Assembly: GCF_900188225.1 (NCBI RefSeq)
Contig: NZ_FZOC01000005.1
Coordinates: 1-64,000 of the forward strand
DNA length: 64,000 bases
From: Humidesulfovibrio mexicanus
Lineage (GTDB): Bacteria > Desulfobacterota > Desulfovibrionia > Desulfovibrionales > Desulfovibrionaceae
Reading direction: 5' to 3'
Under the pieces are notes generated by a model. It worked only from the letters and a program-made list of their open reading frames with translations. It was not told the origin of the DNA and ran no database searches. Positions 1 through 64,000 of the stretch are shown one piece after another (positions within the stretch are counted from its first letter, which is position 1; each line of letters opens with the position of its first letter). A program made the translations under genes and the position numbers.

Positions 1-1001
1 TAGGCGTAGCCCATGGCCACGCCAGAAATCATATCCTCACTCATGGTGACGCTGCCGCTGCTTGATCCCGTCTTGTACGCCCGGCCAGCGGTGTGGTAGC
101 TGCACGCCCCGAAATTGGCGGAATACGCACCGACCATATATGTTCCCGTGGCTGGAACTGTGTACGCCGCAGAGAGCGCGAACTGCTCCCATCCGCTGCC
201 CGTATGGCTAAAACCTCCCGACGCGACGACGGTATACGCTCCGGCTGCCGTGCGCTGAAACACGTAGATGACTCCGGTGCTGGAGGCCGTGGCATAGATG
301 CGCACATGCGTTACGACACGGCCATTGGCGATGACGACGGATGTATCCACGACAGTGTATCCGGAAACGTTGGGAGTGCCCGCGCTTATCGTCCCAGAAT
401 GGTCCACGCTGCTGGGGACCTGGTTGTGGTAGGCATGGCCGCTGGCGTCGTAGTACGCGCCGCTGCCCGAAAGCTCGTTGGTCGCCAGGGTCCAGATGCC
501 GCCTCGGGGCACCGGGCCGCTGGCGCGCCCAGCGGTGAGGTGCGCAACAAATGTGGACATCGCCGCGTTATCGCGGGCCAACGCATCGGACCAGCGGGCG
601 GCCGCGATGGCCGCCGCCACGTCCGCCGGGCTCATGGCCGTGGTGTTGTCCGTGCCCGCACGGGCTTGGTCAGTAGTGGACAGCTTGAGCACGCCCGCCA
701 CGGTCTCGCTGGCGGCGGGGATGGTGATGCCCGCGATAAGTTGGCGGATGTCCGCGTGGGCGGCGGCGGACTCATTATGCCCAGCCACGGCGTCCAGAAT
801 GAGCTTGAGGACGGCCTGGGTGAGTTGCGCGTCATCGCCTTTTACCAGTGCGATGCTTGCCGTCTCGATGAGCTTGGCCAAGTTCTCCTGCACATCGTTC
901 GCCCAGGCTGCCGTCATGATGGTGGCGGGTACGGCCGCCGCTGCCGAGCCTTCGGTGAACAGATGGCCAGATGTGGCCGTCGCATGGTCAATCCTGTGCA
1001 T
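1..1001 (-). CDS. Tail fibre protein, 3' end cut by window edge
   Basis: This frame stays open from an ATG at 1001 to the window edge, giving at least 333 residues. The N-terminal part (about 10-70) has the usual phage fibre layout: a FTEG segment, then PATIMTAAWANDVQENLAKLIE and a segment ending TQLTQAVLKL-like. The rest is rich in Gly, Ser and Thr with beta-type repeats. It would bind the host surface from the baseplate. The start overlaps the stop of the preceding gp48-like gene as TAATG, with GGAGG just upstream. Residues 270-333 carry a small-residue-rich receptor-end sequence. The C-terminus, and any chaperone gene, lie outside the window. Confidence 0.85.
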   Translation of the reverse strand, partial: MHRIDHATATSGHLFTEGSAAAAVPATIMTAAWANDVQENLAKLIETASIALVKGDDAQLTQAVLKLILDAVAGHNESAAAHADIRQLIAGITIPAASETVAGVLKLSTTDQARAGTDNTTAMSPADVAAAIAAARWSDALARDNAAMSTFVAHLTAGRASGPVPRGGIWTLATNELSGSGAYYDASGHAYHNQVPSSVDHSGTISAGTPNVSGYTVVDTSVVIANGRVVTHVRIYATASSTGVIYVFQRTAAGAYTVVASGGFSHTGSGWEQFALSAAYTVPATGTYMVGAYSANFGACSYHTAGRAYKTGSSSGSVTMSEDMISGVAMGYA

Positions 1002-1600
1002 TATTCCTCCTCTCCATACGCAACTTGCGCAATGGCATGGGCCGGGGCGCGGTCGCTGACCACGCATTCCAGCAGTTCGTCGCCCCATGTTGCCAGCGGT
1101 TCGCCCGCTGCGGATTGCCCCACCGTAAACCGGCGGACAAGCCCGGCCTGCACCCGCAATCGGAAGCAATGCCGCCAGTCACCATCATAAAGGCCGTCTC
1201 CGGCGCCGGACTGACCGACGCGGAACGGCCGGAATTCTTCAACCCGAGCATCCGGGTAGCCAAGGGTGGCGGCCAGCGTCACATAGTCGGCCGGGCGCTG
1301 GCCGCCGAGCTCCACAAGCTGTGCATGCACCGCGGCACGCCTGGCAGCCACCGTCTGAGCCGATGCTCCGCACACGCCCGGCAACCCGCACACGCGCTCC
1401 CAGTCGGGCAGCAATTCGGCGCTGGTGCGCGGGTCGCTTTCGGCCATCAGGCCATCAGCCCGCCCGTCCACCCTGGCCAACTCGTCGGCCTCGGCCCGCA
1501 GCAGCGCCCCCCAAATACTGTCAGGACTGCTGGGCAGAGCCGGACCTGGCGGTTGCAGGGCCAGCAACAGGGCGAGGTAATCGGAGCCGTTCATGCCCAT
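1001..1600 (-). CDS. Mu gp48-like baseplate wedge protein (DUF2313/YmfQ family)
   Basis: A 199-residue protein of the family found between the baseplate J-like protein and the fibre in Mu-type tails. It is expected to be part of the baseplate wedge and to help attach the fibres. Several in-frame ATGs exist. The one at 1600 lies six bases after GGAG and overlaps the stop of gp47 (ATGATG), so I prefer it. The N-terminal SDYLALLLALQPPGPALP and the middle WGALLRAEADELARVDGRA are typical of the family. It ends AYGEEE directly on the fibre start, so the two genes are translationally coupled. Confidence 0.85.
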   Translation of the reverse strand: MGMNGSDYLALLLALQPPGPALPSSPDSIWGALLRAEADELARVDGRADGLMAESDPRTSAELLPDWERVCGLPGVCGASAQTVAARRAAVHAQLVELGGQRPADYVTLAATLGYPDARVEEFRPFRVGQSGAGDGLYDGDWRHCFRLRVQAGLVRRFTVGQSAAGEPLATWGDELLECVVSDRAPAHAIAQVAYGEEE

Positions 1601-2658
1601 CATTCGCTCCAGGTGATGGCGCCAACGACCGCAAGTTCCCCTGTGGCGCATTCCACATTTGTCGTGGGGGAAAGCAGCACATGGTCGGTTTCGCCCGTGG
1701 CGAGGCTGATGGCCTCGCGGATGTGGCTGACGAGAATGGTCCCGCCAGGCGTTGCTTCGTCGCGCAACATATCGGCAAGTTCCGCGGTCACGGCCGCGCG
1801 CACGCTGGCCAAGTCCGGGGTGAGGCGGATGGAAAGGCCGAGGGGCCTGGATATGGGGGCCGCAACGTACACCTCCGCCGTGACCGGACGGAGGGTTTCC
1901 AGAATGGCCTGGGCCGCTGCGACATCTCCAGCCGCCGGAATACCGTCAGCGTAGGCGCCATCCATGCAAAAGCGCACCGTCACTGTGCCCGCGCCAAGCT
2001 CCTGCGGAGCCACCCAGGCGCGTGTGGCGCCGGGCACATGATCGAGCACCCACCGTGCGTAATCGTCGGCGGAGCCGCCCTTGGCTGGGGTCCGGATACG
2101 CAGCAGCAGTCGGGCGCGCAGAGCGGCATCGGTTTCATCATCGGCCCCGCCGGTGAGGCCGCTGGCGGCCGTCGCCTTGCTTTCCACTCCGGATATCGGT
2201 GACTCCAGGGCCAGCAGCACCCCGGCCCCGGCGTTGCCGACAGTCCCGGCCTGGCTGGCGGTAATCGCGACGTTTGCGATGCCGTCTACCAGCAGGGCTT
2301 CCTCGTCGGTGACATACACCGTCCCATCGGACCGCAGCACTATCGTTTCCGCTGGGATGGCCGCACCGCTCGCACCGGTAAACGTGGCCAAGCCGGTAGC
2401 CCGGGTGGCGGCCTGGCGCGCCAGCCCCCAGATGGAAGCCCAACGCTCCAGATGCTCGGTCTCGGCCGTGTCGGGCATAAGCTGCAGGGCCAGCCAGTCA
2501 AGATAGCCATACAACCCATGCACCGCAGCGGCCCGCACGGATGACAGCACACCGACAAGCGAGCGGCGCAGCGTAGGATCGGCTCCGGCAAGCCTGGCGG
2601 CGGTATCCGCCTGATCGCGCGAGATGAGGGTGGCGAGCGAGGGCCTGTCAAAACTCAT
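1600..2658 (-). CDS. Baseplate J-like protein (Mu gp47)
   Basis: A 352-residue baseplate protein of the J/gp47 family, which forms the wedge ring of contractile tails. The N-terminus (SFDRPSLATLISRDQAD) and the Gly/Ala-rich beta middle with GTVGNAGAGVLLALESPISGV followed by GGADDETDAALRARLLLRI are hallmark segments. The start at 2658 is preceded by GGAGG at seven bases and overlaps the gp46 stop as ATGA. A longer start five codons upstream lacks a ribosome site. The neighbours are gp46 and gp48, in the standard Mu order. Confidence 0.92.
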   Translation of the reverse strand: MSFDRPSLATLISRDQADTAARLAGADPTLRRSLVGVLSSVRAAAVHGLYGYLDWLALQLMPDTAETEHLERWASIWGLARQAATRATGLATFTGASGAAIPAETIVLRSDGTVYVTDEEALLVDGIANVAITASQAGTVGNAGAGVLLALESPISGVESKATAASGLTGGADDETDAALRARLLLRIRTPAKGGSADDYARWVLDHVPGATRAWVAPQELGAGTVTVRFCMDGAYADGIPAAGDVAAAQAILETLRPVTAEVYVAAPISRPLGLSIRLTPDLASVRAAVTAELADMLRDEATPGGTILVSHIREAISLATGETDHVLLSPTTNVECATGELAVVGAITWSE

Positions 2659-3101
2659 TTCATGGCCTCCCACAACAGAGTGTAACGGGTGTTCACCACG
2701 TCGCCGTTTGGCCGTTCGATACGGATGTCCAAGGCGAGAACACCATTTCCAGGGGCGGAGGCCTCAACCTGTACGGTCTTGGCCACCGCGTCCTTCACCA
2801 TCCAGTCCAGGGCCTCGGCGGCGTACTCCCGCGCGCGCTCCAACACCTCCGACAACTGTTTCTCCCGCGAGAGCAACCACAAACGTGATCCGGTCGAGTC
2901 GCCTGCCAGCCCGGAATAGGCGTCCGCCCACCAGCCGCGCCGGTCCGATGTCCCGTCCGGAATTTCATCATCGTCGCGCGCACGGGCGTCGAGAAACAGG
3001 GACAGGGTGACGGCCGTGACCAGACCGTCCTCCTTGGCCAGGTCGCCGCCCTGGATGCTCAGGTCACCGGAAAACGTCTTGAAGGCAACGGCGATATCCA
3101 T
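2655..3101 (-). CDS. Mu gp46-like baseplate protein
   Basis: A 148-residue protein of the gp46 family, a small baseplate wedge component equivalent in position to gpW/gp25-like proteins. Recognisable segments are an acidic stretch followed by GWWADAYSG and SRLWLLSREK, and a C-terminal region ending in RYTLLWEAMK. The gene lies three bases downstream of gp45 and overlaps gp47. The assignment rests on order and on the conserved WW and RLW motifs. Confidence 0.88.
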   Translation of the reverse strand: MDIAVAFKTFSGDLSIQGGDLAKEDGLVTAVTLSLFLDARARDDDEIPDGTSDRRGWWADAYSGLAGDSTGSRLWLLSREKQLSEVLERAREYAAEALDWMVKDAVAKTVQVEASAPGNGVLALDIRIERPNGDVVNTRYTLLWEAMK

Positions 3102-3104
3102 GGC

Positions 3105-3698
3105 CTAGCCCCCGACCGGCGAGCCGGTCGGCCCGCCGCCGTCGTTCTCCGGATGGACATGGCCGCGCAGAGACACGCTGCCCGCGAGGGCATCGGCATC
3201 GGTTGCGATGTTGCCCGTTGCATGCAGACTACCCTGGATGCTGGCCGAGGTCGCACCGCCGCCAGGCGCGATCATGGCAAAGGAAGGCGTTTCGAAGAGC
3301 ACCCTCGTGGTCGCCTTTACGTGTAAAGTCTCGGTGGAGACCTCAATGAGATGGCCGCGCTTGAGCACGACGCTGTCGCCTTCATCCGTGTAGAGCGCCA
3401 CCTCGCCGCCTTGAAGCCCCGTAAGTCGGTAGCGCCGGTCATCAACGGCCACCACAATGGCATTGGACCGGCACCCTGCAGCGGACAGCAACACAGCCTC
3501 GGCGCCGGGCAGCGGTACGCTGGTGAATCCGTATTGCTGCATGCGTTCGATGCGGCCCATGACCTCGTCGGCCAGGGCTTGCACCTGCAACTCCTGCAGC
3601 CCATCCGCATCAGCCACCATCTGCACAATGGCCCGGTTGACGAGCGTGGCCATCTTGCGGCGCAAGCCCTCGTGCATTTTCTGCAACGCGCGCATCAT
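3105..3698 (-). CDS. Baseplate spike/assembly protein V (Mu gp45)
   Basis: A 197-residue membrane-piercing spike protein. The N-terminal part is helical, the middle is an OB-like beta domain (AIVVAVDDRRYRL), and the C-terminus is a beta-helix tip with GHVHPENDGG. The HxH there matches the metal-binding apex seen in spike proteins of this family. The start at 3698 is chosen because GGAGG lies seven bases upstream and the ATG overlaps the gp44 stop (ATGATG). A TTG six bases upstream is also open. It acts at the end of the tail tube and would puncture the outer membrane. Confidence 0.9.
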   Translation of the reverse strand: MMRALQKMHEGLRRKMATLVNRAIVQMVADADGLQELQVQALADEVMGRIERMQQYGFTSVPLPGAEAVLLSAAGCRSNAIVVAVDDRRYRLTGLQGGEVALYTDEGDSVVLKRGHLIEVSTETLHVKATTRVLFETPSFAMIAPGGGATSASIQGSLHATGNIATDADALAGSVSLRGHVHPENDGGGPTGSPVGG

Positions 3699-4735
3699 GG
3701 CCAAACCTCCCCCTTGTCCTTCTCCGGCACGGGCAGCAGGCTGAACGCCTCCACAGGCTGAAGCGTCAGCTCGCAGCGCGTCCCCTGTTCATCGAGCAGA
3801 TAGGCCACGCCCACCATCAGCAGCGGTTCGTCGATGGACAACCATGTATCCCGAACAGGCACGGTCTGGCCGGGCTCCCAAAGTCCGTTGGCGTGCTTCC
3901 AGCCGCGTACCGTGTACGTGACGCGCCGCGAGCGGCCATAGCGCACGCTGGCCTCCCAGCGGGCACGTTCGCCAGCGCCTGCTCCCTCCACCTGGTCCTC
4001 GGCGATGATGGTCAACGGACGATGGCGCGGCACGCGGGAGTCGTTCGCGGAGCCCTTGGAATGCGCCGCCGCGCCTCCCCAGCCGTCCAGACCGACGCTT
4101 TGCCCCTTCACCGTGTATGTGCTGAACCGATCGCGTAGAGAAAACGAGGCCTTGCAGCCAAGCACATTCTTGCCGAGTTCCAGCACCGTGGCCACGCGCG
4201 CGCCCTGGCCCGCCCGCGTGATGAGCAATCGGCCATGCCCATCCGTGACGAGCAGCACGGCCCGCACCCTGGCGGCCGCCTCAAGAGTTTCGTAGACGCT
4301 GTCGCCCTCATTGTTCTTGAGCTGAGAGAAAGGCTTGCCCGTATCACACTGGGCGAGCACCTCGATGCCGAAGGGACGGCACAAGGCTTTGGCCACAGGC
4401 AGCAGCCCGCGCCCCGCCCATTGCGTCGAAGGCGCCGAGCAGTCCACCAGGTCAGCGGTCTTGTCCCGGCCACTCACCGACAGGCCATGCTCCTTCGCGT
4501 CATAGGAGGGCATGACGTCGTCGACGTAGCCAGTGATGACGGGCTCGCCATCCACCAGCACCCGGCAGCGCGCGCCGGGCGCGATGGGCCGGGGGATGTC
4601 CTGACCGGGCCAGCGCTCTGTAAGGGCCAGCTCAAAGCTGCCGGCCACCTGTTCAAGGCCGCGCCGGATCACTATGGACGCCCAGCCGCCATAGAGCATG
4701 TCGCCCACTTCAAGCCGCACGTCATACGAAGGCAT
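3695..4735 (-). CDS. Baseplate hub protein (Mu gp44, gpP-like)
   Basis: A 346-residue hub protein of the gp44/gpD family, which sits between the tail tube and the spike. The N-terminus has MPSYDVRLEVGDMLYGGW and a beta domain with RCRVLVDGEPVITGYVDDV. The C-terminal half holds the lysozyme-like-fold hub region with LEAAARVRAVLLVTDGHG. The reading frame is open far upstream, but the sequence before 4735 lies over gp43 and is not family-like. The ATG at 4735 has GGAGG about ten bases upstream and overlaps the end of gp43 by 14 bases. Confidence 0.9.
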   Translation of the reverse strand: MPSYDVRLEVGDMLYGGWASIVIRRGLEQVAGSFELALTERWPGQDIPRPIAPGARCRVLVDGEPVITGYVDDVMPSYDAKEHGLSVSGRDKTADLVDCSAPSTQWAGRGLLPVAKALCRPFGIEVLAQCDTGKPFSQLKNNEGDSVYETLEAAARVRAVLLVTDGHGRLLITRAGQGARVATVLELGKNVLGCKASFSLRDRFSTYTVKGQSVGLDGWGGAAAHSKGSANDSRVPRHRPLTIIAEDQVEGAGAGERARWEASVRYGRSRRVTYTVRGWKHANGLWEPGQTVPVRDTWLSIDEPLLMVGVAYLLDEQGTRCELTLQPVEAFSLLPVPEKDKGEVWP

Positions 4736-5918
4736 CGGCAAGCACCTCCAGGGTTGTCCCGCCCGGCACAGCGCCGGGATGGCGCACATGGTTGCGCGCC
4801 GTGATTTCCCCCTCGCGTGTGGCGTCGCCATACAACTGGTGGGCGATGACCACGGCCGGAGTTGTGGTGGGCAATCTGTATGAGGACAGACGCGGCAAGG
4901 CCGCGGCGCGTGTTCCCAGGTCCTCCACAACGGCGGCGCGCAAGTCCGCCAACTGTGGGTACATGGAATCCGAAGCCTCCAGGGCCGCGTTTTCAATGGC
5001 CTCGCAGACGGCGTCGCGCGTGGCCAGGGCGTCATCCGCCGAGGCGTACTCTGTGCCCGAGGCGGCGCGTGCCGCGCTGGCGATGGCCGCCACCTGCACA
5101 AGGGAATCCAGTGCCTGCAGGTTGGCCAGACTCTGTGCGCCCAGGGCGGACGTCGGCGAACTGCCCGCATAGCCGCAACCGCGTGCGGAAATATCCCCCT
5201 TTGCCAGAGCAAGGGCCACGGAGGAGCTTGTCGTAGGGTCGAGTCCGGCCAGCCCGCTGAACAGGCCGGTGATCCATCCGGCCAGACAGGACGGCTCGCC
5301 CCACAGGCTGGAGAGAATGTCCTTGGCCATTTTGAGTTCAGAAAAAGGAGCGCCCACCATGCTTTTGACGCCGCCGAGGAGCTGATCCAGCCCGGCCTTG
5401 GACGTTGTGAGCAGGCGCAGCGGACCGGCGATGCTGAACCTCCCCGAAAAGTCCGTTTCCGCCTTCTTTGTCGCATTCTCTGAGGCCTGGTCCACAACCC
5501 AGGCCGTGTCCTTTTTCGAATCGGGCTCAAGCTCGGCCCCCGCTTCGACGAACACCACGGTGAAGCGGGCCATGCCCCCCTCCCGCGTGGATTCGCGCAG
5601 GCGACCGCCATCGCGCGCGCAGACCTCCAGCGTGCCAAGGTACGGGTGGACAAGCTCGCCGGGGCCGCCCTTCTCAAGGGCTTCGCGGAGGCGGTCGCGC
5701 GCGTCCATGTAGTCCGTGCCTATGACGAGGAGTTCCAGAGTGTACTCACGCGCCTTGCGGCCGAGGTCCTCCGTGTAGGGGGTGTCGCGCAGCGGGTATT
5801 CGTGCGTGGCCGTGCGGCGGCCAAAAGCCGTGTCGTGGCTATCCACCTTGAAGGGCACGCCGCGGAATGAACCGGGGCGCAGCTTGTCACGCCAACTGGA
5901 TGCGGTCTCGGCGGCCAT
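4722..5918 (-). CDS. DNA circularisation/tail protein N (Mu gp43)
   Basis: A 398-residue protein with the DNA-circularisation N-terminal domain: SSWRDKLRPGSFRGVPFKVD followed by HEYPLRDTPYTEDLGRKA and DYMDARDRLREAL. Despite the family name it is a tail protein, located between the tape measure and the hub, and is thought to help tail-tube initiation at the baseplate. The C-terminal half is Ala-rich and helical. Its first base overlaps the tape-measure stop (5918-5920), and its last 14 bases overlap the hub gene. Confidence 0.9.
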   Translation of the reverse strand: MAAETASSWRDKLRPGSFRGVPFKVDSHDTAFGRRTATHEYPLRDTPYTEDLGRKAREYTLELLVIGTDYMDARDRLREALEKGGPGELVHPYLGTLEVCARDGGRLRESTREGGMARFTVVFVEAGAELEPDSKKDTAWVVDQASENATKKAETDFSGRFSIAGPLRLLTTSKAGLDQLLGGVKSMVGAPFSELKMAKDILSSLWGEPSCLAGWITGLFSGLAGLDPTTSSSVALALAKGDISARGCGYAGSSPTSALGAQSLANLQALDSLVQVAAIASAARAASGTEYASADDALATRDAVCEAIENAALEASDSMYPQLADLRAAVVEDLGTRAAALPRLSSYRLPTTTPAVVIAHQLYGDATREGEITARNHVRHPGAVPGGTTLEVLADAFV

Positions 5919-7789
5919 CAGTGCGCCCCCATGTAGAGGCCGGTGTCGACATCGGCGGTGAAGCCCTTGGTGCGCACCTCGCGCACGGCGGCCGGGCCGG
6001 TGACCTCAATGCGCAAATGGGCGTCCTTGGCGTTCACCGCGTCGGCGATGTCCTTTGGCGTCAACTTCTCCGCCAGGGCCTCTCCGCCGAATTTGCCCGC
6101 CATGTAGCCCACGGCTCCGCCCAGCAGCCCGCCGATGGCCGTGCCCAAACCAGGCGCAATGGCCGTGCCGATGGCCGCCCCGATCTTGGCCCCGCCCAAG
6201 CCACCGGCCAGGCCGCCCACGCCTCCGGCTGTGGTCTGCACCTTCTGCCCCGTGGTGGCGTTGCGGTCGGTCCAGGCGTTGTACATCTCGTAGCCGGTGC
6301 CGGCCACGGCCAGCGCGACGCCGATGCGCCCGCCCCACTTGGTAAGCCTGGCCAGCTTCCCCGCCCGGTTGCCCGTCTTGGCAAAGCCTTCGCCGATTCC
6401 ACCCCCGACGCCACCGCCTGTGGCGGTCAACCCGCCTCCTGGCATATTCACCACATAGACAGGCGTCACCCCGGCGAATTCCTGGAGCGCCTTTCCCGTG
6501 GCCACCCCAGCGCCCATACCCCCGACCTTCTGAAGCAGCTTGCCGCCGCCCTTGACCAGGCCGAAGCCAATCCCCGCCGCCGCAGCTCCGCCCGCAAGCA
6601 ATTGCTCACCGCTGAGCTTACGCTCATCCAACAGGTGCTTGATGGCCCCCTGGATGGTCTCGTTTACGGGCTTGGCGAAGCCGTCAGCAGCCTGCCGAAG
6701 CGCAGCCTTCAGGCGCGCAACCTGGTCAACGGAGTTGGCCAGCGCGTCGGGGAGGTCTTTGGTGATCGCACCGTTCGCCTTCTCAATTTGGCTGATCATC
6801 GCCCGCATCTCTGCGATGGCGTTACCTTTGAGCACCGACGAGCCCAAGCCCTTCTTTGTGTCCAGGTCGGCGTCTCCAAATGCGGCATCAATGAACCGAT
6901 CCCGCTGGGCGTCGGTGGTCGCCTTTTTGTATTTCGCGGAGATATCCTCGAGGACATCTATGGCCGCGCGCCGTTCTCCCTTGGCGTCATAAAACTTGAC
7001 CCCGGTGGCCTGACTCGCCTTCTTTTGGTAGTCCAAATTGGTAAACAGCCGCAGAGTCGAAGAGGCAAGGGTGCGAAGCCTGTCGGGACTCTTTTCGATC
7101 AAGGACAGCTTTTCCACGAACCCAAGCGCTTGTCCAAATGACATGCCCGCAGCCTTGGCGTCCTGGCCAATGCCCGCAATAATGCCGGAGAGGTCCTCCA
7201 ATTCGGCATTTCCAAGTCGGCCAGCAACAGTCATTTGGTCCAGTAGCTGCGCCGCCTGACCTGCCTTGCTCAAATCGAATTGGAAGGCCTCACCAGCCAC
7301 GGTGAGCCCATCGGACAAGACTTTCGCGTTTGCCCCTGTGACAGCCATGGCTTTGTTGATCGGCCCGATGGTGGCCAAGGCCTTGTCCCATTCCATGCCC
7401 GACGCGACCAAGGCGTTGAAGCCCACGAGCAGGTCGTCTACGGACTGGCCGGTTTCTTTGGCCATTTCGAGCAGTTCCCGGCGCAGGGCGGCAGCAGCCT
7501 GCCTCGTTGCCCCGGCAGTCTGCGTGACGCGGATCAGGCTCTTGTCGAGCTGCGCGGAATCAGCGACAGCGCGGTACGACTTGAAAGCAACGCCCGCACC
7601 CGCCAATGCAGCCGAGTATTTCCCCGCCAGGGAATCCAAACCACGCCCGACCGCCGATACTGACCGAGAGAGCAGGCCCATATCCCGTGTGCCGGAACGG
7701 GCGAGACCGCCCAGGGCGGCCTCGTTGCGCCGGGCCTGGGCGGCCAGATTGCCAGTCAGGTCGAGGATGACGGATGCGCGCATGGTCAT
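5918..7789 (-). CDS. Tail tape measure protein
   Basis: A 623-residue tape measure protein that sets tail length inside the tube. The TP901-type core lies at about 85-300 (SLIRVTQTAGATRQAAAAL, then KETGQSVDDLLVGFNALVA). A Gly/Ala-rich hydrophobic segment at about 515-580 resembles the membrane-insertion region common in these proteins. The ATG at 7789 overlaps the stop of the frameshifted chaperone extension (ATGA). An ATG six bases further in is an alternative start. At about 1.9 kb it predicts a short to medium contractile tail. Confidence 0.93.
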   Translation of the reverse strand: MTMRASVILDLTGNLAAQARRNEAALGGLARSGTRDMGLLSRSVSAVGRGLDSLAGKYSAALAGAGVAFKSYRAVADSAQLDKSLIRVTQTAGATRQAAAALRRELLEMAKETGQSVDDLLVGFNALVASGMEWDKALATIGPINKAMAVTGANAKVLSDGLTVAGEAFQFDLSKAGQAAQLLDQMTVAGRLGNAELEDLSGIIAGIGQDAKAAGMSFGQALGFVEKLSLIEKSPDRLRTLASSTLRLFTNLDYQKKASQATGVKFYDAKGERRAAIDVLEDISAKYKKATTDAQRDRFIDAAFGDADLDTKKGLGSSVLKGNAIAEMRAMISQIEKANGAITKDLPDALANSVDQVARLKAALRQAADGFAKPVNETIQGAIKHLLDERKLSGEQLLAGGAAAAGIGFGLVKGGGKLLQKVGGMGAGVATGKALQEFAGVTPVYVVNMPGGGLTATGGGVGGGIGEGFAKTGNRAGKLARLTKWGGRIGVALAVAGTGYEMYNAWTDRNATTGQKVQTTAGGVGGLAGGLGGAKIGAAIGTAIAPGLGTAIGGLLGGAVGYMAGKFGGEALAEKLTPKDIADAVNAKDAHLRIEVTGPAAVREVRTKGFTADVDTGLYMGAH

Positions 7790-8281
7790 TGACGTTTTCC
7801 TTTCTGGATCTTTTCAAGGCCTTCAAGGTACCGGAACAGGCGGGGCAGCGGCAGCCGGGACAACTCGCCCTCGCTCCAGCCGGTTTTCACGGCCAGGATC
7901 AGGACCAGCGCCCGGACATTACTCGCCAGCCCCGGAATCTCGCCCCCGTGCGCTCAAGGCCTCCCCGGCCGCGGCATCGTCCAGCGCCTCGGCCGCGTCC
8001 TGCAGGGCGCGCATGTCGCGCGGGCTCAGCTTGTGGAGATCCTGCAAGGAGAACGGCCCCTGCATGTTGCCGATGCGCACGATCTGCCGACGCAACATGC
8101 CCGCGCCCGAAAGCGTGGGGCTGGAGACCAGGCGCGGCCCTTCCTTGGTGTAGACCAGCTTCTCGCTCTCCTCGTGGGCTTCGATGATGTCGCCGCAGGT
8201 GGACGCCCGCAACACGGCTTCCTTGAGCACGTCTTCGCCGATGGCCAGGCCGTCCATGAGGGTGAGGGTGAGGGTGTTCAT
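7786..8281 (-). CDS. Tail assembly chaperone long form, made by a -2 ribosomal frameshift
   Basis: The gp41-like frame contains GGGGGCGA (7940-7947), the octamer I recall from Mu tail chaperones. Frame-0 codons there are CGG GGG CGA. Slipping back two bases re-pairs tRNA-Gly perfectly on GGG and continues as GEIPGLASNVRALVLILAV and then TGWSEGELSRLPLPRLFRYL, stopping at 7786. The product would have 113 + 52 = 165 residues. The extension has no start codon of its own, ends in an ATGA overlap with the tape measure, and is protein-like with a WSEGEL motif. A -1 shift would give only a handful of codons. The long form is expected to load the tape measure. Confidence 0.82.
7919..8281 (-). CDS. Tail assembly chaperone short form (Mu gp41-like)
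   Basis: A 120-residue tail assembly protein located between the tail tube and the tape measure. It starts MNTLTLTLMDGL at 8281, three bases after the tube stop, with GAGG upstream. The family sequence includes a helical centre with GPFSLQDLHKLSPRDMRALQ. Its 3' end contains the slippery octamer GGGGGCGA that gives rise to the longer form. In contractile and siphophage tails the short and long forms together coat the tape measure during assembly and are absent from mature particles. Confidence 0.88.
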   Translation of the reverse strand: MNTLTLTLMDGLAIGEDVLKEAVLRASTCGDIIEAHEESEKLVYTKEGPRLVSSPTLSGAGMLRRQIVRIGNMQGPFSLQDLHKLSPRDMRALQDAAEALDDAAAGEALSARGRDSGAGE

Positions 8282-8283
8282 GG

Positions 8284-8640
8284 CTAGGCCTCGTCGCAGC
8301 TGATGGCGGAGAATTTGAGCTCCACGGTGCCGTCCTTGGCGTCCAGCTTGGGCGGCTCGGTCACGAAGGCCTCGCGCAGGACGAACTTCGCGCCGGTGTC
8401 GCATTCAAAGCTCAAGGTGGCGCTGGTGATGGCCCCGAGCTTTTTGAGCGAGGTGTCCGCCGTGTGGTAGACCTTGCAGGTGACCTCCGGGGCCTGGGTG
8501 TCCTCGGAGAAGCCCCACACCTTGCCCGCGCCCACCTTGGGCTCGCGCTTCTCACCGCCTGTGTCCAGGGTGGCGCCGGGCGCGGTGCGCAGCTCGGTGC
8601 CGTCGACGCGGATGGTTGCCTTGCCGGTGATCTGGGTCAT
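8284..8640 (-). CDS. Tail tube protein (Mu gp40/M-like)
   Basis: A 118-residue tail tube protein that polymerises inside the sheath. The N-terminus MTQITGKATIRVDGTELRT and the beta-rich middle with VTCKVYHTADTSLKKLG match the Mu-type tube family in sequence and length. AGGAGG lies five bases before the ATG. The gene sits ten bases downstream of the sheath gene and three upstream of the chaperone, as expected for this module. Confidence 0.92.
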   Translation of the reverse strand: MTQITGKATIRVDGTELRTAPGATLDTGGEKREPKVGAGKVWGFSEDTQAPEVTCKVYHTADTSLKKLGAITSATLSFECDTGAKFVLREAFVTEPPKLDAKDGTVELKFSAISCDEA

Positions 8641-8649
8641 TGCGTCCTC

Positions 8650-10125
8650 CTAGAGAATGAACTGGGTGAGCATGGCGAACATGCGGAACTGGTTCACCAG
8701 GTCCGGGGTGGCCAGCACATCCACGCGGGTTTGGCTGTTGGCGTTGCGCTCCACGAGCAGGGCCTCCTTGAAGGCGTCGAAGTCCTCCACCAGGCCTTCA
8801 AGCTCCAGTTCGCGGAACAGGACGAACAACTCGTCGCGGATGATGGATGGCGTGACGATGGCCTGGCCAGGCCCAAAGCGGGTGCCGTCCTTGGCGAGTT
8901 TGTGCCTGGGGTACTTCTGGGTGATGCGGGCGCGCACGGCGTAGCGCCAGTAGCCAAGGGTGGCCGGGGTCTGGATGTCCAGATAACTGGGGTCGGGCAG
9001 GCCGTAGGCGTTGACCCGATAGGTGGTCACCTCGCGCTCGATGCAACACTTGCCGGCTGCATTGACATTGTAGGTGGCCACGCCGTCGAAAAGCAGCAGG
9101 TTGCGCTCCGGGTCATCCCAGCGGTCTTCCACTGCGGGCGGCAGACAGCTTGGCAGCACCAGAGTCTGCAGCGGCCGTGCAGGGTCCGCCGAAAGGCTTT
9201 TGGCGGCCTGCACGCCGTAATCGGCGGCGAAGATCCACGGCGGCGTAGGCGACTTGCCCGTGCCCATGCAGGTCTGCAGCTGAGAATTGCGGGCCAGGCC
9301 CCAGGTGCTGGTCTGGGCCAGGGTGCCGCGCACGGCGGCATAAGCGATGCCTTCCATTTGCCGCATTGGCCCCCAGCGGTCGAGCAGCTCAGCGTCCAGG
9401 GCGTCCAGGTTGGCGGTATCCGTGTAGGGAGTGACAATGGCGCGCCACCACTCGTTGCCCATCACGGCCACGGCGTCGGCGATGTCGGGATCGCCCGCGC
9501 CGCCGTGCATGGCGGTGATGGCCACGCCGACCCCGGCGGGCAGGGCCTCGCCGGTATGGTAGTTAAGCCGCAGGTCGATGTCGTTGCCGGTGGCGCCTTT
9601 CCAGCGGCAGGTCAGGTCCACCTGGGCGGGCGTCGTGCCGTTAATTGCGGCTACCAACGGCTGTTCGCCATCGGCGTTGATGGCTGCGGCCAGGGCTGCG
9701 GCAATGCTCTGCGCGGAGTCTCCGGCCGTGACGGCGATGCGCACGAGGGCGCCGCCCACATAGAGGTTCACAACGCCGCTGGCGATCGCCGGTCCGGTCA
9801 GCAGCAAGCTGCCGGTTGCGGCCACGCCGGAGACCGAATCATCCAGGGCGATGGCCCAGGTCTCCAGCCAGCGGTCGGCGGCCTTGGCCGCGCGGAACAT
9901 GGCCGCGAGCATGGAGCCCCGGCCATGGAGCGCCTCGGACTGGGCAGCGGAGGTGATGCGTGTGGGCACAAGGGCCGCACCGGTCCCTTCGGCCAGCTTC
10001 TGCCCGATGAACAGCACCTTGTACGATGCCTCCGGAGTTCCGGTGACGGCCTTGGAGTTGTCGAATTCGACGTACGCCAGGGGGATGCGCACGTTTTCGG
10101 ACAGGCTGTTGAAGCTGATGTTCAT
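8650..10125 (-). CDS. Contractile tail sheath protein (Mu gpL-like)
   Basis: A 491-residue tail sheath subunit. The N-terminus ISFNSLSENVRIPLAYVEFD is characteristic, with the PLAY-E-DNS-A pattern. A middle region beginning DIDLRLNYHTGEALPAGVGV is beta-rich, and the C-terminus ends in a QTRVDVLATPDLVNQFRM-type strand that joins neighbouring subunits. AAGGAG lies six bases before the start, inside the stop region of the gp38-like gene. It defines the phage as a myovirus. Confidence 0.94.
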   Translation of the reverse strand: MNISFNSLSENVRIPLAYVEFDNSKAVTGTPEASYKVLFIGQKLAEGTGAALVPTRITSAAQSEALHGRGSMLAAMFRAAKAADRWLETWAIALDDSVSGVAATGSLLLTGPAIASGVVNLYVGGALVRIAVTAGDSAQSIAAALAAAINADGEQPLVAAINGTTPAQVDLTCRWKGATGNDIDLRLNYHTGEALPAGVGVAITAMHGGAGDPDIADAVAVMGNEWWRAIVTPYTDTANLDALDAELLDRWGPMRQMEGIAYAAVRGTLAQTSTWGLARNSQLQTCMGTGKSPTPPWIFAADYGVQAAKSLSADPARPLQTLVLPSCLPPAVEDRWDDPERNLLLFDGVATYNVNAAGKCCIEREVTTYRVNAYGLPDPSYLDIQTPATLGYWRYAVRARITQKYPRHKLAKDGTRFGPGQAIVTPSIIRDELFVLFRELELEGLVEDFDAFKEALLVERNANSQTRVDVLATPDLVNQFRMFAMLTQFIL

Positions 10126-10128
10126 AGT

Positions 10129-10305
10129 CTACTCCTTGCTCTTGGCGCTCTTGACAGGCGCGCCTTCGAGGACGTCGCCCTCGCGCAGGCGGCGGAGCCA
10201 GTACGTGGTCATCGCAACCTCGCGGCCTTCTGCGGGCAGAGGGGTCTTGGTGACAGGATCGCGCACGACGAGACCCGGTTTCGGAACAAGATATTTGACG
10301 GGCAT
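10129..10305 (-). CDS. DUF2635 protein (Mu gp38-like)
   Basis: A 58-residue protein found immediately upstream of the sheath in Mu-type phages. The sequence MPVKYLVPKPGLVVRDPVTK and then EGREVAMTTYWLRRLREGDV is the whole family signature. The start at 10305 has GAGGAG five bases upstream; longer readings of the frame run over gp37. Its precise function is not known to me. A role in joining the tail terminus or sheath is inferred only from position. Confidence 0.85.
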   Translation of the reverse strand: MPVKYLVPKPGLVVRDPVTKTPLPAEGREVAMTTYWLRRLREGDVLEGAPVKSAKSKE

Positions 10306-10307
10306 GG

Positions 10308-10877
10308 TTACTCCTCGCCTTTGGGAAGGTTGATGTTGTCCTCGGTCAGCGGCGCGTCCTGCGCCTGTGCCGTTTCCACGTGACACAACAGGAACCAGTC
10401 CGGGATGTCCTCCGGTGCGGATGTCCCGAATGCGCGAGCCACCGTGGCGTGCTGCCTCCACGAGACGCCCCACATGGCGACCCCGGCCTTATCCAGACTG
10501 GCGGAAAAAAGATTGTCGCAGCGGACCGCTTCCGGGGCCCTGGCCGCCGCCCCGCCCCAACAATTGCCCGGCACGATGCCCGCCAGGGCCTGCGCAAGAG
10601 CCAGGGAGGCAAGGTCGCGCGGCAGACGCGGCGCATCCTTGCACAGCACTATGGCCACGATCTGGCAGGTCCCATCAACCTCGGCGCAGGATTCGGTCAG
10701 ATCGGCCAGGCCGAGCACGGCCACGAGCACGGCCGGGGCCTGGGTGGCCACCCGCGAAAGCTCGGCCGCGTCAAAGCGGCCCGCGTGAGGGGCCACGACC
10801 ACGGCCCGACCGCCCAGGCGGGGCAGCTTGGCCTTGAGGTCATCCACGACGGCCTGGCGCAAGGCGACGATGCTCAT
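10308..10877 (-). CDS. Mu gp37-like tail protein (DUF1834)
   Basis: A 189-residue protein in the position of Mu gp37, thought to be a tail terminator or neck component. It starts MSIVALRQAVVDDLKAKLP and contains RFDAAELSRVATQAPAVLVA and a C-terminal DWFLLCHVETAQ. The ATG at 10877 overlaps the stop of gene G (ATGA), which shows that the much longer open frame upstream is not used. It lies two bases upstream of the gp38-like gene. Confidence 0.85.
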   Translation of the reverse strand: MSIVALRQAVVDDLKAKLPRLGGRAVVVAPHAGRFDAAELSRVATQAPAVLVAVLGLADLTESCAEVDGTCQIVAIVLCKDAPRLPRDLASLALAQALAGIVPGNCWGGAAARAPEAVRCDNLFSASLDKAGVAMWGVSWRQHATVARAFGTSAPEDIPDWFLLCHVETAQAQDAPLTEDNINLPKGEE

Positions 10878-11329
10878 TTGAGTTCCCCCAGCAGTTCGTC
10901 CAGCCATTCGTCGGCCACGGCAAGCATGTCTGACTCGTCCTGGGCGGAGACGCCCAGGTACGGCCTGGCCGGAATGGGCATGTCCACCTCGGCCCCGCCA
11001 AACTGGTGCACCGCGCCGTACACGAGGTTGGTGCCCACCTCGACCTCGTCTCCACGCACGTCTGGCCGGATGGAATCCAGCAGGCCGCCATCGGCGGAAA
11101 GCAGGCTGTGCCCGCCATGCCGCGTCATGGCGTAGGCCGGGCTCCAGTCCGGCCAGGGCTCGCCGTCCGGGCCGCTTTTTTCGGACTGGATGCGGGCGCG
11201 GGTCGAGGACTCCAGCACCGCGCCGAGGTCTTCCAACAGCTGTGACCTGTCCGCCTTGGCCAGCCGGTCGAGCCTGGTCTGCAGGCGGTCCAGGTCGGAG
11301 AAGTCCGTGCGCAGCGCCAGGCCGCTCAC
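10874..11329 (-). CDS. Phage virion morphogenesis protein (Mu gpG-like)
   Basis: A 151-residue virion morphogenesis protein of the Mu G/P2 S type, acting at the head-tail junction or tail completion. It contains RLAKADRSQLLEDLGAVLES, then TRARIQSEKSGPDGEPW and YGAVHQFGG with IPARPYLGVS, all typical of the family. I chose the GTG at 11329 because it overlaps the stop of gp36 as GTGA and has GGAGG five bases upstream. The frame is open further back but lies over gp36. Confidence 0.87.
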   Translation of the reverse strand: MSGLALRTDFSDLDRLQTRLDRLAKADRSQLLEDLGAVLESSTRARIQSEKSGPDGEPWPDWSPAYAMTRHGGHSLLSADGGLLDSIRPDVRGDEVEVGTNLVYGAVHQFGGAEVDMPIPARPYLGVSAQDESDMLAVADEWLDELLGELK

Positions 11330-11754
11330 CAGGTCCTCCGGGTGCGAACAAAGGCGCGGGGCTTGCCGGAAACAAGCCCCGGCACCGTTGTCGTTTGCGC
11401 GGGCTCCTGTTGAGGCGGCAGCCCCAGGGCAACATCCCCGGAGGCCGCGCGCCGAAGCCAGGCCACCGCGTCCTCGTAACGCTGCCGGATCTCCTCGGTG
11501 AGACCCCGGCCGTAGTCGCAGGTGATGCGGTACACGGCCATGTCGCACGCCAGGCGCACGAGCACGGCCGGCACGGTGGGCAGGGGCAGGGCGTAGCGGC
11601 CGGCCAGGTAGGAGTCGATTTCGGCTTCGGCATCGGCCAGGGCCCGCTCCACCAGCTCGGCATCGGCCACGCCGTCGCCGTCGCGGTCCGCAAGGGTGAC
11701 CAAGGCGTCAACGCCACCAAGGCGCGTCTCCAGTTCCTGGGCGGTCGCGTACAC
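11326..11754 (-). CDS. DUF1320 protein (Mu gp36-like)
   Basis: A 142-residue member of the gp36/DUF1320 family, a probable head-completion or neck protein. The N-terminus YATAQELETRLGG and ADAEAEIDSYLAGRYALPLP are diagnostic. Translation starts at a GTG preceded by AGGAGGAG. The stop overlaps the GTG of gene G. It follows the capsid and gp35-like genes in the standard Mu order. Confidence 0.89.
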   Translation of the reverse strand: MYATAQELETRLGGVDALVTLADRDGDGVADAELVERALADAEAEIDSYLAGRYALPLPTVPAVLVRLACDMAVYRITCDYGRGLTEEIRQRYEDAVAWLRRAASGDVALGLPPQQEPAQTTTVPGLVSGKPRAFVRTRRTW

Positions 11755-11755
11755 G

Positions 11756-12064
11756 CTACTCCTCCTGGGCGCCGCTTTCCTGCGGCAGGGCGCTGGCCAG
11801 GGCCAGCAGTTCGTCCTTCTTGGCCTTGGGGTCGAAGGACACCCCGCGCTCGGTGAGCAGCGCGGCCAGCTTGTCCTTGGTCATGGCGGCCAGGGGGTCG
11901 GCGCTCGCGCCGACGAGTTCCTGGACGACGAGCATGGGCTCGGCCTTGAGGATCTCCAGCTGTTCGCTGCTGAAAGTCCCGTCCGCGTGCTCCACAGGGC
12001 GGGCCGGGTGGGCCACGCCGCAGCGGCGGAAGCCGTCTTTCTTGGCGGTGATGATCACGGGCAT
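11756..12064 (-). CDS. Mu gp35/FluMu-type small head protein
   Basis: A 102-residue protein with an N-terminal FluMu-type domain (VIITAKKDGFRRCGVAHPAR followed by FSSEQLEILKAEPML) and a C-terminal HeH/SAP-like segment (MTKDKLAALLTERGVSFDP). It lies between the major capsid and gp36-like genes. The role is unproven. The SAP-like end suggests nucleic-acid or head contact. GGGAGG precedes the start. Confidence 0.8.
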   Translation of the reverse strand: MPVIITAKKDGFRRCGVAHPARPVEHADGTFSSEQLEILKAEPMLVVQELVGASADPLAAMTKDKLAALLTERGVSFDPKAKKDELLALASALPQESGAQEE

Positions 12065-12082
12065 GGTGTGTCGCCTCCCTGG

Positions 12083-12991
12083 TTACGCGCCGGCGCCGGT
12101 GGAGCCCCAGGCGAGCTGCCAGAGGCCGTAGCCGCCAGCGCCGCGGGCCTCGGCCCCGAACTTGTACTCGGCGCGGTTGAACACGTTGTCCGAGTCGGGG
12201 GCGGTCTGCTGGACGAATACCGGGGCCTTGCGCTGCTGGTAGATGAAGGGCATCACCGGCTTGGTGGTGTCCAGCAGGAACCAGGCGGTGTCGGAGGTCA
12301 GCCAGTTTGCGACGACAACCTCGGCCGTGCCCTTGTAGGGGTTGGGCTTGCCGTCCTCCAGGCGATCCACGGTCATGAGGGCGGTGGCGGTGTCATCCAA
12401 AGCCGGGGGCACCAGGAGCACGGTCGGGGTGATGTTCAGGGGACGGCCGTCATCGTCCTTGAACTTCCGCATGGCCGTGCGCGCAGCGCCGTAGCTTGCC
12501 TGGGCCGCAGCCAGGGTGGCACAGGACAAGGCCACGGTGCCGCGGTTGCTCACGCTCGCGCCGTTCACGGGATGGTCGGTGTCGAAGAAGTATTGGCCAT
12601 CGTAGCAGGGCGAGGCGAAGCCCTGGTTGACCAGCTCGAAGATGATCTCGTCCGGGAGCTGCTTGGCGGAGAACGCCGCCCCTTTCGCCTGGGGACCGTA
12701 GATGCCCAGGTTGTCGTCCTCGATGTCGTTGCGCCGCACCGCGATGGTGGCTTCGAAGTCGTCGTTGACGATGGTGTACTTGAAGGCGGCCAAAGACTTG
12801 ACGACCTTGTCGCCCACCCACTTGCGCATGCGCGGGAAGTTGGCCAGCCAGGCATAGTCGTTCTCCCTTGTGGTGGAGGTGACCAGCATGGCGATTTTAG
12901 GCCACAGGGAGGGCGCGGCGGCGAAGGCGTTGTTGAAGGTGGTTTTGAGGCCCGTGAACAGGGCCGAAAGGCTTGCTCCGTTGATGATCAT
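12083..12991 (-). CDS. Major head subunit (Mu gpT)
   Basis: A 302-residue Mu-type major capsid protein. Matching segments are MIINGASLSALFTGLKTTFN, an SLWPKIAMLVTSTTRENDYA region, and FGAEARGAGGYGLWQLAWGS at the C-terminus. AGGAGG lies four bases before the ATG. It follows the protease/scaffold gene and a small decoration-type gene, the usual Mu head order. Copy number in the virion should be in the hundreds. Confidence 0.94.
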   Translation of the reverse strand: MIINGASLSALFTGLKTTFNNAFAAAPSLWPKIAMLVTSTTRENDYAWLANFPRMRKWVGDKVVKSLAAFKYTIVNDDFEATIAVRRNDIEDDNLGIYGPQAKGAAFSAKQLPDEIIFELVNQGFASPCYDGQYFFDTDHPVNGASVSNRGTVALSCATLAAAQASYGAARTAMRKFKDDDGRPLNITPTVLLVPPALDDTATALMTVDRLEDGKPNPYKGTAEVVVANWLTSDTAWFLLDTTKPVMPFIYQQRKAPVFVQQTAPDSDNVFNRAEYKFGAEARGAGGYGLWQLAWGSTGAGA

Positions 12992-12999
12992 GAGGCCTC

Positions 13000-13404
13000 C
13001 TAGATGTTGATCCAGACGCCGAGGTCGTCAACGTCCACGATGACCCCGGCCTCGGACCTGGTGTTTGTGGCGCTGGTCTTGGCCACGGTGGCGTCGTCCA
13101 CGATGTAGGCCTTGGCCCCCACTTCGGAGAGCGTGACCTCGTCAGCGCCCGAGGAGTTGCCAAAGCGGAAGCAGCCGCGACGAACCTTGACCTTCGCGTC
13201 GCCGTCCTGGCCCAGGCTGTTGTCCACCTGCTCCTCGAAGCGGCCCACGCTCACAAGGCCGACCGCCGTGCTGCCGGGCTCGCAGGTGCCGGCGTTCATG
13301 ACGGCGAGGCCACCGGCGTAGCACTTCTTGCCGGCGGAGACGGGGTAGACGATCTCCTCCCCGGCGCGGATCGGGGTATTGCGGTCAGCGGTGAGGGCAG
13401 CCAT
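13000..13404 (-). CDS. Head decoration-type protein
   Basis: A 134-residue beta-rich protein starting MAALTADRNTPIRAGEEI with a GLVSVGRFEEQVDNS segment and a Val/Asp-rich C-terminal strand. It sits between scaffold and capsid, where many Mu-like phages encode a capsid cement or decoration protein (DUF2190-like). The ATG follows the stop of the protease gene with no gap (TAGATG), and GGAG lies within the upstream stop region. The function is inferred from position and size. Confidence 0.72.
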   Translation of the reverse strand: MAALTADRNTPIRAGEEIVYPVSAGKKCYAGGLAVMNAGTCEPGSTAVGLVSVGRFEEQVDNSLGQDGDAKVKVRRGCFRFGNSSGADEVTLSEVGAKAYIVDDATVAKTSATNTRSEAGVIVDVDDLGVWINI

Positions 13405-13992
13405 CTACTTCTCCTCCTTGCCGAGGGTTTTTGCGTAGTCCTTGGGATCGAGATCCAGGACCTTGCACATGGCCTGCTCAACATCCGTGAGCTTGGCCGC
13501 GCCGTCCGCGCCGACCTCGCGCTGGACGGTCTTGTCCGGGGCGATGACCGGGGCGGTGCCGAGGAACTTCTTGAACTCCTCCACGCCGCCCTGCTGGCGG
13601 CAGGCCGCCAGATAGAAATCCTTGGACGCCGGGGCCACCTTGCCGTCCTTCACGGCCTGGTCCACCAGCCCGTTGATCTCGGCCTCGGCCTGGGCGTCGG
13701 CCTGGGCCTTCAGCCTGGCTTCGGCGTCGTTGGCGCGGTTGGTGGCCAGCTCGTAGTCGGCCCTGGGCACGAAGCGGGTGAGGTCCAGGGATTGGGTCTT
13801 GAGGCCGCTCACGATCTGGACCGCGCTTTCGGGCGTTGCCGTCTCGGCCAGGCCCAGGGCGCGGCACAGGGCGACCGGCACGGCCGAGGTCTGCTCGGCC
13901 TTGGCCTTGAGGGAATTCGTGGCCGTGAGGATCTGGTCAGCGGTCGCGCCGTCGTCCAGCCCCAGGGCCTTTGCAATGAGCTTCAAAGGCAT
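13405..13992 (-). CDS. Internal in-frame scaffold protein (Mu gpZ-like)
   Basis: Within the protease gene an ATG at 13992 (MPLKLIAKALGLDD) is preceded by a strong AGGAGGA at five bases. This would give a 195-residue protein identical to the C-terminal half of the protease protein. It is helical and charged, with a central ARLKAQADAQAEAEINGLVD stretch, as expected for a capsid scaffold. In Mu the scaffold Z is made from an internal start in gene I. The same arrangement is inferred here from the ribosome site. Confidence 0.72.
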   Translation of the reverse strand: MPLKLIAKALGLDDGATADQILTATNSLKAKAEQTSAVPVALCRALGLAETATPESAVQIVSGLKTQSLDLTRFVPRADYELATNRANDAEARLKAQADAQAEAEINGLVDQAVKDGKVAPASKDFYLAACRQQGGVEEFKKFLGTAPVIAPDKTVQREVGADGAAKLTDVEQAMCKVLDLDPKDYAKTLGKEEK

Positions 13993-14460
13993 GTCGTCCT
14001 CCTGGTTGGAGTCTTGGGACTCGCGGTTTAAGGCCGTGAGCCGCAGGTTGGGAACGTTGGTGAGGCCGGCGGAGACCACCTCCGCGACGCGGCCGGAACT
14101 CTTCTGAAAGGTGAACACTGGGGAGATGTAGCGGTACTCGCGATTGCGGATCTGCTCGGCGGCGCGGGCGTTCCACTCCACCCGCGCCCACAGCTCGCCG
14201 CCACGGTCTTGCAGTTCACGAATCCAGCCGGATGCGGGGGCCTCCAGCCCGGCCGCGCCGCGCAACTCGGTGGCGTGCTCCCAGTCAATGACGAGGGGCT
14301 GCGCCCGGCGGGCGAAGGCGTTGAGCACGGAAACCATGCCGACTTGGTCGAAGAGCCAGCGGCGGCCGTCCACACCGACGACATCCGGACCGGCGGGCAG
14401 GAGCTGGATCCACTCGGGGGCGCTCGCGGGGAGTTCAGTGTTGAATGCTGTGTGCTTCAT
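13405..14460 (-). CDS. Head maturation protease with C-terminal scaffold (Mu gpI)
   Basis: A 351-residue protein with a phage I-type protease domain at about 1-150 (FNTELPASAPEWIQLLPAGP, the catalytic-region VIDWEHATELRGAAG, REYRYISPVF, and AGLTNVPNLRLTALN) and a helical scaffold domain at about 157-351. It would cleave scaffold and capsid during prohead maturation. The start has only a weak ribosome site and lies close to the predicted late promoter, so the mRNA may have a very short leader. It is the first gene of the second late operon. Confidence 0.9.
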   Translation of the reverse strand: MKHTAFNTELPASAPEWIQLLPAGPDVVGVDGRRWLFDQVGMVSVLNAFARRAQPLVIDWEHATELRGAAGLEAPASGWIRELQDRGGELWARVEWNARAAEQIRNREYRYISPVFTFQKSSGRVAEVVSAGLTNVPNLRLTALNRESQDSNQEDDMPLKLIAKALGLDDGATADQILTATNSLKAKAEQTSAVPVALCRALGLAETATPESAVQIVSGLKTQSLDLTRFVPRADYELATNRANDAEARLKAQADAQAEAEINGLVDQAVKDGKVAPASKDFYLAACRQQGGVEEFKKFLGTAPVIAPDKTVQREVGADGAAKLTDVEQAMCKVLDLDPKDYAKTLGKEEK

Positions 14461-14789
14461 GCCGCGAAGCTATGCTTCGGGCCGGGCCAGGTCTTGTAAC
14501 CGGCGTTACGACTTTTGGCGGGAGGGTAACCTGGACGAGGCGCGGCCTGCGGGTGATGTCAGAGGGCGTTCAAAAACGTTCAAAAACGCTCTCTGCGGCC
14601 TTGCGGCGGCGTTGCCGGGGAGTTGTGGCCTACGGGCGGCCCGACGCCGCATTGACGCCCTGGCGGCGAATGCCTATATGGGATTCAAGCGTAGCCCTCG
14701 AAGACTGGAAAACCGTCGGGCCAGTGGTTGCTTTCGAGCTTCCATGCGGGGGTGCCGGACACAAGATCCGGATGGCGTCCCGCCGAGGG
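14461..14789 (-). promoter_or_regulatory. 329-bp gap between the two late operons
   Basis: No convincing gene lies here. From left to right it holds the predicted late promoter (14461-14512), an imperfect inverted repeat AGAGGGCGTT...AACGCTCTCT at 14561-14594 whose loop contains two copies of CAAAAACG (terminator-like when read leftward), and a protein-like leftward stretch at about 14691-14789. That stretch is in frame with the F gene after its TAG stop and ends in WPDGFPVFEGYA. A 10-bp inverted repeat GTAGCCCTCG (14691-14700)/CGAGGGCTAC (14784-14793) spans it. Confidence 0.5.
14466..14515 (-). promoter_or_regulatory. Predicted late promoter of the head/tail operon with activator dyad
   Basis: The 20-mer ggtcttgtaaccggcgttac (14490-14509) contains the dyad GTAAC-CGGC-GTTAC (14496-14509) and occurs again at 22210-22229. 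CCTCCCGCC precedes both copies in the leftward reading. About 25 bases downstream is a -10-like CATAGCT, and no -35 is obvious, as expected for a Mor/C-activated promoter. Transcription would run left into the protease, capsid and tail genes. Confidence 0.68.
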
Positions 14790-16169
14790 CTACAGCTGAC
14801 CATCCAGCACCACCATCCCCTTCTGCTTCAGGTTGGCTTCCTGCACCCGCGATCCGCTCCGGACGGCGTTGGTGGGGACGCCCTTGGCCGAATGATCCAG
14901 GCGAACCACCACGCGGCCGAGCTTCTCCTGCTCCAGGTCAAGCACGTAGAGCAGGGCTTTGCGGCGTCCGGCACCATCCCAGATGACCGCCTTGGCCTTG
15001 GCCAAGTACGCAGGCAGGTTCAGCACCACCTCTTCGGGCAACGCCTTTTCCCCCTTGCGGGCCTCGGCCAGCAGGTGCGTCACCTCGCGCTGTTCGATGG
15101 TGAGCGCGGCCCCGGTCGGCAGCTCGCCGAGCTCAGCCAGCTTCTCCACGACTCTGGGCCGCATGGCCCCCACCACGCGCCGCCCACCGGCCCCAACGGC
15201 GTCGCCGCGCGCGATGCGCCGCGCCCATTCCCGATACTCGGCGTTGAGGTTGGCCAGCACCTCTGCGGGCATGTCCGCAGCCGCCGCCGCGCCCAGCTCG
15301 GTCGGCGCCGCGGCGACCTTCTCCGCCCACTGGCGGGCAGCCTGGCGCACGCGATAGGCCTCGCCGAAGTTGTAGTCGAAGCCGGGGTCGATCCCGACCG
15401 GCACCTGGCTCACTTCGCCCGTGCGGCGGTTTGTCCACTGCCGCGTGCGAACCTCCGGCGCGGCTGTGCGGACCGGCAGTGTGCGGCTGGTGAAGCGGCC
15501 GGTGGGCAGGCCGGACTCGGAATCGGTCTCTTGCACCTGCGCGCTCACACCGCTTTTCTCAAGCCGCGTGGCCTCTGCGCGCGAAACTTGGCGGACCCTG
15601 CATTTGCAGCCGTACCCGTTGGGCGGGTAGTGGCTACGCCAGAACGGATCATCCACGGGCAGCATGAGCCCGGCCCAGGCCGCGTGCTCCGGCCGGTGCT
15701 CACGCGAGGGGCCAAGTTCGTACAAGAGGAAGGGCAGCGCCCGCTTGGTGCGCTGGATGCGCTCCCACTGCCCGGCCGCGCGGGCCGTGCGCATGTTGGT
15801 GTCGTAGATAGTCTTGAGCCTGCGCGGGCTTCCCAGCTGCGCCATGCGTGTCTTGCCCGTCAGCGGATCCACGACCTCTCGCTTGCCCCACCAACCCTGG
15901 CGCTGGAGTTCCGGCTTCAAGTCCTTGGCGAAATCGCGGAAGGTGCGTCCCTCCGAGAGCGCCCGCTCGGCCGCATCGCTGATGCTGGAGAGCACGTCGA
16001 GCTGCATGGCCTTGGCCACGGTGAAGTTGGCCACATTTTCCTCGGCCCACACATCCTGGTAGCTGAAAGAAGGTTTCAGTCCCTTGGCGCGGAAGAACTC
16101 CAGCGCCTCCTTGGGAGGCGGACCGGGAAAGGTAAAGCCGGGCTTCGGCGTGAACTCTCGCCGTGGCAT
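14790..16169 (-). CDS. Mu F-like head morphogenesis protein with C-terminal PBECR-type domain
   Basis: A 459-residue minor head protein. Residues about 40-195 form the SPP1 gp7/Mu F domain, including the Cys/His-containing region HYPPNGYGCKCRVRQVSR (180-197). From about 355 to the end lies a separate domain (LNLPAYLAKAKAVIWDG, ALLYVLDLEQ, GRVVVRLDHS, NAVRSGSRVQEANL) that resembles the phage-type Barnase/EndoU/RelE-like (PBECR) domains fused to such proteins. That part is inferred from pattern. The start overlaps the portal stop (TGATG). It may be ejected with the DNA. Confidence 0.88.
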   Translation of the reverse strand: MPRREFTPKPGFTFPGPPPKEALEFFRAKGLKPSFSYQDVWAEENVANFTVAKAMQLDVLSSISDAAERALSEGRTFRDFAKDLKPELQRQGWWGKREVVDPLTGKTRMAQLGSPRRLKTIYDTNMRTARAAGQWERIQRTKRALPFLLYELGPSREHRPEHAAWAGLMLPVDDPFWRSHYPPNGYGCKCRVRQVSRAEATRLEKSGVSAQVQETDSESGLPTGRFTSRTLPVRTAAPEVRTRQWTNRRTGEVSQVPVGIDPGFDYNFGEAYRVRQAARQWAEKVAAAPTELGAAAAADMPAEVLANLNAEYREWARRIARGDAVGAGGRRVVGAMRPRVVEKLAELGELPTGAALTIEQREVTHLLAEARKGEKALPEEVVLNLPAYLAKAKAVIWDGAGRRKALLYVLDLEQEKLGRVVVRLDHSAKGVPTNAVRSGSRVQEANLKQKGMVVLDGQL

Positions 16170-17734
16170 CAGGAGCCGCTCCCCGCGTCACCCACGGCGC
16201 GCGCCTTGAACGTGGCCAGCGCCAGGGCTCGCACCAGGGCGGACGGATCCATCTTTTCCAGCAGGCCGGGCAGCCCGGCCAAGAAATCCTCATAGCTCTC
16301 GCAGCGGTCGGCCAACTCCTGGACGGGATCCACCACGACGCTGGCCTGTGGCTCCCAGTCGGCCAGGGCCTCCCCGGCGAACTCCTCAAGCTCCGCCCCC
16401 ATGTCGCCGCCAGTTGTGTACCCCTCGCGGTTCGCGGCGCGGCCCTCGTCGTTATCCTGTGCCGGTGTTTGCGCCGCGCCCAGCACCTCGGCACCATCCG
16501 CAGGATCGGGGAAGCCCAGGCGGTCGCGCACCACGGAGGCCTCCACGCGCAACCCCAGCGGCACCAGCTTGGCCAGGGCTTCGGTGAGTGCCTTCACGTC
16601 CTCGGCCTCGCGCACGGGCAGCACCAGCCGCGGGTATTTGCCGGAAGGCGGCGGACCGTAGTTCAGGTCGACGAAGGGGCGCACCAGGTCGCGGTTGATG
16701 GTGGCGGCGAGCTGACGCGCATCGGCCGTCAAGATGTCCTTGCGCACCTCGTTGTGGACCTTTGCTTGACCAAGGGAGCTGCCATCGTCGCTGGTCATGG
16801 TCTGGCCCAGCACGGCCTTGCTCACCTGCCGGTCCAGCCATTCCGCCAAGTTCTGGAACAGGATCTGCCCGCCGGAGGAACCGCCCTTGCCTCCATCAAC
16901 CATCTCAATCCGCATGGTGTCCGGAATCACGGCGGCGGCGTCCGTGCCCAGGTTGGCCACGGCGGAGACCAGCGTCCGGATGTCATCCGCAGAGGCGTTC
17001 GGGCCATAGCGCCCCAGCCGCAGCGGCATGCCGAATACCTCGGCAAAGGCCAGCCAGTCCGTGAGGGTGTAGCTTTTGCACATGTGCGCCGCCGCCACCA
17101 GACGGGCCAGGCCGCCGCGCGCGGGCAGGCCGCTCTTGAGCTTGGGCATGTGGACGAGGAACTTGAACGGAGGCAAGGGCAGGCCATCCACTGCGCCCAT
17201 ATCCTCCAGGCGCAGCTCGCGGCCGGTGACCTGGTCGAAGCGGAAGAACTTGGGGTCGCGCCATTCATAGGCGGCAGGAAGCCAACGCGTGGCCTGCCGG
17301 TTCCAGATGATCTCGCACGCGGCATAGCCCTTGCCCAGCCCGTCAAGCAGGTCGGTGCACAGGTCCGGAAACTCCGTGGACTCGGCGATATGCTCACGCA
17401 CGGCGTCGGCCAGCTCCACGTCGCGCTTGTCATCCGTGGCTGCGGCCACTGTGGGCTCCAAACCGGAGCAGGCGCGCTTACGGGTGCCGAGCACGGATTG
17501 GTAATGCGGGTCGCGCTCCTCCATCTCCTCGGCCAGGGTGAGGTATGCGCGCAGATCGCCTTCGGCCGCGGCGCGCAGAATCCTGGCTAGGCGATGCGGC
17601 GTCAGCCCCTGGGCGATGGCCTCCGGATCCCAGGCGCGGCGCACGCCGGTGAGCTGCGGTGCGGCCACCTCGCTCAGCAAAGTCTGCCGTTCGATTGGGC
17701 GGCCCAGGTGATCGACAAGGGTGACTGTTTTCAT
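16169..17734 (-). CDS. Portal protein (DUF935, Mu gp29)
   Basis: A 521-residue Mu-type portal protein forming the DNA entry ring. Key segments are TPHRLARILRAAAEGDLRAY, EEMEERDPHYQSVLGTRKRA and GKGYAACEIIW with YEWRDPKFFRFD in the clip/stem region, and QTMTSDDGSSLGQAKVHNEV. AGGAG lies five bases before the ATG. It sits eight bases downstream of the large terminase gene and overlaps F, as in Mu. Confidence 0.94.
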   Translation of the reverse strand: MKTVTLVDHLGRPIERQTLLSEVAAPQLTGVRRAWDPEAIAQGLTPHRLARILRAAAEGDLRAYLTLAEEMEERDPHYQSVLGTRKRACSGLEPTVAAATDDKRDVELADAVREHIAESTEFPDLCTDLLDGLGKGYAACEIIWNRQATRWLPAAYEWRDPKFFRFDQVTGRELRLEDMGAVDGLPLPPFKFLVHMPKLKSGLPARGGLARLVAAAHMCKSYTLTDWLAFAEVFGMPLRLGRYGPNASADDIRTLVSAVANLGTDAAAVIPDTMRIEMVDGGKGGSSGGQILFQNLAEWLDRQVSKAVLGQTMTSDDGSSLGQAKVHNEVRKDILTADARQLAATINRDLVRPFVDLNYGPPPSGKYPRLVLPVREAEDVKALTEALAKLVPLGLRVEASVVRDRLGFPDPADGAEVLGAAQTPAQDNDEGRAANREGYTTGGDMGAELEEFAGEALADWEPQASVVVDPVQELADRCESYEDFLAGLPGLLEKMDPSALVRALALATFKARAVGDAGSGS

Positions 17735-17742
17735 GGGTGCTC

Positions 17743-19110
17743 CTACAGGCTGCCGCGCCGGAAACCGGCAGTGATGCGGACGTTGCGGTCATGGGACTCG
17801 TCGTCCCGCTCATGGCTCGAAGTGGGGTTGCGGGGCACGCGGATGGAGCCGAAACGCTCCTGCTCCTGTGAGGCCGCGTTCACGGCCAGGAAACAGGCCC
17901 AAGCCCGGTCGGCGTGTCCCTCGGCATCGCTCTCCGCCACAAAGCGCGGGCTGCCCGTGGGGCCGACCACCCGCTGGAGCTTGTGCAGGTCCGCCCGTAC
18001 CTCTTTGTCGCCCAGGGGAATGCGGATGCGTTTGTCCTCGAAGGTTTCCTTGCCTGCCGTGGCCAGGGTGAGCTTGTTCGGGCCGGTGAACAGCACGCCC
18101 TCCACGCGCAAGCTGCCGTGCCGTGCCTTGGCGTCCTCCACGGGCTTTTCGCCCATGCCTGTCTGGTCCATGCCGCAACGAACGACGCGGTAACGCTCGA
18201 ACACGGCGTCGAGCAGGCGGTCCTGCTCGGCAAAGGGGATGCGCCGCCGGGCGATGATCTCCCGCGTCCAGAGCACGTCGCCCACGGCCTCCAGAACCCA
18301 GATGACGAACAGGTCGCGCCGCGCGCCGATGTCCACCCCCACAAAGCACGGCCCGCCCGCGTAGCCCTCCGGCTGTCCGGCGCGGTCATGCTCGCAGGTG
18401 TTGATCAGCTCGTAGGACAGCCAAGCCGAGGACTCGTCGAGCCATTGCAGCTCGAACTCCTGCAGCCAGGCGTCTTCGTCGCCGCAGCCCTCGCGCAGCT
18501 CGGCTATGTTGCGCTCCAGGCCTTCGGCAACGGCCTGGTGGATGTCCACGATGTGGCGGCTCCAGCGGTCGTTCTTGCCCGTGACCAGGTCGTAGAATTT
18601 GTTGCCCTTGCCGTTTGGCGTGCTGACCACGCGCAGCTTGAGACCGGGCTTGGAGATGACCGGGAAGAGCGCCTTCCAGATGGCGCGGGAATCCTTGTGG
18701 AAGGCGAATTCGTCGAGCAGCACGTTGGCCGAAAAGCCGCGCGCCGTGTCCGGATTGGCCGGCAGGGCGGTGACGCGGGAGCCGTGGCGCATGATGACCT
18801 CAAGGGCCTTGATGCTGGAGCCGTCCTCGTAGCGATAGCCGGAGTCGCCCTCCACGGCCTCGAAGGCCGCGCCCATGGCCCGCAAATGCAGCTTGAGCCC
18901 TTCGTCCATGGCCTCCTTGGCCTGGCGTTCCCCGCGCGAAAGGATGACCCAGCGCGTGCGCGTGCCGGCCACGTCGTGGGCCAGGATGTCCTCGGCGATC
19001 TCCAGGGTGTTGGTGAACGTCTTGCCCGTCTGGCGGGCGAACATGCCCACCTTGAAGCGCGCGGGATCGTCGATCCAGCGGCGCTGGAACGGGTACAGGA
19101 TACCGCTCAT
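17743..19110 (-). CDS. Terminase large subunit (Mu gp28)
   Basis: A 455-residue packaging motor and nuclease. The Walker A-type RQTGKT is at 26-31 and Walker B VLLDE at about 130-134. The RNase-H-like nuclease domain begins with FVGVDIGARRD (Asp at about 260) and continues CGMDQTGMGEKPVEDA. In transposable phages it packages integrated copies headful, with host DNA at the ends. The start overlaps the small-subunit stop (ATGA). Confidence 0.95.
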   Translation of the reverse strand: MSGILYPFQRRWIDDPARFKVGMFARQTGKTFTNTLEIAEDILAHDVAGTRTRWVILSRGERQAKEAMDEGLKLHLRAMGAAFEAVEGDSGYRYEDGSSIKALEVIMRHGSRVTALPANPDTARGFSANVLLDEFAFHKDSRAIWKALFPVISKPGLKLRVVSTPNGKGNKFYDLVTGKNDRWSRHIVDIHQAVAEGLERNIAELREGCGDEDAWLQEFELQWLDESSAWLSYELINTCEHDRAGQPEGYAGGPCFVGVDIGARRDLFVIWVLEAVGDVLWTREIIARRRIPFAEQDRLLDAVFERYRVVRCGMDQTGMGEKPVEDAKARHGSLRVEGVLFTGPNKLTLATAGKETFEDKRIRIPLGDKEVRADLHKLQRVVGPTGSPRFVAESDAEGHADRAWACFLAVNAASQEQERFGSIRVPRNPTSSHERDDESHDRNVRITAGFRRGSL

Positions 19111-19685
19111 GCTTCGCCCCGATAGATGGCCCGGACGCGCTCCAGCACCTGCTCCGGCGTGAGGGCGGCGTCGCGCTTGGCCTCGCCCGTGGCCGCATCA
19201 ACGGCCTTGTCCAGCTTGGCCTCGGCGTCCTTGCGGGCCTGCTCGCGGATCTTGCCGATCAGCTCGGCGTCGGCCTTGCTGGCGCGCGAAAGATGGTCGA
19301 GCGCCTTGCCCAGCAGCATGGCGCCCTGAGGGTCCAGGGCGACGGACTTGGCATCCTCTCCCCCTTCGCCGTCCTCGTTGATCTTGAGCAGCAAGTCGAG
19401 GATCGCGCCGTGCATCAGCTCCACGTTGAGCCGCGTGGTCTTGGACTCCGGGGCCGCTCCCAGCTTGGTGATGAGCGCCTCGGCCACTTCGCGCGAACGG
19501 CGCAGCTTCTCGCCCACCTTGTCCAGGTGCTGCTTGTAGCGGCCCAGGGCCGAGCGGGAGACCTCCGCGCCCAGCTGGCGCAGATGCTCGGTGATCTCCG
19601 TGAGGGTGCGGCCCTGCTCAAGGAGCGCGCCGATCTGCTCGCGCAGCTCCGGCGGCAGGCGCTTGACTGTGGACTTGCGCGGCAT
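19107..19685 (-). CDS. Terminase small subunit (DUF3486, Mu gp27)
   Basis: A 192-residue DNA-recognition subunit of the terminase. The N-terminal PRKSTVKRLPPELREQIGAL with LTEITEHLRQLGAEVSRSAL forms the HTH, followed by a helical oligomerisation region and a charged Lys/Ala-rich C-terminus (EAKLDKAVDAATGEAKRDA). It overlaps the large subunit by four bases and lies three bases downstream of the gp26-like gene. Confidence 0.92.
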   Translation of the reverse strand: MPRKSTVKRLPPELREQIGALLEQGRTLTEITEHLRQLGAEVSRSALGRYKQHLDKVGEKLRRSREVAEALITKLGAAPESKTTRLNVELMHGAILDLLLKINEDGEGGEDAKSVALDPQGAMLLGKALDHLSRASKADAELIGKIREQARKDAEAKLDKAVDAATGEAKRDAALTPEQVLERVRAIYRGEA

Positions 19686-19688
19686 GGC

Positions 19689-19988
19689 CTACGCCTCCGG
19701 CTCTGGGCGTTTGACGCCGGGCACAGTGGCGCGACCGGCGGCCACGTCCAGGCCGCGCGCGGTGAGCGTGGCCACGGTGATGCCGGAGCTCCGGCCAATG
19801 GTCAGCAGACCAAGCTCGGCCAGCCAGGCCAGGTCGCCCTCCAGCTTGTCCATGGCCACAGTGTGGCCCATGGCCTCCAAGGCCGGGCGCAGCACGTAGG
19901 CGTTGGCGCGGTAGCCGGGGTCTTCGGTCAGCACGCGCAGAATGACCAGGCGGCGGTCCTCGTTCAACAGGCGTTCAAAGCTGTTCAC
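19689..19988 (-). CDS. Mu gp26-like winged-helix protein
   Basis: A 99-residue protein with a winged-helix look: DRRLVILRVLTEDPGYRANA, then LRPALEAMGHTVAMDKLEGD and LAELGLLTIGR. Genes of this type lie between gp25 and the small terminase in Mu-like phages. It may bind DNA, but its role is unknown to me. It is separated by one base from the gp25-like gene. Confidence 0.82.
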   Translation of the reverse strand: MNSFERLLNEDRRLVILRVLTEDPGYRANAYVLRPALEAMGHTVAMDKLEGDLAWLAELGLLTIGRSSGITVATLTARGLDVAAGRATVPGVKRPEPEA

Positions 19989-19989
19989 G

Positions 19990-20376
19990 CTACCTCCTCA
20001 AATGGTGTTCCATGAGCAGGGACACCTGCCTCGACATGGCGTGCTGCTGATCCTTGAGCCCCTGGATCATCGCGGTCAGAGCCTTGATCTCCCCGCGCAA
20101 GGTCTCGTCGGCCTTGTCCACCTCGGCCAACTTGTCTTTGGGCGCGGCCTGGGACACGGCCTGGTGCAGCTCACCGCTGCTGGCCTCCTGTTTGCCGAGC
20201 CGCTCGTCGACCTGTTTGCGGCAGACCTTGCGGCAGTCCTCGCATTCCTCGCGGGTCATGAACTTGCGCACGAGCATCCACAGGACGATGGTGCCCACGC
20301 ACTGCACCACGGCCCCAAGCATGGAGAACACTTGCAGCCAAGGCCCGAGGGCGTTGCCGATGTCGGCGATGTTCAC
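19990..20376 (-). CDS. DUF2730 membrane-anchored coiled-coil protein (Mu gp25)
   Basis: A 128-residue protein with one membrane segment at about 12-36 (PWLQVFSMLGAVVQCVGTIV), a Cys-containing CEDCRKVCRKQ motif at about 45-55, and a C-terminal coiled coil (about 70-120). It matches the DUF2730 family found after the lysis genes in Mu-like phages. Its start overlaps the Rz-like stop. The function is unknown. A membrane-associated role in lysis or head assembly is only positional inference. Confidence 0.82.
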   Translation of the reverse strand: MNIADIGNALGPWLQVFSMLGAVVQCVGTIVLWMLVRKFMTREECEDCRKVCRKQVDERLGKQEASSGELHQAVSQAAPKDKLAEVDKADETLRGEIKALTAMIQGLKDQQHAMSRQVSLLMEHHLRR

Positions 20377-21014
20377 GGGCGGGCCTCCTGGTCATCAGTG
20401 GTTCTTGGCAGCCCCAGCGCCCACTCGCGCAGGGCCAGGTACTTGGCCGTGGTGTCGCGGCAGATGCGGGCGTTGTCGCGGTTGACGGCTAGCACATCCT
20501 CCGGCGTCACTCCGCCTTGTTGAAACTCCCCGGCTTGAGCGGCCGGTAGGCTTCCGGCTTCTCCGTCAGGGCCGGGGGCGGAGGCGGCACCGGCTGGATC
20601 ACCGTGGCCGAAGCCCCAGGCTTCGTTGTACAGCCCCACCCACTCATGGCCAAAAGTGCAGCGGCCATCAGCAACAGCAACAGATTGCGACGCATGGGCT
20701 ATCCTTTGGTTTGTGATTGCGCGGCCCTGGGCCGCAATGGTTGCGCGGGCCGTGGCCAGGTCTTCGGCCAACTGATCGCGGCGGATGATCTCGGCATCCA
20801 CGATGCGCCGGGCCGTGTCGCTGGCCAGGCGGTTGGCATCCGCTTGCGTCTGGCGCAGCTCGGCCAAAGCCTTGTCGCCCCCGGCCTTTGCCGTGGCGTG
20901 GCCGTAGCGGTAGCCGCCCCAGGCGCAGGCCAGGCAGAGCAGCAGCACGGCGAGCGCGCCGCCAAGGCCCAGGGCCAGCTTGACGGCGGGTTTGGTGAGG
21001 TCGAGGGGGATCAT
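20373..21014 (-). CDS. Rz-like inner-membrane spanin
   Basis: A 213-residue i-spanin candidate. It has an N-terminal membrane segment (about 10-32, LALGLGGALAVLLLCLACAW) followed by a long helical periplasmic domain with Ala/Arg/Gln-rich coiled-coil sequence (about 45-110). The start at 21014 overlaps the transglycosylase stop as ATGA and has GAGG at seven bases. A lipoprotein gene is nested in its 3' half in another frame, the classic Rz/Rz1 arrangement. Together they would fuse inner and outer membranes at lysis. Confidence 0.85.
   Translation of the reverse strand: MIPLDLTKPAVKLALGLGGALAVLLLCLACAWGGYRYGHATAKAGGDKALAELRQTQADANRLASDTARRIVDAEIIRRDQLAEDLATARATIAAQGRAITNQRIAHASQSVAVADGRCTFGHEWVGLYNEAWGFGHGDPAGAASAPGPDGEAGSLPAAQAGEFQQGGVTPEDVLAVNRDNARICRDTTAKYLALREWALGLPRTTDDQEARP
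20507..20695 (-). CDS. Rz1-like outer-membrane spanin lipoprotein nested in Rz
   Basis: A 62-residue proline-rich lipoprotein wholly inside the Rz-like gene in a different frame. It has a signal sequence (MRRNLLLLLMAAALLAMSGW), a cysteine at 22 preceded by GWG (a weak lipobox), then PVPPPPPALTEKP. Size, Pro content and nesting fit Rz1. The lipobox is less canonical than usual (tryptophan at -2), so lipidation is likely but not certain. Confidence 0.82.
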   Translation of the reverse strand: MRRNLLLLLMAAALLAMSGWGCTTKPGASATVIQPVPPPPPALTEKPEAYRPLKPGSFNKAE

Positions 21015-21685
21015 TGTGCGACCTCGCAGAGTATGCCCGGCCCCCACACTAGGTACCTGGATTGACGCCGGAGCAGGATTTGTCTGGGATAGTCCGTATT
21101 TTCGCGCTTCGCGGCGATGGACCGCCCGGCGTTGACGCTGGCGACGTGCTCCCAGCGGCCGGAGTCCAGGCCCTTACGCTTGGCCAGCGCCTGGTCACGC
21201 TGCACCCAGCCGAGGCCGCCGTTGTAAGCGGCCAGGGCCATGGCCCAGGCATCACACGGGGTGGCGGCGCGGATGCGCTTGAGCTGCGCCAGGTCGTAGG
21301 CCACCAGGGCGCGGATGGCCCAGCCGGGGTTGAAGGGTTCCGCCGGGCCGAGGTCCGGGCGGTTGCGGCCCATGTCCGCCGCCGTGGATGGCATAAACTG
21401 TCCCAGGCCACGCGCGCCCACAGGCGAGACGGCTTGCCGGTTCCACCCGGACTCCTGTTCGATTTGAGCCGCGAACACGGCCACCGGGGCGGCAAGGCCC
21501 GCCTCCGCGCGCGCGGCGCGGATGATCTGGCCGCGGTACTTGAGGGCGGCTGCGGGGATGCGCTCGGCGGCATGGGCGCGGGCCTGCAGGGAAAACACCA
21601 CAAGGAGGACCACGCAGCCCCCCCATAACGAGATAAGGACCAACTGCAGCAGCTTGAGGTAGGGGTCGGTATCGTACTCGTCCAT
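21011..21685 (-). CDS. Membrane-anchored lytic transglycosylase (phage endolysin)
   Basis: A 224-residue SLT-type muramidase. After a hydrophobic N-terminal segment (about 11-34), the catalytic domain shows QIEQESGW (Glu 78, Ser 79), GARGLGQFMPSTA and MALAAYNGG, all signature elements. The uncleaved-looking N-terminal helix suggests a signal-anchor-release type endolysin. An in-frame GTG twelve bases upstream is open, but the ATG at 21685 is closer to the GGGGGGAG purine tract. It sits between the holin candidate and the spanins. Confidence 0.9.
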   Translation of the reverse strand: MDEYDTDPYLKLLQLVLISLWGGCVVLLVVFSLQARAHAAERIPAAALKYRGQIIRAARAEAGLAAPVAVFAAQIEQESGWNRQAVSPVGARGLGQFMPSTAADMGRNRPDLGPAEPFNPGWAIRALVAYDLAQLKRIRAATPCDAWAMALAAYNGGLGWVQRDQALAKRKGLDSGRWEHVASVNAGRSIAAKRENTDYPRQILLRRQSRYLVWGPGILCEVAQ

Positions 21686-21697
21686 TTCTCCCCCCAC

Positions 21698-22069
21698 CTA
21701 CAGCGCCAGGGCCACGGCCAACATGCAGGCGCAGATGATGGCCGCGCGACGCGCGCACGCAATCAGGAATGGCAACTCACAGCCGAGGGCGAAACCGTAG
21801 TCCGGCTTGTCATCCTCGAAATTGTCCACGTTGCGCCAGTCGACGCGGAGGTATCCGCTGGGCTTGGCGTAGGGGAAGGCTGCAACGTCGAGGAGGTAGC
21901 CCAGGCAGCCGCCAGCGGCCACGCCGCCGAGCTTGTACATGAGGACCGGGGCTTGGTGCGGCGCCATGGCCGCCACAATCAGCAAAAGCGCGGTGGCCAA
22001 CAGGTTGGGCAGGGTCATGCGCGGGGACTTGCGGCGCAGCCAAGCGGACAGGGACTTGAGCGTGTTCAT
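21698..22069 (-). CDS. Candidate holin (three membrane segments)
   Basis: A 123-residue membrane protein, first gene of the lysis cassette. Hydrophobic segments lie at about 21-36, 43-62 and 100-121. The loop between the last two carries YLRVDWRNVDNFEDDKPDYG, a sequence I associate with Mu-type phage holin-like proteins. The ATG at 22069 has GGAGG at six bases. A longer reading from 22171 lacks a ribosome site and is arginine- and proline-rich. Holin function is inferred from topology and position. Confidence 0.72.
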   Translation of the reverse strand: MNTLKSLSAWLRRKSPRMTLPNLLATALLLIVAAMAPHQAPVLMYKLGGVAAGGCLGYLLDVAAFPYAKPSGYLRVDWRNVDNFEDDKPDYGFALGCELPFLIACARRAAIICACMLAVALAL

Positions 22070-22174
22070 TTTGCCTCCGCGTTCGCCTCTCCCCTTTGCC
22101 CCGCCACCGGCCGGGACCATCCAGACCGGCGGCGGAGCGCGACAAGGAGAAGCGTCAATCGCGCGGTTCACGCG

Positions 22175-22235
22175 CGTGCGAAGGCCACACTAGGCGGGTG
22201 GCGAGGCCGGGTCTTGTAACCGGCGTTACTATCGG
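22175..22235 (-). promoter_or_regulatory. Predicted late promoter of the lysis/packaging operon with activator dyad
   Basis: The second copy of ggtcttgtaaccggcgttac (22210-22229), with dyad GTAAC-CGGC-GTTAC at 22216-22229 and CCTCCCGCC upstream in the leftward sense. A -10-like CCTAGTGT lies about 24 bases downstream. The leader before the holin would be roughly 110 bases. Both late operons would thus be switched on together, presumably by the Mor homologue at 33584-33964. Confidence 0.68.
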
Positions 22236-22264
22236 CGGGAGGGGCCGGAGGCTAGAAACGGCAA

Positions 22265-22285
22265 GGGCCGCCCAAAGGGCGGCCC
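22265..22285 (-). terminator. Hairpin separating the cargo genes from the late promoter
   Basis: GGGCCGCCC-AAA-GGGCGGCCC is a perfect 9-bp stem with a three-base loop. It lies just past the stop of the nuclease gene and upstream of the late promoter. Only a weak T-rich stretch follows, so it is terminator-like rather than canonical. Confidence 0.55.
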
Positions 22286-22299
22286 GGAGAGAGGAGACA

Positions 22300-22842
22300 T
22301 TAGTTAGATGGCTGCAACCATGGTTTGGAGTGCTTCTTGTGTTTGCGCCATGACGAAAGATACTTCCGGGCCAACTCAGGGGACTCGACAATTAAAAGAT
22401 TTTCGGCGTTTCGAGTCTCCGCAGACTTGGTGAAGTTGTAGCTTCCCGTAATTACGATCCTGCGGTCCAGCACCATAACTTTGTTGTGGGCAATGGCGTG
22501 TCGGCTATCAATATAAACCGGGATTCCCGCCTCGGCGAGGGCTCCGGCCTTTGTGCCACGTGCCTTGCGCTGGCTTCTGTCCAAGATGGCCTCAACATGG
22601 ACACCACGATCGGCAGCGGCCAAAAGGGCAGAGGCTATCTCCGGGGAAGTGAACCCATACGCCTGCACGAAGATGGATTTGCGTGCCTGCTCGATATGCC
22701 GGAGCAAGGCTTGCTGCGCCCCGCCACGCGGGCTAAAATAGACTTCCGCCGAAGTGTCGTGAAATACAACCTCGGCGGCTAACGCCTGTGAGGGCAACCA
22801 AACCACGAGGAACAGAGTAAATAGACGAGTGGAGAAGGGCAC
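22300..22842 (-). CDS. Secreted phospholipase D-family nuclease (Nuc-like), prophage cargo
   Basis: A 180-residue protein with a signal peptide (about 1-22, ending ALA) and a single PLD domain. The HKD motif reads HNKVMVLD followed by ITGSYNFTKSAETRNAEN, which matches the small Nuc-type endonucleases that act as dimers with one HKD each. Export would place it in the periplasm. It lies leftward between the late promoter and the repressor, outside the core phage modules. Its base composition is visibly lower in GC than the flanking genes, suggesting separate acquisition. It may degrade incoming DNA or nucleic acid outside the cytoplasm. Confidence 0.88.
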   Translation of the reverse strand: MPFSTRLFTLFLVVWLPSQALAAEVVFHDTSAEVYFSPRGGAQQALLRHIEQARKSIFVQAYGFTSPEIASALLAAADRGVHVEAILDRSQRKARGTKAGALAEAGIPVYIDSRHAIAHNKVMVLDRRIVITGSYNFTKSAETRNAENLLIVESPELARKYLSSWRKHKKHSKPWLQPSN

Positions 22843-22926
22843 GGCATCACTCCGGTGCGGCTAACATATCCACCACGGGATGACCTAAGCGGCCAGCGCG
22901 GGGAAGATGGTGGTGGGATGAGGCGG

Positions 22927-23406
22927 CTAGTCTCGGATATCGACGATGAAATCCTGGTCGGCTAGGGCTGCTGGCCGATCAAAGAACAAAGACTGGCAAG
23001 GTTCTTTGGGCACGATCAGGGCTGTGCCGTCCGCGTCGATGCCAATCCGACAGACATGCCCGTGCGCCCTATACTTCCCAGGCACCAACTGGTTCTCGTC
23101 TTTTACCTGGAATACCAGCCACGTCACCTGAGGCCAATCTGGCAGGTGCGTCCCGGCTCCAACGTGATACGGTCGGTCCGGCTCCACCTGCTGGAATTCC
23201 AGCGCTGACCAATACTTCACCAGCCCTGGGCAGTGCGCCTCTATCTTCGGTAGCACCCGGCGCAGTAGCTCGACAGTGTGCGGTGGCGTGTCTGACGGCA
23301 GGGTCATCGTCAGATTTTTTTGCTCTTTTTCATCAACGCCACAACCAGATACCCCACAAAATACTAGTAGAAGAACCAGGGCAGAAACAGCTTGCACACC
23401 CTTCAC
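22927..23406 (-). CDS. Hypothetical lipoprotein, prophage cargo
   Basis: A 159-residue predicted lipoprotein: signal sequence MKGVQAVSALVLLLVFCGVS and lipobox VSGC (Cys at 22). The mature part has no family I recognise. It contains VTWLVFQVKDENQLVPGKYR and a GHVCRIGIDADG segment with two further cysteines. It lies between the nuclease and repressor genes on the same strand, so it could be expressed in the lysogen. A role in superinfection exclusion is speculative. Confidence 0.72.
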   Translation of the reverse strand: MKGVQAVSALVLLLVFCGVSGCGVDEKEQKNLTMTLPSDTPPHTVELLRRVLPKIEAHCPGLVKYWSALEFQQVEPDRPYHVGAGTHLPDWPQVTWLVFQVKDENQLVPGKYRAHGHVCRIGIDADGTALIVPKEPCQSLFFDRPAALADQDFIVDIRD

Positions 23407-23426
23407 GCCCTCCCTCCTCCAGCTAC

Positions 23427-23789
23427 TCAGCCAACTTTTTTCTTCCCGGCGCTGGATTGCGCCAACAAAGCACCCATCGTTTCCAAGTTCCGTTGCGCGT
23501 CGTCCGGGCAGTGCCGGTAGTTGTCAAGCAGCGCCGCCTCGCGGGGGGTGAGCTTGATCGACGGCAAGTCCCCATCCCCAAGGAGCAGCCAACTGCCGTC
23601 AACCCCGAATTCAGCAACAATCGTTTTTAAAAAATCAGCGTCCGGCTGCCGCTCCCCCTTCTCGTAGCGGATCAAAGTCATTCGGCTTACCCCCAGGAGG
23701 ACGGCAAAATCCTCCTGCCGCATCTCCCCACGGATAAACGCAATGCGACCGCCAATGGTGTCGAGAGAGAGAATCTTTTTTTGAATCAT
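23427..23789 (-). CDS. HTH repressor of the prophage (CI-like)
   Basis: A 120-residue XRE-type regulator. The HTH occupies about 10-60 (IRGEMRQEDFAVLLGVSRMT, then YEKGERQPDADFLKTIV), followed by VDGSWLLLGDGDLP and a short helical tail. No peptidase domain is present, so it is not a RecA-cleaved repressor. It is divergent from the early genes, as expected for a lysogeny repressor. Starts at 23795 or 23789 are possible; both have weak ribosome sites, and the upstream frame lies in the operator region. It probably binds the palindrome at 23812-23827. Confidence 0.82.
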   Translation of the reverse strand: MIQKKILSLDTIGGRIAFIRGEMRQEDFAVLLGVSRMTLIRYEKGERQPDADFLKTIVAEFGVDGSWLLLGDGDLPSIKLTPREAALLDNYRHCPDDAQRNLETMGALLAQSSAGKKKVG

Positions 23790-23803
23790 ACCCATTCGAG
23801 AGC

Positions 23804-23832
23804 TTGACAAAGTAACCATTTGGGTACATCGT
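23804..23832 (+). promoter_or_regulatory. Early promoter with overlapping operator
   Basis: A consensus TTGACA (23804-23809) is followed by a -10-like TACATC (23825-23830, short spacer) or CATCGT (23827-23832). The spacer holds the imperfect palindrome GTAACCATTTGGGTAC (23812-23827, 12 of 16 symmetric). An ATACCCATT on the repressor side forms an inverted copy of its right half. This is where the repressor, the Ner-like protein, or both would act. Confidence 0.6.
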
Positions 23833-23892
23833 CTGACCAACACACATTCGGCACACGCCCACACACTTACTAGCCACAAAGGGAATTACCGT

Positions 23893-24120
23893 ATGATTCC
23901 GAGAACCTCCCAGGACGTGAAAAAGGAATTTGAGCGCAAGGGCATCTCCGTTGCTTCTTGGGCCAGGGCCAATGGCTTCGAGACCAACCTGGTCTTCGAA
24001 GTTCTCTCTGGCCGCAAGAAAGGTGTGCGCGGTCAGAGCCACAAGATCGCCGTGAAGCTGGGTCTCAAGGCGGGCGAAATCATCGAGGACCATGACATCG
24101 CCACCGCCATCAACATGTAG
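23893..24120 (+). CDS. Ner/Cro-like DNA-binding protein
   Basis: A 75-residue protein with the sequence type found as first early gene of many Mu-like phages: VKKEFERKGISVASWARANG followed by VFEVLSGRKKGVRGQSHKIA. The HTH is at about 18-60. It would down-regulate early and repressor promoters after induction. It starts about 65 bases after the early promoter. The ribosome site is weak (GGGA). Confidence 0.82.
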   Translation: MIPRTSQDVKKEFERKGISVASWARANGFETNLVFEVLSGRKKGVRGQSHKIAVKLGLKAGEIIEDHDIATAINM

Positions 24121-24173
24121 GGCGAACTCCATGCGGCTTGGCAATCTTCTACACGGCGGCGCGGGGGTGTGCA

Positions 24174-24623
24174 ATGTCTAAGCGCACGCCCAATCTTGCC
24201 CCTGGGATGGTGCAACTCACCCTTCCCTTGTCAAGCCTGCCCTCGCAAAAGCTGAAAGCTGGCTCACTGCGTACGTCCGAGACCGTCAAGGAGGCCCTGC
24301 GCCAGGCGCTGCGCTCCTGCGGACTCTCCCGCGAGACCGTGGCCGACGAGCTGACCCGCCTCACCGGAGAGAACGTCTCCATCCATCAGATCAACAACTG
24401 GACGTCCACCGCCAAGGAGGACCGGTCCATCCCGCTGGAGCAGCTCGCGGCCCTCACCATCGTAACCGGTGACGCCGGGCTGGCGCGCGCCGCGCTGGAG
24501 TGCTCCGGGTGGAGCGTGCTGGCCCCGGAGCAGCACGCCTACTACGAGCTGGGCCGCATGACCGCCGAGGACCGCACGCGCCACCGGAAGAAGCGCGATC
24601 TGCTGGAACGCATCAAGGCCTAG
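24174..24623 (+). CDS. Early phage protein of unknown function with helical DNA-binding look
   Basis: A 149-residue basic protein. A central segment LRQALRSCGLSRETVADELT followed by ENVSIHQINNWTS resembles a small HTH such as that of phage regulators, and a later region reads VTGDAGLARAALECSGW. I know related sequences in other Mu-like prophages but no function. The start at 24174 is preferred over one 12 codons upstream because family-type sequence begins there. Confidence 0.7.
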   Translation: MSKRTPNLAPGMVQLTLPLSSLPSQKLKAGSLRTSETVKEALRQALRSCGLSRETVADELTRLTGENVSIHQINNWTSTAKEDRSIPLEQLAALTIVTGDAGLARAALECSGWSVLAPEQHAYYELGRMTAEDRTRHRKKRDLLERIKA

Positions 24624-24632
24624 GAGGACGAC

Positions 24633-24938
24633 TTGAAAGACAACACCATCTCATCCGCCCGCCGCGCGCTGCGCGTGCTCAAGATCCTCAAGGGGCACAC
24701 CATCACCGGGATCTCGAACAAGGAGATCTCCGAGTCCCTTGGCGAAAGCCCCGTGAACGTGAGCCGCGCCCTGGCAGAGCTTGAGGCCGAGGGCCTGGCC
24801 ACAAAGCTGGACAACGGCCGCTGGGCCCACAGCGTGGCCATGCTGCAGATATCCGCCGCGCACACCGCCCATATGGCCAGCTTGCAAGACCGCATGTCCG
24901 AGATCAACCAACGCGTCGCCGCAGGGGCAACGCGCTAA
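24633..24938 (+). CDS. IclR-type winged-helix early protein
   Basis: A 101-residue protein with an N-terminal winged helix (SARRALRVLKILKGHTITGI, NKEISESLGESPVNVSRALA, LDNGRWAHSVAM), like the DNA-binding half of IclR regulators without the effector domain. Translation starts at TTG, supported by AGGAGG five bases upstream. It may regulate early genes or assist replication. Confidence 0.78.
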   Translation: MKDNTISSARRALRVLKILKGHTITGISNKEISESLGESPVNVSRALAELEAEGLATKLDNGRWAHSVAMLQISAAHTAHMASLQDRMSEINQRVAAGATR

Positions 24939-24962
24939 CACGACAAGCGACAAGGAGAAACC

Positions 24963-25196
24963 ATGACAGCGCCAGAGACCATCAAGACCGACAACGGAAA
25001 GAGCTTTCTATCCAAAACCTTCGGGGAGTTGCTTGGCGAGCTAAACGAGCGGGGCTCCGGGACTCTCTCGTTCACGAGGGGCGATGGCGGGGCGCTGGCT
25101 CTGCTGACCACAGACCCTCGCATGATCGAGATTCTTGAGCGCCTGCGTGAGTTGGCTACGCCGCTGCACGAGGAGGACGACCATGCAGGAAATTAG
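24963..25196 (+). CDS. Small early protein of unknown function
   Basis: A 77-residue acidic protein with SFLSKTFGELLGELNERGSG and a C-terminal helix ending HEEDDHAGN. AAGGAG lies six bases before the ATG. It overlaps the next gene by 14 bases, suggesting coupled translation. I recognise no family. Confidence 0.65.
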   Translation: MTAPETIKTDNGKSFLSKTFGELLGELNERGSGTLSFTRGDGGALALLTTDPRMIEILERLRELATPLHEEDDHAGN

Positions 25197-26562
25197 CATC
25201 GAACGCCTCCACGCCATTCTTGAAAGTGAGGCCGTCATGGACGTGATCCATGACCTTGGCAGGAATCCGGCCATCAAGCCCGTCCTGGCGGACCGCGCCC
25301 ACGAGGCGCTCCAGGTCGCGGCAGAGTTGGCCGAAAACGCCAAGAAAGACCTCTCGGACGAGGCCCTGACAGGCATCGCCATCGCCGCCGTGCGGAGCAT
25401 AGACCCCGAACAGGACGAGTATCATTTGCATCACGTCCTCGTCAGTTGGCTCGGCCCCGACAATGTGCCGAACAACCAGCGGTTCTCCTGGGAACCCAAG
25501 GGCAAGCCCGGCAAGATGAATCTGGCCACCCCGCCGGCCTTTGATCCTAACAAGGCTTCCATGGTCGGCGACCCGTCCGCGTGGCGCGAAGGCCTGAAGA
25601 ACGGCCCGAACGTTGGCCGGATTGAGGCCATCCCCGACATCACCCCAGAGCGCAGCGCGGAGCTGCTGCAGACGCAGAACACCATGGCGGTAGCCGACCA
25701 GGCCGTGATGGACATGGCCCCTGTGTCCGAGGCTCTGGGGCGCATCAAGGCCGCCGAATTCTTTCGACACGTCGGAGATATTATCGTCGCGCAGACCTTC
25801 GTCGACCTTCGCAACTCAAAGAGATACAAGGACTACCCAATTAAGGACGCGGAGGGAAACCTTCGACGCTGTCAGAACTTTGAGGAGTTCTGTCAGCTCG
25901 CGTTCGGCAAGTCCTATACGCGCTGCTACGAACTCTCAAAGAATCTGCACCTCCTCGGCCCGGACCTCTACGAGTCCGCCGAGCGTATCGGCTTCAAGGC
26001 CCGCGACTACGCCGCCCTCAAGGCCCTGCCCGAGGCCGAGCAGGAGATCGTCAAGACCGCCCTGGCCGCAGAAAGCAAGGAGCAGGTGCTGGACATCCTG
26101 CAAGACCTGGCCGCCCGGCACCAGAGCGAACGCGCCGCCACCAAGAAGCAGACCGAGGACATGAAGGCCGACCTGGACGCCCGCGACAAGCTCTTGGCCG
26201 ACAAGAGCGAGCGCCTCGACAAGATCAGCATGGAGCTGGAGAAGCTCAAGAGCCTGCCCGCGAACAAGCGCGAAGTGCTGCGCCTGGAGCAGGAGCAAGC
26301 CGCCGCCAAGAAGCTGACCACCGCCGTGATGGAGGCACAGGCCGCCGTCAATGCCTTCCTCGTGCAGCTGGCCGAGATCAAGGAGGCCGAGGTCAGCGCC
26401 TACACCAAGGAGCACGCGGACCATACCGCCTCGTGGTTCTGCCAGCAGGTGCAGTACGCGCTGCAAGAGAACGGCATTCAGGCGGACATGGCGGAAATCA
26501 TGCTGCCCGAATGGATGCGCGACCAGGCCAAGCAAAGCCCGGTGGACCAGGAGGGCAGGTAG
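25183..26562 (+). CDS. Large early protein with coiled coil, function unknown
   Basis: A 459-residue protein, one of the largest early products. Residues about 195-290 (GDIIVAQTFVDLRNSKRYKD, FEEFCQLAFGKSYTRCYELS, then RIGFKARDYAALKALP) resemble DUF3102/ParB-like helical DNA-associated regions. About 305-400 is a long coiled coil. A conserved-looking C-terminus includes TASWFCQQVQYALQENGIQA. AGGAGG lies six bases before the ATG at 25183. The position before the transposase suggests a replication or host-control role, but this is unproven. Confidence 0.7.
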   Translation: MQEISIERLHAILESEAVMDVIHDLGRNPAIKPVLADRAHEALQVAAELAENAKKDLSDEALTGIAIAAVRSIDPEQDEYHLHHVLVSWLGPDNVPNNQRFSWEPKGKPGKMNLATPPAFDPNKASMVGDPSAWREGLKNGPNVGRIEAIPDITPERSAELLQTQNTMAVADQAVMDMAPVSEALGRIKAAEFFRHVGDIIVAQTFVDLRNSKRYKDYPIKDAEGNLRRCQNFEEFCQLAFGKSYTRCYELSKNLHLLGPDLYESAERIGFKARDYAALKALPEAEQEIVKTALAAESKEQVLDILQDLAARHQSERAATKKQTEDMKADLDARDKLLADKSERLDKISMELEKLKSLPANKREVLRLEQEQAAAKKLTTAVMEAQAAVNAFLVQLAEIKEAEVSAYTKEHADHTASWFCQQVQYALQENGIQADMAEIMLPEWMRDQAKQSPVDQEGR

Positions 26563-26564
26563 TC

Positions 26565-26849
26565 ATGGGGCTCTACAAGGAAATGCCCAGGACTGTCCGC
26601 GCCGTGGACGCCGAAACCGTGTTCGCGCAGGCGACTACCGCCTGGGGCAACCTCCCGACATGGTTTCGCGCCGCCTACGAGGACGGCGACGTGCTCATCG
26701 GCGCGACGAGGATTCTCCTCCATCTCGACAAGGGCAATTGGCTGGAGGTCAGCTCCGGCGACTATATCATCTGCGACGGGGACCGCGCCTTCCGAGTGAT
26801 CAGCGCTGCCAAGTTCCAAACGGCCTACAAACTCGTTACGGAGGCCTAG
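26565..26849 (+). CDS. Small early protein with PGDY-type fold
   Basis: A 94-residue protein containing NLPTWFRAAYEDGDVLIGAT and WLEVSSGDYIICDGDRAFRV. That resembles small phage proteins that carry a WLEV-x-PGDYII module of unknown role. It starts two bases after the preceding stop, and the frame upstream overlaps that gene. It ends one base before the transposase. Confidence 0.65.
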   Translation: MGLYKEMPRTVRAVDAETVFAQATTAWGNLPTWFRAAYEDGDVLIGATRILLHLDKGNWLEVSSGDYIICDGDRAFRVISAAKFQTAYKLVTEA

Positions 26850-26850
26850 C

Positions 26851-28608
26851 GTGAAAGCGGACCTGGGCGAACTGGACCTCCTGCGCGAGCTGGCCACGCG
26901 GCTTGGCGCGGCCCCGCACGGCGGGCGGACGGCCCTGGTGGACAAGGCGGCGCGGACCCTGTGCTGCTCCCGTCAGGAGGTCTACCGCCGCTTGAAGGAT
27001 GTCGGGTTCGACTCAGGCCGCAAAAAGCGCGCGGACCGTGGCAGCAGCATGGTCACCAAGGAGGTGGCCATGCAGGCGGCGGCCCTGGTCCAGGGCGCAC
27101 GGCGCAAGACCGGCAAAAAGACCATGCCCCTCACCGAGACCTTGGAAATCCTGCGCGAGAACGGTCGCGGCTCCGTGGACGCAGAGACCGGAGAGGTCCG
27201 GCTGCCCGATTCCGCCGCCACGCTTTCGCGCGCAATGCGGCGGCATGGCTGCCACCCGGCCATGTTGCAGCAGGGCAAGCCGCACACGCACATGCAGAGC
27301 CTGCACCCGAACCATGTGTGGCAGGTGGACGCCAGCATGTGCGTCATCTTCTACCTGCCGAAGCAGGGTTTGCAGATCATGCCCGAGGGCGTGTTCTACA
27401 AGAACAAGCCCTTGAACATTGAGCGGGTGTCGCAGGAACGCGTGTGGCGCTACGTGGTGACGGATCACTACTCCGGAACGCTCTACGTCCGTTACGTCCA
27501 GACAGCGGGCGAAACATCGGAAAACCTCGCGGAAACGTTCCTGCAAGCCATCCAGAAACGCGAGCAGAATGACCCCATGCATGGGGTGCCCAACAACTTG
27601 ATGATGGACCTTGGCTCGGCCAACACCTCGCACCTGTTCCTGAACTTGCTCAAAAATCTTGGCGTTACGCCTCTGGTGCATACGCCGGGGAACAGCCGCG
27701 CCAAGGGGCAAGTGGAGCAGGCGCAACAGCTGGTGGAGACGCAGTTTGAAGGGCGCCTGTCCTTCATGCGCATCGAAACCGTGGAGCAGCTCCAGGCTGC
27801 GGCGGACCGCTGGCGCTGCCACTACAACGCCTGGGCTGTCCATTCCCGCACAAAGCAGACCCGCAACGCCCTCTGGCTCACCATCACCGAAGACCAGCTG
27901 CGCATCGCGCCAAGTATGGAACTGTGCCGCGAGCTGGTCACCACCAGGCCGGTGGACGCCACGGTGCGCGCGGACATGAGCATCACCCACAGCGTCAAGG
28001 GCTTTGGCCGCAAAACGTACGACCTGCGGTACCTGGCCGGGCTGGTGCCCGGCATGAAGGTGAGCGTGGTGGTCAACCCCTACAAGGCCCCGGCGGTGGA
28101 CGTGGCCGTGAAGGACGAGCGCGGCGACGAAACCATCTGGACCGTTGAGCCGGTGCAGATGACCGAGGCGGGCTTCCGCGCGGACGCGGCCGTGTGGGGC
28201 CAGGAGCACAAGGCCCTGCCGGACACCGTGGCCGACAAGCGCACCAAGGAGATCGAGGCCGCCGGGGTTGTGGCCGGGCGCAAGACCGGCGTGGCGCCCT
28301 ACGGCCTCGACATCGAGGCGGACATCACCGCCGCCCCGGCTCCGGCATACATCCCCCGCCGTGGCCGTGACCTGGGCCTGGACGCCTCCCGCCGCGAGAT
28401 TCCGCCCCTGTCCCACGTGGAAGCCGCAAAGCAGCTCAAGGCCCGCCTGGGCCAGGAATGGACCGCCGAACGCTATGCCTGGCTTGTCCAGCGTTACCCG
28501 GACGGCGTTCCCGCTGAACAGGTCGACGACATCGCAACGCGCCTTGCCGCGCCGGAGACCCCGGTCGGCGCGGTGCTCAAACTCGTTGCCGGAGGCACGG
28601 CATGCTGA
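26851..28608 (+). CDS. Phage transposase A (DDE, rve family)
   Basis: A 585-residue DDE recombinase that joins phage ends to target DNA for integration and replicative transposition. After an N-terminal HTH region (about 25-60) the rve core shows D160 (HVWQVDAS), D253 (NNLMMDLGSA) and E289 (AKGQVEQAQQ), with exactly 35 residues between the last two. The C-terminal part contains a Mu-type beta-barrel region (FGRKTYDLRYLAGLVPGMKV) and a helical tail that may contact the ATPase. It starts at GTG right after the previous stop and overlaps the B gene by seven bases. Confidence 0.95.
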   Translation: MKADLGELDLLRELATRLGAAPHGGRTALVDKAARTLCCSRQEVYRRLKDVGFDSGRKKRADRGSSMVTKEVAMQAAALVQGARRKTGKKTMPLTETLEILRENGRGSVDAETGEVRLPDSAATLSRAMRRHGCHPAMLQQGKPHTHMQSLHPNHVWQVDASMCVIFYLPKQGLQIMPEGVFYKNKPLNIERVSQERVWRYVVTDHYSGTLYVRYVQTAGETSENLAETFLQAIQKREQNDPMHGVPNNLMMDLGSANTSHLFLNLLKNLGVTPLVHTPGNSRAKGQVEQAQQLVETQFEGRLSFMRIETVEQLQAAADRWRCHYNAWAVHSRTKQTRNALWLTITEDQLRIAPSMELCRELVTTRPVDATVRADMSITHSVKGFGRKTYDLRYLAGLVPGMKVSVVVNPYKAPAVDVAVKDERGDETIWTVEPVQMTEAGFRADAAVWGQEHKALPDTVADKRTKEIEAAGVVAGRKTGVAPYGLDIEADITAAPAPAYIPRRGRDLGLDASRREIPPLSHVEAAKQLKARLGQEWTAERYAWLVQRYPDGVPAEQVDDIATRLAAPETPVGAVLKLVAGGTAC

Positions 28609-29804
28609 ACTTGAAGACGATCATCGACGGCTTGGAAGGCGTGTCCCAGCGCATGGTGGCCGACGCATGCGGCTTGAGCCCTGCGGGATTTTCCGAGCTG
28701 GTGAACCGGGGCGCGTGGCCAAAACGCAAGGGCATGGGCGAGGTCCGCGGGCTCATCGTGGATTTCCTGCTGGCCCAAGGCGTGCCGCGCGAGAAACTTG
28801 AAGACGCCTTTGTGCGCATGGGCGTGCGCAAACGCGAGACCAACTATTGCCACCAGGCCGTTTCTGCGGCCGCAGCACCCAAGGAGGAGGAGACCACCAT
28901 GCTCTTGAGGCGACAAGGACTGTTCCCCGAAACCAAGCGGCACTTCCGCCTGACCCGAAACCCCTTCATCAACGACGTGCAGGACCCGGCTGACGTGTTC
29001 ATGAGCCAGGACATCCGCTACGTGCGCGAGGCCATGTACGCCACGGCGCGCCACGGCGGGCTCATGGCCGTGGCCGGAGAGTCGGGCTCGGGCAAGACCA
29101 TCCTGCGCCGTGACCTGCTTGAGCGGCTGCAGGGCGAGGGCCGCCCCGTGCTGGTCATCGAGCCGTATGTGCTCGGCATGGAGGACACCGAGCGCCTGGG
29201 CAAGACCCTCCGCTCCACGCACATCGCCGAGGCCATTCTGCGCACGGTGGTGCCGTTGGAAACCGTGGCCGCCAGCCCGGAGGCCAGGTTCCGCCAAGTC
29301 CACCGGGCGCTCTCCGCCAGCAAGCGCGCGGGCAACTCGCACGTGCTCATCATCGAGGAGGCGCATGATTTGAGCACGCCGCTCTTGAAGCACCTCAAGC
29401 GCTACATCGAGCTGACGGACGGCCTGGCATCGCTGCTCGGCATCCTGCTCATCGGCCAGACCGAACTCAAGACCAAGCTCAGCGAGAGCAACTACCAGGT
29501 GCGTGAGGTGGTCCAGCGCTGCGAGCTGGTGGAACTGCCCCCACTGCGCAACGACGATCTGCACGCCTACCTGCGCTTCAAGTTCTCACGGGCGGGCGTG
29601 GACGACTTGGCCAAGATAATCAGCGACGACGGCATTGAGGCCCTTCGCGCCCGGCTGACCGTTCAGCACCCCAGCCAGCGCAGCCGGGACGGCGTGAGCC
29701 TTTGCTACCCGCTCGCGGTCGGCAACTTCATCGTGGCCGCCCTGAACACCGCCGCTGAGCTGGGCGTGCCTATCGTCAACGCGGACGTCATCCGCTCCGT
29801 GTAA
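28602..29804 (+). CDS. Transposition ATPase B (AAA+, MuB-like)
   Basis: A 400-residue target-selection ATPase. An N-terminal HTH (about 8-40, GVSQRMVADACGLSPAGFSE) precedes an AAA+ domain with Walker A GESGSGKT at 159-166 and Walker B LIIEEAH at 249-255, followed by an Arg-rich sensor region. This is the TnsC/IstB/MuB type that loads on target DNA and activates the transposase. It overlaps the transposase gene, so the two are co-translated. Confidence 0.94.
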   Translation: MLNLKTIIDGLEGVSQRMVADACGLSPAGFSELVNRGAWPKRKGMGEVRGLIVDFLLAQGVPREKLEDAFVRMGVRKRETNYCHQAVSAAAAPKEEETTMLLRRQGLFPETKRHFRLTRNPFINDVQDPADVFMSQDIRYVREAMYATARHGGLMAVAGESGSGKTILRRDLLERLQGEGRPVLVIEPYVLGMEDTERLGKTLRSTHIAEAILRTVVPLETVAASPEARFRQVHRALSASKRAGNSHVLIIEEAHDLSTPLLKHLKRYIELTDGLASLLGILLIGQTELKTKLSESNYQVREVVQRCELVELPPLRNDDLHAYLRFKFSRAGVDDLAKIISDDGIEALRARLTVQHPSQRSRDGVSLCYPLAVGNFIVAALNTAAELGVPIVNADVIRSV

Positions 29805-29829
29805 ACCAAGCCCAAACGAGGAGACCACC

Positions 29830-30036
29830 ATGCTTGCAGAAAAGATTCGCAATGCGCGCAAGGCCCTTTCCGCCCTGGGCGGTCAGGTGAGTGAGGATGC
29901 ATGGGCCGCCATCAAGTGCATCCAACACGAATTGGACGATGCTGGCGACCAGGCTGAAGAGATTGAACGCAATTGGCCCACCCCGCGCGATGGGACCATT
30001 GTCTACAACCCCATAACCACCTCGGCCGAGGCCTAG
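29830..30036 (+). CDS. Small early protein of unknown function
   Basis: A 68-residue, mostly helical acidic protein (MLAEKIRNARKALSALGGQV, QHELDDAGDQAEEIERNW). GAGGAG precedes the ATG. The composition and codon use fit a real gene and the spacing is operon-like. No family is recognised. Confidence 0.6.
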   Translation: MLAEKIRNARKALSALGGQVSEDAWAAIKCIQHELDDAGDQAEEIERNWPTPRDGTIVYNPITTSAEA

Positions 30037-30051
30037 GCATAAGGAGCAATG

Positions 30052-30648
30052 ATGGAAGGTTACATGGAAAACGCCCAGGGGCACCAGGTGCCGCTGGCCC
30101 AGGTGCAGGAAATCGACAAGGCTCGGCACGAGCTGGTGATGGAGAAGGTGGCCAAGGCCAAGGCCATGCGCAAGGCCTTGGCCGAACTCAAGGCCGAGAT
30201 CATGGACGACGTGGGCGCGTTCATCCAGCTCAGCGCCGAGAAGTACGAGGTCAAGGTGGGCGGCAACAAGGGGAACGTGTCCCTGCTGTCCTTTGACGGC
30301 CGCTACAAGATCGTCCGGCAGGTGGCCGAAAACATCACCTTTGACGAGCGCCTGCAAGCCGCCAAGGCCCTCATCGACGAATGCCTGCGCGACTGGACCA
30401 AGGACGCCCGCAGCGAGATCCAGGCCATCATCGACCAGGCCTTCCAGGTCGACAAGGAGGGCAACCTCTCGACCTCGCGTGTGCTCGGCCTGCGCCGCCT
30501 GAACATCACCGACGAGCGCTGGCTGCGGGCCATGCAGGCCATCGGAGACAGCATCCAGGTCACGGGCACCAAGCCCTACGTGCGCGTCTACGAGCGCCGG
30601 GACAACGGCTCCTACACCGCCATCCCGCTGGATATGGCGGCGGTCTAA
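30052..30648 (+). CDS. DUF3164 family early protein
   Basis: A 198-residue protein with the DUF3164 pattern: RHELVMEKVAKAKAMRKALA, a YEVKVGGNKGNVSLLSFDG core, then RLNITDERWLRAMQAIGDSI and a C-terminal KPYVRVYERRDNGSY. It is common in early regions of Mu-like phages after the transposition genes. Its function is unknown. The second of two adjacent ATGs (30052) has better spacing to AGGAG. Confidence 0.85.
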   Translation: MEGYMENAQGHQVPLAQVQEIDKARHELVMEKVAKAKAMRKALAELKAEIMDDVGAFIQLSAEKYEVKVGGNKGNVSLLSFDGRYKIVRQVAENITFDERLQAAKALIDECLRDWTKDARSEIQAIIDQAFQVDKEGNLSTSRVLGLRRLNITDERWLRAMQAIGDSIQVTGTKPYVRVYERRDNGSYTAIPLDMAAV

Positions 30649-30677
30649 ACCCAACTCCAAGCGACAAGGAGAATACC

Positions 30678-30965
30678 ATGAGCAGCAGCGAGCGCAAGCC
30701 GTTCAAAATCAACGTGAGTTACGAAAAGGACCAAGACGTCATCGTCTACGCCGAGTCGCTTGAAGACGCCTTGGAGATAGCCAGGGAAGCCGCTCATTCC
30801 GGTGAACTGCAAGACTTCGCCCCGGAGGAAAGCATGCAGGGCGGCAAAGAGCCGATGGAAGAGATCACCGTCGATGGCGGATACTCCGAGGGTGGTCAGG
30901 TGAAGATCATGGTCGGGGCTGTGATTGAGGACGTCCCCCACGTCAGCGAGGCCAGCCATGCCTAA
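30678..30965 (+). CDS. Small early protein of unknown function
   Basis: A 95-residue acidic protein (KINVSYEKDQDVIVYAESLE, ALEIAREAAHSGELQDF) preceded by AAGGAG. It overlaps the following regulator gene by eight bases, implying coupling. No family is recognised. Upstream open sequence overlaps the DUF3164 gene and is ignored. Confidence 0.62.
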   Translation: MSSSERKPFKINVSYEKDQDVIVYAESLEDALEIAREAAHSGELQDFAPEESMQGGKEPMEEITVDGGYSEGGQVKIMVGAVIEDVPHVSEASHA

Positions 30966-31455
30966 GCAAGCCCGCGAAATCACCCCCGAGCGTGTGGCCG
31001 CCTTCGAGGCCGCCATGGAACGCATCCGCACCGTCACCGGCGCCCGCACACAGGTGCAGCTGGCCGAGGCCCTGGATATCCGCCAGTCCTCCATCTCCGA
31101 CGCCAAGCGCCGGGCCAGCATCCCGGCCGAGTGGCTGCTCAAGCTCCAGCGCAAGCACCAGGTGTTCGCCGATTGGTTCCTGACCGGCGAGGGCCCGCGC
31201 GAGACCACGGGCGGTGCTTCAGCCCGCGTGGAAGAGCTGGAGCAGGAACTGCACCGGGTGATGCGCGAAACCGAGAGCTTGTCGGACATGATCCGCGAGG
31301 CCCTGGTGCATTCGCGCACCACGCTCGACGACCTCATCGAACTCAAGGGCACGAGCCGCGACATGCTCGTGCAGGCCCAGAAAAGGATCAAGGAACTCTC
31401 CTCCCGGCTGCGCGACGTGGACGCCGAAGTGGCCGCCCAGAACTTCACCATGTAA
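30958..31455 (+). CDS. Second CI-like HTH regulator with coiled coil
   Basis: A 165-residue protein with a phage CI-type HTH at about 20-75 (TQVQLAEALDIRQSSISDAK, IPAEWLLKLQRKHQVFADWF, LTGEGP), then a helical coiled coil (about 85-155) instead of a peptidase. It lies within the early operon rather than in the divergent repressor position, so it probably adjusts late or middle expression. A host gene at 59615-60025 has the same domain type. Confidence 0.82.
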   Translation: MPKQAREITPERVAAFEAAMERIRTVTGARTQVQLAEALDIRQSSISDAKRRASIPAEWLLKLQRKHQVFADWFLTGEGPRETTGGASARVEELEQELHRVMRETESLSDMIREALVHSRTTLDDLIELKGTSRDMLVQAQKRIKELSSRLRDVDAEVAAQNFTM

Positions 31456-31479
31456 CCATGTAAAATAGGAGCGAAAACA

Positions 31480-31755
31480 ATGACCAAGAAAGACCTTATC
31501 GCCAAGATCGCCGAGGAGTCCGGGGACAGCAAGGCCACCGTGGAGCGCGTGCTCGACAGCCTGGGCAGCGTTGCCGCCGCTGAGTTGCTGGGCGGCGGCG
31601 AGGTGCCCCTGCCCGGCCTGGGCAAGCTCAAGGCCAAGGAATGCAAGGCGCGCGAGGGCCGCAATCCGAAGACCGGCCAGCCCTTGCAGATCGCCGCGCA
31701 TACTGCGGTCAAGTTCGTGGCCGGCCAGGAACTCAAGGACGCCCTGAAGGGCTAG
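31480..31755 (+). CDS. HU/IHF-family DNA-bending protein of phage origin
   Basis: A 91-residue HU-like protein. It has the family N-terminus MTKKDLIAKIAEESGDSKAT, the LPGLGKLKAKECKAREGRNP hinge into the DNA-binding arm, and TGQPLQIAAHTAVKFVAGQE. A phage-encoded copy could support transpososome assembly, which in Mu needs HU and IHF. AGGAGC lies upstream of the start. Confidence 0.92.
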   Translation: MTKKDLIAKIAEESGDSKATVERVLDSLGSVAAAELLGGGEVPLPGLGKLKAKECKAREGRNPKTGQPLQIAAHTAVKFVAGQELKDALKG

Positions 31756-31764
31756 GGGGCGGCC

Positions 31765-31926
31765 GTGGCGACAGTGACCATCACCATCAAAGACACGGAG
31801 CAAGAGACGGTCGACTTCGAATTGGATTTCAAACCGCCTCTCAAGGATGAAGATACCATGACGAAAGCCCAGTATGCCGCGGGCATCATGATGGAGGCCG
31901 TCACAAAATTCTCAACGCAATCGTAG
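31765..31926 (+). CDS. Small early protein of unknown function
   Basis: A 53-residue protein starting at GTG (VATVTITIKDTEQETVDFEL, then FKPPLKDEDTMTKAQYAAGI). The alternating hydrophobic first half and helical second half look protein-like, and GGGGGCGG precedes it. It is too short for most gene finders. No function can be given. Confidence 0.55.
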   Translation: MATVTITIKDTEQETVDFELDFKPPLKDEDTMTKAQYAAGIMMEAVTKFSTQS

Positions 31927-32016
31927 CGAAACCGCCCCGGCCTGCGGGCCGGGTGCGGTCGGCCGGGCGTGGTGGCCCGGTCCTGATGAGCAGCCGACAA
32001 CCGACAGGAGAAGACC

Positions 32017-32706
32017 ATGGGACACGAGCGCATCATCGAGAAAATCCGCAAGCTGCTGTCGCTTTCCAAGTCCGACAACGAGCACGAGGCGGCGACCGCA
32101 GCGGCGAAGGCCCAGGAGCTGCTGTCCCAGTATAACCTCTCCATGTCGGACATCCCCGCCGGTGATGACGGCCGAATCCACGCGGATACAGCCAAGACAA
32201 GGACGCGGCAGCGCCTGGAGAAGTGGGCGATGTCCTTGGCGTACCACACGGCCAAGGCGTTTGATTGCGCCTACTATCACTCCTGGGAGGGCAACACCTG
32301 TTTCGTCGGTGTCGGCGCAGACCAGGAAGTCTGTGCCTGGACGTTCGGCTACCTCTACAAAACGATGCTGAGCATGGCGTCCAGACATATGCGATCGCCC
32401 CAGTGCCGCCGACTTCGGAGCAGCCGCAGCAAAAGCCTCGCCCGCGAATCGTATCTCCGTGGAGTGGTGCTCACTGTTTCCGGCAGGTTGATGGCCCAGC
32501 GCACGCGCACGCCCGTGACTCAAACTGATTTGGTCCCTGTCAAAATGGACGCCATAGAGGCCGCCATGCCCGACGATTTACGGTCCAGCAGCCTGGAGTT
32601 CAAGAAGGTCCGCGCTGCCGACCTGGAAGCAGGCATGACTGATGGTTTAAATGTGCCTCTTTCGTCGCCGCTCAAGGGAGCAAGGCAGCTTGAAATCACC
32701 GCTTAA
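32017..32706 (+). CDS. DUF2786 family early protein
   Basis: A 229-residue protein with the DUF2786 N-terminus at about 4-45 (RIIEKIRKLLSLSKSDNEHE, AAAKAQELLSQYNLS) and a C-terminal region resembling the DUF7168-type extension with CAYYHSWEGNTCFVGVGADQ. Proteins of this kind are common in Mu-like prophages, with no known function. AGGAG lies seven bases before the start. Confidence 0.85.
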   Translation: MGHERIIEKIRKLLSLSKSDNEHEAATAAAKAQELLSQYNLSMSDIPAGDDGRIHADTAKTRTRQRLEKWAMSLAYHTAKAFDCAYYHSWEGNTCFVGVGADQEVCAWTFGYLYKTMLSMASRHMRSPQCRRLRSSRSKSLARESYLRGVVLTVSGRLMAQRTRTPVTQTDLVPVKMDAIEAAMPDDLRSSSLEFKKVRAADLEAGMTDGLNVPLSSPLKGARQLEITA

Positions 32707-32735
32707 CCTGCAACCGCTAGCACAAGGAGAGCACC

Positions 32736-32900
32736 ATGAGCGCCAGCGAGAAGCCCGAGATACCCGCCCCCCCCGCCACGCAAGCCGTTCCGACTCCCGA
32801 GGAACTGATCCAGCGTTGTATGGATAGGGCGACCAAGATCACTTACCGCAAGCGTCAGGGTAAGAAGGGCACCTCCATCACCATCAGCTTCAGTAAGTAG
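32736..32900 (+). CDS. Small basic early protein
   Basis: A 54-residue protein: a Pro/Ala-rich start (MSASEKPEIPAPPATQAVPT), a CMDRATKITYRKRQGKKG basic stretch, and an ITISFSK end. AAGGAG lies six bases before the ATG. The basic half may bind nucleic acid. No family is known to me. Confidence 0.55.
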   Translation: MSASEKPEIPAPPATQAVPTPEELIQRCMDRATKITYRKRQGKKGTSITISFSK

Positions 32901-32909
32901 AGGTAGCTA

Positions 32910-33134
32910 ATGACAACTGGTGCCGTTCCTCGTTTCATCGTCGCTCGCGCAGCTGGTGACTCCGTGATCCTGCGCGACACCGAAAAGAAGCGCCTGGCCG
33001 CCATCATCCCCCGTGATTGCAGCCTACCCGAGGACAAGGCCGAAGCTGCCGCCGTCAACATGGCCGAGGTCTGCGCCGAAGCACTCAACCGCAAGTATGC
33101 GGCATTCATGGCCCAGCGCCAAAAGGAGGCTTAG
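32910..33134 (+). CDS. Small early protein upstream of gemA
   Basis: A 74-residue protein (PRFIVARAAGDSVILRDTEK, then LPEDKAEAAAVNMAEVCAEA) that ends immediately before the gemA start with no gap. Small proteins of this type accompany gemA in other Mu-like phages. Function unknown. Confidence 0.6.
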   Translation: MTTGAVPRFIVARAAGDSVILRDTEKKRLAAIIPRDCSLPEDKAEAAAVNMAEVCAEALNRKYAAFMAQRQKEA

Positions 33135-33584
33135 ATGGCCGTACCCGCTCGCAACCTTGCGCCCTACAAGGGCAAGCTCATCAAGATCATCCACGTGGCC
33201 AAGCGCAGCCTGGGTCTGTCTGATGAGGACTACCGCGCCATGCTCCAGGCGCAGACCGGCAAGACCAGCTGCTCGGACATGAGCATGAGCGAGCTGGAGG
33301 CGGTGGTCGATCATTTGAGGAGTCGTGGCTTTAATGCCCCGGCCAAGCCCGCCAGCAAGGCCAAGACGAAGCGCTTGGCGGACGATCCGCAGTCGCGGAA
33401 GATCCGCTCGCTTTGGCTCACCCTGCGCGACATGGGCGCGATCCAAGACAGCAGCGAGGCGGCCTTGGCCGCGTTTGTGAAGCGGCAGACCAAGGTGGAA
33501 CGCCTGGAGTGGCTGAACGGCTACCAGGCCGGTCTGGTCATCGAGAGCCTCAAGAAGTGGGTAGATCGCGTGGAGGGATCATAA
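33135..33584 (+). CDS. GemA-like regulator (gp16, DUF1018)
   Basis: A 149-residue GemA-family protein. Diagnostic parts are YKGKLIKIIHVAKRSLGLSD, DYRAMLQAQTGKTSCSDMSM and RSLWLTLRDMGAIQDSSEAA, with a C-terminal LEWLNGYQAGLVIESLKKWV. In Mu, GemA alters host gene expression. The gene overlaps mor by one base (TAATG), so the two are coupled. Confidence 0.92.
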   Translation: MAVPARNLAPYKGKLIKIIHVAKRSLGLSDEDYRAMLQAQTGKTSCSDMSMSELEAVVDHLRSRGFNAPAKPASKAKTKRLADDPQSRKIRSLWLTLRDMGAIQDSSEAALAAFVKRQTKVERLEWLNGYQAGLVIESLKKWVDRVEGS

Positions 33585-33964
33585 TGGCCACACCTCGCGA
33601 AATCGGCATGGAGCTGCTGCGAGACTTTGCGGACAAGCTCGCCAAGCAAGTGCAAGACGAGCTCGGCATCAGCGCAGCCAAGGCCAAAGCGTTTGCCGAA
33701 GATGCTGCTGGCAGGCTTGCGGACGATTGGGGAGGACAAACGGTGTACCTACCCATGGACATGATCGGACGTCGCAGCACCCGGAATAAGCAGATCTACC
33801 GCGAATTCAATGGTGACAATCAGTCGGAACTTGCCCTCAAGTACGGCCTTTCAAGGCAGTGCATCTACCGCATTATCAAGGAGCAGGGCGAGCTACGCAT
33901 GCCCAAGCAAGCTTCGCTTCTTAACCTTGACGTGACTTCGCCGCAGGATCACGATCGCGCCTGA
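33584..33964 (+). CDS. mor: Mor-family middle/late transcription activator
   Basis: A 126-residue member of the Mor/C activator family. The N-terminal dimerisation helices (about 1-60) precede VYLPMDMIGRRSTRNKQIYR and the HTH QSELALKYGLSRQCIYRIIK. No second Mor/C gene was seen, so one protein may drive both late promoters, whose matched dyads fit the dimer-binding mode of this family. It is the last early gene, adjacent to the right end of the prophage. Confidence 0.92.
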   Translation: MATPREIGMELLRDFADKLAKQVQDELGISAAKAKAFAEDAAGRLADDWGGQTVYLPMDMIGRRSTRNKQIYREFNGDNQSELALKYGLSRQCIYRIIKEQGELRMPKQASLLNLDVTSPQDHDRA

Positions 33965-34264
33965 TTTTCCGTTTCACATACTGCAACACCATTTCAAATG
34001 TGGCCGTCCCACCTCAGCCCGGATCGTCCCGCCAAGTCCCATTTATCACGTCAGCCTGTCTCAGTTATCCTGACGGGGATCACCGCGTGGCGCGAAAGGC
34101 GGGGGCAGCGATGCGAACGGGAGCCCTTCTACATTTTTCCGGCGGTTGCGCAGAGTCTTCCCGAACCGTTTCGGGTCAGCTTTGCACAGGCGGGCAGAGC
34201 ACCGCCGCACCGCAGCTGGGTGGCCTGGGAAATTGCGTCGAATGGTCTTTTTCAGGGCGGGGTT
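33965..34264. other. Right prophage end region, gene-less
   Basis: There is no gene between mor and the host terminator. CC(G/A)TTTCA(C/A)AT occurs at 33969-33979 and again at 33989-33999, exactly 20 bases apart, with a related CCATTTATCACG at 34039-34050. Such helically phased repeats are what transposase end-binding sites look like. TTATCACGTCAG and TTATCCTGACGG form another pair (34043-34076). The exact end, expected to be CA, and the target duplication cannot be fixed without the other end. Confidence 0.4.
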
Positions 34265-34310
34265 CCGGGGGTGGCGCTCCTGGTGCGTGTTCCAGGTTCG
34301 CCACCCCCGG
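34265..34310 (-). terminator. Terminator-like hairpin of the flavodoxin operon
   Basis: CCGGGGGTGGCG (34265-34276) pairs perfectly with CGCCACCCCCGG (34299-34310), and CCTGG/CCAGG forms an inner stem. It lies just past the stop of the last leftward host gene. No long T-run follows, so efficiency is uncertain. Confidence 0.55.
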
Positions 34311-34330
34311 ATGGAGGGTCGGCGGGGGCT

Positions 34331-34642
34331 TTATGCCTTTTCGAAGGCGGCGAGGTTGGCGGCAATGGACTGTGCGAGGCGCGCTCCGGCTGGTTTGCCT
34401 TGGCTGCGGCCCAGCACGCACAGGGCGGTTCGGCAGCAGCTGGCGGCCAGTTCCGGGCGGCCGGCCTGGGCGTAGGCCATGCCCATGGAATTGCGCGAGT
34501 GCGCCTCCAGCAGGGAGCTTCCGCATTCGCGCGAGAGGCGCAGGGCGTCGGAGAGGTGCAGCAGTGCCTGTTCCGTGGCTCCTGCGCGGCGGGCGCGCAA
34601 GGCCAGCTTGTTGTACAGGGTGATTGCGTCGAGTTCCGGCAT
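34331..34642 (-). CDS. Small TPR-like protein of the flavodoxin operon
   Basis: A 103-residue protein of two to three TPR-like helical pairs (MPELDAITLYNKLALRARRA, TEQALLHLSDALRLSRECGS, HSRNSMGMAYAQAGRPELAA). It would be a cytoplasmic scaffold. The start at 34642 has AAGGAGG six bases upstream. It follows another TPR-type gene by 34 bases in an operon headed by flavodoxin. Confidence 0.75.
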   Translation of the reverse strand: MPELDAITLYNKLALRARRAGATEQALLHLSDALRLSRECGSSLLEAHSRNSMGMAYAQAGRPELAASCCRTALCVLGRSQGKPAGARLAQSIAANLAAFEKA

Positions 34643-34676
34643 GATGCGCCTCCTTGGTGCGCTGCGGGGCGGATCC

Positions 34677-35694
<1,018 letters not shown>

Positions 35695-37269
35695 TTAGGC
35701 GATATGCAGCCTGGGGTCGGCGTCCTGGCGAGTGGCCAGAAGCAGCCGCGCGGCCTCGTCCTGGGCCATGCGCGGGTTGGTGTGCCGCAGGCCGAAGTAG
35801 GCGCACATGGTGTCGAACAGCTCCGTGTTGTCCAGCAGCCGCGCGAGGTTCAGTTCCCTGGCGCGGTGGCCGTAGGCAAGCAGGGTCTGGTCCTCGGCCG
35901 TGTGGTTGGTGGAGGTGAAGCCCACGTTGCCGCGCCGCAGCCCGGCCTTGCCGTCCTTGGCCTTGGCGTTGCGGGCCAGCAGCAGGCCGATGGTGGCGTC
36001 GGGCTGGTACACGTAGTCCCCGGTGAAGCCGCCGTAGCCGGGCTCCATGGCGGCAAGGACCATCTCCGCCTCGTCGAGCCCTATGGCGAAGCCGGTGGAC
36101 TCGGTGAGGATGTCTTGCGTCTGCTGGGCGTTTTTGCCCTTCAGCCGTCTGATGATGGCCTCGAAGGAGGCCTTGCCCGCGCGGTAGCTCCGCAGGGCGG
36201 CGGTGGCGTCGTTGTAGCTCGATCCGGTGCCGTTGATGCCCCAGCCCGAGTTGCCGTGGTCGGAGGTGACGATGACGAGCGTCTTGGGGTTCACGGCCAG
36301 GAAGGAATCGATGACGGCGAGGGTGTCGTCCAACTCCACCGTGTCCATGATGGAGGACCAGGCGTCGTTGGAGTGGCAGGCGTGGTCGATGCGGCCCGCC
36401 TCCACCTGGAGCAGGAAGCCGTTTGGATTCTTGGCCAGACGCCGCAGGGCCTGGGCGGTCATCTCCGGCAGGGTGGGCTGGGCCGAAAGAGCGGGATCGT
36501 TCAGGCGGTCCAGGTTGTAGGCCAGGTGCGAGGCCGAGAACAGGCCGACCAGGGGTTTTGCGGCGGCGGTCGCCGCCAGCAGCCCGGCGCGATCGGTCAC
36601 GGTGTCGCACCCGGACCGCTGGAATTCCGCCAGGAGGTCGCGGCCGTCCTTGCGCTTGGCGGCGCTGAAGTGCCTGAACCCGCCGCCCAACAGCACCTCT
36701 GGCCGGAAGGCCAGGATTTCCGAGGCGATGTCGTCCTCAAGGTCGCGGTTGGTCTGGTGCGAGATCCAGGCCGCCGGGGTGGCGTGGGTGACGCGTGTGG
36801 TGGTGACCAGGCCAGTGGCCACGCCGCGTTTGCGCACCAGCTCGAAGATGGTCGTCAGGGGGCGGCCGTCGGGCAGGGCGGCGAGATGCCGGTTCGCGGT
36901 ATGCACGCCGGTGGACCACGCGGCCGAGGCCGGGGCGGAGTCGGTGACGATGCTGGACAGGCTTGCCGTGGCCATGAGGCCCAGGGCGGACCGGGGATCG
37001 CGCAGCCGCGCGTGCAGGGCGGTGTTTGCGCGGCCGAACACCCCTGTGCGCACTTCGTGCATGGCCCGCACCACGCCTGCGGGCATTCCGTCGCCCACCA
37101 CGAAGATGAGCCCCGGCCCCTTGGCGGTGTCGAAGTCGGCGTTGTTGGCCGCATGGGCCTGGCCGGGCAGCCCGGCGGGCAGAAGCGCGGCAAGCGCGCC
37201 CGCGCCCAGCAGGCCGAGCAGTTCACGTCTGGTCAGTCCGTTTTGCGCGCTGGAATCGGAATCGTTCAT
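35695..37269 (-). CDS. Tat-exported alkaline phosphatase
   Basis: A 524-residue PhoA-family phosphatase. A twin-arginine signal (TRRELLGLLGAGALAALLPA, 13-32) directs folded export. Catalytic elements are Asp 60 (VVGDGM), the nucleophile Ser 111 in VTDSAPASAAWSTG, Glu 290, Asp 295 and His 299 in VEAGRIDHACHS, Asp 337/His 338 in SDHGNS, and a final His in STNHTAED. It releases phosphate from esters in the periplasm. It lies 82 bases downstream of a sensor kinase on the same strand. Confidence 0.93.
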   Translation of the reverse strand: MNDSDSSAQNGLTRRELLGLLGAGALAALLPAGLPGQAHAANNADFDTAKGPGLIFVVGDGMPAGVVRAMHEVRTGVFGRANTALHARLRDPRSALGLMATASLSSIVTDSAPASAAWSTGVHTANRHLAALPDGRPLTTIFELVRKRGVATGLVTTTRVTHATPAAWISHQTNRDLEDDIASEILAFRPEVLLGGGFRHFSAAKRKDGRDLLAEFQRSGCDTVTDRAGLLAATAAAKPLVGLFSASHLAYNLDRLNDPALSAQPTLPEMTAQALRRLAKNPNGFLLQVEAGRIDHACHSNDAWSSIMDTVELDDTLAVIDSFLAVNPKTLVIVTSDHGNSGWGINGTGSSYNDATAALRSYRAGKASFEAIIRRLKGKNAQQTQDILTESTGFAIGLDEAEMVLAAMEPGYGGFTGDYVYQPDATIGLLLARNAKAKDGKAGLRRGNVGFTSTNHTAEDQTLLAYGHRARELNLARLLDNTELFDTMCAYFGLRHTNPRMAQDEAARLLLATRQDADPRLHIA

Positions 37270-37351
37270 GGGCCCCTCCAGAATGTTTCTGGAAAGGCTG
37301 CCAGGGAACTGCGACAGGGCTGTGTCGCCACGGCGACATATTTACGCGGAC

Positions 37352-40300
37352 CTACCCGGCGGAAAGAATCTCCCGCAGGGCTTCGGAGATGGACGCCTGG
37401 CTGTACGGTTTGGCCAGCACGCGCAGGATGTTGGGCGGCAGGTCCGGGGGCACGTCGCCGGTGTGCAGGCGACCGGAGATCATGACCACGGGCAGGCCGG
37501 GGTGCTCGAAAAGAAGCCGCCAGGCGAACTCCACGCCGTTTACCTGCGGCATGTCGAAGTCCGTAAGCACCACGTCGAAGCCGCCGGGGCGATCGGCCAG
37601 CAGGCGCAGGGCCTCCAGCGCGCTGGCGCAGCCGGTGACCTCGTACCCGAGTCTGCCCAGCACGCGGGGGATGGTGGCCAGCTGGTCGTCGTCGTCCTCC
37701 ACGAACAGCACGCGGCCCTGGCCGGGGCGCACGTGCTCGGCCAGGGGCTGCTCTTCCTGGTCCAAGTCCCGCTGCTTGGGCAGGTAGATGTCGAAGCTGG
37801 TCCGCTCCCAGGGGATGCTGGATACGGCCACCGCGCCCTTGTGCGCCTTGATGATGCCGTGGACCACGGCCAGGCCCAGGCCCGTGCCTTCGGCCTTGCC
37901 CTTGGTGGTGAAGAAGGGGTCGAAAATTTTGTCCAGGATGTCCTGCTCGATTCCTGGCCCGGTGTCGGTGATGGTGAGGCGGAGGTAGCATCCGGGCGGA
38001 AGCGAGAGGACTTCCGCGGCCGGGGCGTCCAGGTCTTCGGCCTGCAGGGTCAGCAGCAGGTCGCCGCCGGTCTCGCGCATGGCCTGGAAGGCGTTGGTGC
38101 ACAGGTTCAAAAATACCTGGTGCAGCTGGATGGGGTCGGCCAGGGCCAGGGCCGGGTCCTGGCGGATGTCCTCGCGCACGCTGATGTTGCGCGGCAGCGA
38201 GGCCGAGAGCAGGCTCAAGGTCTCGCGCACCACGTCGGCCACGTTGACGTACTGGAACCCTGCCTGGGAAGGCCGACTGAAGGCCAGGATCTGCCGCACC
38301 AGCTGGCTGCCGCGTTGCCCGGCCCGCAACACGCGCAGCAAGTCCTGCGTCATGTCCGATTCGCCGGGCGCGTCCATGAGGGCCAGCTCCGCACTGTTGA
38401 TGATGCTGGTGAGGATGTTGTTGAAGTCGTGGGCGATGCCCCCGGCGAGCGTGCCGATGGCCTCCATCTTCTGGGATTGCAGGAGCTGGCGCTCCAGGTT
38501 GTTTTTCTCGGTCACGTCCTCGGCTGCGCACAAAAGGCCCACCACCCGGCCCGAGGCGTCGTGCAGGGGCACGCGCGAGACCTCCAGCAGCACGGGCCGT
38601 CCGTAGCCGTCCTCGGTGCTCCAGGTGGCGCGGTACTGCGGCTGGCTGGTCTCCACCACCTGGCGGTCGCTCTGCTGCGAGGCCCGCGCCGCCTCGGACT
38701 CTCCGAAGAGCTCCTCGTCCGTGTGGCCGAGCACGCGGCGGGCGTCCTCCAGGCCGAAGAAGGACACGAAGGAGCGGTTCACGCCCAGGTAGCGCAGGTC
38801 GCGGTCCTTCCAGCTCACCAACTGGGGGATGGTGTCGAGCACCAGTTGCAGCATCCGCTCGCTTTCGCTGCGCGCCCGTTCGGCGTTCTCGCGTTGGGTG
38901 ATGTCCTCCACCACGCCTTCGTAGGCGGCAAGGCCGCCGTCCGGCCCGGCAACGACGCGGATGTGCAGAAACGCGGTGATGCGTCTGCCGTCGGGACGCA
39001 CGAACTCGCGCCGATGGGTGGCCACGCCGCCGGGGCCGGTGCTGGCGCGCAGCCAGTCCGCGGGACCGTCGCCGTCGCCGGCCAGGAAGTCCGCGCCCGT
39101 GGCCAGCAGGGCTTCCAGGCTTTCGAAGCCAAGCATCTCCACCAGGGCGTGGTTGGCGTCCAGCAGGCGGGCGTCCGGCGCGGCGCGGAAGATGCCCAGC
39201 ACCGAGTTCTCGAAGATGCCGCGGTACTTTTCCTCGGCCTGCCGCAGCTCCTCCTGGGCGCGCTTGAGCCCGGAAATGTCGTTGAGCGCGCCCACCAGTC
39301 CAAGGATCTCGCCCTTGGCGTTCAGGTAGGTGGCCTTGGAGAGCATCACCGCGCGGGTATCGTCTCCGGGCAGGTGCAAGGCGGATTCGTACACGCGCAC
39401 CCCGGCCCGGGCGAGCAGTTCCTTGTCCACGGCGTCGCGCAGCTCCTCTGCCCCGGACTCGGCCAGATCCTCCGGGGCTTTGCCCTGGATTTTCTCCCGC
39501 TCCACCTGGAAGAGGCGCTCGAAGGCGAGGTTGCAGTCCTGGAACAGGCCGCGCCGGGTCAGGGAATAGAGCGGCAGGGGTATGGCGTCCATGAGGATCT
39601 TGAGGAAGGAGAGCTGGTCGTTGACGCGTTCCTGGATGCGCCTGCGCTGGCTGATGCTGACCAGAAGCAGCACCAGGATGAACAGGAGCGCGGCCAGGCT
39701 CACCATGATGGTCCAGAAGATGCCCTTGTCGATGGTGTAGAAGCGGTAGGGCTCGTTGATGATCTCCGCGCCGCTTGGCAGCTCGGAGATGGGGATGCCG
39801 ATCTTTCTCAGGACAATGTAGTCGAAGACATAGGGATCGTTCAGCCGTTCCACCACCGGGATGGCCGAAGGGTCGGCCCCGGCCAGGATGCGCAGGGCCA
39901 GGCTCCCGGCCATGCGGCCATGGTCCACCCCGCTGTGCAGGCGGCCGCCCACGCAGCCGTGGTCGAGCAGGAAACGCCAGCAGCTGTACACCGGCAGCGA
40001 CACGTTGGCGGAAATGACTTCCAGCACCTCGTCCGCGGCGTAGAGCTTGCCGCCGTGCTCCAGGTACATGGGGATGACGAACAGCAGGGTGTTCTTGGGC
40101 ATGGCGCGAAGCCGCTCCAGAATCTCCGGCATGGGCAGGTCGTCCCAGTACTCGAACTCCAGCAGGCCCTGGAGCCTGGGTGCCGTCTTGCGCAGCTGGC
40201 CCTGGATGGCCATGCCCGTCACCGAGCGGTCGCCGATGACGATCATCTTGTGGGCGTTCTTGTGCAGGCGCGCGGCCAGGCGCAGGGTGGCCTCGAAGTC

Positions 40301-40750
40301 CACGTTCTCCACCAGGCCGGTGATGTTGTTCCTTCCGGCGAGTTTTTCGGGCTTGAAGTCGTTGACCCCGCAGAAGACCACGGGCAGACCGGGGAACAGC
40401 CTGTCCTGATAGTCCAGCACGAAGTTGTAGGCGAAGTCGTCGCTGGCGATGACCAGGTCGAACTCCGAGTCCCGGAACTTGTCGCGATAGAACGTGAAGA
40501 GGGCCTGGGCGCGCTCCTGCGTGGCGAAGCGCTTGGTGTCCATGTACTCAATCTGCAGGTCCACCAGGAATTGGGACTCGGCGAAGTACTGCCTGAGGCC
40601 GGTGACGATCTCGTCGGACCAGGCGTAGCCGTCGTGGTAGGAGTTGAGCACCAGCACGTTCTTGCGCGGCTTTTCGGCCAGGGCCGGGCAGGCGGCCAGG
40701 CCCGAAAACAGGACCGCCAGGACCAGGCACAGGGCGAGACGCTTGAACAT
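37352..40750 (-). CDS. Hybrid sensor histidine kinase with periplasmic substrate-binding domain
   Basis: A 1132-residue membrane sensor. Order: signal peptide 1-25, an ABC-type substrate-binding domain about 30-320 ([17 protein letters not shown] is its typical start), a membrane segment about 345-367, three PAS domains (about 380-495, 505-620, 635-745), HisKA with His 774 (GGIAHDFNN), an HATPase region with N-box Asn 886 and GTGLGL, and a receiver domain with Asp 1064 (LTDFDMP). It senses a periplasmic ligand and relays phosphate. No separate response regulator is adjacent. AGCC-rich spacing leaves the start as the only good ATG before the signal peptide. Confidence 0.93.
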
Positions 40751-41029
40751 GGGCTACAGTCCCGGGCGCTGGCCGCCGACCCGGCCGCCGACACGACCGG
40801 AGGGGCAGGCCGCGCGTACGCGCCCGGCCTGTGGGCCGTGCGGAGGGGGGCTCTGTGTTGCGCTGCGCGGCATTGCTGGTCTCCAGTCCATGTTTGCCGC
40901 GAAGTCTCGCCGCTTTTCCGTCCCAGGTCAAGGCGAGGGGCGTGGCTTGGCTTATGTCACCCGATCTTGACGCCTGCGCCGTTCTCCGCATAAATTTCCC
41001 CGTCAGGCGCAGTGCAACAAGGAGGACTC

Positions 41030-41767
41030 ATGACCGCCGCGAGCCCGCCCCCCATCGCCCGGCGCAGACGCCAGCGCGACGCCGAACGCACCCGCGCGGC
41101 AATAGTGCAGGCCGCCCGCGAGGTGTTTCTGCGCGGCGACTACCATCAGGCCTCGCTGAGCGACATCGCCCACAGGGCCGGAGTGGCCCAAAGCCTGATC
41201 CACCACCACTTCGGCTCCAAGAAGGGGCTGTACGTGGCCGCGGTGCACGCCTTTCTCGCCGAGTTGGACGAGGATCTCAAGGGCATCATCCAGCCCGTGG
41301 TGGACACCACCGGGAAAAACGCGCCCGAGGAGGCCGCCGCGTTCATCAGCGCAGCGCTTACGGCCTATTTTCGCTTTCTTTCCGCCAACGAGCAGTGCGT
41401 GCGGTTTTACCGCATCCTGGACCTGTCCATGCACAACGACCCGGATCTGGTGGCCGGGCTGGACGAACTGGACGACCAGGGCCGCGAAATGAGCACCCTG
41501 CACCTGATGCGCGCGGCCCACGACCGATTGACCCTCATGAAGGAGCGCGGCCAACTGCGCGAGGGCGTGGAGCCCCTGCCGCTTTTGTCCGCCATGCTGT
41601 GCACGGTGGAGCATTGGTTCACCTCCTCGCGGCGGCTGAACCACAGGCTCTCGCAGGCCGTGGGGCGCGGCGGGGCGGGCTGCCAGGGCGGCATCGCCCC
41701 GGAGGAATATCTGCGCACCGTTGTCGAGGTGTTTCTGCGCGGCGCCCTGGCCGAGCCGGGCCGCTGA
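41030..41767 (+). CDS. TetR-family transcriptional regulator
   Basis: A 245-residue repressor. The N-terminal TetR HTH is at about 15-62 (RTRAAIVQAAREVFLRGDYH, SLSDIAHRAGVAQSLIHHHF, GSKKGLYVAAV). The C-terminal ligand domain is unassigned and carries a Gly-rich insertion (GRGGAGCQGG) near residue 215. AGGAGG lies four bases before the ATG. It is divergent from the sensor kinase across a 279-base gap and convergent with the FAD protein gene, so its target is not clear. Confidence 0.9.
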   Translation: MTAASPPPIARRRRQRDAERTRAAIVQAAREVFLRGDYHQASLSDIAHRAGVAQSLIHHHFGSKKGLYVAAVHAFLAELDEDLKGIIQPVVDTTGKNAPEEAAAFISAALTAYFRFLSANEQCVRFYRILDLSMHNDPDLVAGLDELDDQGREMSTLHLMRAAHDRLTLMKERGQLREGVEPLPLLSAMLCTVEHWFTSSRRLNHRLSQAVGRGGAGCQGGIAPEEYLRTVVEVFLRGALAEPGR

Positions 41768-41775
41768 AGCACGCG

Positions 41776-43131
41776 CTATTGCGCATCCAGCACGCACAGG
41801 GCCGAGAGGGCCAGCAGGCGTTGCCGCAGGGAGGGCGCGTCCTCCTCTTGCGTCCGCAGCCAGGCGATGAAGGCCGCGCGCGTGCGGTCCTGCGGCGCAA
41901 AGGGCGCGGCATGGCGGTCCATGCCCCTGCGCAGACGCGGGAGGAACGTCCGCTCCGGGCGCAGGTCCAGACCCGGAGCAGGGGCGGGAGGCGGTCCGGC
42001 GAGGGCTGTTCCGCCCTGGTCCGGCTGGAGGGCGGCCGCACGTCCGGCGCGCGCGCCGAAGACAAGGGCCGAGAGCGCCATGCCGCCGCCCATGCGCTGC
42101 GCCCCATGCATTCCGCCCGCGCATTCGCCGCAGGCGTACAGGCCCGGAACAGCGGTTCGGCCGTCGGCATCGATGCGCGCCCCGCCGTTGCCCGCGTGGG
42201 CGAACAGCGCCAGGGGCGCGCCCCCAGGCAGGGGGGCCAGCCCGTCCGCACCGCGCCGGGCAAGCAGCCAGCGGTCCAGCGCGGCGTCGGGCAGGGAGTA
42301 AGCCAGCGGGCAGTGTCCGCGCCTGGCTTCGGCATGGTGGGCCAGCTCCGGAGCCAGCAGGCTCCAGGGCAGGGCGCCGGGATTCACGAACCCGCCATCG
42401 GCCGCATGGCCCCAGAAGAATTGCAGGAAGCGCGCGTTGACCAACTCGGTCCCGGCGGAACGCAGCAATCCAAAAGAGAGCCCGCTGCCGCCCGGACCGC
42501 AGATGCGCCTGGCGAAGAGCGGAGCCGGGCCGCCCAGGGCCGCCACCACCGCGTCGGCCCGCAGGAAGACCGGTTCGCCGTCGCGCAGGGGGGCGAGCCA
42601 TGCGCCGGTTGCGCGGCCTGCCGCATCGCGGGTGATCTGCAGGGCCACGAAGCCGTGCAGCAGGCGCACGCCCAGGCCCCGCACGCGGGCCAGGAACGCG
42701 CCGTGCGCCGCGCCCAAATCGTCGAAGACCACGGCCCGCCGGGGTGGGCTGAAGCAGCCCGGGTAGCGGGCAAGGGCCCCGTCGGCCTTGCGCCGGAACG
42801 CCAGGCCGAGGGAGAGCAGGTCGGAGAGCGCGACCGGTGCGTCCTGCGCCAGGGCGCGCGCCAGTTCCAGGGCAACGGTTCCGGGCGCGGCCAGGGCCAG
42901 GGCCTCCCTGATGAAGGCTTCCGCCTCGCCGGGGCGGGGGGCCTGCATTCCCAGGGCGTTGTTGCGGTTGGCGAAGGAGGAGCCGCACGGCGCGGCGCGC
43001 GGGCTGACCAGGGTGACGGCGAGGTGCGGGGCGGCCTGCTTTGCGGCCCAGGCGGCGCGCATTCCAGCCAGGCCCGCGCCCAGCACAAGCACATGCCGGA
43101 AGGACGGGGCGGGCGCGGCCTGCGGGGCCAT
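41776..43131 (-). CDS. FAD-dependent protein of the NadB/SdhA flavoprotein family
   Basis: A 451-residue FAD-binding-2 family protein. Dinucleotide fold GAGLAG at about 18-23, SFANRNNALGMQ near 52-63, and a C-terminal FAD motif GGMHGAQRMGGGMALSALVF. This layout is that of succinate dehydrogenase, fumarate reductase and aspartate oxidase flavoproteins. The substrate cannot be named, and the sequence is unusually rich in Ala and Arg. It is the last gene of a long leftward operon, with AGGAGG four bases before the start. Confidence 0.82.
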   Translation of the reverse strand: MAPQAAPAPSFRHVLVLGAGLAGMRAAWAAKQAAPHLAVTLVSPRAAPCGSSFANRNNALGMQAPRPGEAEAFIREALALAAPGTVALELARALAQDAPVALSDLLSLGLAFRRKADGALARYPGCFSPPRRAVVFDDLGAAHGAFLARVRGLGVRLLHGFVALQITRDAAGRATGAWLAPLRDGEPVFLRADAVVAALGGPAPLFARRICGPGGSGLSFGLLRSAGTELVNARFLQFFWGHAADGGFVNPGALPWSLLAPELAHHAEARRGHCPLAYSLPDAALDRWLLARRGADGLAPLPGGAPLALFAHAGNGGARIDADGRTAVPGLYACGECAGGMHGAQRMGGGMALSALVFGARAGRAAALQPDQGGTALAGPPPAPAPGLDLRPERTFLPRLRRGMDRHAAPFAPQDRTRAAFIAWLRTQEEDAPSLRQRLLALSALCVLDAQ

Positions 43132-43147
43132 GGAGCCTCCTGGGGGC

Positions 43148-43951
43148 TTAGCCCCCGAGCTTCTTCTGGGCGAAGGCGAGCAGCTTCTTGGCCTCGACGA
43201 AATTGGGGTTGATGGCCACGGCCATCTTGGCGGCCTCGGCCATTTTGGCCCATTTCTGCCAGTCGTAGTACAGGCGGCCCAGGTTGAAGAAGAGGTACTC
43301 GTCCGTTTGGCAGATGCCCAGGGCGCGGCGGTAGTAGCCCTCGGCGCTTTCGAAGTCCTGCATTTTGCGCAGCACGATGCCGATGCGGTTGTACAGGTGG
43401 ATGGACTCCGGAGATTCGTTGATGGCCTGGCTCAGGTGGCCCACGGCGTCCTGGTTCAGCCCGGCCTTGTAGTAGCGGTCGGCAATGTCGGCCTTGAGTT
43501 CCGCATCGCCGGGGAATTCCCCGGTAAGCCTGTCGAAGGCCTGCCGGGCCTCGTCGAACTGCTGCTCGTCCAGGTGCTTCTGGCCGCGTTCAAGCCCCTC
43601 GCGCTTCTTGGACTCCAGGGCCTCCAGGTCCTTCTGGGCGGTCTCGTTCACGTCCTCCTGCAGCACCTTGCGCATCTCGTAAAGCTCCTCCAGGAGCTTC
43701 TTTTCAGCGCCGGGCGTGTAGTGCAGAAGCAGCGGGTAGAACTTGCGCAGCTCCTTGTGATTGTTCAGGGAATACACGGCGGTGTCGAGCATCTGGGCGA
43801 ATTCTTCGCGCTCGTTCTTGAGCAGCGGTGCGGAGAGCATGAGCACGATGGCGTCGTTCAACGCCTGGGCCGCAGTCATGTACTTGCCCATTTTAAGGCT
43901 GGCGTTGATGCCTGCGAGCTTTTGCCTCGCCTTTGTGAGTTCGCCTGACAT
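43148..43951 (-). CDS. TPR-repeat protein
   Basis: A 267-residue cytoplasmic helical protein. The N-terminal half is helical without clear repeats. TPR units occupy about 118-262 (RGQKHLDEQQFDEARQAFDR, ADIADRYYKAGLNQDAVGHL, LYNRIGIVLRKMQDFESAEG, FNLGRLYYDWQKWAKMAEAA). It probably scaffolds other proteins. GGGAGG lies seven bases before the ATG. It sits between carA and the FAD protein. Confidence 0.85.
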   Translation of the reverse strand: MSGELTKARQKLAGINASLKMGKYMTAAQALNDAIVLMLSAPLLKNEREEFAQMLDTAVYSLNNHKELRKFYPLLLHYTPGAEKKLLEELYEMRKVLQEDVNETAQKDLEALESKKREGLERGQKHLDEQQFDEARQAFDRLTGEFPGDAELKADIADRYYKAGLNQDAVGHLSQAINESPESIHLYNRIGIVLRKMQDFESAEGYYRRALGICQTDEYLFFNLGRLYYDWQKWAKMAEAAKMAVAINPNFVEAKKLLAFAQKKLGG

Positions 43952-44000
43952 GCGTGCGCCTCCCTTGGCCCGCGCAAAAGCGGGCGCTGGCTTGTGTCCC

Positions 44001-45119
44001 TTACTTGCCCGTGGCCTGGCGCACCAGGTCGCGGAAGCGGGGGAAGAAGTAGGCGCTGTCGTGGGGGCCGGGCGCCGCCTCGGGGTGGAACTGGATGGCG
44101 ATGAGGGGCTTGCTTCTGTGGGCGAAGCCCTCCAGCGTCTGGTCGTTCAGGTTCCGGTGGGTCACCTTGAGCTCCGGCAGGTGGTCGATGTCCACGCAGA
44201 AGCCGTGGTTCTGCGAGGAGATTTCGATCTTGCCGGACTCCATGTCCATGACCGGGTGGTTGCAGCCGTGGTGGCCGAACTTGAGCTTGTAGGCGCGTCC
44301 GCCCAGGGCCAGGCCCATGATCTGGTGTCCCAGGCAGATGCCCGCCACCGGAAGCTTCTGCGCAAAGACCCTGGTGGCCTCGATGGCGTTCTTGACCACG
44401 GCCGGGTCGCCGGGGCCGTTGGAGAGGAACACCGCGTCCGGGGAAAGCTCCGCCGCCTGCTGGTGTGTGAAGTGCGATGGCACCACGAGCATGTCGAAGC
44501 CCTGGGCTGCGAGCAGGCGCAGGATGTTCCATTTGACGCCGAAGTCGTAGACCAGCAGGCGCGGGCCGTTGCCGGCCCAGCTGAAGTCGGCCAGGTTCAC
44601 GGTCTTTGTGCCGCTGCCGGTCCACAGGTAGGGATTCTTGGCGCTGACCTTGTCGGCCAGGTTCAGGCCCTCCATGCTGGGCAGCCCCTGGGCCTTTTTG
44701 ACCAGTTCCTGCGGCGAGCCGGAGGTGGAGATGACCCCGCGCATGGCTCCGTTGAGGCGCAGGTGCCGGGTCAGCGCGCGGGTGTCGATGCCTTCGATGC
44801 CCATGACGCCGGCCTTTTTGAGGTAGTCGGGCAGGGACATGGCGGCGCGCCAGTTGGAGGGCTCCTTGCAGCACTCCTTGACGATGAGGGCCTCGGCCCC
44901 GATCTTGTGCGACTCCACGTCCTCGGCGTTGACGCCGTAGTTGCCGATGAGCGGGTAGGTCATGCAGACCATCTGGCCCACGTAGGAGGGGTCGGTGAGG
45001 ATCTCCTGGTAGCCGGTCATGCCGGTGTTGAAGATGGCCTCGCCGCCGGTCTCGCCGGGACCGGTGAACGACGAGCCCTCGAACCAGGTTCCGTCCTCAA
45101 GGGCCAGAATCGCTTTCAT
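44001..45119 (-). CDS. carA: Carbamoyl-phosphate synthase small (glutaminase) subunit
   Basis: A 372-residue CarA. The N-terminal domain has [20 protein letters not shown] and [20 protein letters not shown]. The class I amidotransferase domain has [11 protein letters not shown], the nucleophile Cys in GICLGHQ, and [11 protein letters not shown]. It supplies ammonia to CarB for carbamoyl phosphate, which feeds pyrimidine and arginine synthesis. carB is not in the window. The start overlaps the kdsB stop by four bases. Confidence 0.97.
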
Positions 45120-45883
45120 GTTGCGTGCTCCCGCAGGATTTTTTCAATGTGCTCAACGTCTTCTGGCCGGTCCACCCCATGGCACGCGTGGCGGGTCAGG
45201 GCCACATGGATGGGGATGGCGTTCTCCAGAAGCCTCAACTGCTCCAGCTTCTCCGTGCGCTCAAGCCTGCCCTGCGGCAGCGCCGCAAAGCGCTCCAGCG
45301 CGTGCATCCGGAAGGCGTACAGCCCCACATGCAGAAGCGGCCCGGCCGTGTCCCCGTCCGCTTCGCCGTCGCGGCAAAAGGGAATGGCGGCACGGGAAAA
45401 ATACAGCGCGCGGCCCTGCGCGTCCAGAACCACCTTGACCCGGTCCGGGCTTTGGGCCTCGGCGCGGGTCATGGGCGTGGCCAAGGTGGCGGCCTGCACC
45501 GTCTCGCCCCCTGGCGCCGCGAAGGGCGCCAGCAATTCCTCCAGCATGGCCGGGTCGAGCGCCGGTTCGTCGCCCTGCACGTTCACCACCACGCTGTCCG
45601 GCTCCGCGCCGATGAGCCGGGCGGCCTCCAGCACGCGGTCGGTGCCGCTCTGGTGGTGGCGGCCGGTCATGATGGCGGGCGCTCCCCACGCGTTGGCCGC
45701 AGCCATGATGCGCTCGTCGTCCGTGGCGATGAGCACCCGCGAAAAGCGCGCGCACAGGGACGCGCGCTGGTGCACGCGCACGCACATGGGCACGCCGGAA
45801 ATTTCCACAAGCGGCTTGCCGGGAAAGCGCGAGGAATCATACCGAGCCGGGATGATTGCGTAACAGGGGGGCAGGGTTCTCAT
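45116..45883 (-). CDS. kdsB: 3-deoxy-manno-octulosonate cytidylyltransferase (CMP-Kdo synthetase)
   Basis: A 255-residue KdsB (258 if a GTG at 45892 is used). It activates Kdo with CTP for lipid A core assembly. Markers are [31 protein letters not shown], the metal-binding [13 protein letters not shown], and [20 protein letters not shown]. It follows waaA, which uses its product, so the pair forms one Kdo step in the operon. Confidence 0.95.
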
Positions 45884-45907
45884 GCTCGTCACGGCTCCGC
45901 AGGGTGT

Positions 45908-47218
45908 TTACCCGCAAATTAGGCATTCGGCAACCGCCTGGCAAGCGGCGTCCGCGCCGCCCCGGCGCGATTGTGCGTAGCTTTCGGCGCGGCGGCGCAC
46001 ATCCTGGCGGTCGGGCGGGGTGTCCGCAAGCGCGCACAGGGCGTCCAGCACGCCCGCCGCGTCCTGCTCCAGCCGGGCCAGGCCGCACTCGAAAAGTTCA
46101 TGTCCCACCCAGGCGAAGTTGGACCAGGACGGGCCGATGACCGGTGTCACGCCGTGCGCCAGAGGCTCCAGAAAATTCTGTCCGCCAAGGTCCGCCAGGC
46201 TGCCGCCGACGAAGCAGGCCCGCGCCAGGGCGAAGGCGCCGGAGAGTTCGCCGAAGGCGTCCCACAGAAGCACCGAGCCGGGCCGCGCCGCGCCCGCGCT
46301 GCGGCGGACATGGGGCACGCCGCCCCGTTCGAGCAGCCCTTCCCAGGCGTTCAGGCGCTCCATGTGCCGGGGAAACACGCCCACCACCGCACCGGGCAGC
46401 CGCGCCAGCAGACCCTGGATGATGGCGAGAGCCTGGGCTTCCTCCTGTCTGCGCACGCTGCCCAGCACGATGAAGGGCGCGCGGACGCCGTCGACTTGCG
46501 GCAGCAGGGCCGCCAGGGCCGGGTTCGGGGCGGAGGCAGAGAAGTCCAGGCGGTCGAATTTGATGTTCGGCATGATTTGCGTGCGCGTTTGGGGGAACAG
46601 GGCGGCGAAGCGGGTCGCGTCGTCTTCGGACACGGCCAGCACGCGCTCCGGGCCGAGGCAGCGCCAGAAGCCGGGAAGGCGCAGATAGCCGCGCAGGCTC
46701 TTCGGCGTCATGCGGGCGTTGACGGCCAGGGCCGGGATTCCGGCCCTGCGGCAGGCGGCCAGAAGCCCAGGCCAGAGCTCGGTTTCGAGCAGCGCCACCG
46801 CGCGCGGGGCCACTGCGGCCAGGGCGGCCGCCATGTTGCCGGGAATGTCGAAGGGAAACCAGGCGGGCAGCAGCTCCACGCGGCCCGCGAGGTCGGTTGC
46901 GGCGCGCGCAAGCACGCCCATGCCCTGGCTGGTGAAGGTGGTGACGAGGACGCGCGGCGGGCGACCGTCCACAAGGCCGCCGGGCAGACAGTCGGGCAGG
47001 CGGCGCGCCAGCTCCCATGCCAGGTACGCCTCGCCGCCGCTGGCCGCCTGGACCCAGAGGTCCGCCTTGGGCGGCGGTCCGGAGCGCATGAGCCGCGCGT
47101 CCCAGCCGTCCTTGAGCCGCCCGTTGCGCCGCAGGCCGGGCAGGGCCGCGCGCCAGGCCAGGCCGTAGACCCCGAGGATGGCGCGCGCCACCAGGGGCGG
47201 CTTCCGGGGGACGGGCAT
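45908..47218 (-). CDS. waaA: Kdo transferase (3-deoxy-D-manno-octulosonic-acid transferase)
   Basis: A 436-residue glycosyltransferase that adds Kdo to lipid IVA at the inner membrane. It has an N-terminal hydrophobic anchor, then WVQAASGGEAYLAWELARRL, TSQGMGVLARA, LLETELWPGLLAACRRAGIP, and the nucleotide-sugar region GGSLADLGGQNFLEPLAHGV with PVIGPSWSNF. The frame extends upstream over ddl, but the ATG at 47218, two bases after the ddl stop, starts the family sequence. Confidence 0.93.
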   Translation of the reverse strand: MPVPRKPPLVARAILGVYGLAWRAALPGLRRNGRLKDGWDARLMRSGPPPKADLWVQAASGGEAYLAWELARRLPDCLPGGLVDGRPPRVLVTTFTSQGMGVLARAATDLAGRVELLPAWFPFDIPGNMAAALAAVAPRAVALLETELWPGLLAACRRAGIPALAVNARMTPKSLRGYLRLPGFWRCLGPERVLAVSEDDATRFAALFPQTRTQIMPNIKFDRLDFSASAPNPALAALLPQVDGVRAPFIVLGSVRRQEEAQALAIIQGLLARLPGAVVGVFPRHMERLNAWEGLLERGGVPHVRRSAGAARPGSVLLWDAFGELSGAFALARACFVGGSLADLGGQNFLEPLAHGVTPVIGPSWSNFAWVGHELFECGLARLEQDAAGVLDALCALADTPPDRQDVRRRAESYAQSRRGGADAACQAVAECLICG

Positions 47219-47220
47219 GG

Positions 47221-48147
47221 CTAGCCCTTGGCCTTGGCGGCCCGGGCGGACAGGCCAAGGCGCACCAGTTCGGCCACCAGCGCGTCGAAGTCCATGCCCG
47301 CGGCCTTGGCCGCCTTGGGCAGCAGGCTGGTGGGCGTCATGCCGGGCAGGGTGTTGGTCTCCAGGATGAAGGGGCGGCCCTGGGCGTCCACCATGAAGTC
47401 GGAGCGGGAGTAGCCCTCGATGCCGAGCACCTTGTGCGCGGCCAGGGCCATGCCCTGCACCTCGGCGGCAAGGGCTGCGTCCACGGGCGCGGGGCAGATC
47501 TCTTCGGCCCCGTCGGCAGCGTACTTGTTCTCGTAGTCGAAGAACGCCGTGCCCGCGCGCGGGCGGATGAGGATCACCGGCAGGGCGCGGTCCGCCAGGA
47601 CGGCGCAGGTCAGCTCCATGCCGGGGATGCATTCCTCCACAAGGGCGGCCTGCCCCATGGCGAAGACCTTGTCCAGGGCCTGGCCCAGGTCCTCGGGCCG
47701 CTCCACGCGGCTCATGCCCAGGCTGGATCCGCCGTTGTTGGGCTTGACGAAGAGCGGGCAGGGCAGGTCGCACAGGCGCGCTTCGCCCGCGATGCCGGTG
47801 TAGAGCCGCCAGGCCGGGGTGCGCAGGCCGCGCGCCTCGTACAGCGCCTTGGCCGCGGCCTTGTTCAGGGCCAGGAACGAGGCCTTTGGCCCGGCTCCCT
47901 GGTAGGGGCAGCCCGCCTCCTCCAGCATGGCCTGGATGAGGCCGTCCTCTCCCGGCGAGCCGTGCAGGTTCAGGAAGGCGAAGTCCGCCTCGCGGGCGGC
48001 GGGGATGATGCCCGCGAAGTCCGTGGCCGGGTCGAGCAGGCGCGCCTCGTGACCCAGGCGGCCAAGCGCCTGGGCGATGCCGTGCGCGCCGGAAAGGGAG
48101 ACGTCTCGTTCAGTCGACCAGCCGCCGGCTATCAAAATCATGCGCAT
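47221..48147 (-). CDS. ddl: D-alanine--D-alanine ligase
   Basis: A 308-residue ATP-grasp ligase making the D-Ala-D-Ala dipeptide for peptidoglycan. Signatures are STERDVSLSGAHGIAQAL, LNLHGSPGEDGLIQAMLEEA, the ATP lid region CPLFVKPNNGGSSLGMSRV, and the metal-binding FILETNTLPGMTPTSLLPKA. It overlaps the HD-domain gene by 38 bases and is followed by waaA. Confidence 0.96.
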   Translation of the reverse strand: MRMILIAGGWSTERDVSLSGAHGIAQALGRLGHEARLLDPATDFAGIIPAAREADFAFLNLHGSPGEDGLIQAMLEEAGCPYQGAGPKASFLALNKAAAKALYEARGLRTPAWRLYTGIAGEARLCDLPCPLFVKPNNGGSSLGMSRVERPEDLGQALDKVFAMGQAALVEECIPGMELTCAVLADRALPVILIRPRAGTAFFDYENKYAADGAEEICPAPVDAALAAEVQGMALAAHKVLGIEGYSRSDFMVDAQGRPFILETNTLPGMTPTSLLPKAAKAAGMDFDALVAELVRLGLSARAAKAKG

Positions 48148-48763
48148 TGAGATCCTTCTCCAAGAGTTGCGACAGAACGCTTTCTATCTGTTTGGCCTGC
48201 CGGTTGGTCTCCGCGATGCGGTCGCGAATCTCCTGCGTTTTGCCGTAGCGGTCAAGGAGATCGCCGAAGCGCGATTCGATGGGCACGATCGTGTCGTGGG
48301 CCACGCGCTTGTCGCCGTAGAGCACGGCCAGCGGGGTGAAAAAGCGGCGGAAGTCCATCTCGAACGGCCAGTACATATGGTGGATGACGCCCTGCGCCAG
48401 CACCGGGTTCCCCGTGACCGCCATGACCCAGGCCCCGCCCAGCTGGCCGTGGTGCCCGCCGTGCTTGATGCAGTAGGCCTTGGCGATGTCGTGCAGGAGG
48501 GCCGAGGCGCGCACCGTGTCCACGCAGACCTCGAATCCCTTGGCCCTGGCCGCCTCGGCCACCTGGGAGGCCACCAGCGCGACCTTGGCGCTGTGCGCGC
48601 GGATGTGCGCAGGCATCTTGAAGCGGTCCCACAAGGCCACGCAGCGGGCCTCGGAAGGCGCGCGCCAGGGGGGTCTGCGGGCCGTTTCCGGCGCGGGCGG
48701 CGGCGGGGGCGGCAGGTCTGGCCACATGGGGGCCATGGGGATGACTGGGCGCATGGGAGTCAC
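48110..48763 (-). CDS. HD-domain phosphohydrolase
   Basis: A 217-residue metal-dependent hydrolase. After a Pro-rich start the HD domain shows IRAHSAKVALVASQVAEAAR and ALLHDIAKAYCIKHGGHHGQ (the His-Asp pair), then HHMYWPFEMD. The substrate is probably a nucleotide or phospho-compound and cannot be named. It is the first gene of a leftward run with ddl, waaA, kdsB and carA. Confidence 0.85.
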   Translation of the reverse strand: MTPMRPVIPMAPMWPDLPPPPPPAPETARRPPWRAPSEARCVALWDRFKMPAHIRAHSAKVALVASQVAEAARAKGFEVCVDTVRASALLHDIAKAYCIKHGGHHGQLGGAWVMAVTGNPVLAQGVIHHMYWPFEMDFRRFFTPLAVLYGDKRVAHDTIVPIESRFGDLLDRYGKTQEIRDRIAETNRQAKQIESVLSQLLEKDLNAHDFDSRRLVD

Positions 48764-49026
48764 GTCGCGTTTTTGTCCGGATTTGCGTTTCAGGGCGGAG
48801 CCGTGCCCGCCATATGGGCAATGCCTACCAGCAGCGGGACGAAAAAGAAAGCGTGGGCACGGCTATTTCTATCGGTCCGGGTGCGAAATTGCCCTTGAAT
48901 TATTCCCAGGCTCGGGCTACAGGACCTGTTGGAAAACGAAAGGCGCAAAGGGCTGACAGCCCGATGCCGGTGTCTGTGGCCCCGACAGCGTATGAAATGC
49001 AATCTAGACCGAGGAGGATTCCGAAT

Positions 49027-49344
49027 ATGGCTATTCTCGAGTTTAAGGGAAAGAAGTTCGAGGTTGACGAGGACGGCTTTCTGCTGAAGTTTGAGGAATG
49101 GAACCCTGAGTGGGTGGAGTTCGTGAAGGAGAGCGAGGGCATCCCCGTCATCACCGAGAACCACCAGAAGGTCATCGACTTCCTGCAGGACTACTACAAG
49201 AAGAACGGCATCGCTCCCATGGTGCGCATCCTGTCCAAGGTGACCGGATACAAGCTGAAGGAGATCTACGAGTTGTTCCCCTCCGGCCCCGGCAAGGGCG
49301 CCTGCAAGATGGCCGGCCTGCCCAAGCCCACCGGCTGCGTGTAA
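49027..49344 (+). CDS. dsrC: DsrC, sulfur-carrier partner of dissimilatory sulfite reductase
   Basis: A 105-residue DsrC. The mobile C-terminal arm carries both redox cysteines, Cys 93 and the penultimate Cys 104 (GKGACKMAGLPKPTGCV), so it is the functional trisulfide-forming type rather than a TusE-like form. It shuttles sulfur from sulfite reductase to membrane DsrMKJOP. It stands alone, as is usual in these bacteria. GAGGAGG precedes the ATG at nine bases, and a terminator follows at once. Confidence 0.97.
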   Translation: MAILEFKGKKFEVDEDGFLLKFEEWNPEWVEFVKESEGIPVITENHQKVIDFLQDYYKKNGIAPMVRILSKVTGYKLKEIYELFPSGPGKGACKMAGLPKPTGCV

Positions 49345-49366
49345 TCCCTGCGCCAAGTGTGACCCG

Positions 49367-49401
49367 AAGGGGCGGAGGCTTTGGTCTGCGCCCCTTTTTT
49401 T
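49367..49401 (+). terminator. Intrinsic terminator of dsrC
   Basis: AAGGGGCG pairs with CGCCCCTT and is followed by a run of T (49395-49401). It lies 23 bases after the dsrC stop, isolating this highly expressed gene. Confidence 0.88.
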
Positions 49402-49576
49402 CGCCCGCCGCCCTTCCCGGTTTTTGGCCCGTGCGCAGCGCCGCCCCGCGAAAATCGCTGGTGGCCCGCGCGAAGCGCGGCGCGGGCATGGACGCGCGCG
49501 CCGACACGGTGTATGTCCCTTGGGCCGGAAGGTGGGCGCGCCCGCCTCCGCAAGACCGCAACCGAAGGACAAGCCA

Positions 49577-50674
49577 GTGAGCCTCGAACTTCTCGACCAG
49601 TTCCACGACCCGGCCCTGTGCAAAAGCGTTCTGGAGCGCCTGCGCGTCACCCTGGACGGCCAGCCCCTGCGCTTCATGGAGGTCTGCGGCACGCACACCG
49701 TGGCCATCTTCCGCAGCGGACTGCGCTCCATCCTGCCAAAGGAGATTGTGCACCTCTCCGGCCCGGGCTGCCCGGTGTGCGTCACCCACGAGGCCGAGAT
49801 CAACGCGTTTTTGGACCTGGCGGGAACGCCAGGCGTCATCATCGCCACCTTTGGCGACCTGATGCGCGTGCCCGGCAGCCGGGGGCGCACCCTCAAGGCC
49901 GCCCAGGCCGAGGGCGCGCGCGTAAGCGTGGTGTATTCCCCGCCCGACGCCATAAAGCTGGCGGCCGACAATCCGGACGCCACAGTGGTGTTTTTGGGCG
50001 TGGGCTTCGAGACCACGGCCCCGGGCGTGGCCGCCAGCATCCTCATGGCCAGGGCGCAGGGCGTGGCCAACTACCGCGTGCTCTCCTTCCACAAGCTGGT
50101 GCCCCCGGCGTTGGAGGCCCTGCTTTCCGACCCCGGCACGGACATCGACGGCTTCATCATGCCCGGGCACGTGTCGGCCATCATCGGCGCCGAGCCCTAC
50201 CGCCCCGTTGCCGAGCGCTTCGGCAAGGCCGCGGCCGTGGCCGGGTTCGAGCCCCTGGACATTCTGCAGGCGCTGCTGTTTTTGGCCGAATGCAAACGCG
50301 ACGGCCGGGCCGAGATCGCCAACCTGTACCGCCGCGTGGTGCGCGACGAGGGCAACGCCAAGGCCCGTGCGGTCATGGCCCAGGTGTTCCGCCCGGCCGA
50401 TGCCCTGTGGCGCGGCATCGGGCTCATTCCCGGCTCCGGTTTGGAAGTGGCGGACGAATACGCCGCCTTTGACGCCAAGCGCCAGTACGGCATCGTCATC
50501 AAGGACTGCCCGCCTCTGCCCGGCTGCAAGTGCGGCGAGGTGCTGAAGGGCAAGCTGGCCCCCAACCTCTGCCCGCTTTTCGGACGCGCCTGCACGCCCG
50601 CCAACCCCGTCGGGCCGTGCATGGTCTCCACCGAGGGCTCCTGCGCGGCCTACTACAAATACCAGGTGGACTAG
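49577..50674 (+). CDS. hypD: Hydrogenase maturation protein HypD
   Basis: A 365-residue iron-sulfur scaffold that assembles the Fe(CN)2CO group of NiFe hydrogenases with HypC. Conserved parts are FMEVCGTHTVAIFRSGLRS, LSGPGCPVCVTHEAEINAF, a VFLGVGFETTAPGVA segment, IMPGHVSAIIG, and the C-terminal cysteines GCKCGEVLKG and CPLFGRACTP. It starts at GTG with GAAGGA upstream and is followed by hypE after three bases. Confidence 0.97.
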   Translation: MSLELLDQFHDPALCKSVLERLRVTLDGQPLRFMEVCGTHTVAIFRSGLRSILPKEIVHLSGPGCPVCVTHEAEINAFLDLAGTPGVIIATFGDLMRVPGSRGRTLKAAQAEGARVSVVYSPPDAIKLAADNPDATVVFLGVGFETTAPGVAASILMARAQGVANYRVLSFHKLVPPALEALLSDPGTDIDGFIMPGHVSAIIGAEPYRPVAERFGKAAAVAGFEPLDILQALLFLAECKRDGRAEIANLYRRVVRDEGNAKARAVMAQVFRPADALWRGIGLIPGSGLEVADEYAAFDAKRQYGIVIKDCPPLPGCKCGEVLKGKLAPNLCPLFGRACTPANPVGPCMVSTEGSCAAYYKYQVD

Positions 50675-50677
50675 CTC

Positions 50678-51694
50678 ATGAGCGACAAGGTGCTTCTTGA
50701 CTACGGTTCCGGCGGCAAGGCTTCGCAGCGGCTCATCGGCGAGCTGTTCCTCAAGCATTTCGACAACCCCGAACTGCGGCGCATGAACGACGGCGCGGTG
50801 CTTTCCGTGGGCGGCAGGGTGGCCGTCAGCACCGACACCTTCACCGTGGACCCGCCGTTCTTTCCCGGCGGCGACATCGGCGCGCTTGCCGTGCACGGCA
50901 CCGTGAACGACGTGGCCATGATGGGCGCCACGCCCCGGTACCTCACCTGCGGCTTCATCATCGAAGAAGGGCTGCCCATGGTCGAACTCGGGCGCATTGT
51001 CGAGTCCATGGGCGCTGCCGCGCGCGCGGCCGGGGTGGACATCGTCACCGGCGACACCAAGGTGGTGCCCAAGGGCGCGGTGGACAAGATCTTCATCAAC
51101 ACCACCGGCATCGGCGATGTCATTGTCGACCCGGCCCCGGCCGGGGACCGCGCCGCGCCCGGCGACGCCATCCTCATCAGCGGCACCCTGGGCGACCACG
51201 GCCTGGCCATCCTGTCCACCCGGCAGGGCCTGGCCTTCGAGACGCCCCTGCTCTCCGACTGCGCCAGCCTGAACCACGCCATCGGGGCGCTTTTGCGCCA
51301 GCTGCCGGACGTGCATGTGCTGCGCGACCCCACGCGCGGCGGCCTGGCCACCACGCTGAACGAGATCGCCAGCGCCTCCGGCGTCATCTGCGAGATCGTC
51401 GAGGACGACATCCCGGTGCGGGCCGAGGTCAAGGGCGGCTGCTCGCTCTTGGGCCTGGACCCGTTGTACCTGGCCAACGAGGGCAAGTTCATCTGCATCG
51501 TGCCCGAGGCCGACGCCGAGGCCGCGCTCGCCATCATGCGCGCGGACCCGCTGTGCGGCGGGGCCAGGCGCATCGGCTCCGTGCTGCCCACGGACAAGCC
51601 GGGCGCTCCCGGCCGCGTGCTGCTTCGGACCGGGCTGGGCGGCAAGCGCCTGCTCGGAATGCTTGAAGGCGAGCAGCTGCCGCGCATCTGCTAG
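50678..51694 (+). CDS. hypE: Hydrogenase maturation protein HypE
   Basis: A 338-residue HypE that dehydrates a carbamoyl group on its C-terminal cysteine to thiocyanate, giving the cyanide ligand. It has the N-terminal LLDYGSGGKASQRLIGELFL, the ATP-binding AVHGTVNDVAMMGATP, and the invariant C-terminal PRIC. It forms an operon with hypD. Confidence 0.97.
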   Translation: MSDKVLLDYGSGGKASQRLIGELFLKHFDNPELRRMNDGAVLSVGGRVAVSTDTFTVDPPFFPGGDIGALAVHGTVNDVAMMGATPRYLTCGFIIEEGLPMVELGRIVESMGAAARAAGVDIVTGDTKVVPKGAVDKIFINTTGIGDVIVDPAPAGDRAAPGDAILISGTLGDHGLAILSTRQGLAFETPLLSDCASLNHAIGALLRQLPDVHVLRDPTRGGLATTLNEIASASGVICEIVEDDIPVRAEVKGGCSLLGLDPLYLANEGKFICIVPEADAEAALAIMRADPLCGGARRIGSVLPTDKPGAPGRVLLRTGLGGKRLLGMLEGEQLPRIC

Positions 51695-51715
51695 GGGCGC
51701 GACAAGCACGAAACG

Positions 51716-51756
51716 ACCCGCCCGGCCTCCCCTCCGTTGCGAGGGGCCGGGCGGGT
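51716..51756 (+). terminator. GC-rich hairpin after hypE
   Basis: ACCCGCCCGGCC pairs with GGCCGGGCGGGT around a 17-base loop. It lies 22 bases after the hypE stop. No T-run follows, so termination is likely but not certain. Confidence 0.6.
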
Positions 51757-51842
51757 GTGCGCAAGCCCCTTGCCCAGGGGAGGGCTCACGCGCTACATCC
51801 GGGGGGACAGCCCCTCTCACCGCCGCGCAACCCCGAGGCCCC

Positions 51843-53036
51843 ATGGACTCGTGCATTTTCCCCGTGGATTCCGTCTTCATCGACGCGTTGCGGCGCGCCG
51901 TTGGGCCTGCGCCCGGTGATACGCCCGCCGACCGCGCCCAGGCCCTGCTGGCCGATGCCGCGCAGCTTGCGCAACTGTGTTCCGACTGTTTTTGGGCCAG
52001 CCTGGAGCAGGAGGAGGGCAGGCAGGTGCGCGGCGCCATCGCCTTGTGCTCGCCTTCGGCGTCGCTCTTGGCGCGCAGCTTTACCCGACCTGTGCCTGTC
52101 TCCGTCAAGAACCTGGTGGAGTTGCTAACGGCATCGCCGCGCAGCCCGCTGGCCGTGCATGGCGGTGCGGAGGGGCTGGAGGTCTGGGGCATCGTGGATT
52201 CCGAGCCGGAGGGCGGCACGCGGCTGCGCATTGCGGGCAACGGCAAGCTGCTGGCCTCGCGCGCCGGGCAGGTGCTCGCGCTTATGCACCAGGGCGAGGT
52301 GTCCATCCCCGTGGCCTCGGACGAGGCCTCGCTGGCGCAGCTTGTGGCGCGCACCCTGGGCATGGAGCGCGCCCTGGAGCAGCACGCCAATGTTCCGGGC
52401 AGGCTCATCCGCATCGTCAGCACCATGATCCGGCACGGGCACGGCGGCAGCCTCGTGCTCACCCTGCCGGAAGACGACTCCTGGCGCAGCGCTGTGAGCT
52501 TCCGCTTTTGTTTCGATGAAGCCAGCGCACGGGTGCTGTACGACTCGGTGCGCAATTTCGAGACCATGGCCGACGAGGCCAAGCGCGGCTATGACGACCT
52601 TGTTTCCGGGCGCACCGGCTGCGATTCGCTCATTACCCTGCGGGAACGCTTCGAGGCCGTGAGTTTCCTGCGCGGGCTGAGCGAATCGTTGTTCCGGCGT
52701 ATCGGCGAACTGGGGCTGGTGGACGGCGCGGTGGTGATGGACATGGAACTGCGGCTCTACGGCTTCGGGGCCAAGCTGCTGTACGGGCCGGAGGAGTTTG
52801 ACGTTGCGACGCTGGACGCGGTGACCGGGCGGCTGCGCAAGCATGTGCCCCTGGCGGAGCTGGGCGGAATGCGCCACCAGTCGGCTGCGCGCTTCGTCAA
52901 CGCCAACCGGGCCTGCGATGTGTTCGTGGCCTCGCAGGACGGGCGGCTGTCCATGTTCACCTGGGCGGATGTGCTGCAGGGCGTCGCCGTGGTGCAGCAT
53001 TTGGAACATTTCCTTTGGGAGCAGCAGGAAGGATAG
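51843..53036 (+). CDS. Diadenylate-cyclase-like protein (DACNV-type)
   Basis: A 397-residue protein. The C-terminal third carries the two DAC motifs: DGA at 294-296 (LVDGAVVMDMELRLYGFGA) and GMRHQSAAR at 342-350, followed by VFVASQDGRLSMF. Canonical cyclases have RHRAA, so the second arginine and first alanine differ (RHQSA), which may alter or abolish activity. The N-terminal region (about 20-240) resembles the DACNV sensor type. It could make c-di-AMP or a related signal, or act as an inactive sensor. No partner gene is adjacent. Confidence 0.72.
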   Translation: MDSCIFPVDSVFIDALRRAVGPAPGDTPADRAQALLADAAQLAQLCSDCFWASLEQEEGRQVRGAIALCSPSASLLARSFTRPVPVSVKNLVELLTASPRSPLAVHGGAEGLEVWGIVDSEPEGGTRLRIAGNGKLLASRAGQVLALMHQGEVSIPVASDEASLAQLVARTLGMERALEQHANVPGRLIRIVSTMIRHGHGGSLVLTLPEDDSWRSAVSFRFCFDEASARVLYDSVRNFETMADEAKRGYDDLVSGRTGCDSLITLRERFEAVSFLRGLSESLFRRIGELGLVDGAVVMDMELRLYGFGAKLLYGPEEFDVATLDAVTGRLRKHVPLAELGGMRHQSAARFVNANRACDVFVASQDGRLSMFTWADVLQGVAVVQHLEHFLWEQQEG

Positions 53037-53292
53037 CGGGCGTGCCTGGACAGGGAAGCGCCCGGTTTCCGCCTTGCTGGAGGGCGCAACGGTGGAAGGG
53101 CGCTTTCTGTCGAGCCAGCACGCCTCACTGCATTTCAGGACAGGGGAACATGAGATGACATCATCAGTGGACGGGGGGAGCGGAACACTCTCCATGTTCC
53201 GCCTTAGGGGCGCATAGCCTCGCTGCGGGCCGCCCTCCGCACGGGGCCTGGTATGCCCCACGTGCGCCCCTCGGCGTGTGGTGTGAAGGCCG
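53037..53292. other. Convergent intergenic region with inverted repeats
   Basis: AGGGGCGCA at 53206-53214 and TGCGCCCCT at 53263-53271 flank a GC-rich segment, and GGAACA/TGTTCC forms a small hairpin at 53182-53200. It lies between convergent genes and may act as a bidirectional terminator. No gene is supported. Confidence 0.4.
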
Positions 53293-54471
53293 CTAGTCGA
53301 AGACGGATGTGATGGACTGCCAGAACGAGGCGAAGTTCGGCACGTCCAGGCTGGGGTCCAGCCGCTTGGCCGTGGCGCCATCGGCCACGGCGCGCTCGTT
53401 TTCGCCCAGCTTCTTGAAGGCGTAGGCCCGCTTGAGGTAGGCCTGGGCGTTTTTGGGCCGCAGCTCGATGGCCGCGCTGTAGTCGCGCACGGCGTTGCGG
53501 TGCTGCTCCAGGGCGAAGTAGGCGTCGCCCCGGTCCAGGTGGGCCTGCACATTGCGGGGATCGGCCTTGAGGGCCAGGTCGCCGTCCTGCACGGCGTAGC
53601 CGTACTGCTTCATGGCGAAGAACACCCTGCCGCGGCCCAGCAGGGCCTCCACGTCGTCGGGCTTGTGGGCCAGGACGCGCCCGTAGTCCGCCACGGCGCG
53701 GTCATACTCCTTCAGGCGCGCCAAACCCACGGCCCGGCTCAAATAGGTTTGCCGATCAGCGGGACCAAGGGCCAGCATGGCATCATAGTCGGCCAGGGCC
53801 TCTTCCTTGCGGTCCAAGGCGGCCAGCACGCCGCCGCGCAGCCCCAGGACCACGGCGTTTTTCGGATTGGCGGACAGGATCTCGTTCAGGTCGGCCAGGG
53901 CTTCCTCATGCTTCCCCAGGGCCTCCAGGGCCTTGGCCCGCATCAGGCGCGCTTCGGCGAAGCCGGGCAGCAGGGACAGGGCCTGGGAGCAGTCCTCCAC
54001 GGCCGGGGCGGCTTGGCCCATGCGCCAAAAAAGTCCGCAGCGGCGGTAGAACGCGGCCGGAAATTTCGGCTCGGCCTCCACGGCCCTGCCGTAACATTTG
54101 AGGGCTTCATCCCGCCGGCCGCCCTCCTCGTGGACGATGGCCAGATTGTACCAGGCCTGGGCGAGCTTTGGCGCCAGGCGCAGGGCCTGCTGGAAATCGG
54201 CCATGGCTGCGGCGGCGTCATGGCGGGCATAGTGGATCTGTCCGCGATTGTTCAGCACGGAGGCGGAAATCTCCGGCGGAAGGCCTGGCGACTGGAGGCA
54301 GCGGGTGAGGAGGTCCAGCTGCGTCTGGGCCGGGGCGCGGGCGTCCATGGCGCTTTGGGCGTCCAGGCAGGCCTGCGGCGCGCCCTGCGCCAGGGCCGCC
54401 TGGACATGCAGGCCGCACACCCCGGCGAAAAAAAACGTGGCGCAAATGGTCCGAACATGTCGCGTGAACAT
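53293..54471 (-). CDS. Exported TPR-repeat protein
   Basis: A 392-residue protein with a signal peptide (about 1-29, ending ALAQG) and about nine consecutive TPR units from 70 onward (RGQIHYARHDAAAAMADFQQ, YNLAIVHEEGGRRDEALKCY, RAKALEALGKHEEALADLNE, LDRGDAYFALEQHRNAVRDY and more). It would be a periplasmic scaffold. GGGGGAG lies eight bases before the ATG. The target is unknown. Confidence 0.87.
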   Translation of the reverse strand: MFTRHVRTICATFFFAGVCGLHVQAALAQGAPQACLDAQSAMDARAPAQTQLDLLTRCLQSPGLPPEISASVLNNRGQIHYARHDAAAAMADFQQALRLAPKLAQAWYNLAIVHEEGGRRDEALKCYGRAVEAEPKFPAAFYRRCGLFWRMGQAAPAVEDCSQALSLLPGFAEARLMRAKALEALGKHEEALADLNEILSANPKNAVVLGLRGGVLAALDRKEEALADYDAMLALGPADRQTYLSRAVGLARLKEYDRAVADYGRVLAHKPDDVEALLGRGRVFFAMKQYGYAVQDGDLALKADPRNVQAHLDRGDAYFALEQHRNAVRDYSAAIELRPKNAQAYLKRAYAFKKLGENERAVADGATAKRLDPSLDVPNFASFWQSITSVFD

Positions 54472-54559
54472 GGCGTTGTCTCCCCCAGTGCGTGTCCGTT
54501 CCCGGGCAGGATAGCAGACAGCCCCATGGGCCGCAACGCGCCGCCGCGCCGAGGACGAG

Positions 54560-54590
54560 AAAAGGCCCGGACGTTCGTGCCGTCCGGGCC
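54560..54590 (-). terminator. Intrinsic terminator of the YXWGXW-type gene
   Basis: GGCCCGGACG-TTCGTGC-CGTCCGGGCC is a perfect 10-bp stem. Read leftward it is followed by TTTT. It lies 22 bases after the stop of the gene at 54612-55022. Confidence 0.82.
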
Positions 54591-54611
54591 TGCGAAGACG
54601 TTGCGCGTGGT

Positions 54612-55022
54612 CTAGTCGCGGTGGTGCTTCCTGTGCCCGTGCCCGTTGCCATGGCGGCCGTGGTCGCGGTCGTGGTCATCGCGGTCATGGTCGCGGTGGT
54701 GGTATTCCCGATCCGGGGCCCAGCCCCCGGCCACATAGCGGTAGTATGGCCCGCGGCGTTCCCAGCGGGCGGGTTCCCAGCGCTGGCCTGGCCGCGCCTT
54801 GATCCAGCGGCCGTCGGCCCAGTGGTGGCGTCCGCCCTCCCAGTACCAGGTTCCGGGCACCCAGACCCAGCCGGGCCGGTGCTTGTGAACCCGCTCCACG
54901 CGCGGCGGGGGCGGGGCGTCGGAGATGGTGACGCTGACCGAAAGCTGCGCCAAGGCTGGGGTGGCGTACAGGCCGATGCAGAGTGCGGCGGCGAGGAGGG
55001 GGGCGAGGGCTCTGCTGTTCAT
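54612..55022 (-). CDS. Exported YXWGXW-type protein with His/Asp-rich tail
   Basis: A 136-residue protein. The signal peptide is about 1-25 (LAPLLAAALCIGLYATPALA). It contains PGWVWVPGTWYWEGGRHHWA, GQRWEPARWERRGPYYRYVA and GGWAPD, the WxxGxW repeat pattern of YXWGXW proteins. The C-terminus from about 106 is almost only His, Asp, Arg and Gly (YHHRDHDRDDHDRDHGRHGN), which may bind metal. Function unknown. AAGGAG lies six bases before the ATG. Confidence 0.82.
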   Translation of the reverse strand: MNSRALAPLLAAALCIGLYATPALAQLSVSVTISDAPPPPRVERVHKHRPGWVWVPGTWYWEGGRHHWADGRWIKARPGQRWEPARWERRGPYYRYVAGGWAPDREYHHRDHDRDDHDRDHGRHGNGHGHRKHHRD

Positions 55023-55257
55023 TTCGTGCTCCTTTGGAAGCGCCGGGCGAACCCGGCCGTGCGTTTTCGTCATGCCCGCCGGGTCATCCGGCGGATGCTG
55101 TTCGGAAGAAAAGCATTCCCCATGCCAGCGTGTAACGCGCCAGAATCAAACGCTGTTTAAAATATTGAACGGGCCGGGCATGTTTCCGGTGTGCAAGACC
55201 GCGACAGGGGTGCGCAAAAACCGTCGAAAAACGGGCGGATGCGGTCTGCCGCGGGCG

Positions 55258-55287
55258 CAAAAAAAGGCCGGGGCCGGCCCGGCCTTT
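55258..55287 (-). terminator. Intrinsic terminator of gpsA
   Basis: Read leftward, AAGGCCGGGCC and GGCCCCGGCC pair and are followed by TTTTTTT. It lies 24 bases beyond the gpsA stop. Confidence 0.85.
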
Positions 55288-55310
55288 CGAATGTGGCGGG
55301 GGAGTGCGGC

Positions 55311-56303
55311 CTATTCGTCCTTGAGCTCGCGGGTCATGAGGTCGCGCACGGCCTGGGCCGGGTCCTTGTCCTCGTACAGGATGCGGTAGACCTGTTCGGT
55401 GAGCGGCAGCTCCACGCCCAGCTTGCGGGAGAGCTGGAACACGCTTTGCGTGGTGCGCACGCCCTCGGCCACGGTCTTGGTCTCGGCCAGAATGTCGGCC
55501 AGCTTGCGGCCTTGACCGAGCTTCATGCCCACTGTGCGGTTTCTGGAGAGGTCGCCCGTGCAGGTGAGCACCAGGTCGCCCATGCCCGAAAGGCCCATGA
55601 AGGTCTTGGGCTTGGCGCCCATGACCTTGCCCAGGCGGCTCATTTCGGCCAGGCCACGGGTGATGAGCGCGGCCCGCGCGTCGTGGCCGAAGCCCAGGCC
55701 GTCGGCGATGCCAGCGCCGATGGCCATGACGTTCTTGAGCGCCCCGCCAAGCTCCACGCCCAGGAAGTCCGGGTTGGTGTACACGCGGAAGGTCTCGGTG
55801 GAGAACAGCGCCTGCAGCTCGCGGCCCAGCTTCTTGTCCGCGCAGCCCAGGCTGACGGTGGTGGGCATTCCCAGGCTCACCTCCTTGGCGAAGCTGGGGC
55901 CGGAGAGGGCGGCGTAGCGAGGGGAAAGGCCGTCCAGGGCCTCGGCCACCACTTGGCTCATGGGTGCGAGGGTGCCGTTTTCGATGCCCTTGCTGGCGCA
56001 GACCATCACCGGCCGTTTGGGCAGGATGTCGCGGAAGCTGGTGAGGCTGGCGCGCATGAACTGGCTGGGCACCACCAGCAAAAACACCTTGGCCCCGGCG
56101 AAGGCGCGGGCCGGGTTCGCGTGCAGCTGCAGGTCCGGGCAGAGCTGGATGTCCGGCAGGAACCAGGTGTTGCGGCCCGTTTCCTTCATTTCCGCCAGCA
56201 GTTCGGGTTCGCGCACCCAGAGGGTGGTGGGAACGCCTTTTTTCGCCAGCAGGTCGGCCAGGGTGGTGCCCCAGCTCCCAGCGCCGATGACGGCGGTCTT
56301 CAT
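55311..56303 (-). CDS. gpsA: Glycerol-3-phosphate dehydrogenase [NAD(P)+]
   Basis: A 330-residue enzyme reducing dihydroxyacetone phosphate to sn-glycerol 3-phosphate for phospholipids. It has the Rossmann GAGSWGTTLADLLAKKG, VPSQFMRASL, the ALSGPSFAKEVSLGMPTTVS block, the catalytic lysine in GVELGGALKNVMAIGAGIAD, and the C-terminal LTCTGDLSRNRTVGMKLGQG. AAGGAG lies eight bases before the ATG. Confidence 0.97.
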   Translation of the reverse strand: MKTAVIGAGSWGTTLADLLAKKGVPTTLWVREPELLAEMKETGRNTWFLPDIQLCPDLQLHANPARAFAGAKVFLLVVPSQFMRASLTSFRDILPKRPVMVCASKGIENGTLAPMSQVVAEALDGLSPRYAALSGPSFAKEVSLGMPTTVSLGCADKKLGRELQALFSTETFRVYTNPDFLGVELGGALKNVMAIGAGIADGLGFGHDARAALITRGLAEMSRLGKVMGAKPKTFMGLSGMGDLVLTCTGDLSRNRTVGMKLGQGRKLADILAETKTVAEGVRTTQSVFQLSRKLGVELPLTEQVYRILYEDKDPAQAVRDLMTRELKDE

Positions 56304-56515
56304 GCGTCGCGCTCCTTGTCAGGGGGATTGCCGCATGTGCGCGGCGGGCGGGCGGCAAAGGCCCGATGTGCGCCCTCATACCCGCTGGCGCGGGGGGTGG
56401 CAAGCCCCGCATCAGTCCCGCACCCGGCCCGAGTTGCAAGGCCGCGCGGCCTCGGATACAAGAACCCCTCCCGCGCCATGCGGGCGAATGCGCACCACAA
56501 CCAAGCGAGCACGCC

Positions 56516-57004
56516 ATGAGCCATGCCCCAGCCCCCCAGTTCACCGAGGCCGAACGCCGCATCCTGGCCCTGGCCGGGACGGACCTGCCCGACTCGCCCA
56601 CGCCCTATGCCGACATTGCGGCCCAGGCCGGAGCGACCGAGGCCGAGGTGCTGGCGCTCATCGCGCGGCTGAAGGAAGAAGGGATCATCCGCCGCTTCGG
56701 GGCCACCTTGCGCCACCAGAAGGCGGGCTACTGGCACAACGCCATGGTCGCCTGGCGCGTGGACGACGAGGCCGAGGCCCTGCGCGTGGGCGAGCTCATG
56801 GCCCAACGGCCCGAGATCAGCCATTGCTACATCCGCCGCACCTACCCCCAGTGGCGCTACAACCTCTATACCATGATCCACGGCAAGAATCCCGGCGACA
56901 CCGCGCGCGTGGTGGAGGAGCTGGAACGCCAGACCGGCGTGGCCGACCACCAGACCCTGGCCTCGCTCCGCGAGCTCAAGAAAACCTCCATGCGCTACTT
57001 CTAG
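56516..57004 (+). CDS. ahbB: Siroheme decarboxylase subunit (AhbB-like)
   Basis: A 162-residue Lrp/AsnC-type protein of the siroheme decarboxylase family. The N-terminal winged helix (TEAERRILALAGTDLPDSPT, TEAEVLALIARLKEEGIIRR) is followed by the catalytic half with FGATLRHQKAGYWHNAMVAW and CYIRRTYPQWRYNLYTMIHG. It decarboxylates siroheme to didecarboxysiroheme on the alternative heme pathway. The B assignment over A is by sequence feel. It is 33 bases upstream of hemL, which fits a tetrapyrrole operon. The other subunit is not in the window. Confidence 0.87.
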   Translation: MSHAPAPQFTEAERRILALAGTDLPDSPTPYADIAAQAGATEAEVLALIARLKEEGIIRRFGATLRHQKAGYWHNAMVAWRVDDEAEALRVGELMAQRPEISHCYIRRTYPQWRYNLYTMIHGKNPGDTARVVEELERQTGVADHQTLASLRELKKTSMRYF

Positions 57005-57037
57005 CCCCCAAGACACACAGCAAAGGGAGAATCCACC

Positions 57038-58309
57038 ATGACCAGCACGTCACAAGCCTATTTCGAACGCGCCCAGAACATTCTGCCCGGCGGCGTGAAC
57101 AGCCCGGTGCGCGCGTGCAAGAGCGTGGGCTGCGAGCCGGTGTTCATCGACCGCGCGGCGGGAAGCCGCATGTGGAGCGTGGACGGAGAGGAGTTCATCG
57201 ACTACGTCATGAGCTGGGGGCCGATGCTCCTGGGCCATGCGGACAAGGCCGTGGAAGAGGCGGCCGTGGCCGCGGCGCGCAAGGGCGCCAGTTTTGGCGC
57301 GCCCTGTCCGGCGGAGGTGGAGCTGGGCGAGCTGATCCGCGAGATCATGCCCGGCATGGAGCTGCTGCGCATGGTCAGCTCCGGCACGGAGGCCACCATG
57401 AGCGCCGTGCGCCTGGCGCGCGGCTTCACCGGCCGGGCCAAGGTGCTGAAGTTCGACGGCTGCTACCACGGCCATAGCGACGGCTTTCTGGTGAGCGCGG
57501 GCAGCGGCGTGGCCACCCTGTGCATTCCCGGCACCCCCGGCGTTCCCGACGCCATCGCCGGGCTTACCCTGCTGGCCCCCTACAACGATCTGGCCGGAGT
57601 CGAAGCCCAGTTCCAGGCCCATGGCGGCGACATCGCCTGCGTCATCGTGGAGCCCGTGGCGGGCAACGTGGGGCTTATTCCGCCTGCGCCGGGCTTCCTT
57701 GAGGGCCTGCGCGAGATTTGCACCCGCCACGGCGCGCTCTTGATCTTCGACGAGGTCATTTCCGGCTTCCGCGCGGCCCTTGGCGGCGCGCAGCAGCGCT
57801 TCGGCGTGCGCCCGGACCTGACCACCCTGGGCAAGATCATCGGCGGCGGCTTCCCCGTGGGCTGCTATGGCGGCAGGAAGGAGATCATGGCCCACATTGC
57901 GCCCAGCGGGCCGGTGTACCAGGCGGGCACGCTTTCCGGCAATCCCGTGGCCATGGCCGCTGGCCTCGCCACCCTGAAGCGTCTCGCCGCCCAGGATTAC
58001 GCCGCCCTGGAGCGCCGGACGGCCGCGTTCGCCGGGGAGCTGGCGGACATCCTGCGCGCCAAGGGGAGGGACATCGTGCTGAACCAGCTGGCCAGCATGT
58101 TCACCCTCTTTTTCACCAAGACCCCGGTGACGGACTACGCCACGGCCAAGACCTCCGACAATGCGGCCTACGGCGAGTTCTACCGGCAGATGCGCGCGCA
58201 TGGCGTCAACCTTGCGCCTTCGGGCTTCGAATGCGCCTTCACCTCCTTCGCCCACAGCGATGCGGACCTGGAGGCGACCCTTAAAGCGGCGCGCGCAGTG
58301 CAGATTTAA
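57038..58309 (+). CDS. hemL: Glutamate-1-semialdehyde 2,1-aminomutase
   Basis: A 423-residue PLP enzyme making 5-aminolevulinate in the C5 pathway. It has [72 protein letters not shown], and the PLP lysine Lys 266 in [20 protein letters not shown] precedes the start. It pairs with ahbB for heme and siroheme supply. A perfect terminator follows at 58382. Confidence 0.97.
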
Positions 58310-59328
58310 GACAGGCGCGGCAGCCTGAGCCGCCAGAGGATGTCGGCGCGCACATGCGCCAACACTTGGCACAATCCCTGGGAGCCCGCTTCGGCGGGCT
58401 CTTTTTTGCGCCGGGCGGGCAGGGCCGGGTCGTCGCCGAAACTGGCGCGGCTGAATGCATCGCAGCGCCCTGCCAGCACCTGCCGCTGCATCTGCTCCGT
58501 AATGTCCGCGCAAAAGCCTTCCCAGGCGGTCATGCGCCCCTGCCCATCGCGCTGGGCGCGCAGGTTCAGCGAAATCCACGCCACCCCGCCATCGGCCGTG
58601 CGCAGGGCCAGGGCATACAGCTGGATGGCCTCCACGCGGTCGAGCACGCGCAGCATGGCCCCATGCTCCTCCGCGCCCTCAAGGCATTGCTCGCGGAAGC
58701 TGCTGAACCGTTGCAGCAGCAGCTCAGGGCTTTGGAACCCGCACAGCTCGGCGTACTGGCGGTTCACCTCCAGGTAGCGGCCGGAGCAATCGGCGCGGAA
58801 CACGCCCACCTGCCCCAGACCGCACAGCTCCAGCAGTTCGTCGCGGGCGCGCCGTTCCTCGGTCACGTCCGCGATGAGCCCGTAGCCCACCACGTTGCCC
58901 CGGCCATCGGGGTGGGGCAGCAGGCAGCTGCGCAGCCAGCGCTGGCCGCCTTCCTGCGGCAGGATGCGATACTCCTGTTGCCAGGGGCTGAGGGTGCGCG
59001 CGCTGTGCATCATGGACACCAGCACGCGGTCGAAGTCTTCCGGATGCACCATGTGGAACAGCGGGGTCGTGTCGCGGTGAACGGCCTCAAGCGACATGCT
59101 GTGCACGGATTCGAAGCTTCCGCTGGCGAAAGGCAGGCAGGCGCGGCCGCCGGAGTCGAGCGTGAAGCGGATCAGGGCGCAGGCCCAGCCGGGAATCAGC
59201 TTGCGCAGGCATGTGGAAAGGTCTGGGCAGGCTTCGCCACAGGCTGCGTGCTCGGGCCGTGCGGCGCAGCCCCGCGGCCGACGCCTGCCGCCACAGGCGG
59301 CCAGGGTCTCTTGGGGGGTGGTGCTCAT
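58306..59328 (-). CDS. PAS-domain sensory protein without a recognised output domain
   Basis: A 340-residue protein with two PAS/PAC units at about 60-160 ([40 protein letters not shown]) and 165-290 ([42 protein letters not shown]). No kinase, GGDEF or methyl-accepting domain follows. The N-terminus is Cys-rich ([20 protein letters not shown]). The ATG at 59328 has GGAG five bases upstream. The last 30 or so residues ([13 protein letters not shown] and onward) are the hemL terminator read backward, so the natural 3' end may have been lost. Confidence 0.75.
58382..58407 (+). terminator. Intrinsic terminator of hemL
   Basis: GAGCCCGC-TTCG-GCGGGCTC-TTTTTT: a perfect 8-bp stem with a stable TTCG loop and a T-run, 72 bases after the hemL stop. 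It lies inside the 3' end of the convergent PAS-protein frame. Confidence 0.93.
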
Positions 59329-59614
59329 GGAATCTCCGGGGCGGGCGCCAAGTCTGGGCGGCGGGGCCTTGGGTCGGCGCCGACGCTGAATTGGGGGGGA
59401 GCGCTCGCTCACGATGGAGGGTATATAAATATTGCGGACTATGCAACGCTTCCCCAATATTCCGTCACCACAAATCCCCTCTGGGTCCGGGGAGAATTCG
59501 GGGAGGTCATGGCTCCCCCCCTTGGCGAAAGCGGCGATCAAGGGTAAGACCATGCTTCAGGTTGACGATATCTTACTTATGTATACGTATAACACGACAC
59601 AGAGGGCACGCCCA
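59329..59614. promoter_or_regulatory. Divergent promoter region of the PAS and CI-like regulator genes
   Basis: The region turns AT-rich at 59410-59460 and 59560-59595, unlike the rest of the chromosome here. TTGACG (59562-59567) and the palindrome TATACGTATA (59582-59591), overlapping GTATAC, lie just upstream of the regulator's GTG. They may form a self-regulated promoter. Confidence 0.5.
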
Positions 59615-60025
59615 GTGAGCGCAGCACCAGATTCCTTTTCCCCGGACGCCTTCGTGGAGCGCCTGCTCCAGATGCGCAAGGCCACCGGCCGTACCGGGGC
59701 CAACATCGCCCGCCTGGGCGAGATCACCAAGCAGACCTTTTCCGGCTATCTGCACACCGGGCGTTTGCCCTCGGCCTGTGTGCTCGCCAACTGGGTATTT
59801 CGCCTGGGAATCAACGCCAACTGGCTGCTGACCGGCGAGGGGCCCATGTTTCTGGAACAGGCGCACCGCCTTGACGATCCCCTGTTGCGCCGCCTTGGCG
59901 AGCATGTGGCCGCATTGCGCCAGGAGGGAGCCGACGAGGCGGGCATTGTCCGTTCGCTCATGGAGATGCTTGAGGCGGAGCAGGGAGGAGAGGCCGAACG
60001 CCTCGGACAGGCGCTGGCGGAGTAA
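59615..60025 (+). CDS. CI-repressor-like HTH regulator
   Basis: A 136-residue protein with a phage CI-type HTH (FVERLLQMRKATGRTGANIA, LGEITKQTFSGYLHTGRLPS, WVFRLGINANWLLTGEGPMF at about 62-82) and a helical C-terminus of about 50 residues. The GTG at 59615 is preferred. Longer readings from 59552 would run through the AT-rich promoter-like palindrome. It is not near other phage genes, so it is probably a domesticated host regulator. Confidence 0.78.
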   Translation: MSAAPDSFSPDAFVERLLQMRKATGRTGANIARLGEITKQTFSGYLHTGRLPSACVLANWVFRLGINANWLLTGEGPMFLEQAHRLDDPLLRRLGEHVAALRQEGADEAGIVRSLMEMLEAEQGGEAERLGQALAE

Positions 60026-60144
60026 GCCGACGAACGTGCCCGCGTCCGGCCTGGTGGGGTTCGGGCCGGGAGGCGTGCGCAACGCAAACCGCTGCGCAAC
60101 GGCGGCGGCGCGTGGCGAAAGGGCGGGAGCCGCCTGGAGCGGCG

Positions 60145-60519
60145 CTAGGACTGGCAGTCGCGTTTTTCGCCGTCGCAGCGTCCGTCGCAGACGGTTTTCT
60201 TGTCTTTGAGCGCGCCTTCGAGCCAGGCCTGCACGGCTTCGGCCACATCGCCTTTTGCGCCCCGATACACCCGTATGCCCGCCTCCTTGAGACGTTCCGC
60301 CGCGCCTTCGCCCATGTTTCCGGCCACCAGCACCGTGACCCCCCGCTCCACAAGCACGGGGATGAGATTGGACTTGCAGCCGCAGGACGGCGGCGGGGCG
60401 AAGCGTTCCTGCCCCACCACGGCCTTGTCGTCGTTGATGCTGTAGATGGTGAAGGACTCGCACTGGCCGAAGTGCTCGTCCACCTGGCCTGCGCATGTGG
60501 GCACGGCGATCTTGATCAT
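60145..60519 (-). CDS. NifX/NifB-type iron-molybdenum cofactor-binding protein
   Basis: A 124-residue protein of the dinitrogenase FeMo-cofactor family: AVPTCAGQVDEHFGQCESFT, a CGCKSNLIPVLVERGVTVLV core and GNMGEGAAERLKEAGIRVYR. Extra cysteines at the C-terminus (VCDGRCDGEKRDC) may bind metal. Proteins like this occur in anaerobes without nitrogenase and are linked to metal-cluster handling. AAGGAG precedes the start. It lies one base after the DUF134 gene. Confidence 0.88.
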   Translation of the reverse strand: MIKIAVPTCAGQVDEHFGQCESFTIYSINDDKAVVGQERFAPPPSCGCKSNLIPVLVERGVTVLVAGNMGEGAAERLKEAGIRVYRGAKGDVAEAVQAWLEGALKDKKTVCDGRCDGEKRDCQS

Positions 60520-60520
60520 G

Positions 60521-61003
60521 TCAGCGCTCCTTTTTTGGGGGGCAGGATTGTTTTTTTCGTGCGCCCTGGGCGACGGGTCCGGGGCCTTGGCGGCGCTTGC
60601 GGCGGAAGCTCCGGTTTCCACAGCCGGGGCAGTCCTCCGGCCAGCCGTCGGCGCAGGGCACAGGCCCAAAATACCCGCAGTCCGGGCAGAGAAACTCGCG
60701 CGGCGGGAGCTTTTCCGCATCGTCCTGGGGGATTTCGATGCGCAGCGCCAGGCCCAGCACCAGGGCGCGGGCGATCTTGGCCCGCGCAGCGCCTACCGTG
60801 CGGCCGAAGGTCTGGCGCGAAACGCCCATGCGCGCGGCCGCGTCCTCCTGGTACAGGCCCTCAAGGTCGGCAAGGCGCACCGCCTCGTACTCCTCCAGGG
60901 CGAGGCGCACCTGCTCCAGGCCTTCCAGCGGGGTGCCCGCAGGCTTGAACACCCGGCAGGTCGGGGCCGCGCCGATGCGGCGACAGCAGCGTGGTCTGGG
61001 CAT
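60521..61003 (-). CDS. DUF134 predicted DNA-binding protein with zinc ribbon
   Basis: A 160-residue UPF0251/DUF134 protein. The N-terminal PRPRCCRRIGAAPTCRVFKP is followed by an HTH (about 40-85: EEYEAVRLADLEGLYQEDAA, RMGVSRQTFGRTVGAARAKI). A C-terminal CPDCGYF...CPGCGN pair forms a zinc ribbon. It probably controls the NifX-like gene next to it. That pairing is recurrent in sulfate reducers. Confidence 0.88.
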   Translation of the reverse strand: MPRPRCCRRIGAAPTCRVFKPAGTPLEGLEQVRLALEEYEAVRLADLEGLYQEDAAARMGVSRQTFGRTVGAARAKIARALVLGLALRIEIPQDDAEKLPPREFLCPDCGYFGPVPCADGWPEDCPGCGNRSFRRKRRQGPGPVAQGARKKQSCPPKKER

Positions 61004-61139
61004 TTCCTCCTCCGTTCTTGCCGGATTATGGGCATATGCTCAAAACGTCAAGAGGGTGGACGCAACAATGCCCCCGCCCGGCGTTGGCGCAGCCGGACGG
61101 GGGGCGGTTGGAGCATGTTGACGCTGCCCCGGCCAGTGG

Positions 61140-62354
61140 TCAGGCAGCCAGGGAACGCAGGGACTGGCGGTAGATCTCGGCCACGCGCTGGCGCGTGCCC
61201 GGCACCGGCGCGACCGAAAGCAGCAGCCCCAGCGACGGCGTGGTCTCGACGAGGGTGCACAAACCGTCCACATCACCCTCGCTGAAGCCCTCGTCCTGGA
61301 GCTTTTGCGGCACGCCCAGCTCCGCAAGCCAGCGTTCCACGGCCAGGGCGGCGTCGAAGGCCTCCTCCGGGCGCCCCGTAAGCCCCGGCGCAATGGGCGC
61401 GAGGATCTGCGCCAGCACCTCCGGCCTGGCTGGGTAGCACTGGCGGATGACGGCCGGCAGCAGCATGGACAGGCCCAGGCCGTGCGCCAGCTCGGGCTTC
61501 ACGGCGCTCAAGGGGTGCTCCAGGGCGTGGGTGAAGTGCAGCAGCCCGTTGTCAAAGGCCGTGCCCGCGATGAGCGCGGCGTAGGAGAGGCAGTAGCGCG
61601 CGCGCAGATCCTCCGGGTTGGCGAGGGCAGTGGGCAGGTGCGCGGCGGCCAGGCGGATGGTCTCCTGGGCCAGCAGGATGGAGAGCGGGTTGGCGGTTGT
61701 GGCCGTGGCCGCCTCGATGACGTGGTTCACGGCGTCGATGCTGACGAAGCGCGTCTGCGCCGGGGAAAGCCGGGTCATGAGCGCCGGGTCGTCGATGGAG
61801 TAGAGGGGGTAGAGGCAGTCGTAGGCGATGGCCGGCTTGTGGTTCAGCCTGGTGATGGTCGCCACGGCGAAGCGGTTCACCTCGCTGCCCGTGCCGTGGG
61901 TGAGGTTCACCACCACGATGGGAACGGCGGCCTTGGGCGTGAAGGCGAGGCTGTACAGCTGGTCGGCCGTGCGGCCGGGATTGGCCAGCAGGATGGCCGC
62001 GCTCTTGCCCGCGTCTATGGGGCTTCCCCCGCCGATGGCGATGACGGCCTGGGCCCCGTGCAGGCGGCCGATGGACGCGGCCGCGTCGATGGCGTCGGTT
62101 GTGGGGTTGGGCGTTATCTTGTCGTAAAGCGCCATGCGGATGCCGTGCTCGCCGCAGGCCGCGGCCACATGGTCCCAGGCTCCGGTGAGACGGTAGGAGC
62201 GCCCGCCGGTGACGCAGAGCACGCTGTCCACCCCGCGCGCCTTGAGCGCGGCGGCGATGTCGTGGATGCGCGTTATGGCCCCTGCGCCGAGGTAGGTCGT
62301 GGTCCGGGTGCGAATCTCCTTGATTTCATGGGTGTCGAAGCTGTTGTCCCACAT
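61140..62354 (-). CDS. Iron-containing alcohol dehydrogenase
   Basis: A 404-residue group III alcohol dehydrogenase. It has the NAD-binding AVIAIGGGSPIDAGKSAA, a HGTGSEVNRFAVAT segment, the iron ligands in SIDAVNHVIEAATA (Asp and His) and in NGLLHFTHALEHPLSAVKPE (His pair), and a C-terminal helical domain. It would interconvert a short alcohol and aldehyde; the substrate is unknown. AAGGAG lies six bases before the ATG, and a CRP/FNR-type palindrome lies about 50 bases further up. Confidence 0.93.
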   Translation of the reverse strand: MWDNSFDTHEIKEIRTRTTTYLGAGAITRIHDIAAALKARGVDSVLCVTGGRSYRLTGAWDHVAAACGEHGIRMALYDKITPNPTTDAIDAAASIGRLHGAQAVIAIGGGSPIDAGKSAAILLANPGRTADQLYSLAFTPKAAVPIVVVNLTHGTGSEVNRFAVATITRLNHKPAIAYDCLYPLYSIDDPALMTRLSPAQTRFVSIDAVNHVIEAATATTANPLSILLAQETIRLAAAHLPTALANPEDLRARYCLSYAALIAGTAFDNGLLHFTHALEHPLSAVKPELAHGLGLSMLLPAVIRQCYPARPEVLAQILAPIAPGLTGRPEEAFDAALAVERWLAELGVPQKLQDEGFSEGDVDGLCTLVETTPSLGLLLSVAPVPGTRQRVAEIYRQSLRSLAA

Positions 62355-62404
62355 GGGGCGCTCCTTTGTTTAGGGGGGAAGCTGCTGTCCGTGACGCCTT
62401 GTCG

Positions 62405-62422
62405 TTGTGAATGTATTCACAA
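62405..62422. promoter_or_regulatory. CRP/FNR-family operator between alcohol dehydrogenase and glycerate kinase
   Basis: TTGTGAATGTATTCACAA has perfect 8-bp arms and matches the TGTGA-N6-TCACA core of CRP-family sites exactly. It is centred about 60 bases upstream of the alcohol dehydrogenase start and 160 upstream of the divergent kinase. Confidence 0.78.
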
Positions 62423-62574
62423 GCTAGTCTCGGCCCTGGCCTGGGTCAAGCGGCCGTGCCGACGGAAGATTTTGATCCAGGCTTCGGCCAAGGCGAACGC
62501 AGGCTTGTGCCGGGCGGGCAAAACGCATAGCCTGCGCCCTGGCAGCGCCAACCCTTCGCCACACAGGAGCCCCC

Positions 62575-63963
62575 ATGCGCGACGAACCGCAGTTTTCGAC
62601 CCTCCGCGCCATTTTCGAGGCGGCGCTGGAGCGCATCGACCCCTACGGAATGATCACCGAGCGCGTGCGGCTGGAGGGCGGGCGGCTGGTGGTGCAGCTG
62701 GACCAGGCCCGGCACGAGGAGGAGCTTTCGCGCTATTCTCGCGTGCTGGTGCTGGGCTGCGGCAAGGCCAGCGCGCGCATGGCCCTGGCCCTGGAGGGCA
62801 TCCTCTCCGGGCTGCCGGAGGGCTTGGAGTGGGGCGGGCTGGTGTGCACCAAGTACGGCCACACGGAGCGGCTTGCGCGCATCGGCCAGGTGGAGGCCGC
62901 GCACCCGGTGCCGGACCAGGCCGGGGTGGAGGCGGCGCGGCGCATGGCCGAGCTGGCGCGCCAGGCCGACGAGAATACCCTGGTGCTGAACCTCATTTCC
63001 GGCGGCGGCTCCGCGCTTCTGCCCGCGCCCATGCGCTATAGCGACGCCGGGCGCGAGGTGGCCCTGACCCTGGAGCACAAGCAGGCCGTGACCCGCGCCC
63101 TGCTCTCCTGCGGGGCGGACATCCGCGAGATCAACTGCGTGCGCAAGCACCTTTCCGAGCTCAAGGGCGGACGTTTTCTGCGCCTGCTGGCCCCGGCGCG
63201 CAGCATCTCGCTCATCCTTTCCGACGTGGTGGGCGACCGGCTGGACACCATCGCCTCGGGCATCACCAGCGACGATTCCAGCACCTATGCCCAGGCGCTC
63301 GAAATCGTGCGGGGCTACGGCATCGCGGGGCGCATTCCGCAGCAGGCCCTGCGCGCCCTGGAGCTGGGCGCGGCAGGGGAGATTCCGGAAACGCCCAAGC
63401 CCGGCGACCCGGCCCTGGAACGCGCCGTGAACCTGCTCATCGGCACCAACCACGCGGCGCTTCTGGCCGCCTGCCACAAGGCGCGGGAGCTGGGGCTCAA
63501 CGTGGCGCCGCTCACCTGCCTGCTCACGGGCGAGGCCCGCGAGGTGGCGCGCTTTCTCTCGGGCATCGGGCAGGACGCCCGGCGCACGGGAATGCTGGTC
63601 GCGCCCCCGGCCTGCGTCATTCTTGGCGGGGAGACCGTGGTCACCCTGACGGGCGAGGGCAAGGGCGGCCGCAACCAGGAGATGGCCCTGGCCTTTCTGG
63701 CGGAGCTGGACCGCGATCCCGAGGCCGGGCGCGGACTGGCGTTTTTGTCTGCCTCCACCGACGGCAGCGACGGCCCCACGGACGCCGCCGGGGCCTACGC
63801 CTCGGCCGGGATGCTGGCCCGGGCGAAGGAGGCCGGGCTCTCCATGAGCCAGGCCCTGCGCGCCAACGACTCCTATCACTTCTTCGAGGCCATAGGCGGG
63901 CTGTACAAGACCGGACCCACGCGCACCAACGTCTGCGACCTGCACCTGTTGCTGGTGGAATAG
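62575..63963 (+). CDS. Glycerate 2-kinase (GckA/TtuD, MOFRL family)
   Basis: A 462-residue kinase phosphorylating D-glycerate to 2-phosphoglycerate. The N-terminal DUF4147-type domain has VLVLGCGKASARMALALEGI, LNLISGGGSALLPAPM and CVRKHLSELKGGRFLRLLAP. The C-terminal MOFRL domain has GEGKGGRNQEMALAFLAELD and ASTDGSDGPTDAAGA. AGGAG lies five bases before the ATG. It is divergent from the alcohol dehydrogenase. Confidence 0.94.
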   Translation: MRDEPQFSTLRAIFEAALERIDPYGMITERVRLEGGRLVVQLDQARHEEELSRYSRVLVLGCGKASARMALALEGILSGLPEGLEWGGLVCTKYGHTERLARIGQVEAAHPVPDQAGVEAARRMAELARQADENTLVLNLISGGGSALLPAPMRYSDAGREVALTLEHKQAVTRALLSCGADIREINCVRKHLSELKGGRFLRLLAPARSISLILSDVVGDRLDTIASGITSDDSSTYAQALEIVRGYGIAGRIPQQALRALELGAAGEIPETPKPGDPALERAVNLLIGTNHAALLAACHKARELGLNVAPLTCLLTGEAREVARFLSGIGQDARRTGMLVAPPACVILGGETVVTLTGEGKGGRNQEMALAFLAELDRDPEAGRGLAFLSASTDGSDGPTDAAGAYASAGMLARAKEAGLSMSQALRANDSYHFFEAIGGLYKTGPTRTNVCDLHLLLVE

Positions 63964-64000
63964 GCGGCGGATCGGGTTTCGGGCTCGGTCAGCCCCTGCG

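Follow-up and report, generated by a model that had tools for sequence, protein, structure and literature searches.

Paired 20-bp repeats as predicted Mor operators of two late promoters, with a predicted leaderless head/tail mRNA, in a Mu-like prophage of Humidesulfovibrio mexicanus

The late operons and their paired repeats

The window (the whole stretch of DNA analysed, 64,000 nucleotides from contig NZ_FZOC01000005.1 of Humidesulfovibrio mexicanus) carries a Mu-like prophage with two late operons, both on the minus strand. The first gene of the head/tail operon is a gene I homologue encoding a head protease/scaffold (351 aa, 13405–14460, minus strand; PF10123, E=7.4e-73; phrog_328). The lysis/packaging operon begins with a holin gene (21698–22069, minus strand; PF13272, E=2.4e-27), whose probable start is the ATG at 22069 after GGAGG (the longest open reading frame begins with GTG at 22171), and includes downstream the packaging genes for a gp27-like terminase small subunit, the terminase large subunit, portal and gpF (14790–19685, minus strand; profile matches; phrog_426). 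Holin and Mu-type gene I occupy the places of the genes that follow Plys and PI in Mu, in agreement with the sequence-only reading, which had set one copy of a repeat at the head of each operon. At the far end of the prophage, on the opposite strand, lies a Mor-family activator gene (126 aa, 33584–33964, plus strand; PF08765, E=7.7e-29, 100 bits; phrog_532); solved-structure relatives of the protein include Mor (1rr7) and C (9l0x). At E up to 0.001 the prophage contig gave no other Mor-family match; two more in the genome lie on other contigs. A separate C, or two activators in series as in the Mu cascade, was not found on the contig, from which the right end of the prophage may be missing.

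The 20-mer GGTCTTGTAACCGGCGTTAC occurs exactly at 14490–14509 and 22210–22229, and a third copy was absent from the window even when 3 mismatches were allowed (0.01 expected). The same two sites alone were found in the whole genome (3,523,644 bases); the sequence-only reading had noticed no other copy and had held that scattering of the 20-mer through the host chromosome would speak against it, and no such scattering was seen. The exact dyad GTAACNNNNGTTAC (GTAAC-N4-GTTAC) matched these two places only within the genome, versus 6 matches for the backward control pattern. Both copies read GTAACGCCGGTTAC-AAGACC on the minus strand, with the dyads at 14496–14509 and 22216–22229. Genome-wide, neither the 20-mer nor the exact dyad gave a third late site comparable to Mu PP; a divergent one may exist. 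Repetition of the 20-mer is not decisive by itself, because the window contains three other exact 20-mer repeat pairs; position and conservation are what decide.

The predicted -10 hexamers, TAGCTT for PI (14472–14467) and TAGTGT for Plys (22192–22187), each begin 31 nt from the dyad centre on the minus strand. Both are weak hexamers, and neither site has a -35 hexamer; a sigma70-type scan of 13000–26000 returned nothing at either dyad, its sole promoter-like pair lying at 23047 on the plus strand. The earlier description of a weak shared -10 with no -35 was thus borne out. The two 5-bp arms are perfect inverted repeats separated by a 4-bp spacer, and their centre lies at -42.5 from the predicted +1, which at PI is the A of the gene I ATG. 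As had been proposed from the habit of Mor/C-family activators to use dyads upstream of -35-less promoters, the spacing from dyad to -10 fits the Mu Mor element, which is centred at -43.5 (PMC4390567). The copies at 14490–14509 and 22210–22229 (minus strand) are the predicted Mor sites of PI and Plys, respectively. The predicted start from Plys is at about 22180, which would leave a leader of about 110 nt ahead of the probable holin ATG at 22069.

One part of the earlier description did not stand. The shared upstream CCTCCCGCC is indeed present at both copies; however, its distance from the dyad is 7 nt at one and 4 nt at the other, and none was seen upstream of gene I in near relatives L006, L012, L013, L041, L042, L043 and L046. 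It was rejected as part of the element and is probably incidental.

Matched dyad words in Mu-like phages

Near relatives carry a TAAC-N4-GTTA core with a -10 at gene I and again about 7.5–8 kb upstream, and in five genomes Mor is encoded on the other strand, 18–20 kb away from gene I; one near relative (L083) has the gene I site only, despite 18 kb of upstream sequence. Viral-contig scans covered the best 80 of 433, best 80 of 518 and best 80 of 492 relatives; a scan with the Mor of the window matched one contig, identical over Mor. The pair search covered 192 of 368 loci, redundant ones included, leaving out 3–4 kb loci and those with <5.5 kb of upstream sequence. In 39 of the 192 loci the palindromic word preceding gene I had a second copy 3–13 kb further upstream, likewise with a -10; each of seven shifted control windows gave 0–4 of 192, and under the most stringent score the comparison was 19 with 0. 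The automatic rule found no pair in the other 153 loci. The word differs from phage to phage. The scan of related phages for the dyad that had been suggested earlier yielded a phage-specific dyad at both promoters. In a second set, 64 of the 368 loci were dropped because they lacked an ATG, a stop codon upstream or 150 nt of sequence, and the remaining 304 were reduced to 160 non-redundant loci; the filter required <60% ungapped identity over 80 nt (95 nt in the pair set), and since it leaves related phages in, the counts are not independent events. A strict test for 5-4-5 palindromes at one fixed offset (top fraction 0.056 of 160) was weak, because offsets vary by 2–3 nt and start calls are noisy.

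Among six named phages the automatic rule gave a fitting pair in B23 only; DMS3 and B3 were inspected by eye. Alteromonadaceae phage B23 carries matched CTGAA-N4-TTCAG dyads, one at gene I and one in the lysis region, and in both places a -10 lies six nt ahead of an ATG; its half-site is not that of the window. Pseudomonas phage B3 resembles the prophage in having Mor at one end and early genes divergent from late genes, and inspection by eye shows the dyad TTTTCGG-TCCG-CCGAAAA as well as a CACTCT that lies 7 nt ahead of an ATG in frame with the protease gene; its dyad word is different, it gave no pair by the automatic rule, and the start annotated in its record is a CTG 30 nt further upstream.

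The half-site was compared with the recognition helix of Mor at 19 loci plus 8 clade members (L082, L167, pairs scoring <6, gapped helices and duplicate combinations being left out). The two were associated (Mantel r=0.58, p=0.0002), and in 25 of 27 cases the combination with the nearest helix had almost identical half-sites, against 7.8 under permutation. The six residues before the helix also correlated with the half-site (r=0.28, p=0.004), and the association may partly represent shared ancestry. The comparison supports the view that half-sites change along with the Mor recognition helix from phage to phage.

These data bear on what the repeats are. An origin of the 20-mer by chance or recombination, with no regulatory role, could be argued from the three further repeat pairs in the window, yet each copy stands at the head of an operon, both at the same distance from the -10, and the pair is kept in relatives carrying different words, which leaves this explanation next to no probability. 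Binding of the dyads by another protein, such as a phage repressor or host factor regulating both operons, is very unlikely: a dyad near -35 could equally be an operator, but the sites have no -35, their spacing fits the Mu Mor element (PMC4390567), and the half-site changes with the Mor helix.

The predicted start of gene I mRNA

The -10 of PI (14467–14472, minus strand) ends 6 nt before the gene I ATG, and from its position the transcript is predicted to start at the A of this ATG (14460, minus strand). The ATG is preceded by TAGCTTCGCGGC, with no Shine-Dalgarno sequence, as in leaderless mRNAs, and no in-frame start codon precedes it in the open reading frame. In 23 of 25 non-redundant pair-bearing phages (counting L082, whose pair is judged to be a chance one) the -10 ends 6–9 nt before an in-frame gene I ATG (exactly 6 nt in 13), and all 23 close starts are ATG; the gene I mRNA is therefore predicted to be leaderless, a point that goes beyond the sequence-only reading. 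A -10-like hexamer 6–8 nt before the ATG was found at 49 of 160 gene I starts and was absent from 111, compared with 1/64, 1/108, 3/110 and 3/161 at four control genes. An SD-like motif was present at 6 of these 49 starts versus 79/108 for portal and 144/161 for gpT; such motifs were also scarce at control genes terL (19/64) and gpF (47/110).

It could instead be that Mor drives both operons while gene I mRNA has a leader, with the start several nt upstream, or that gene I is translated via read-through from the packaging operon. In Mu PI, 12 nt separate CATGAT from the ATG, so that a 5–6 nt leader is predicted there, and gene I has a ribosome site in some relatives (L017, L023 and L027). Given the 6–9 nt between -10 and AUG at nearly all pair-defined promoters, the scarcity of SD-like motifs at the close starts and the lack of an earlier start in the window's own open reading frame, we consider a leadered gene I improbable.

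An inverted repeat, CGAAGC-ATA-GCTTCG (14465–14479, minus strand; the window's own copy is L011), surrounds the PI -10, and a weak one, GCCAC-N9-GTGGC (22184–22202, minus strand), the Plys -10. By eye, relative L013 has CGACGC-ATA-GCGTCG at the PI position, and in Mu itself such a repeat is visible at PI (7 bp) and Plys (5 bp). It was present at 25 of 48 pair-type promoters, beyond the swapped-arm control. Our first reading was that the repeat gates translation: a hairpin against the start codon of read-through transcripts would block translation, leaving late genes to be expressed only from late-promoter mRNAs. The 3' arm does often end 3 nt or less from the gene I start codon (stems of at least 6 in 32 of 160, versus 1.4 in shuffles), and it depends on a matching 5' arm (31, against 4.3 on average after the arms are swapped). 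The repeat is equally common, however, at leadered (7/14) and leaderless (18/34) promoters (Fisher p=1.0, L082 left out), and therefore a role of the DNA at the promoter fits better; the RNA gate is no longer favoured and appears rather unlikely. We would guess that the repeat affects opening of the -10 region. In Mu, that same step is the one at which the activator C reportedly acts at Plys, PI and PP.

The proposed circuit and its meaning

Very probably the two 20-mers are Mor operators of two late promoters, the lysis promoter giving a leadered and the head/tail promoter a leaderless mRNA. The early operon would supply the single Mor homologue which, as a dimer bound to GTAAC-N4-GTTAC, would substitute for the -35 element; host sigma70 RNA polymerase would then open the -10 located 31 nt from the dyad centre, producing lysis/packaging mRNA with a leader from Plys, and from PI a head/tail RNA beginning at the gene I AUG. 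From the sequence we infer Mor binding and activation, these transcript starts and leaderless translation, and from gene content a one-protein (Mor only) circuit. The earlier suggestion that one Mor homologue could drive both operons draws support from gene content, spacing, the kept pairs and the helix association.

The arrangement resembles Mu Pm in having a Mor-family activator, no -35 and a 5-bp inverted-repeat dyad centred near -43; it differs in the spacer (6 bp in Mu, 4 bp here) and in that Mu Mor serves a middle promoter, the Mu late promoters being activated by C and not by Mor, whereas here Mor would act directly on late promoters (PMC4390567, PMC4287176). With Mu Plys and PI it shares the downstream genes and, as predicted, one activator acting on more than one late promoter; the late promoters of Mu number four and are served by a distinct C protein, compared with two sites and no C found here (PMC4461284). 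The PI of Mu has a short predicted leader, in contrast to the leaderless start predicted here.

Leaderless mRNAs with a 5'-terminal AUG and no Shine-Dalgarno are familiar in phages, e.g., lambda cI from PRM. Here, in contrast, the prediction concerns late structural genes that would depend on an activator, and it extends over a whole family of phages. One paired repeat has led to a family-wide prediction, a matched operator word being present in 25 non-redundant Mu-like phages (L082 counted). The 27 helix/half-site combinations offer a start on a Mor/C recognition code. Leaderless gene I would explain doubtful or missing public starts, namely those of the DMS3 and B3 protease genes and an unannotated open reading frame heading the DMS3 lysis region. 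In DMS3 the predicted gene I ATG is at record position 19037, and the unannotated frame, 115 aa long and running from 10261, is the predicted first gene of its lysis operon. The inverted repeat is a further feature of promoters of the kind at which C of Mu reportedly acts on open-complex formation. We regard it as an evenly balanced question whether in many Mu-like phages a phage-private Mor/operator pair opens a repeat-bracketed -10 to make RNA from the AUG, leaving late genes activator-only and co-resident prophages insulated. If so, head genes (in many phages lysis genes also) would be translated only from mRNAs made by Mor, and co-resident Mu-like prophages would be insulated from each other.

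Matched 20-mer copies at the late operons of the window prophage

The 20-mer described in the sequence-only reading at 14490-14509 and 22210-22229 was confirmed as two exact copies, the only places in the window at up to 3 mismatches (0.01 expected). A search of the whole genome (3,523,644 bases; 3 mismatches allowed) returned the same two places, in agreement with the reading's remark that no other copy was noticed; the exact dyad GTAACNNNNGTTAC was likewise confined to these copies in the whole-genome search. The repeat alone is little proof, because the window holds three further 20-mer repeat pairs. On the minus strand both copies read GTAACGCCGGTTAC-AAGACC, and at both the dyad centre is 31 nt from the beginning of a -10-like hexamer (TAGCTT, 14472-14467, minus strand, gene I side; TAGTGT, 22192-22187, minus strand, holin side). 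A promoter scan found no -35/-10 promoter pair at either copy, so that the claim of a weak common -10 without a -35 also held.

The late genes of the prophage lie on the minus strand. Downstream of copy 2 are a holin (PF13272), a spanin, a gp27-like terminase small subunit, the terminase large subunit, portal and gpF, and downstream of copy 1 are the Mu gene I-type protease (PF10123) and, farther on, the major head protein gpT; these genes bear out the assignment of copy 2 to the head of a lysis/packaging operon and of copy 1 to that of a head/tail operon, i.e., the places of Plys and PI in the Mu gene order. The Mor homologue (33584-33964, plus strand) is at the prophage's other end, and phage B3 has the same layout, with Mor at the opposite prophage end. 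Three Mor-family matches were found in the genome, the other two on different contigs. Since window position 1 is the contig start and falls inside the late operon, the prophage right end may be absent from this assembly piece.

Upstream of Plys lies a minus-strand ORF (22300-22842; phrog_12711, no assigned function); a G+C-rich hairpin, seen by eye, separates the two. Overlapping CGTTCAAAAACG repeats occur at 14567-14588, ~105-130 nt upstream of gene I, and contain the only two CGTTYNNRAACG sequences in the window; similar GTTCATGAAC or GTTTATAAAC palindromes were noted by eye in the same gap of near relatives. The Mu record has a gyrase site annotated in its G-I gap, to which these repeats are possibly equivalent.

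Recurrence of matched pairs and the Mor recognition helix

TAACNNNNGTTA (at most 1 mismatch) with a correctly spaced -10 was sought in 14 nearest-clade sequences. Two promoter places, at gene I and ~7.5-8 kb upstream, were found in the window and in loci L013, L073, L075 (where the sites, being palindromic, match on the opposite strand too), L079 and L085 (one mismatch included). The same two places were found in L070 and L071, which are contigs from a single genome, along with two extra matches per contig; one of the extra matches in L071 was an exact core. The gene I site only was found in L012, L006 and L083, for which 7.6, 6.3 and 18 kb of upstream sequence were scanned; L083 is counted as a miss because 18 kb upstream was covered. 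The flanks L108 and L109 gave no match to TAACNNNNGTTA with a -10; the only match in L081, which is a broken prophage of the same genome, was unrelated. Mor was matched in 11 of the 12 genomes searched, G178 giving no match. In G219, G224, G031, G145 and G020 it was oriented opposite to gene I at a distance of 18-20 kb, and in G237 and G243 it was on a different contig from gene I; the 18-20 kb opposite layout was not seen in G003, G030, G034 and G205.

In the broad family, gene I was located in 368 of 370 fetched loci, and the anchored set comprised 160 non-redundant gene I starts; viral-contig relatives in the sample were the best 80 of 433, 518 and 492. The first test took 30 phages for which a dyad had been called and 6 kb or more of upstream sequence was available; 15 of them had a second copy on the same strand with its own -10, compared with a mean of 1.05 and a maximum of 4 for letter-permuted dyads (20 permutations). 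A wider rule called for a word near gene I in which 3 or more of the 5 arm pairs are palindromic, accompanied by a -10, together with a second copy 3-13 kb upstream having at most 1 of 10 arm letters changed and its -10 within a 5-nt range. By this rule 39 of 192 loci had a pair, 25 of them non-redundant (window phage included) with copies 6.4-10.6 kb apart; search windows shifted by seven offsets gave 0-4 of 192, and at the strictest score the comparison was 19 vs 0. The words vary (GTAAC, ATAAC, CTGAA, CGGAA, CGGAC, ATAAA, GTGAA, GCGAA, TTCAA and others), and each such phage has a private word common to both late operons, the pattern expected for a single private activator. Among six named phages, only B23 had a fitting pair; MuM16-2 had only misplaced matches, and DMS3, martha, B3 and Mu had none under the pair rule. 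In L019, L064, L086 and L052, with CGGAC/CTGAC-type words, the gene I dyad was seen by eye to lie within a G+C-rich hairpin with T-rich sequence after it, an arrangement that would suit an activator site also serving to terminate the operon upstream.

Helix distance was correlated with half-site distance over 27 distinct helix/half-site combinations (Mantel r=0.58, p=0.0002); for the six residues preceding the Mor recognition helix the values were r=0.28, p=0.004. Half-sites were within 2 of 10 letters for the nearest helix in 25 of 27 (permuted mean 7.8, max 19). By eye, TAAC pairs with a tyrosine in the helix (...YRI... or ...YKI...), TGAA mostly with tryptophan (...RxVWxIL; exceptions L275, tyrosine, and L320, phenylalanine), and GGAA with arginine at the same helix position. 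Common ancestry may account for part of this association. In a second Mu-like prophage of the window's genome (G000:C4, locus L082), the word preceding gene I is CTGAACCCCTTCAT and the Mor helix differs as well, so that each of the two prophages appears to have its own operator word. According to PMC4287176, Mor is without activity on Mu late promoters and C is without activity on Pm; solved structures of relatives include those of Mor (1rr7) and C (9l0x, 9vw8). The proposal that the one Mor homologue could drive both operons is well supported by the comparison, and Mor control of both window promoters is predicted.

Predicted leaderless gene I and the inverted repeat around the -10

The frame of gene I has no possible start before the ATG at 14460, which directly follows TAGCTT-CGCGGC. 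The usual distance from -10 to +1 is 6-7 nt, and the window PI RNA is therefore predicted to begin at the A of the AUG. For the pair-defined promoters (n=25), the -10 is assigned from the dyad, independently of the ATG; the distance between the PI -10 and the first in-frame start was 6 nt in 13, 7 in 7, 8 in 2, 9 in 1, and 52 and 96 nt in the others; the 96-nt case, L082, was rejected as a chance pair. At Plys this distance was 6-8 nt in 11 of 25 (one GTG start) and 15-83 nt in the rest, B23 having a close ATG at both promoters. The window holin has a likely ATG at 22069 after GGAGG, and its Plys mRNA would be leadered.

A -10-like hexamer 6-8 nt before the longest-ORF ATG was present at 49 of 160 gene I starts (strict TANNNT in 26; base-shuffled, 11.9), and in the control genes at 1/64 (terL), 1/108 (portal), 3/110 (gpF) and 3/161 (gpT). 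SD-like motifs preceded 6 of the 49 close -10 starts and 44 of all 160, and 19/64, 79/108, 47/110 and 144/161 of the respective controls. A leaderless gene I is predicted for a substantial part of the family. In DMS3 (L394), an in-frame gene I ATG at locus position 11926 follows CACCAT behind the TTGAACCCCTTC word, 126 nt upstream of the annotated protease start (12052), and a 115-aa ORF heading the lysis region (3150-3497), absent from the public record, follows CACGAT behind the same word (both by eye); these two upstream starts look leaderless. In B3 (L398), the protease is annotated from CTG 19857, and an in-frame ATG 30 nt downstream (19887) is 7 nt after a -10-like CACTCT (by eye). A very short leader is predicted for Mu PI, because 12 nt separate CATGAT and the ATG. 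No report of leaderless late mRNAs or late promoters of Mu-like or transposable phages was found in the open-access literature, judged by titles and abstract openings, a scope outside which the 1989 Mu S1-mapping papers fall.

A stem of at least 6 ending no more than 3 nt from the gene I ATG occurred at 32 of 160 starts vs 1.4 in dinucleotide shuffles. Swapping 5' arms among phages, which keeps positional composition, reduced 31/160 to a mean of 4.3 (max 9 in 200 swaps). With L082 omitted, a stem of at least 5 surrounded the -10 in 25 of 48 pair-defined promoters (PI 11/24, Plys 14/24; expected 7.6, max 14 in 300), roughly half being without the repeat; stems of at least 6 numbered 15/48 at the -10 and 0-5/48 in windows shifted 20-60 nt. 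No link with leaderlessness was found over the 48 promoters (18/34 vs 7/14). The PI repeat is CGAAGC-ATA-GCTTCG in the window and CGACGC-ATA-GCGTCG in near relative L013, a two-sided change; Mu has a 7-bp repeat around the -10 of PI and a 5-bp repeat at Plys. Our preferred guess is that the repeat affects opening of the -10, because C acts on the closed-to-open step at Mu Plys, PI and PP according to PMC4461284.

As far as we searched, three points are new: a predicted Mor/operator pair that is private to each phage and tracks the helix, the prediction of a leaderless gene I for a substantial share of these phages, and a matched-arm inverted repeat around many of the -10s.
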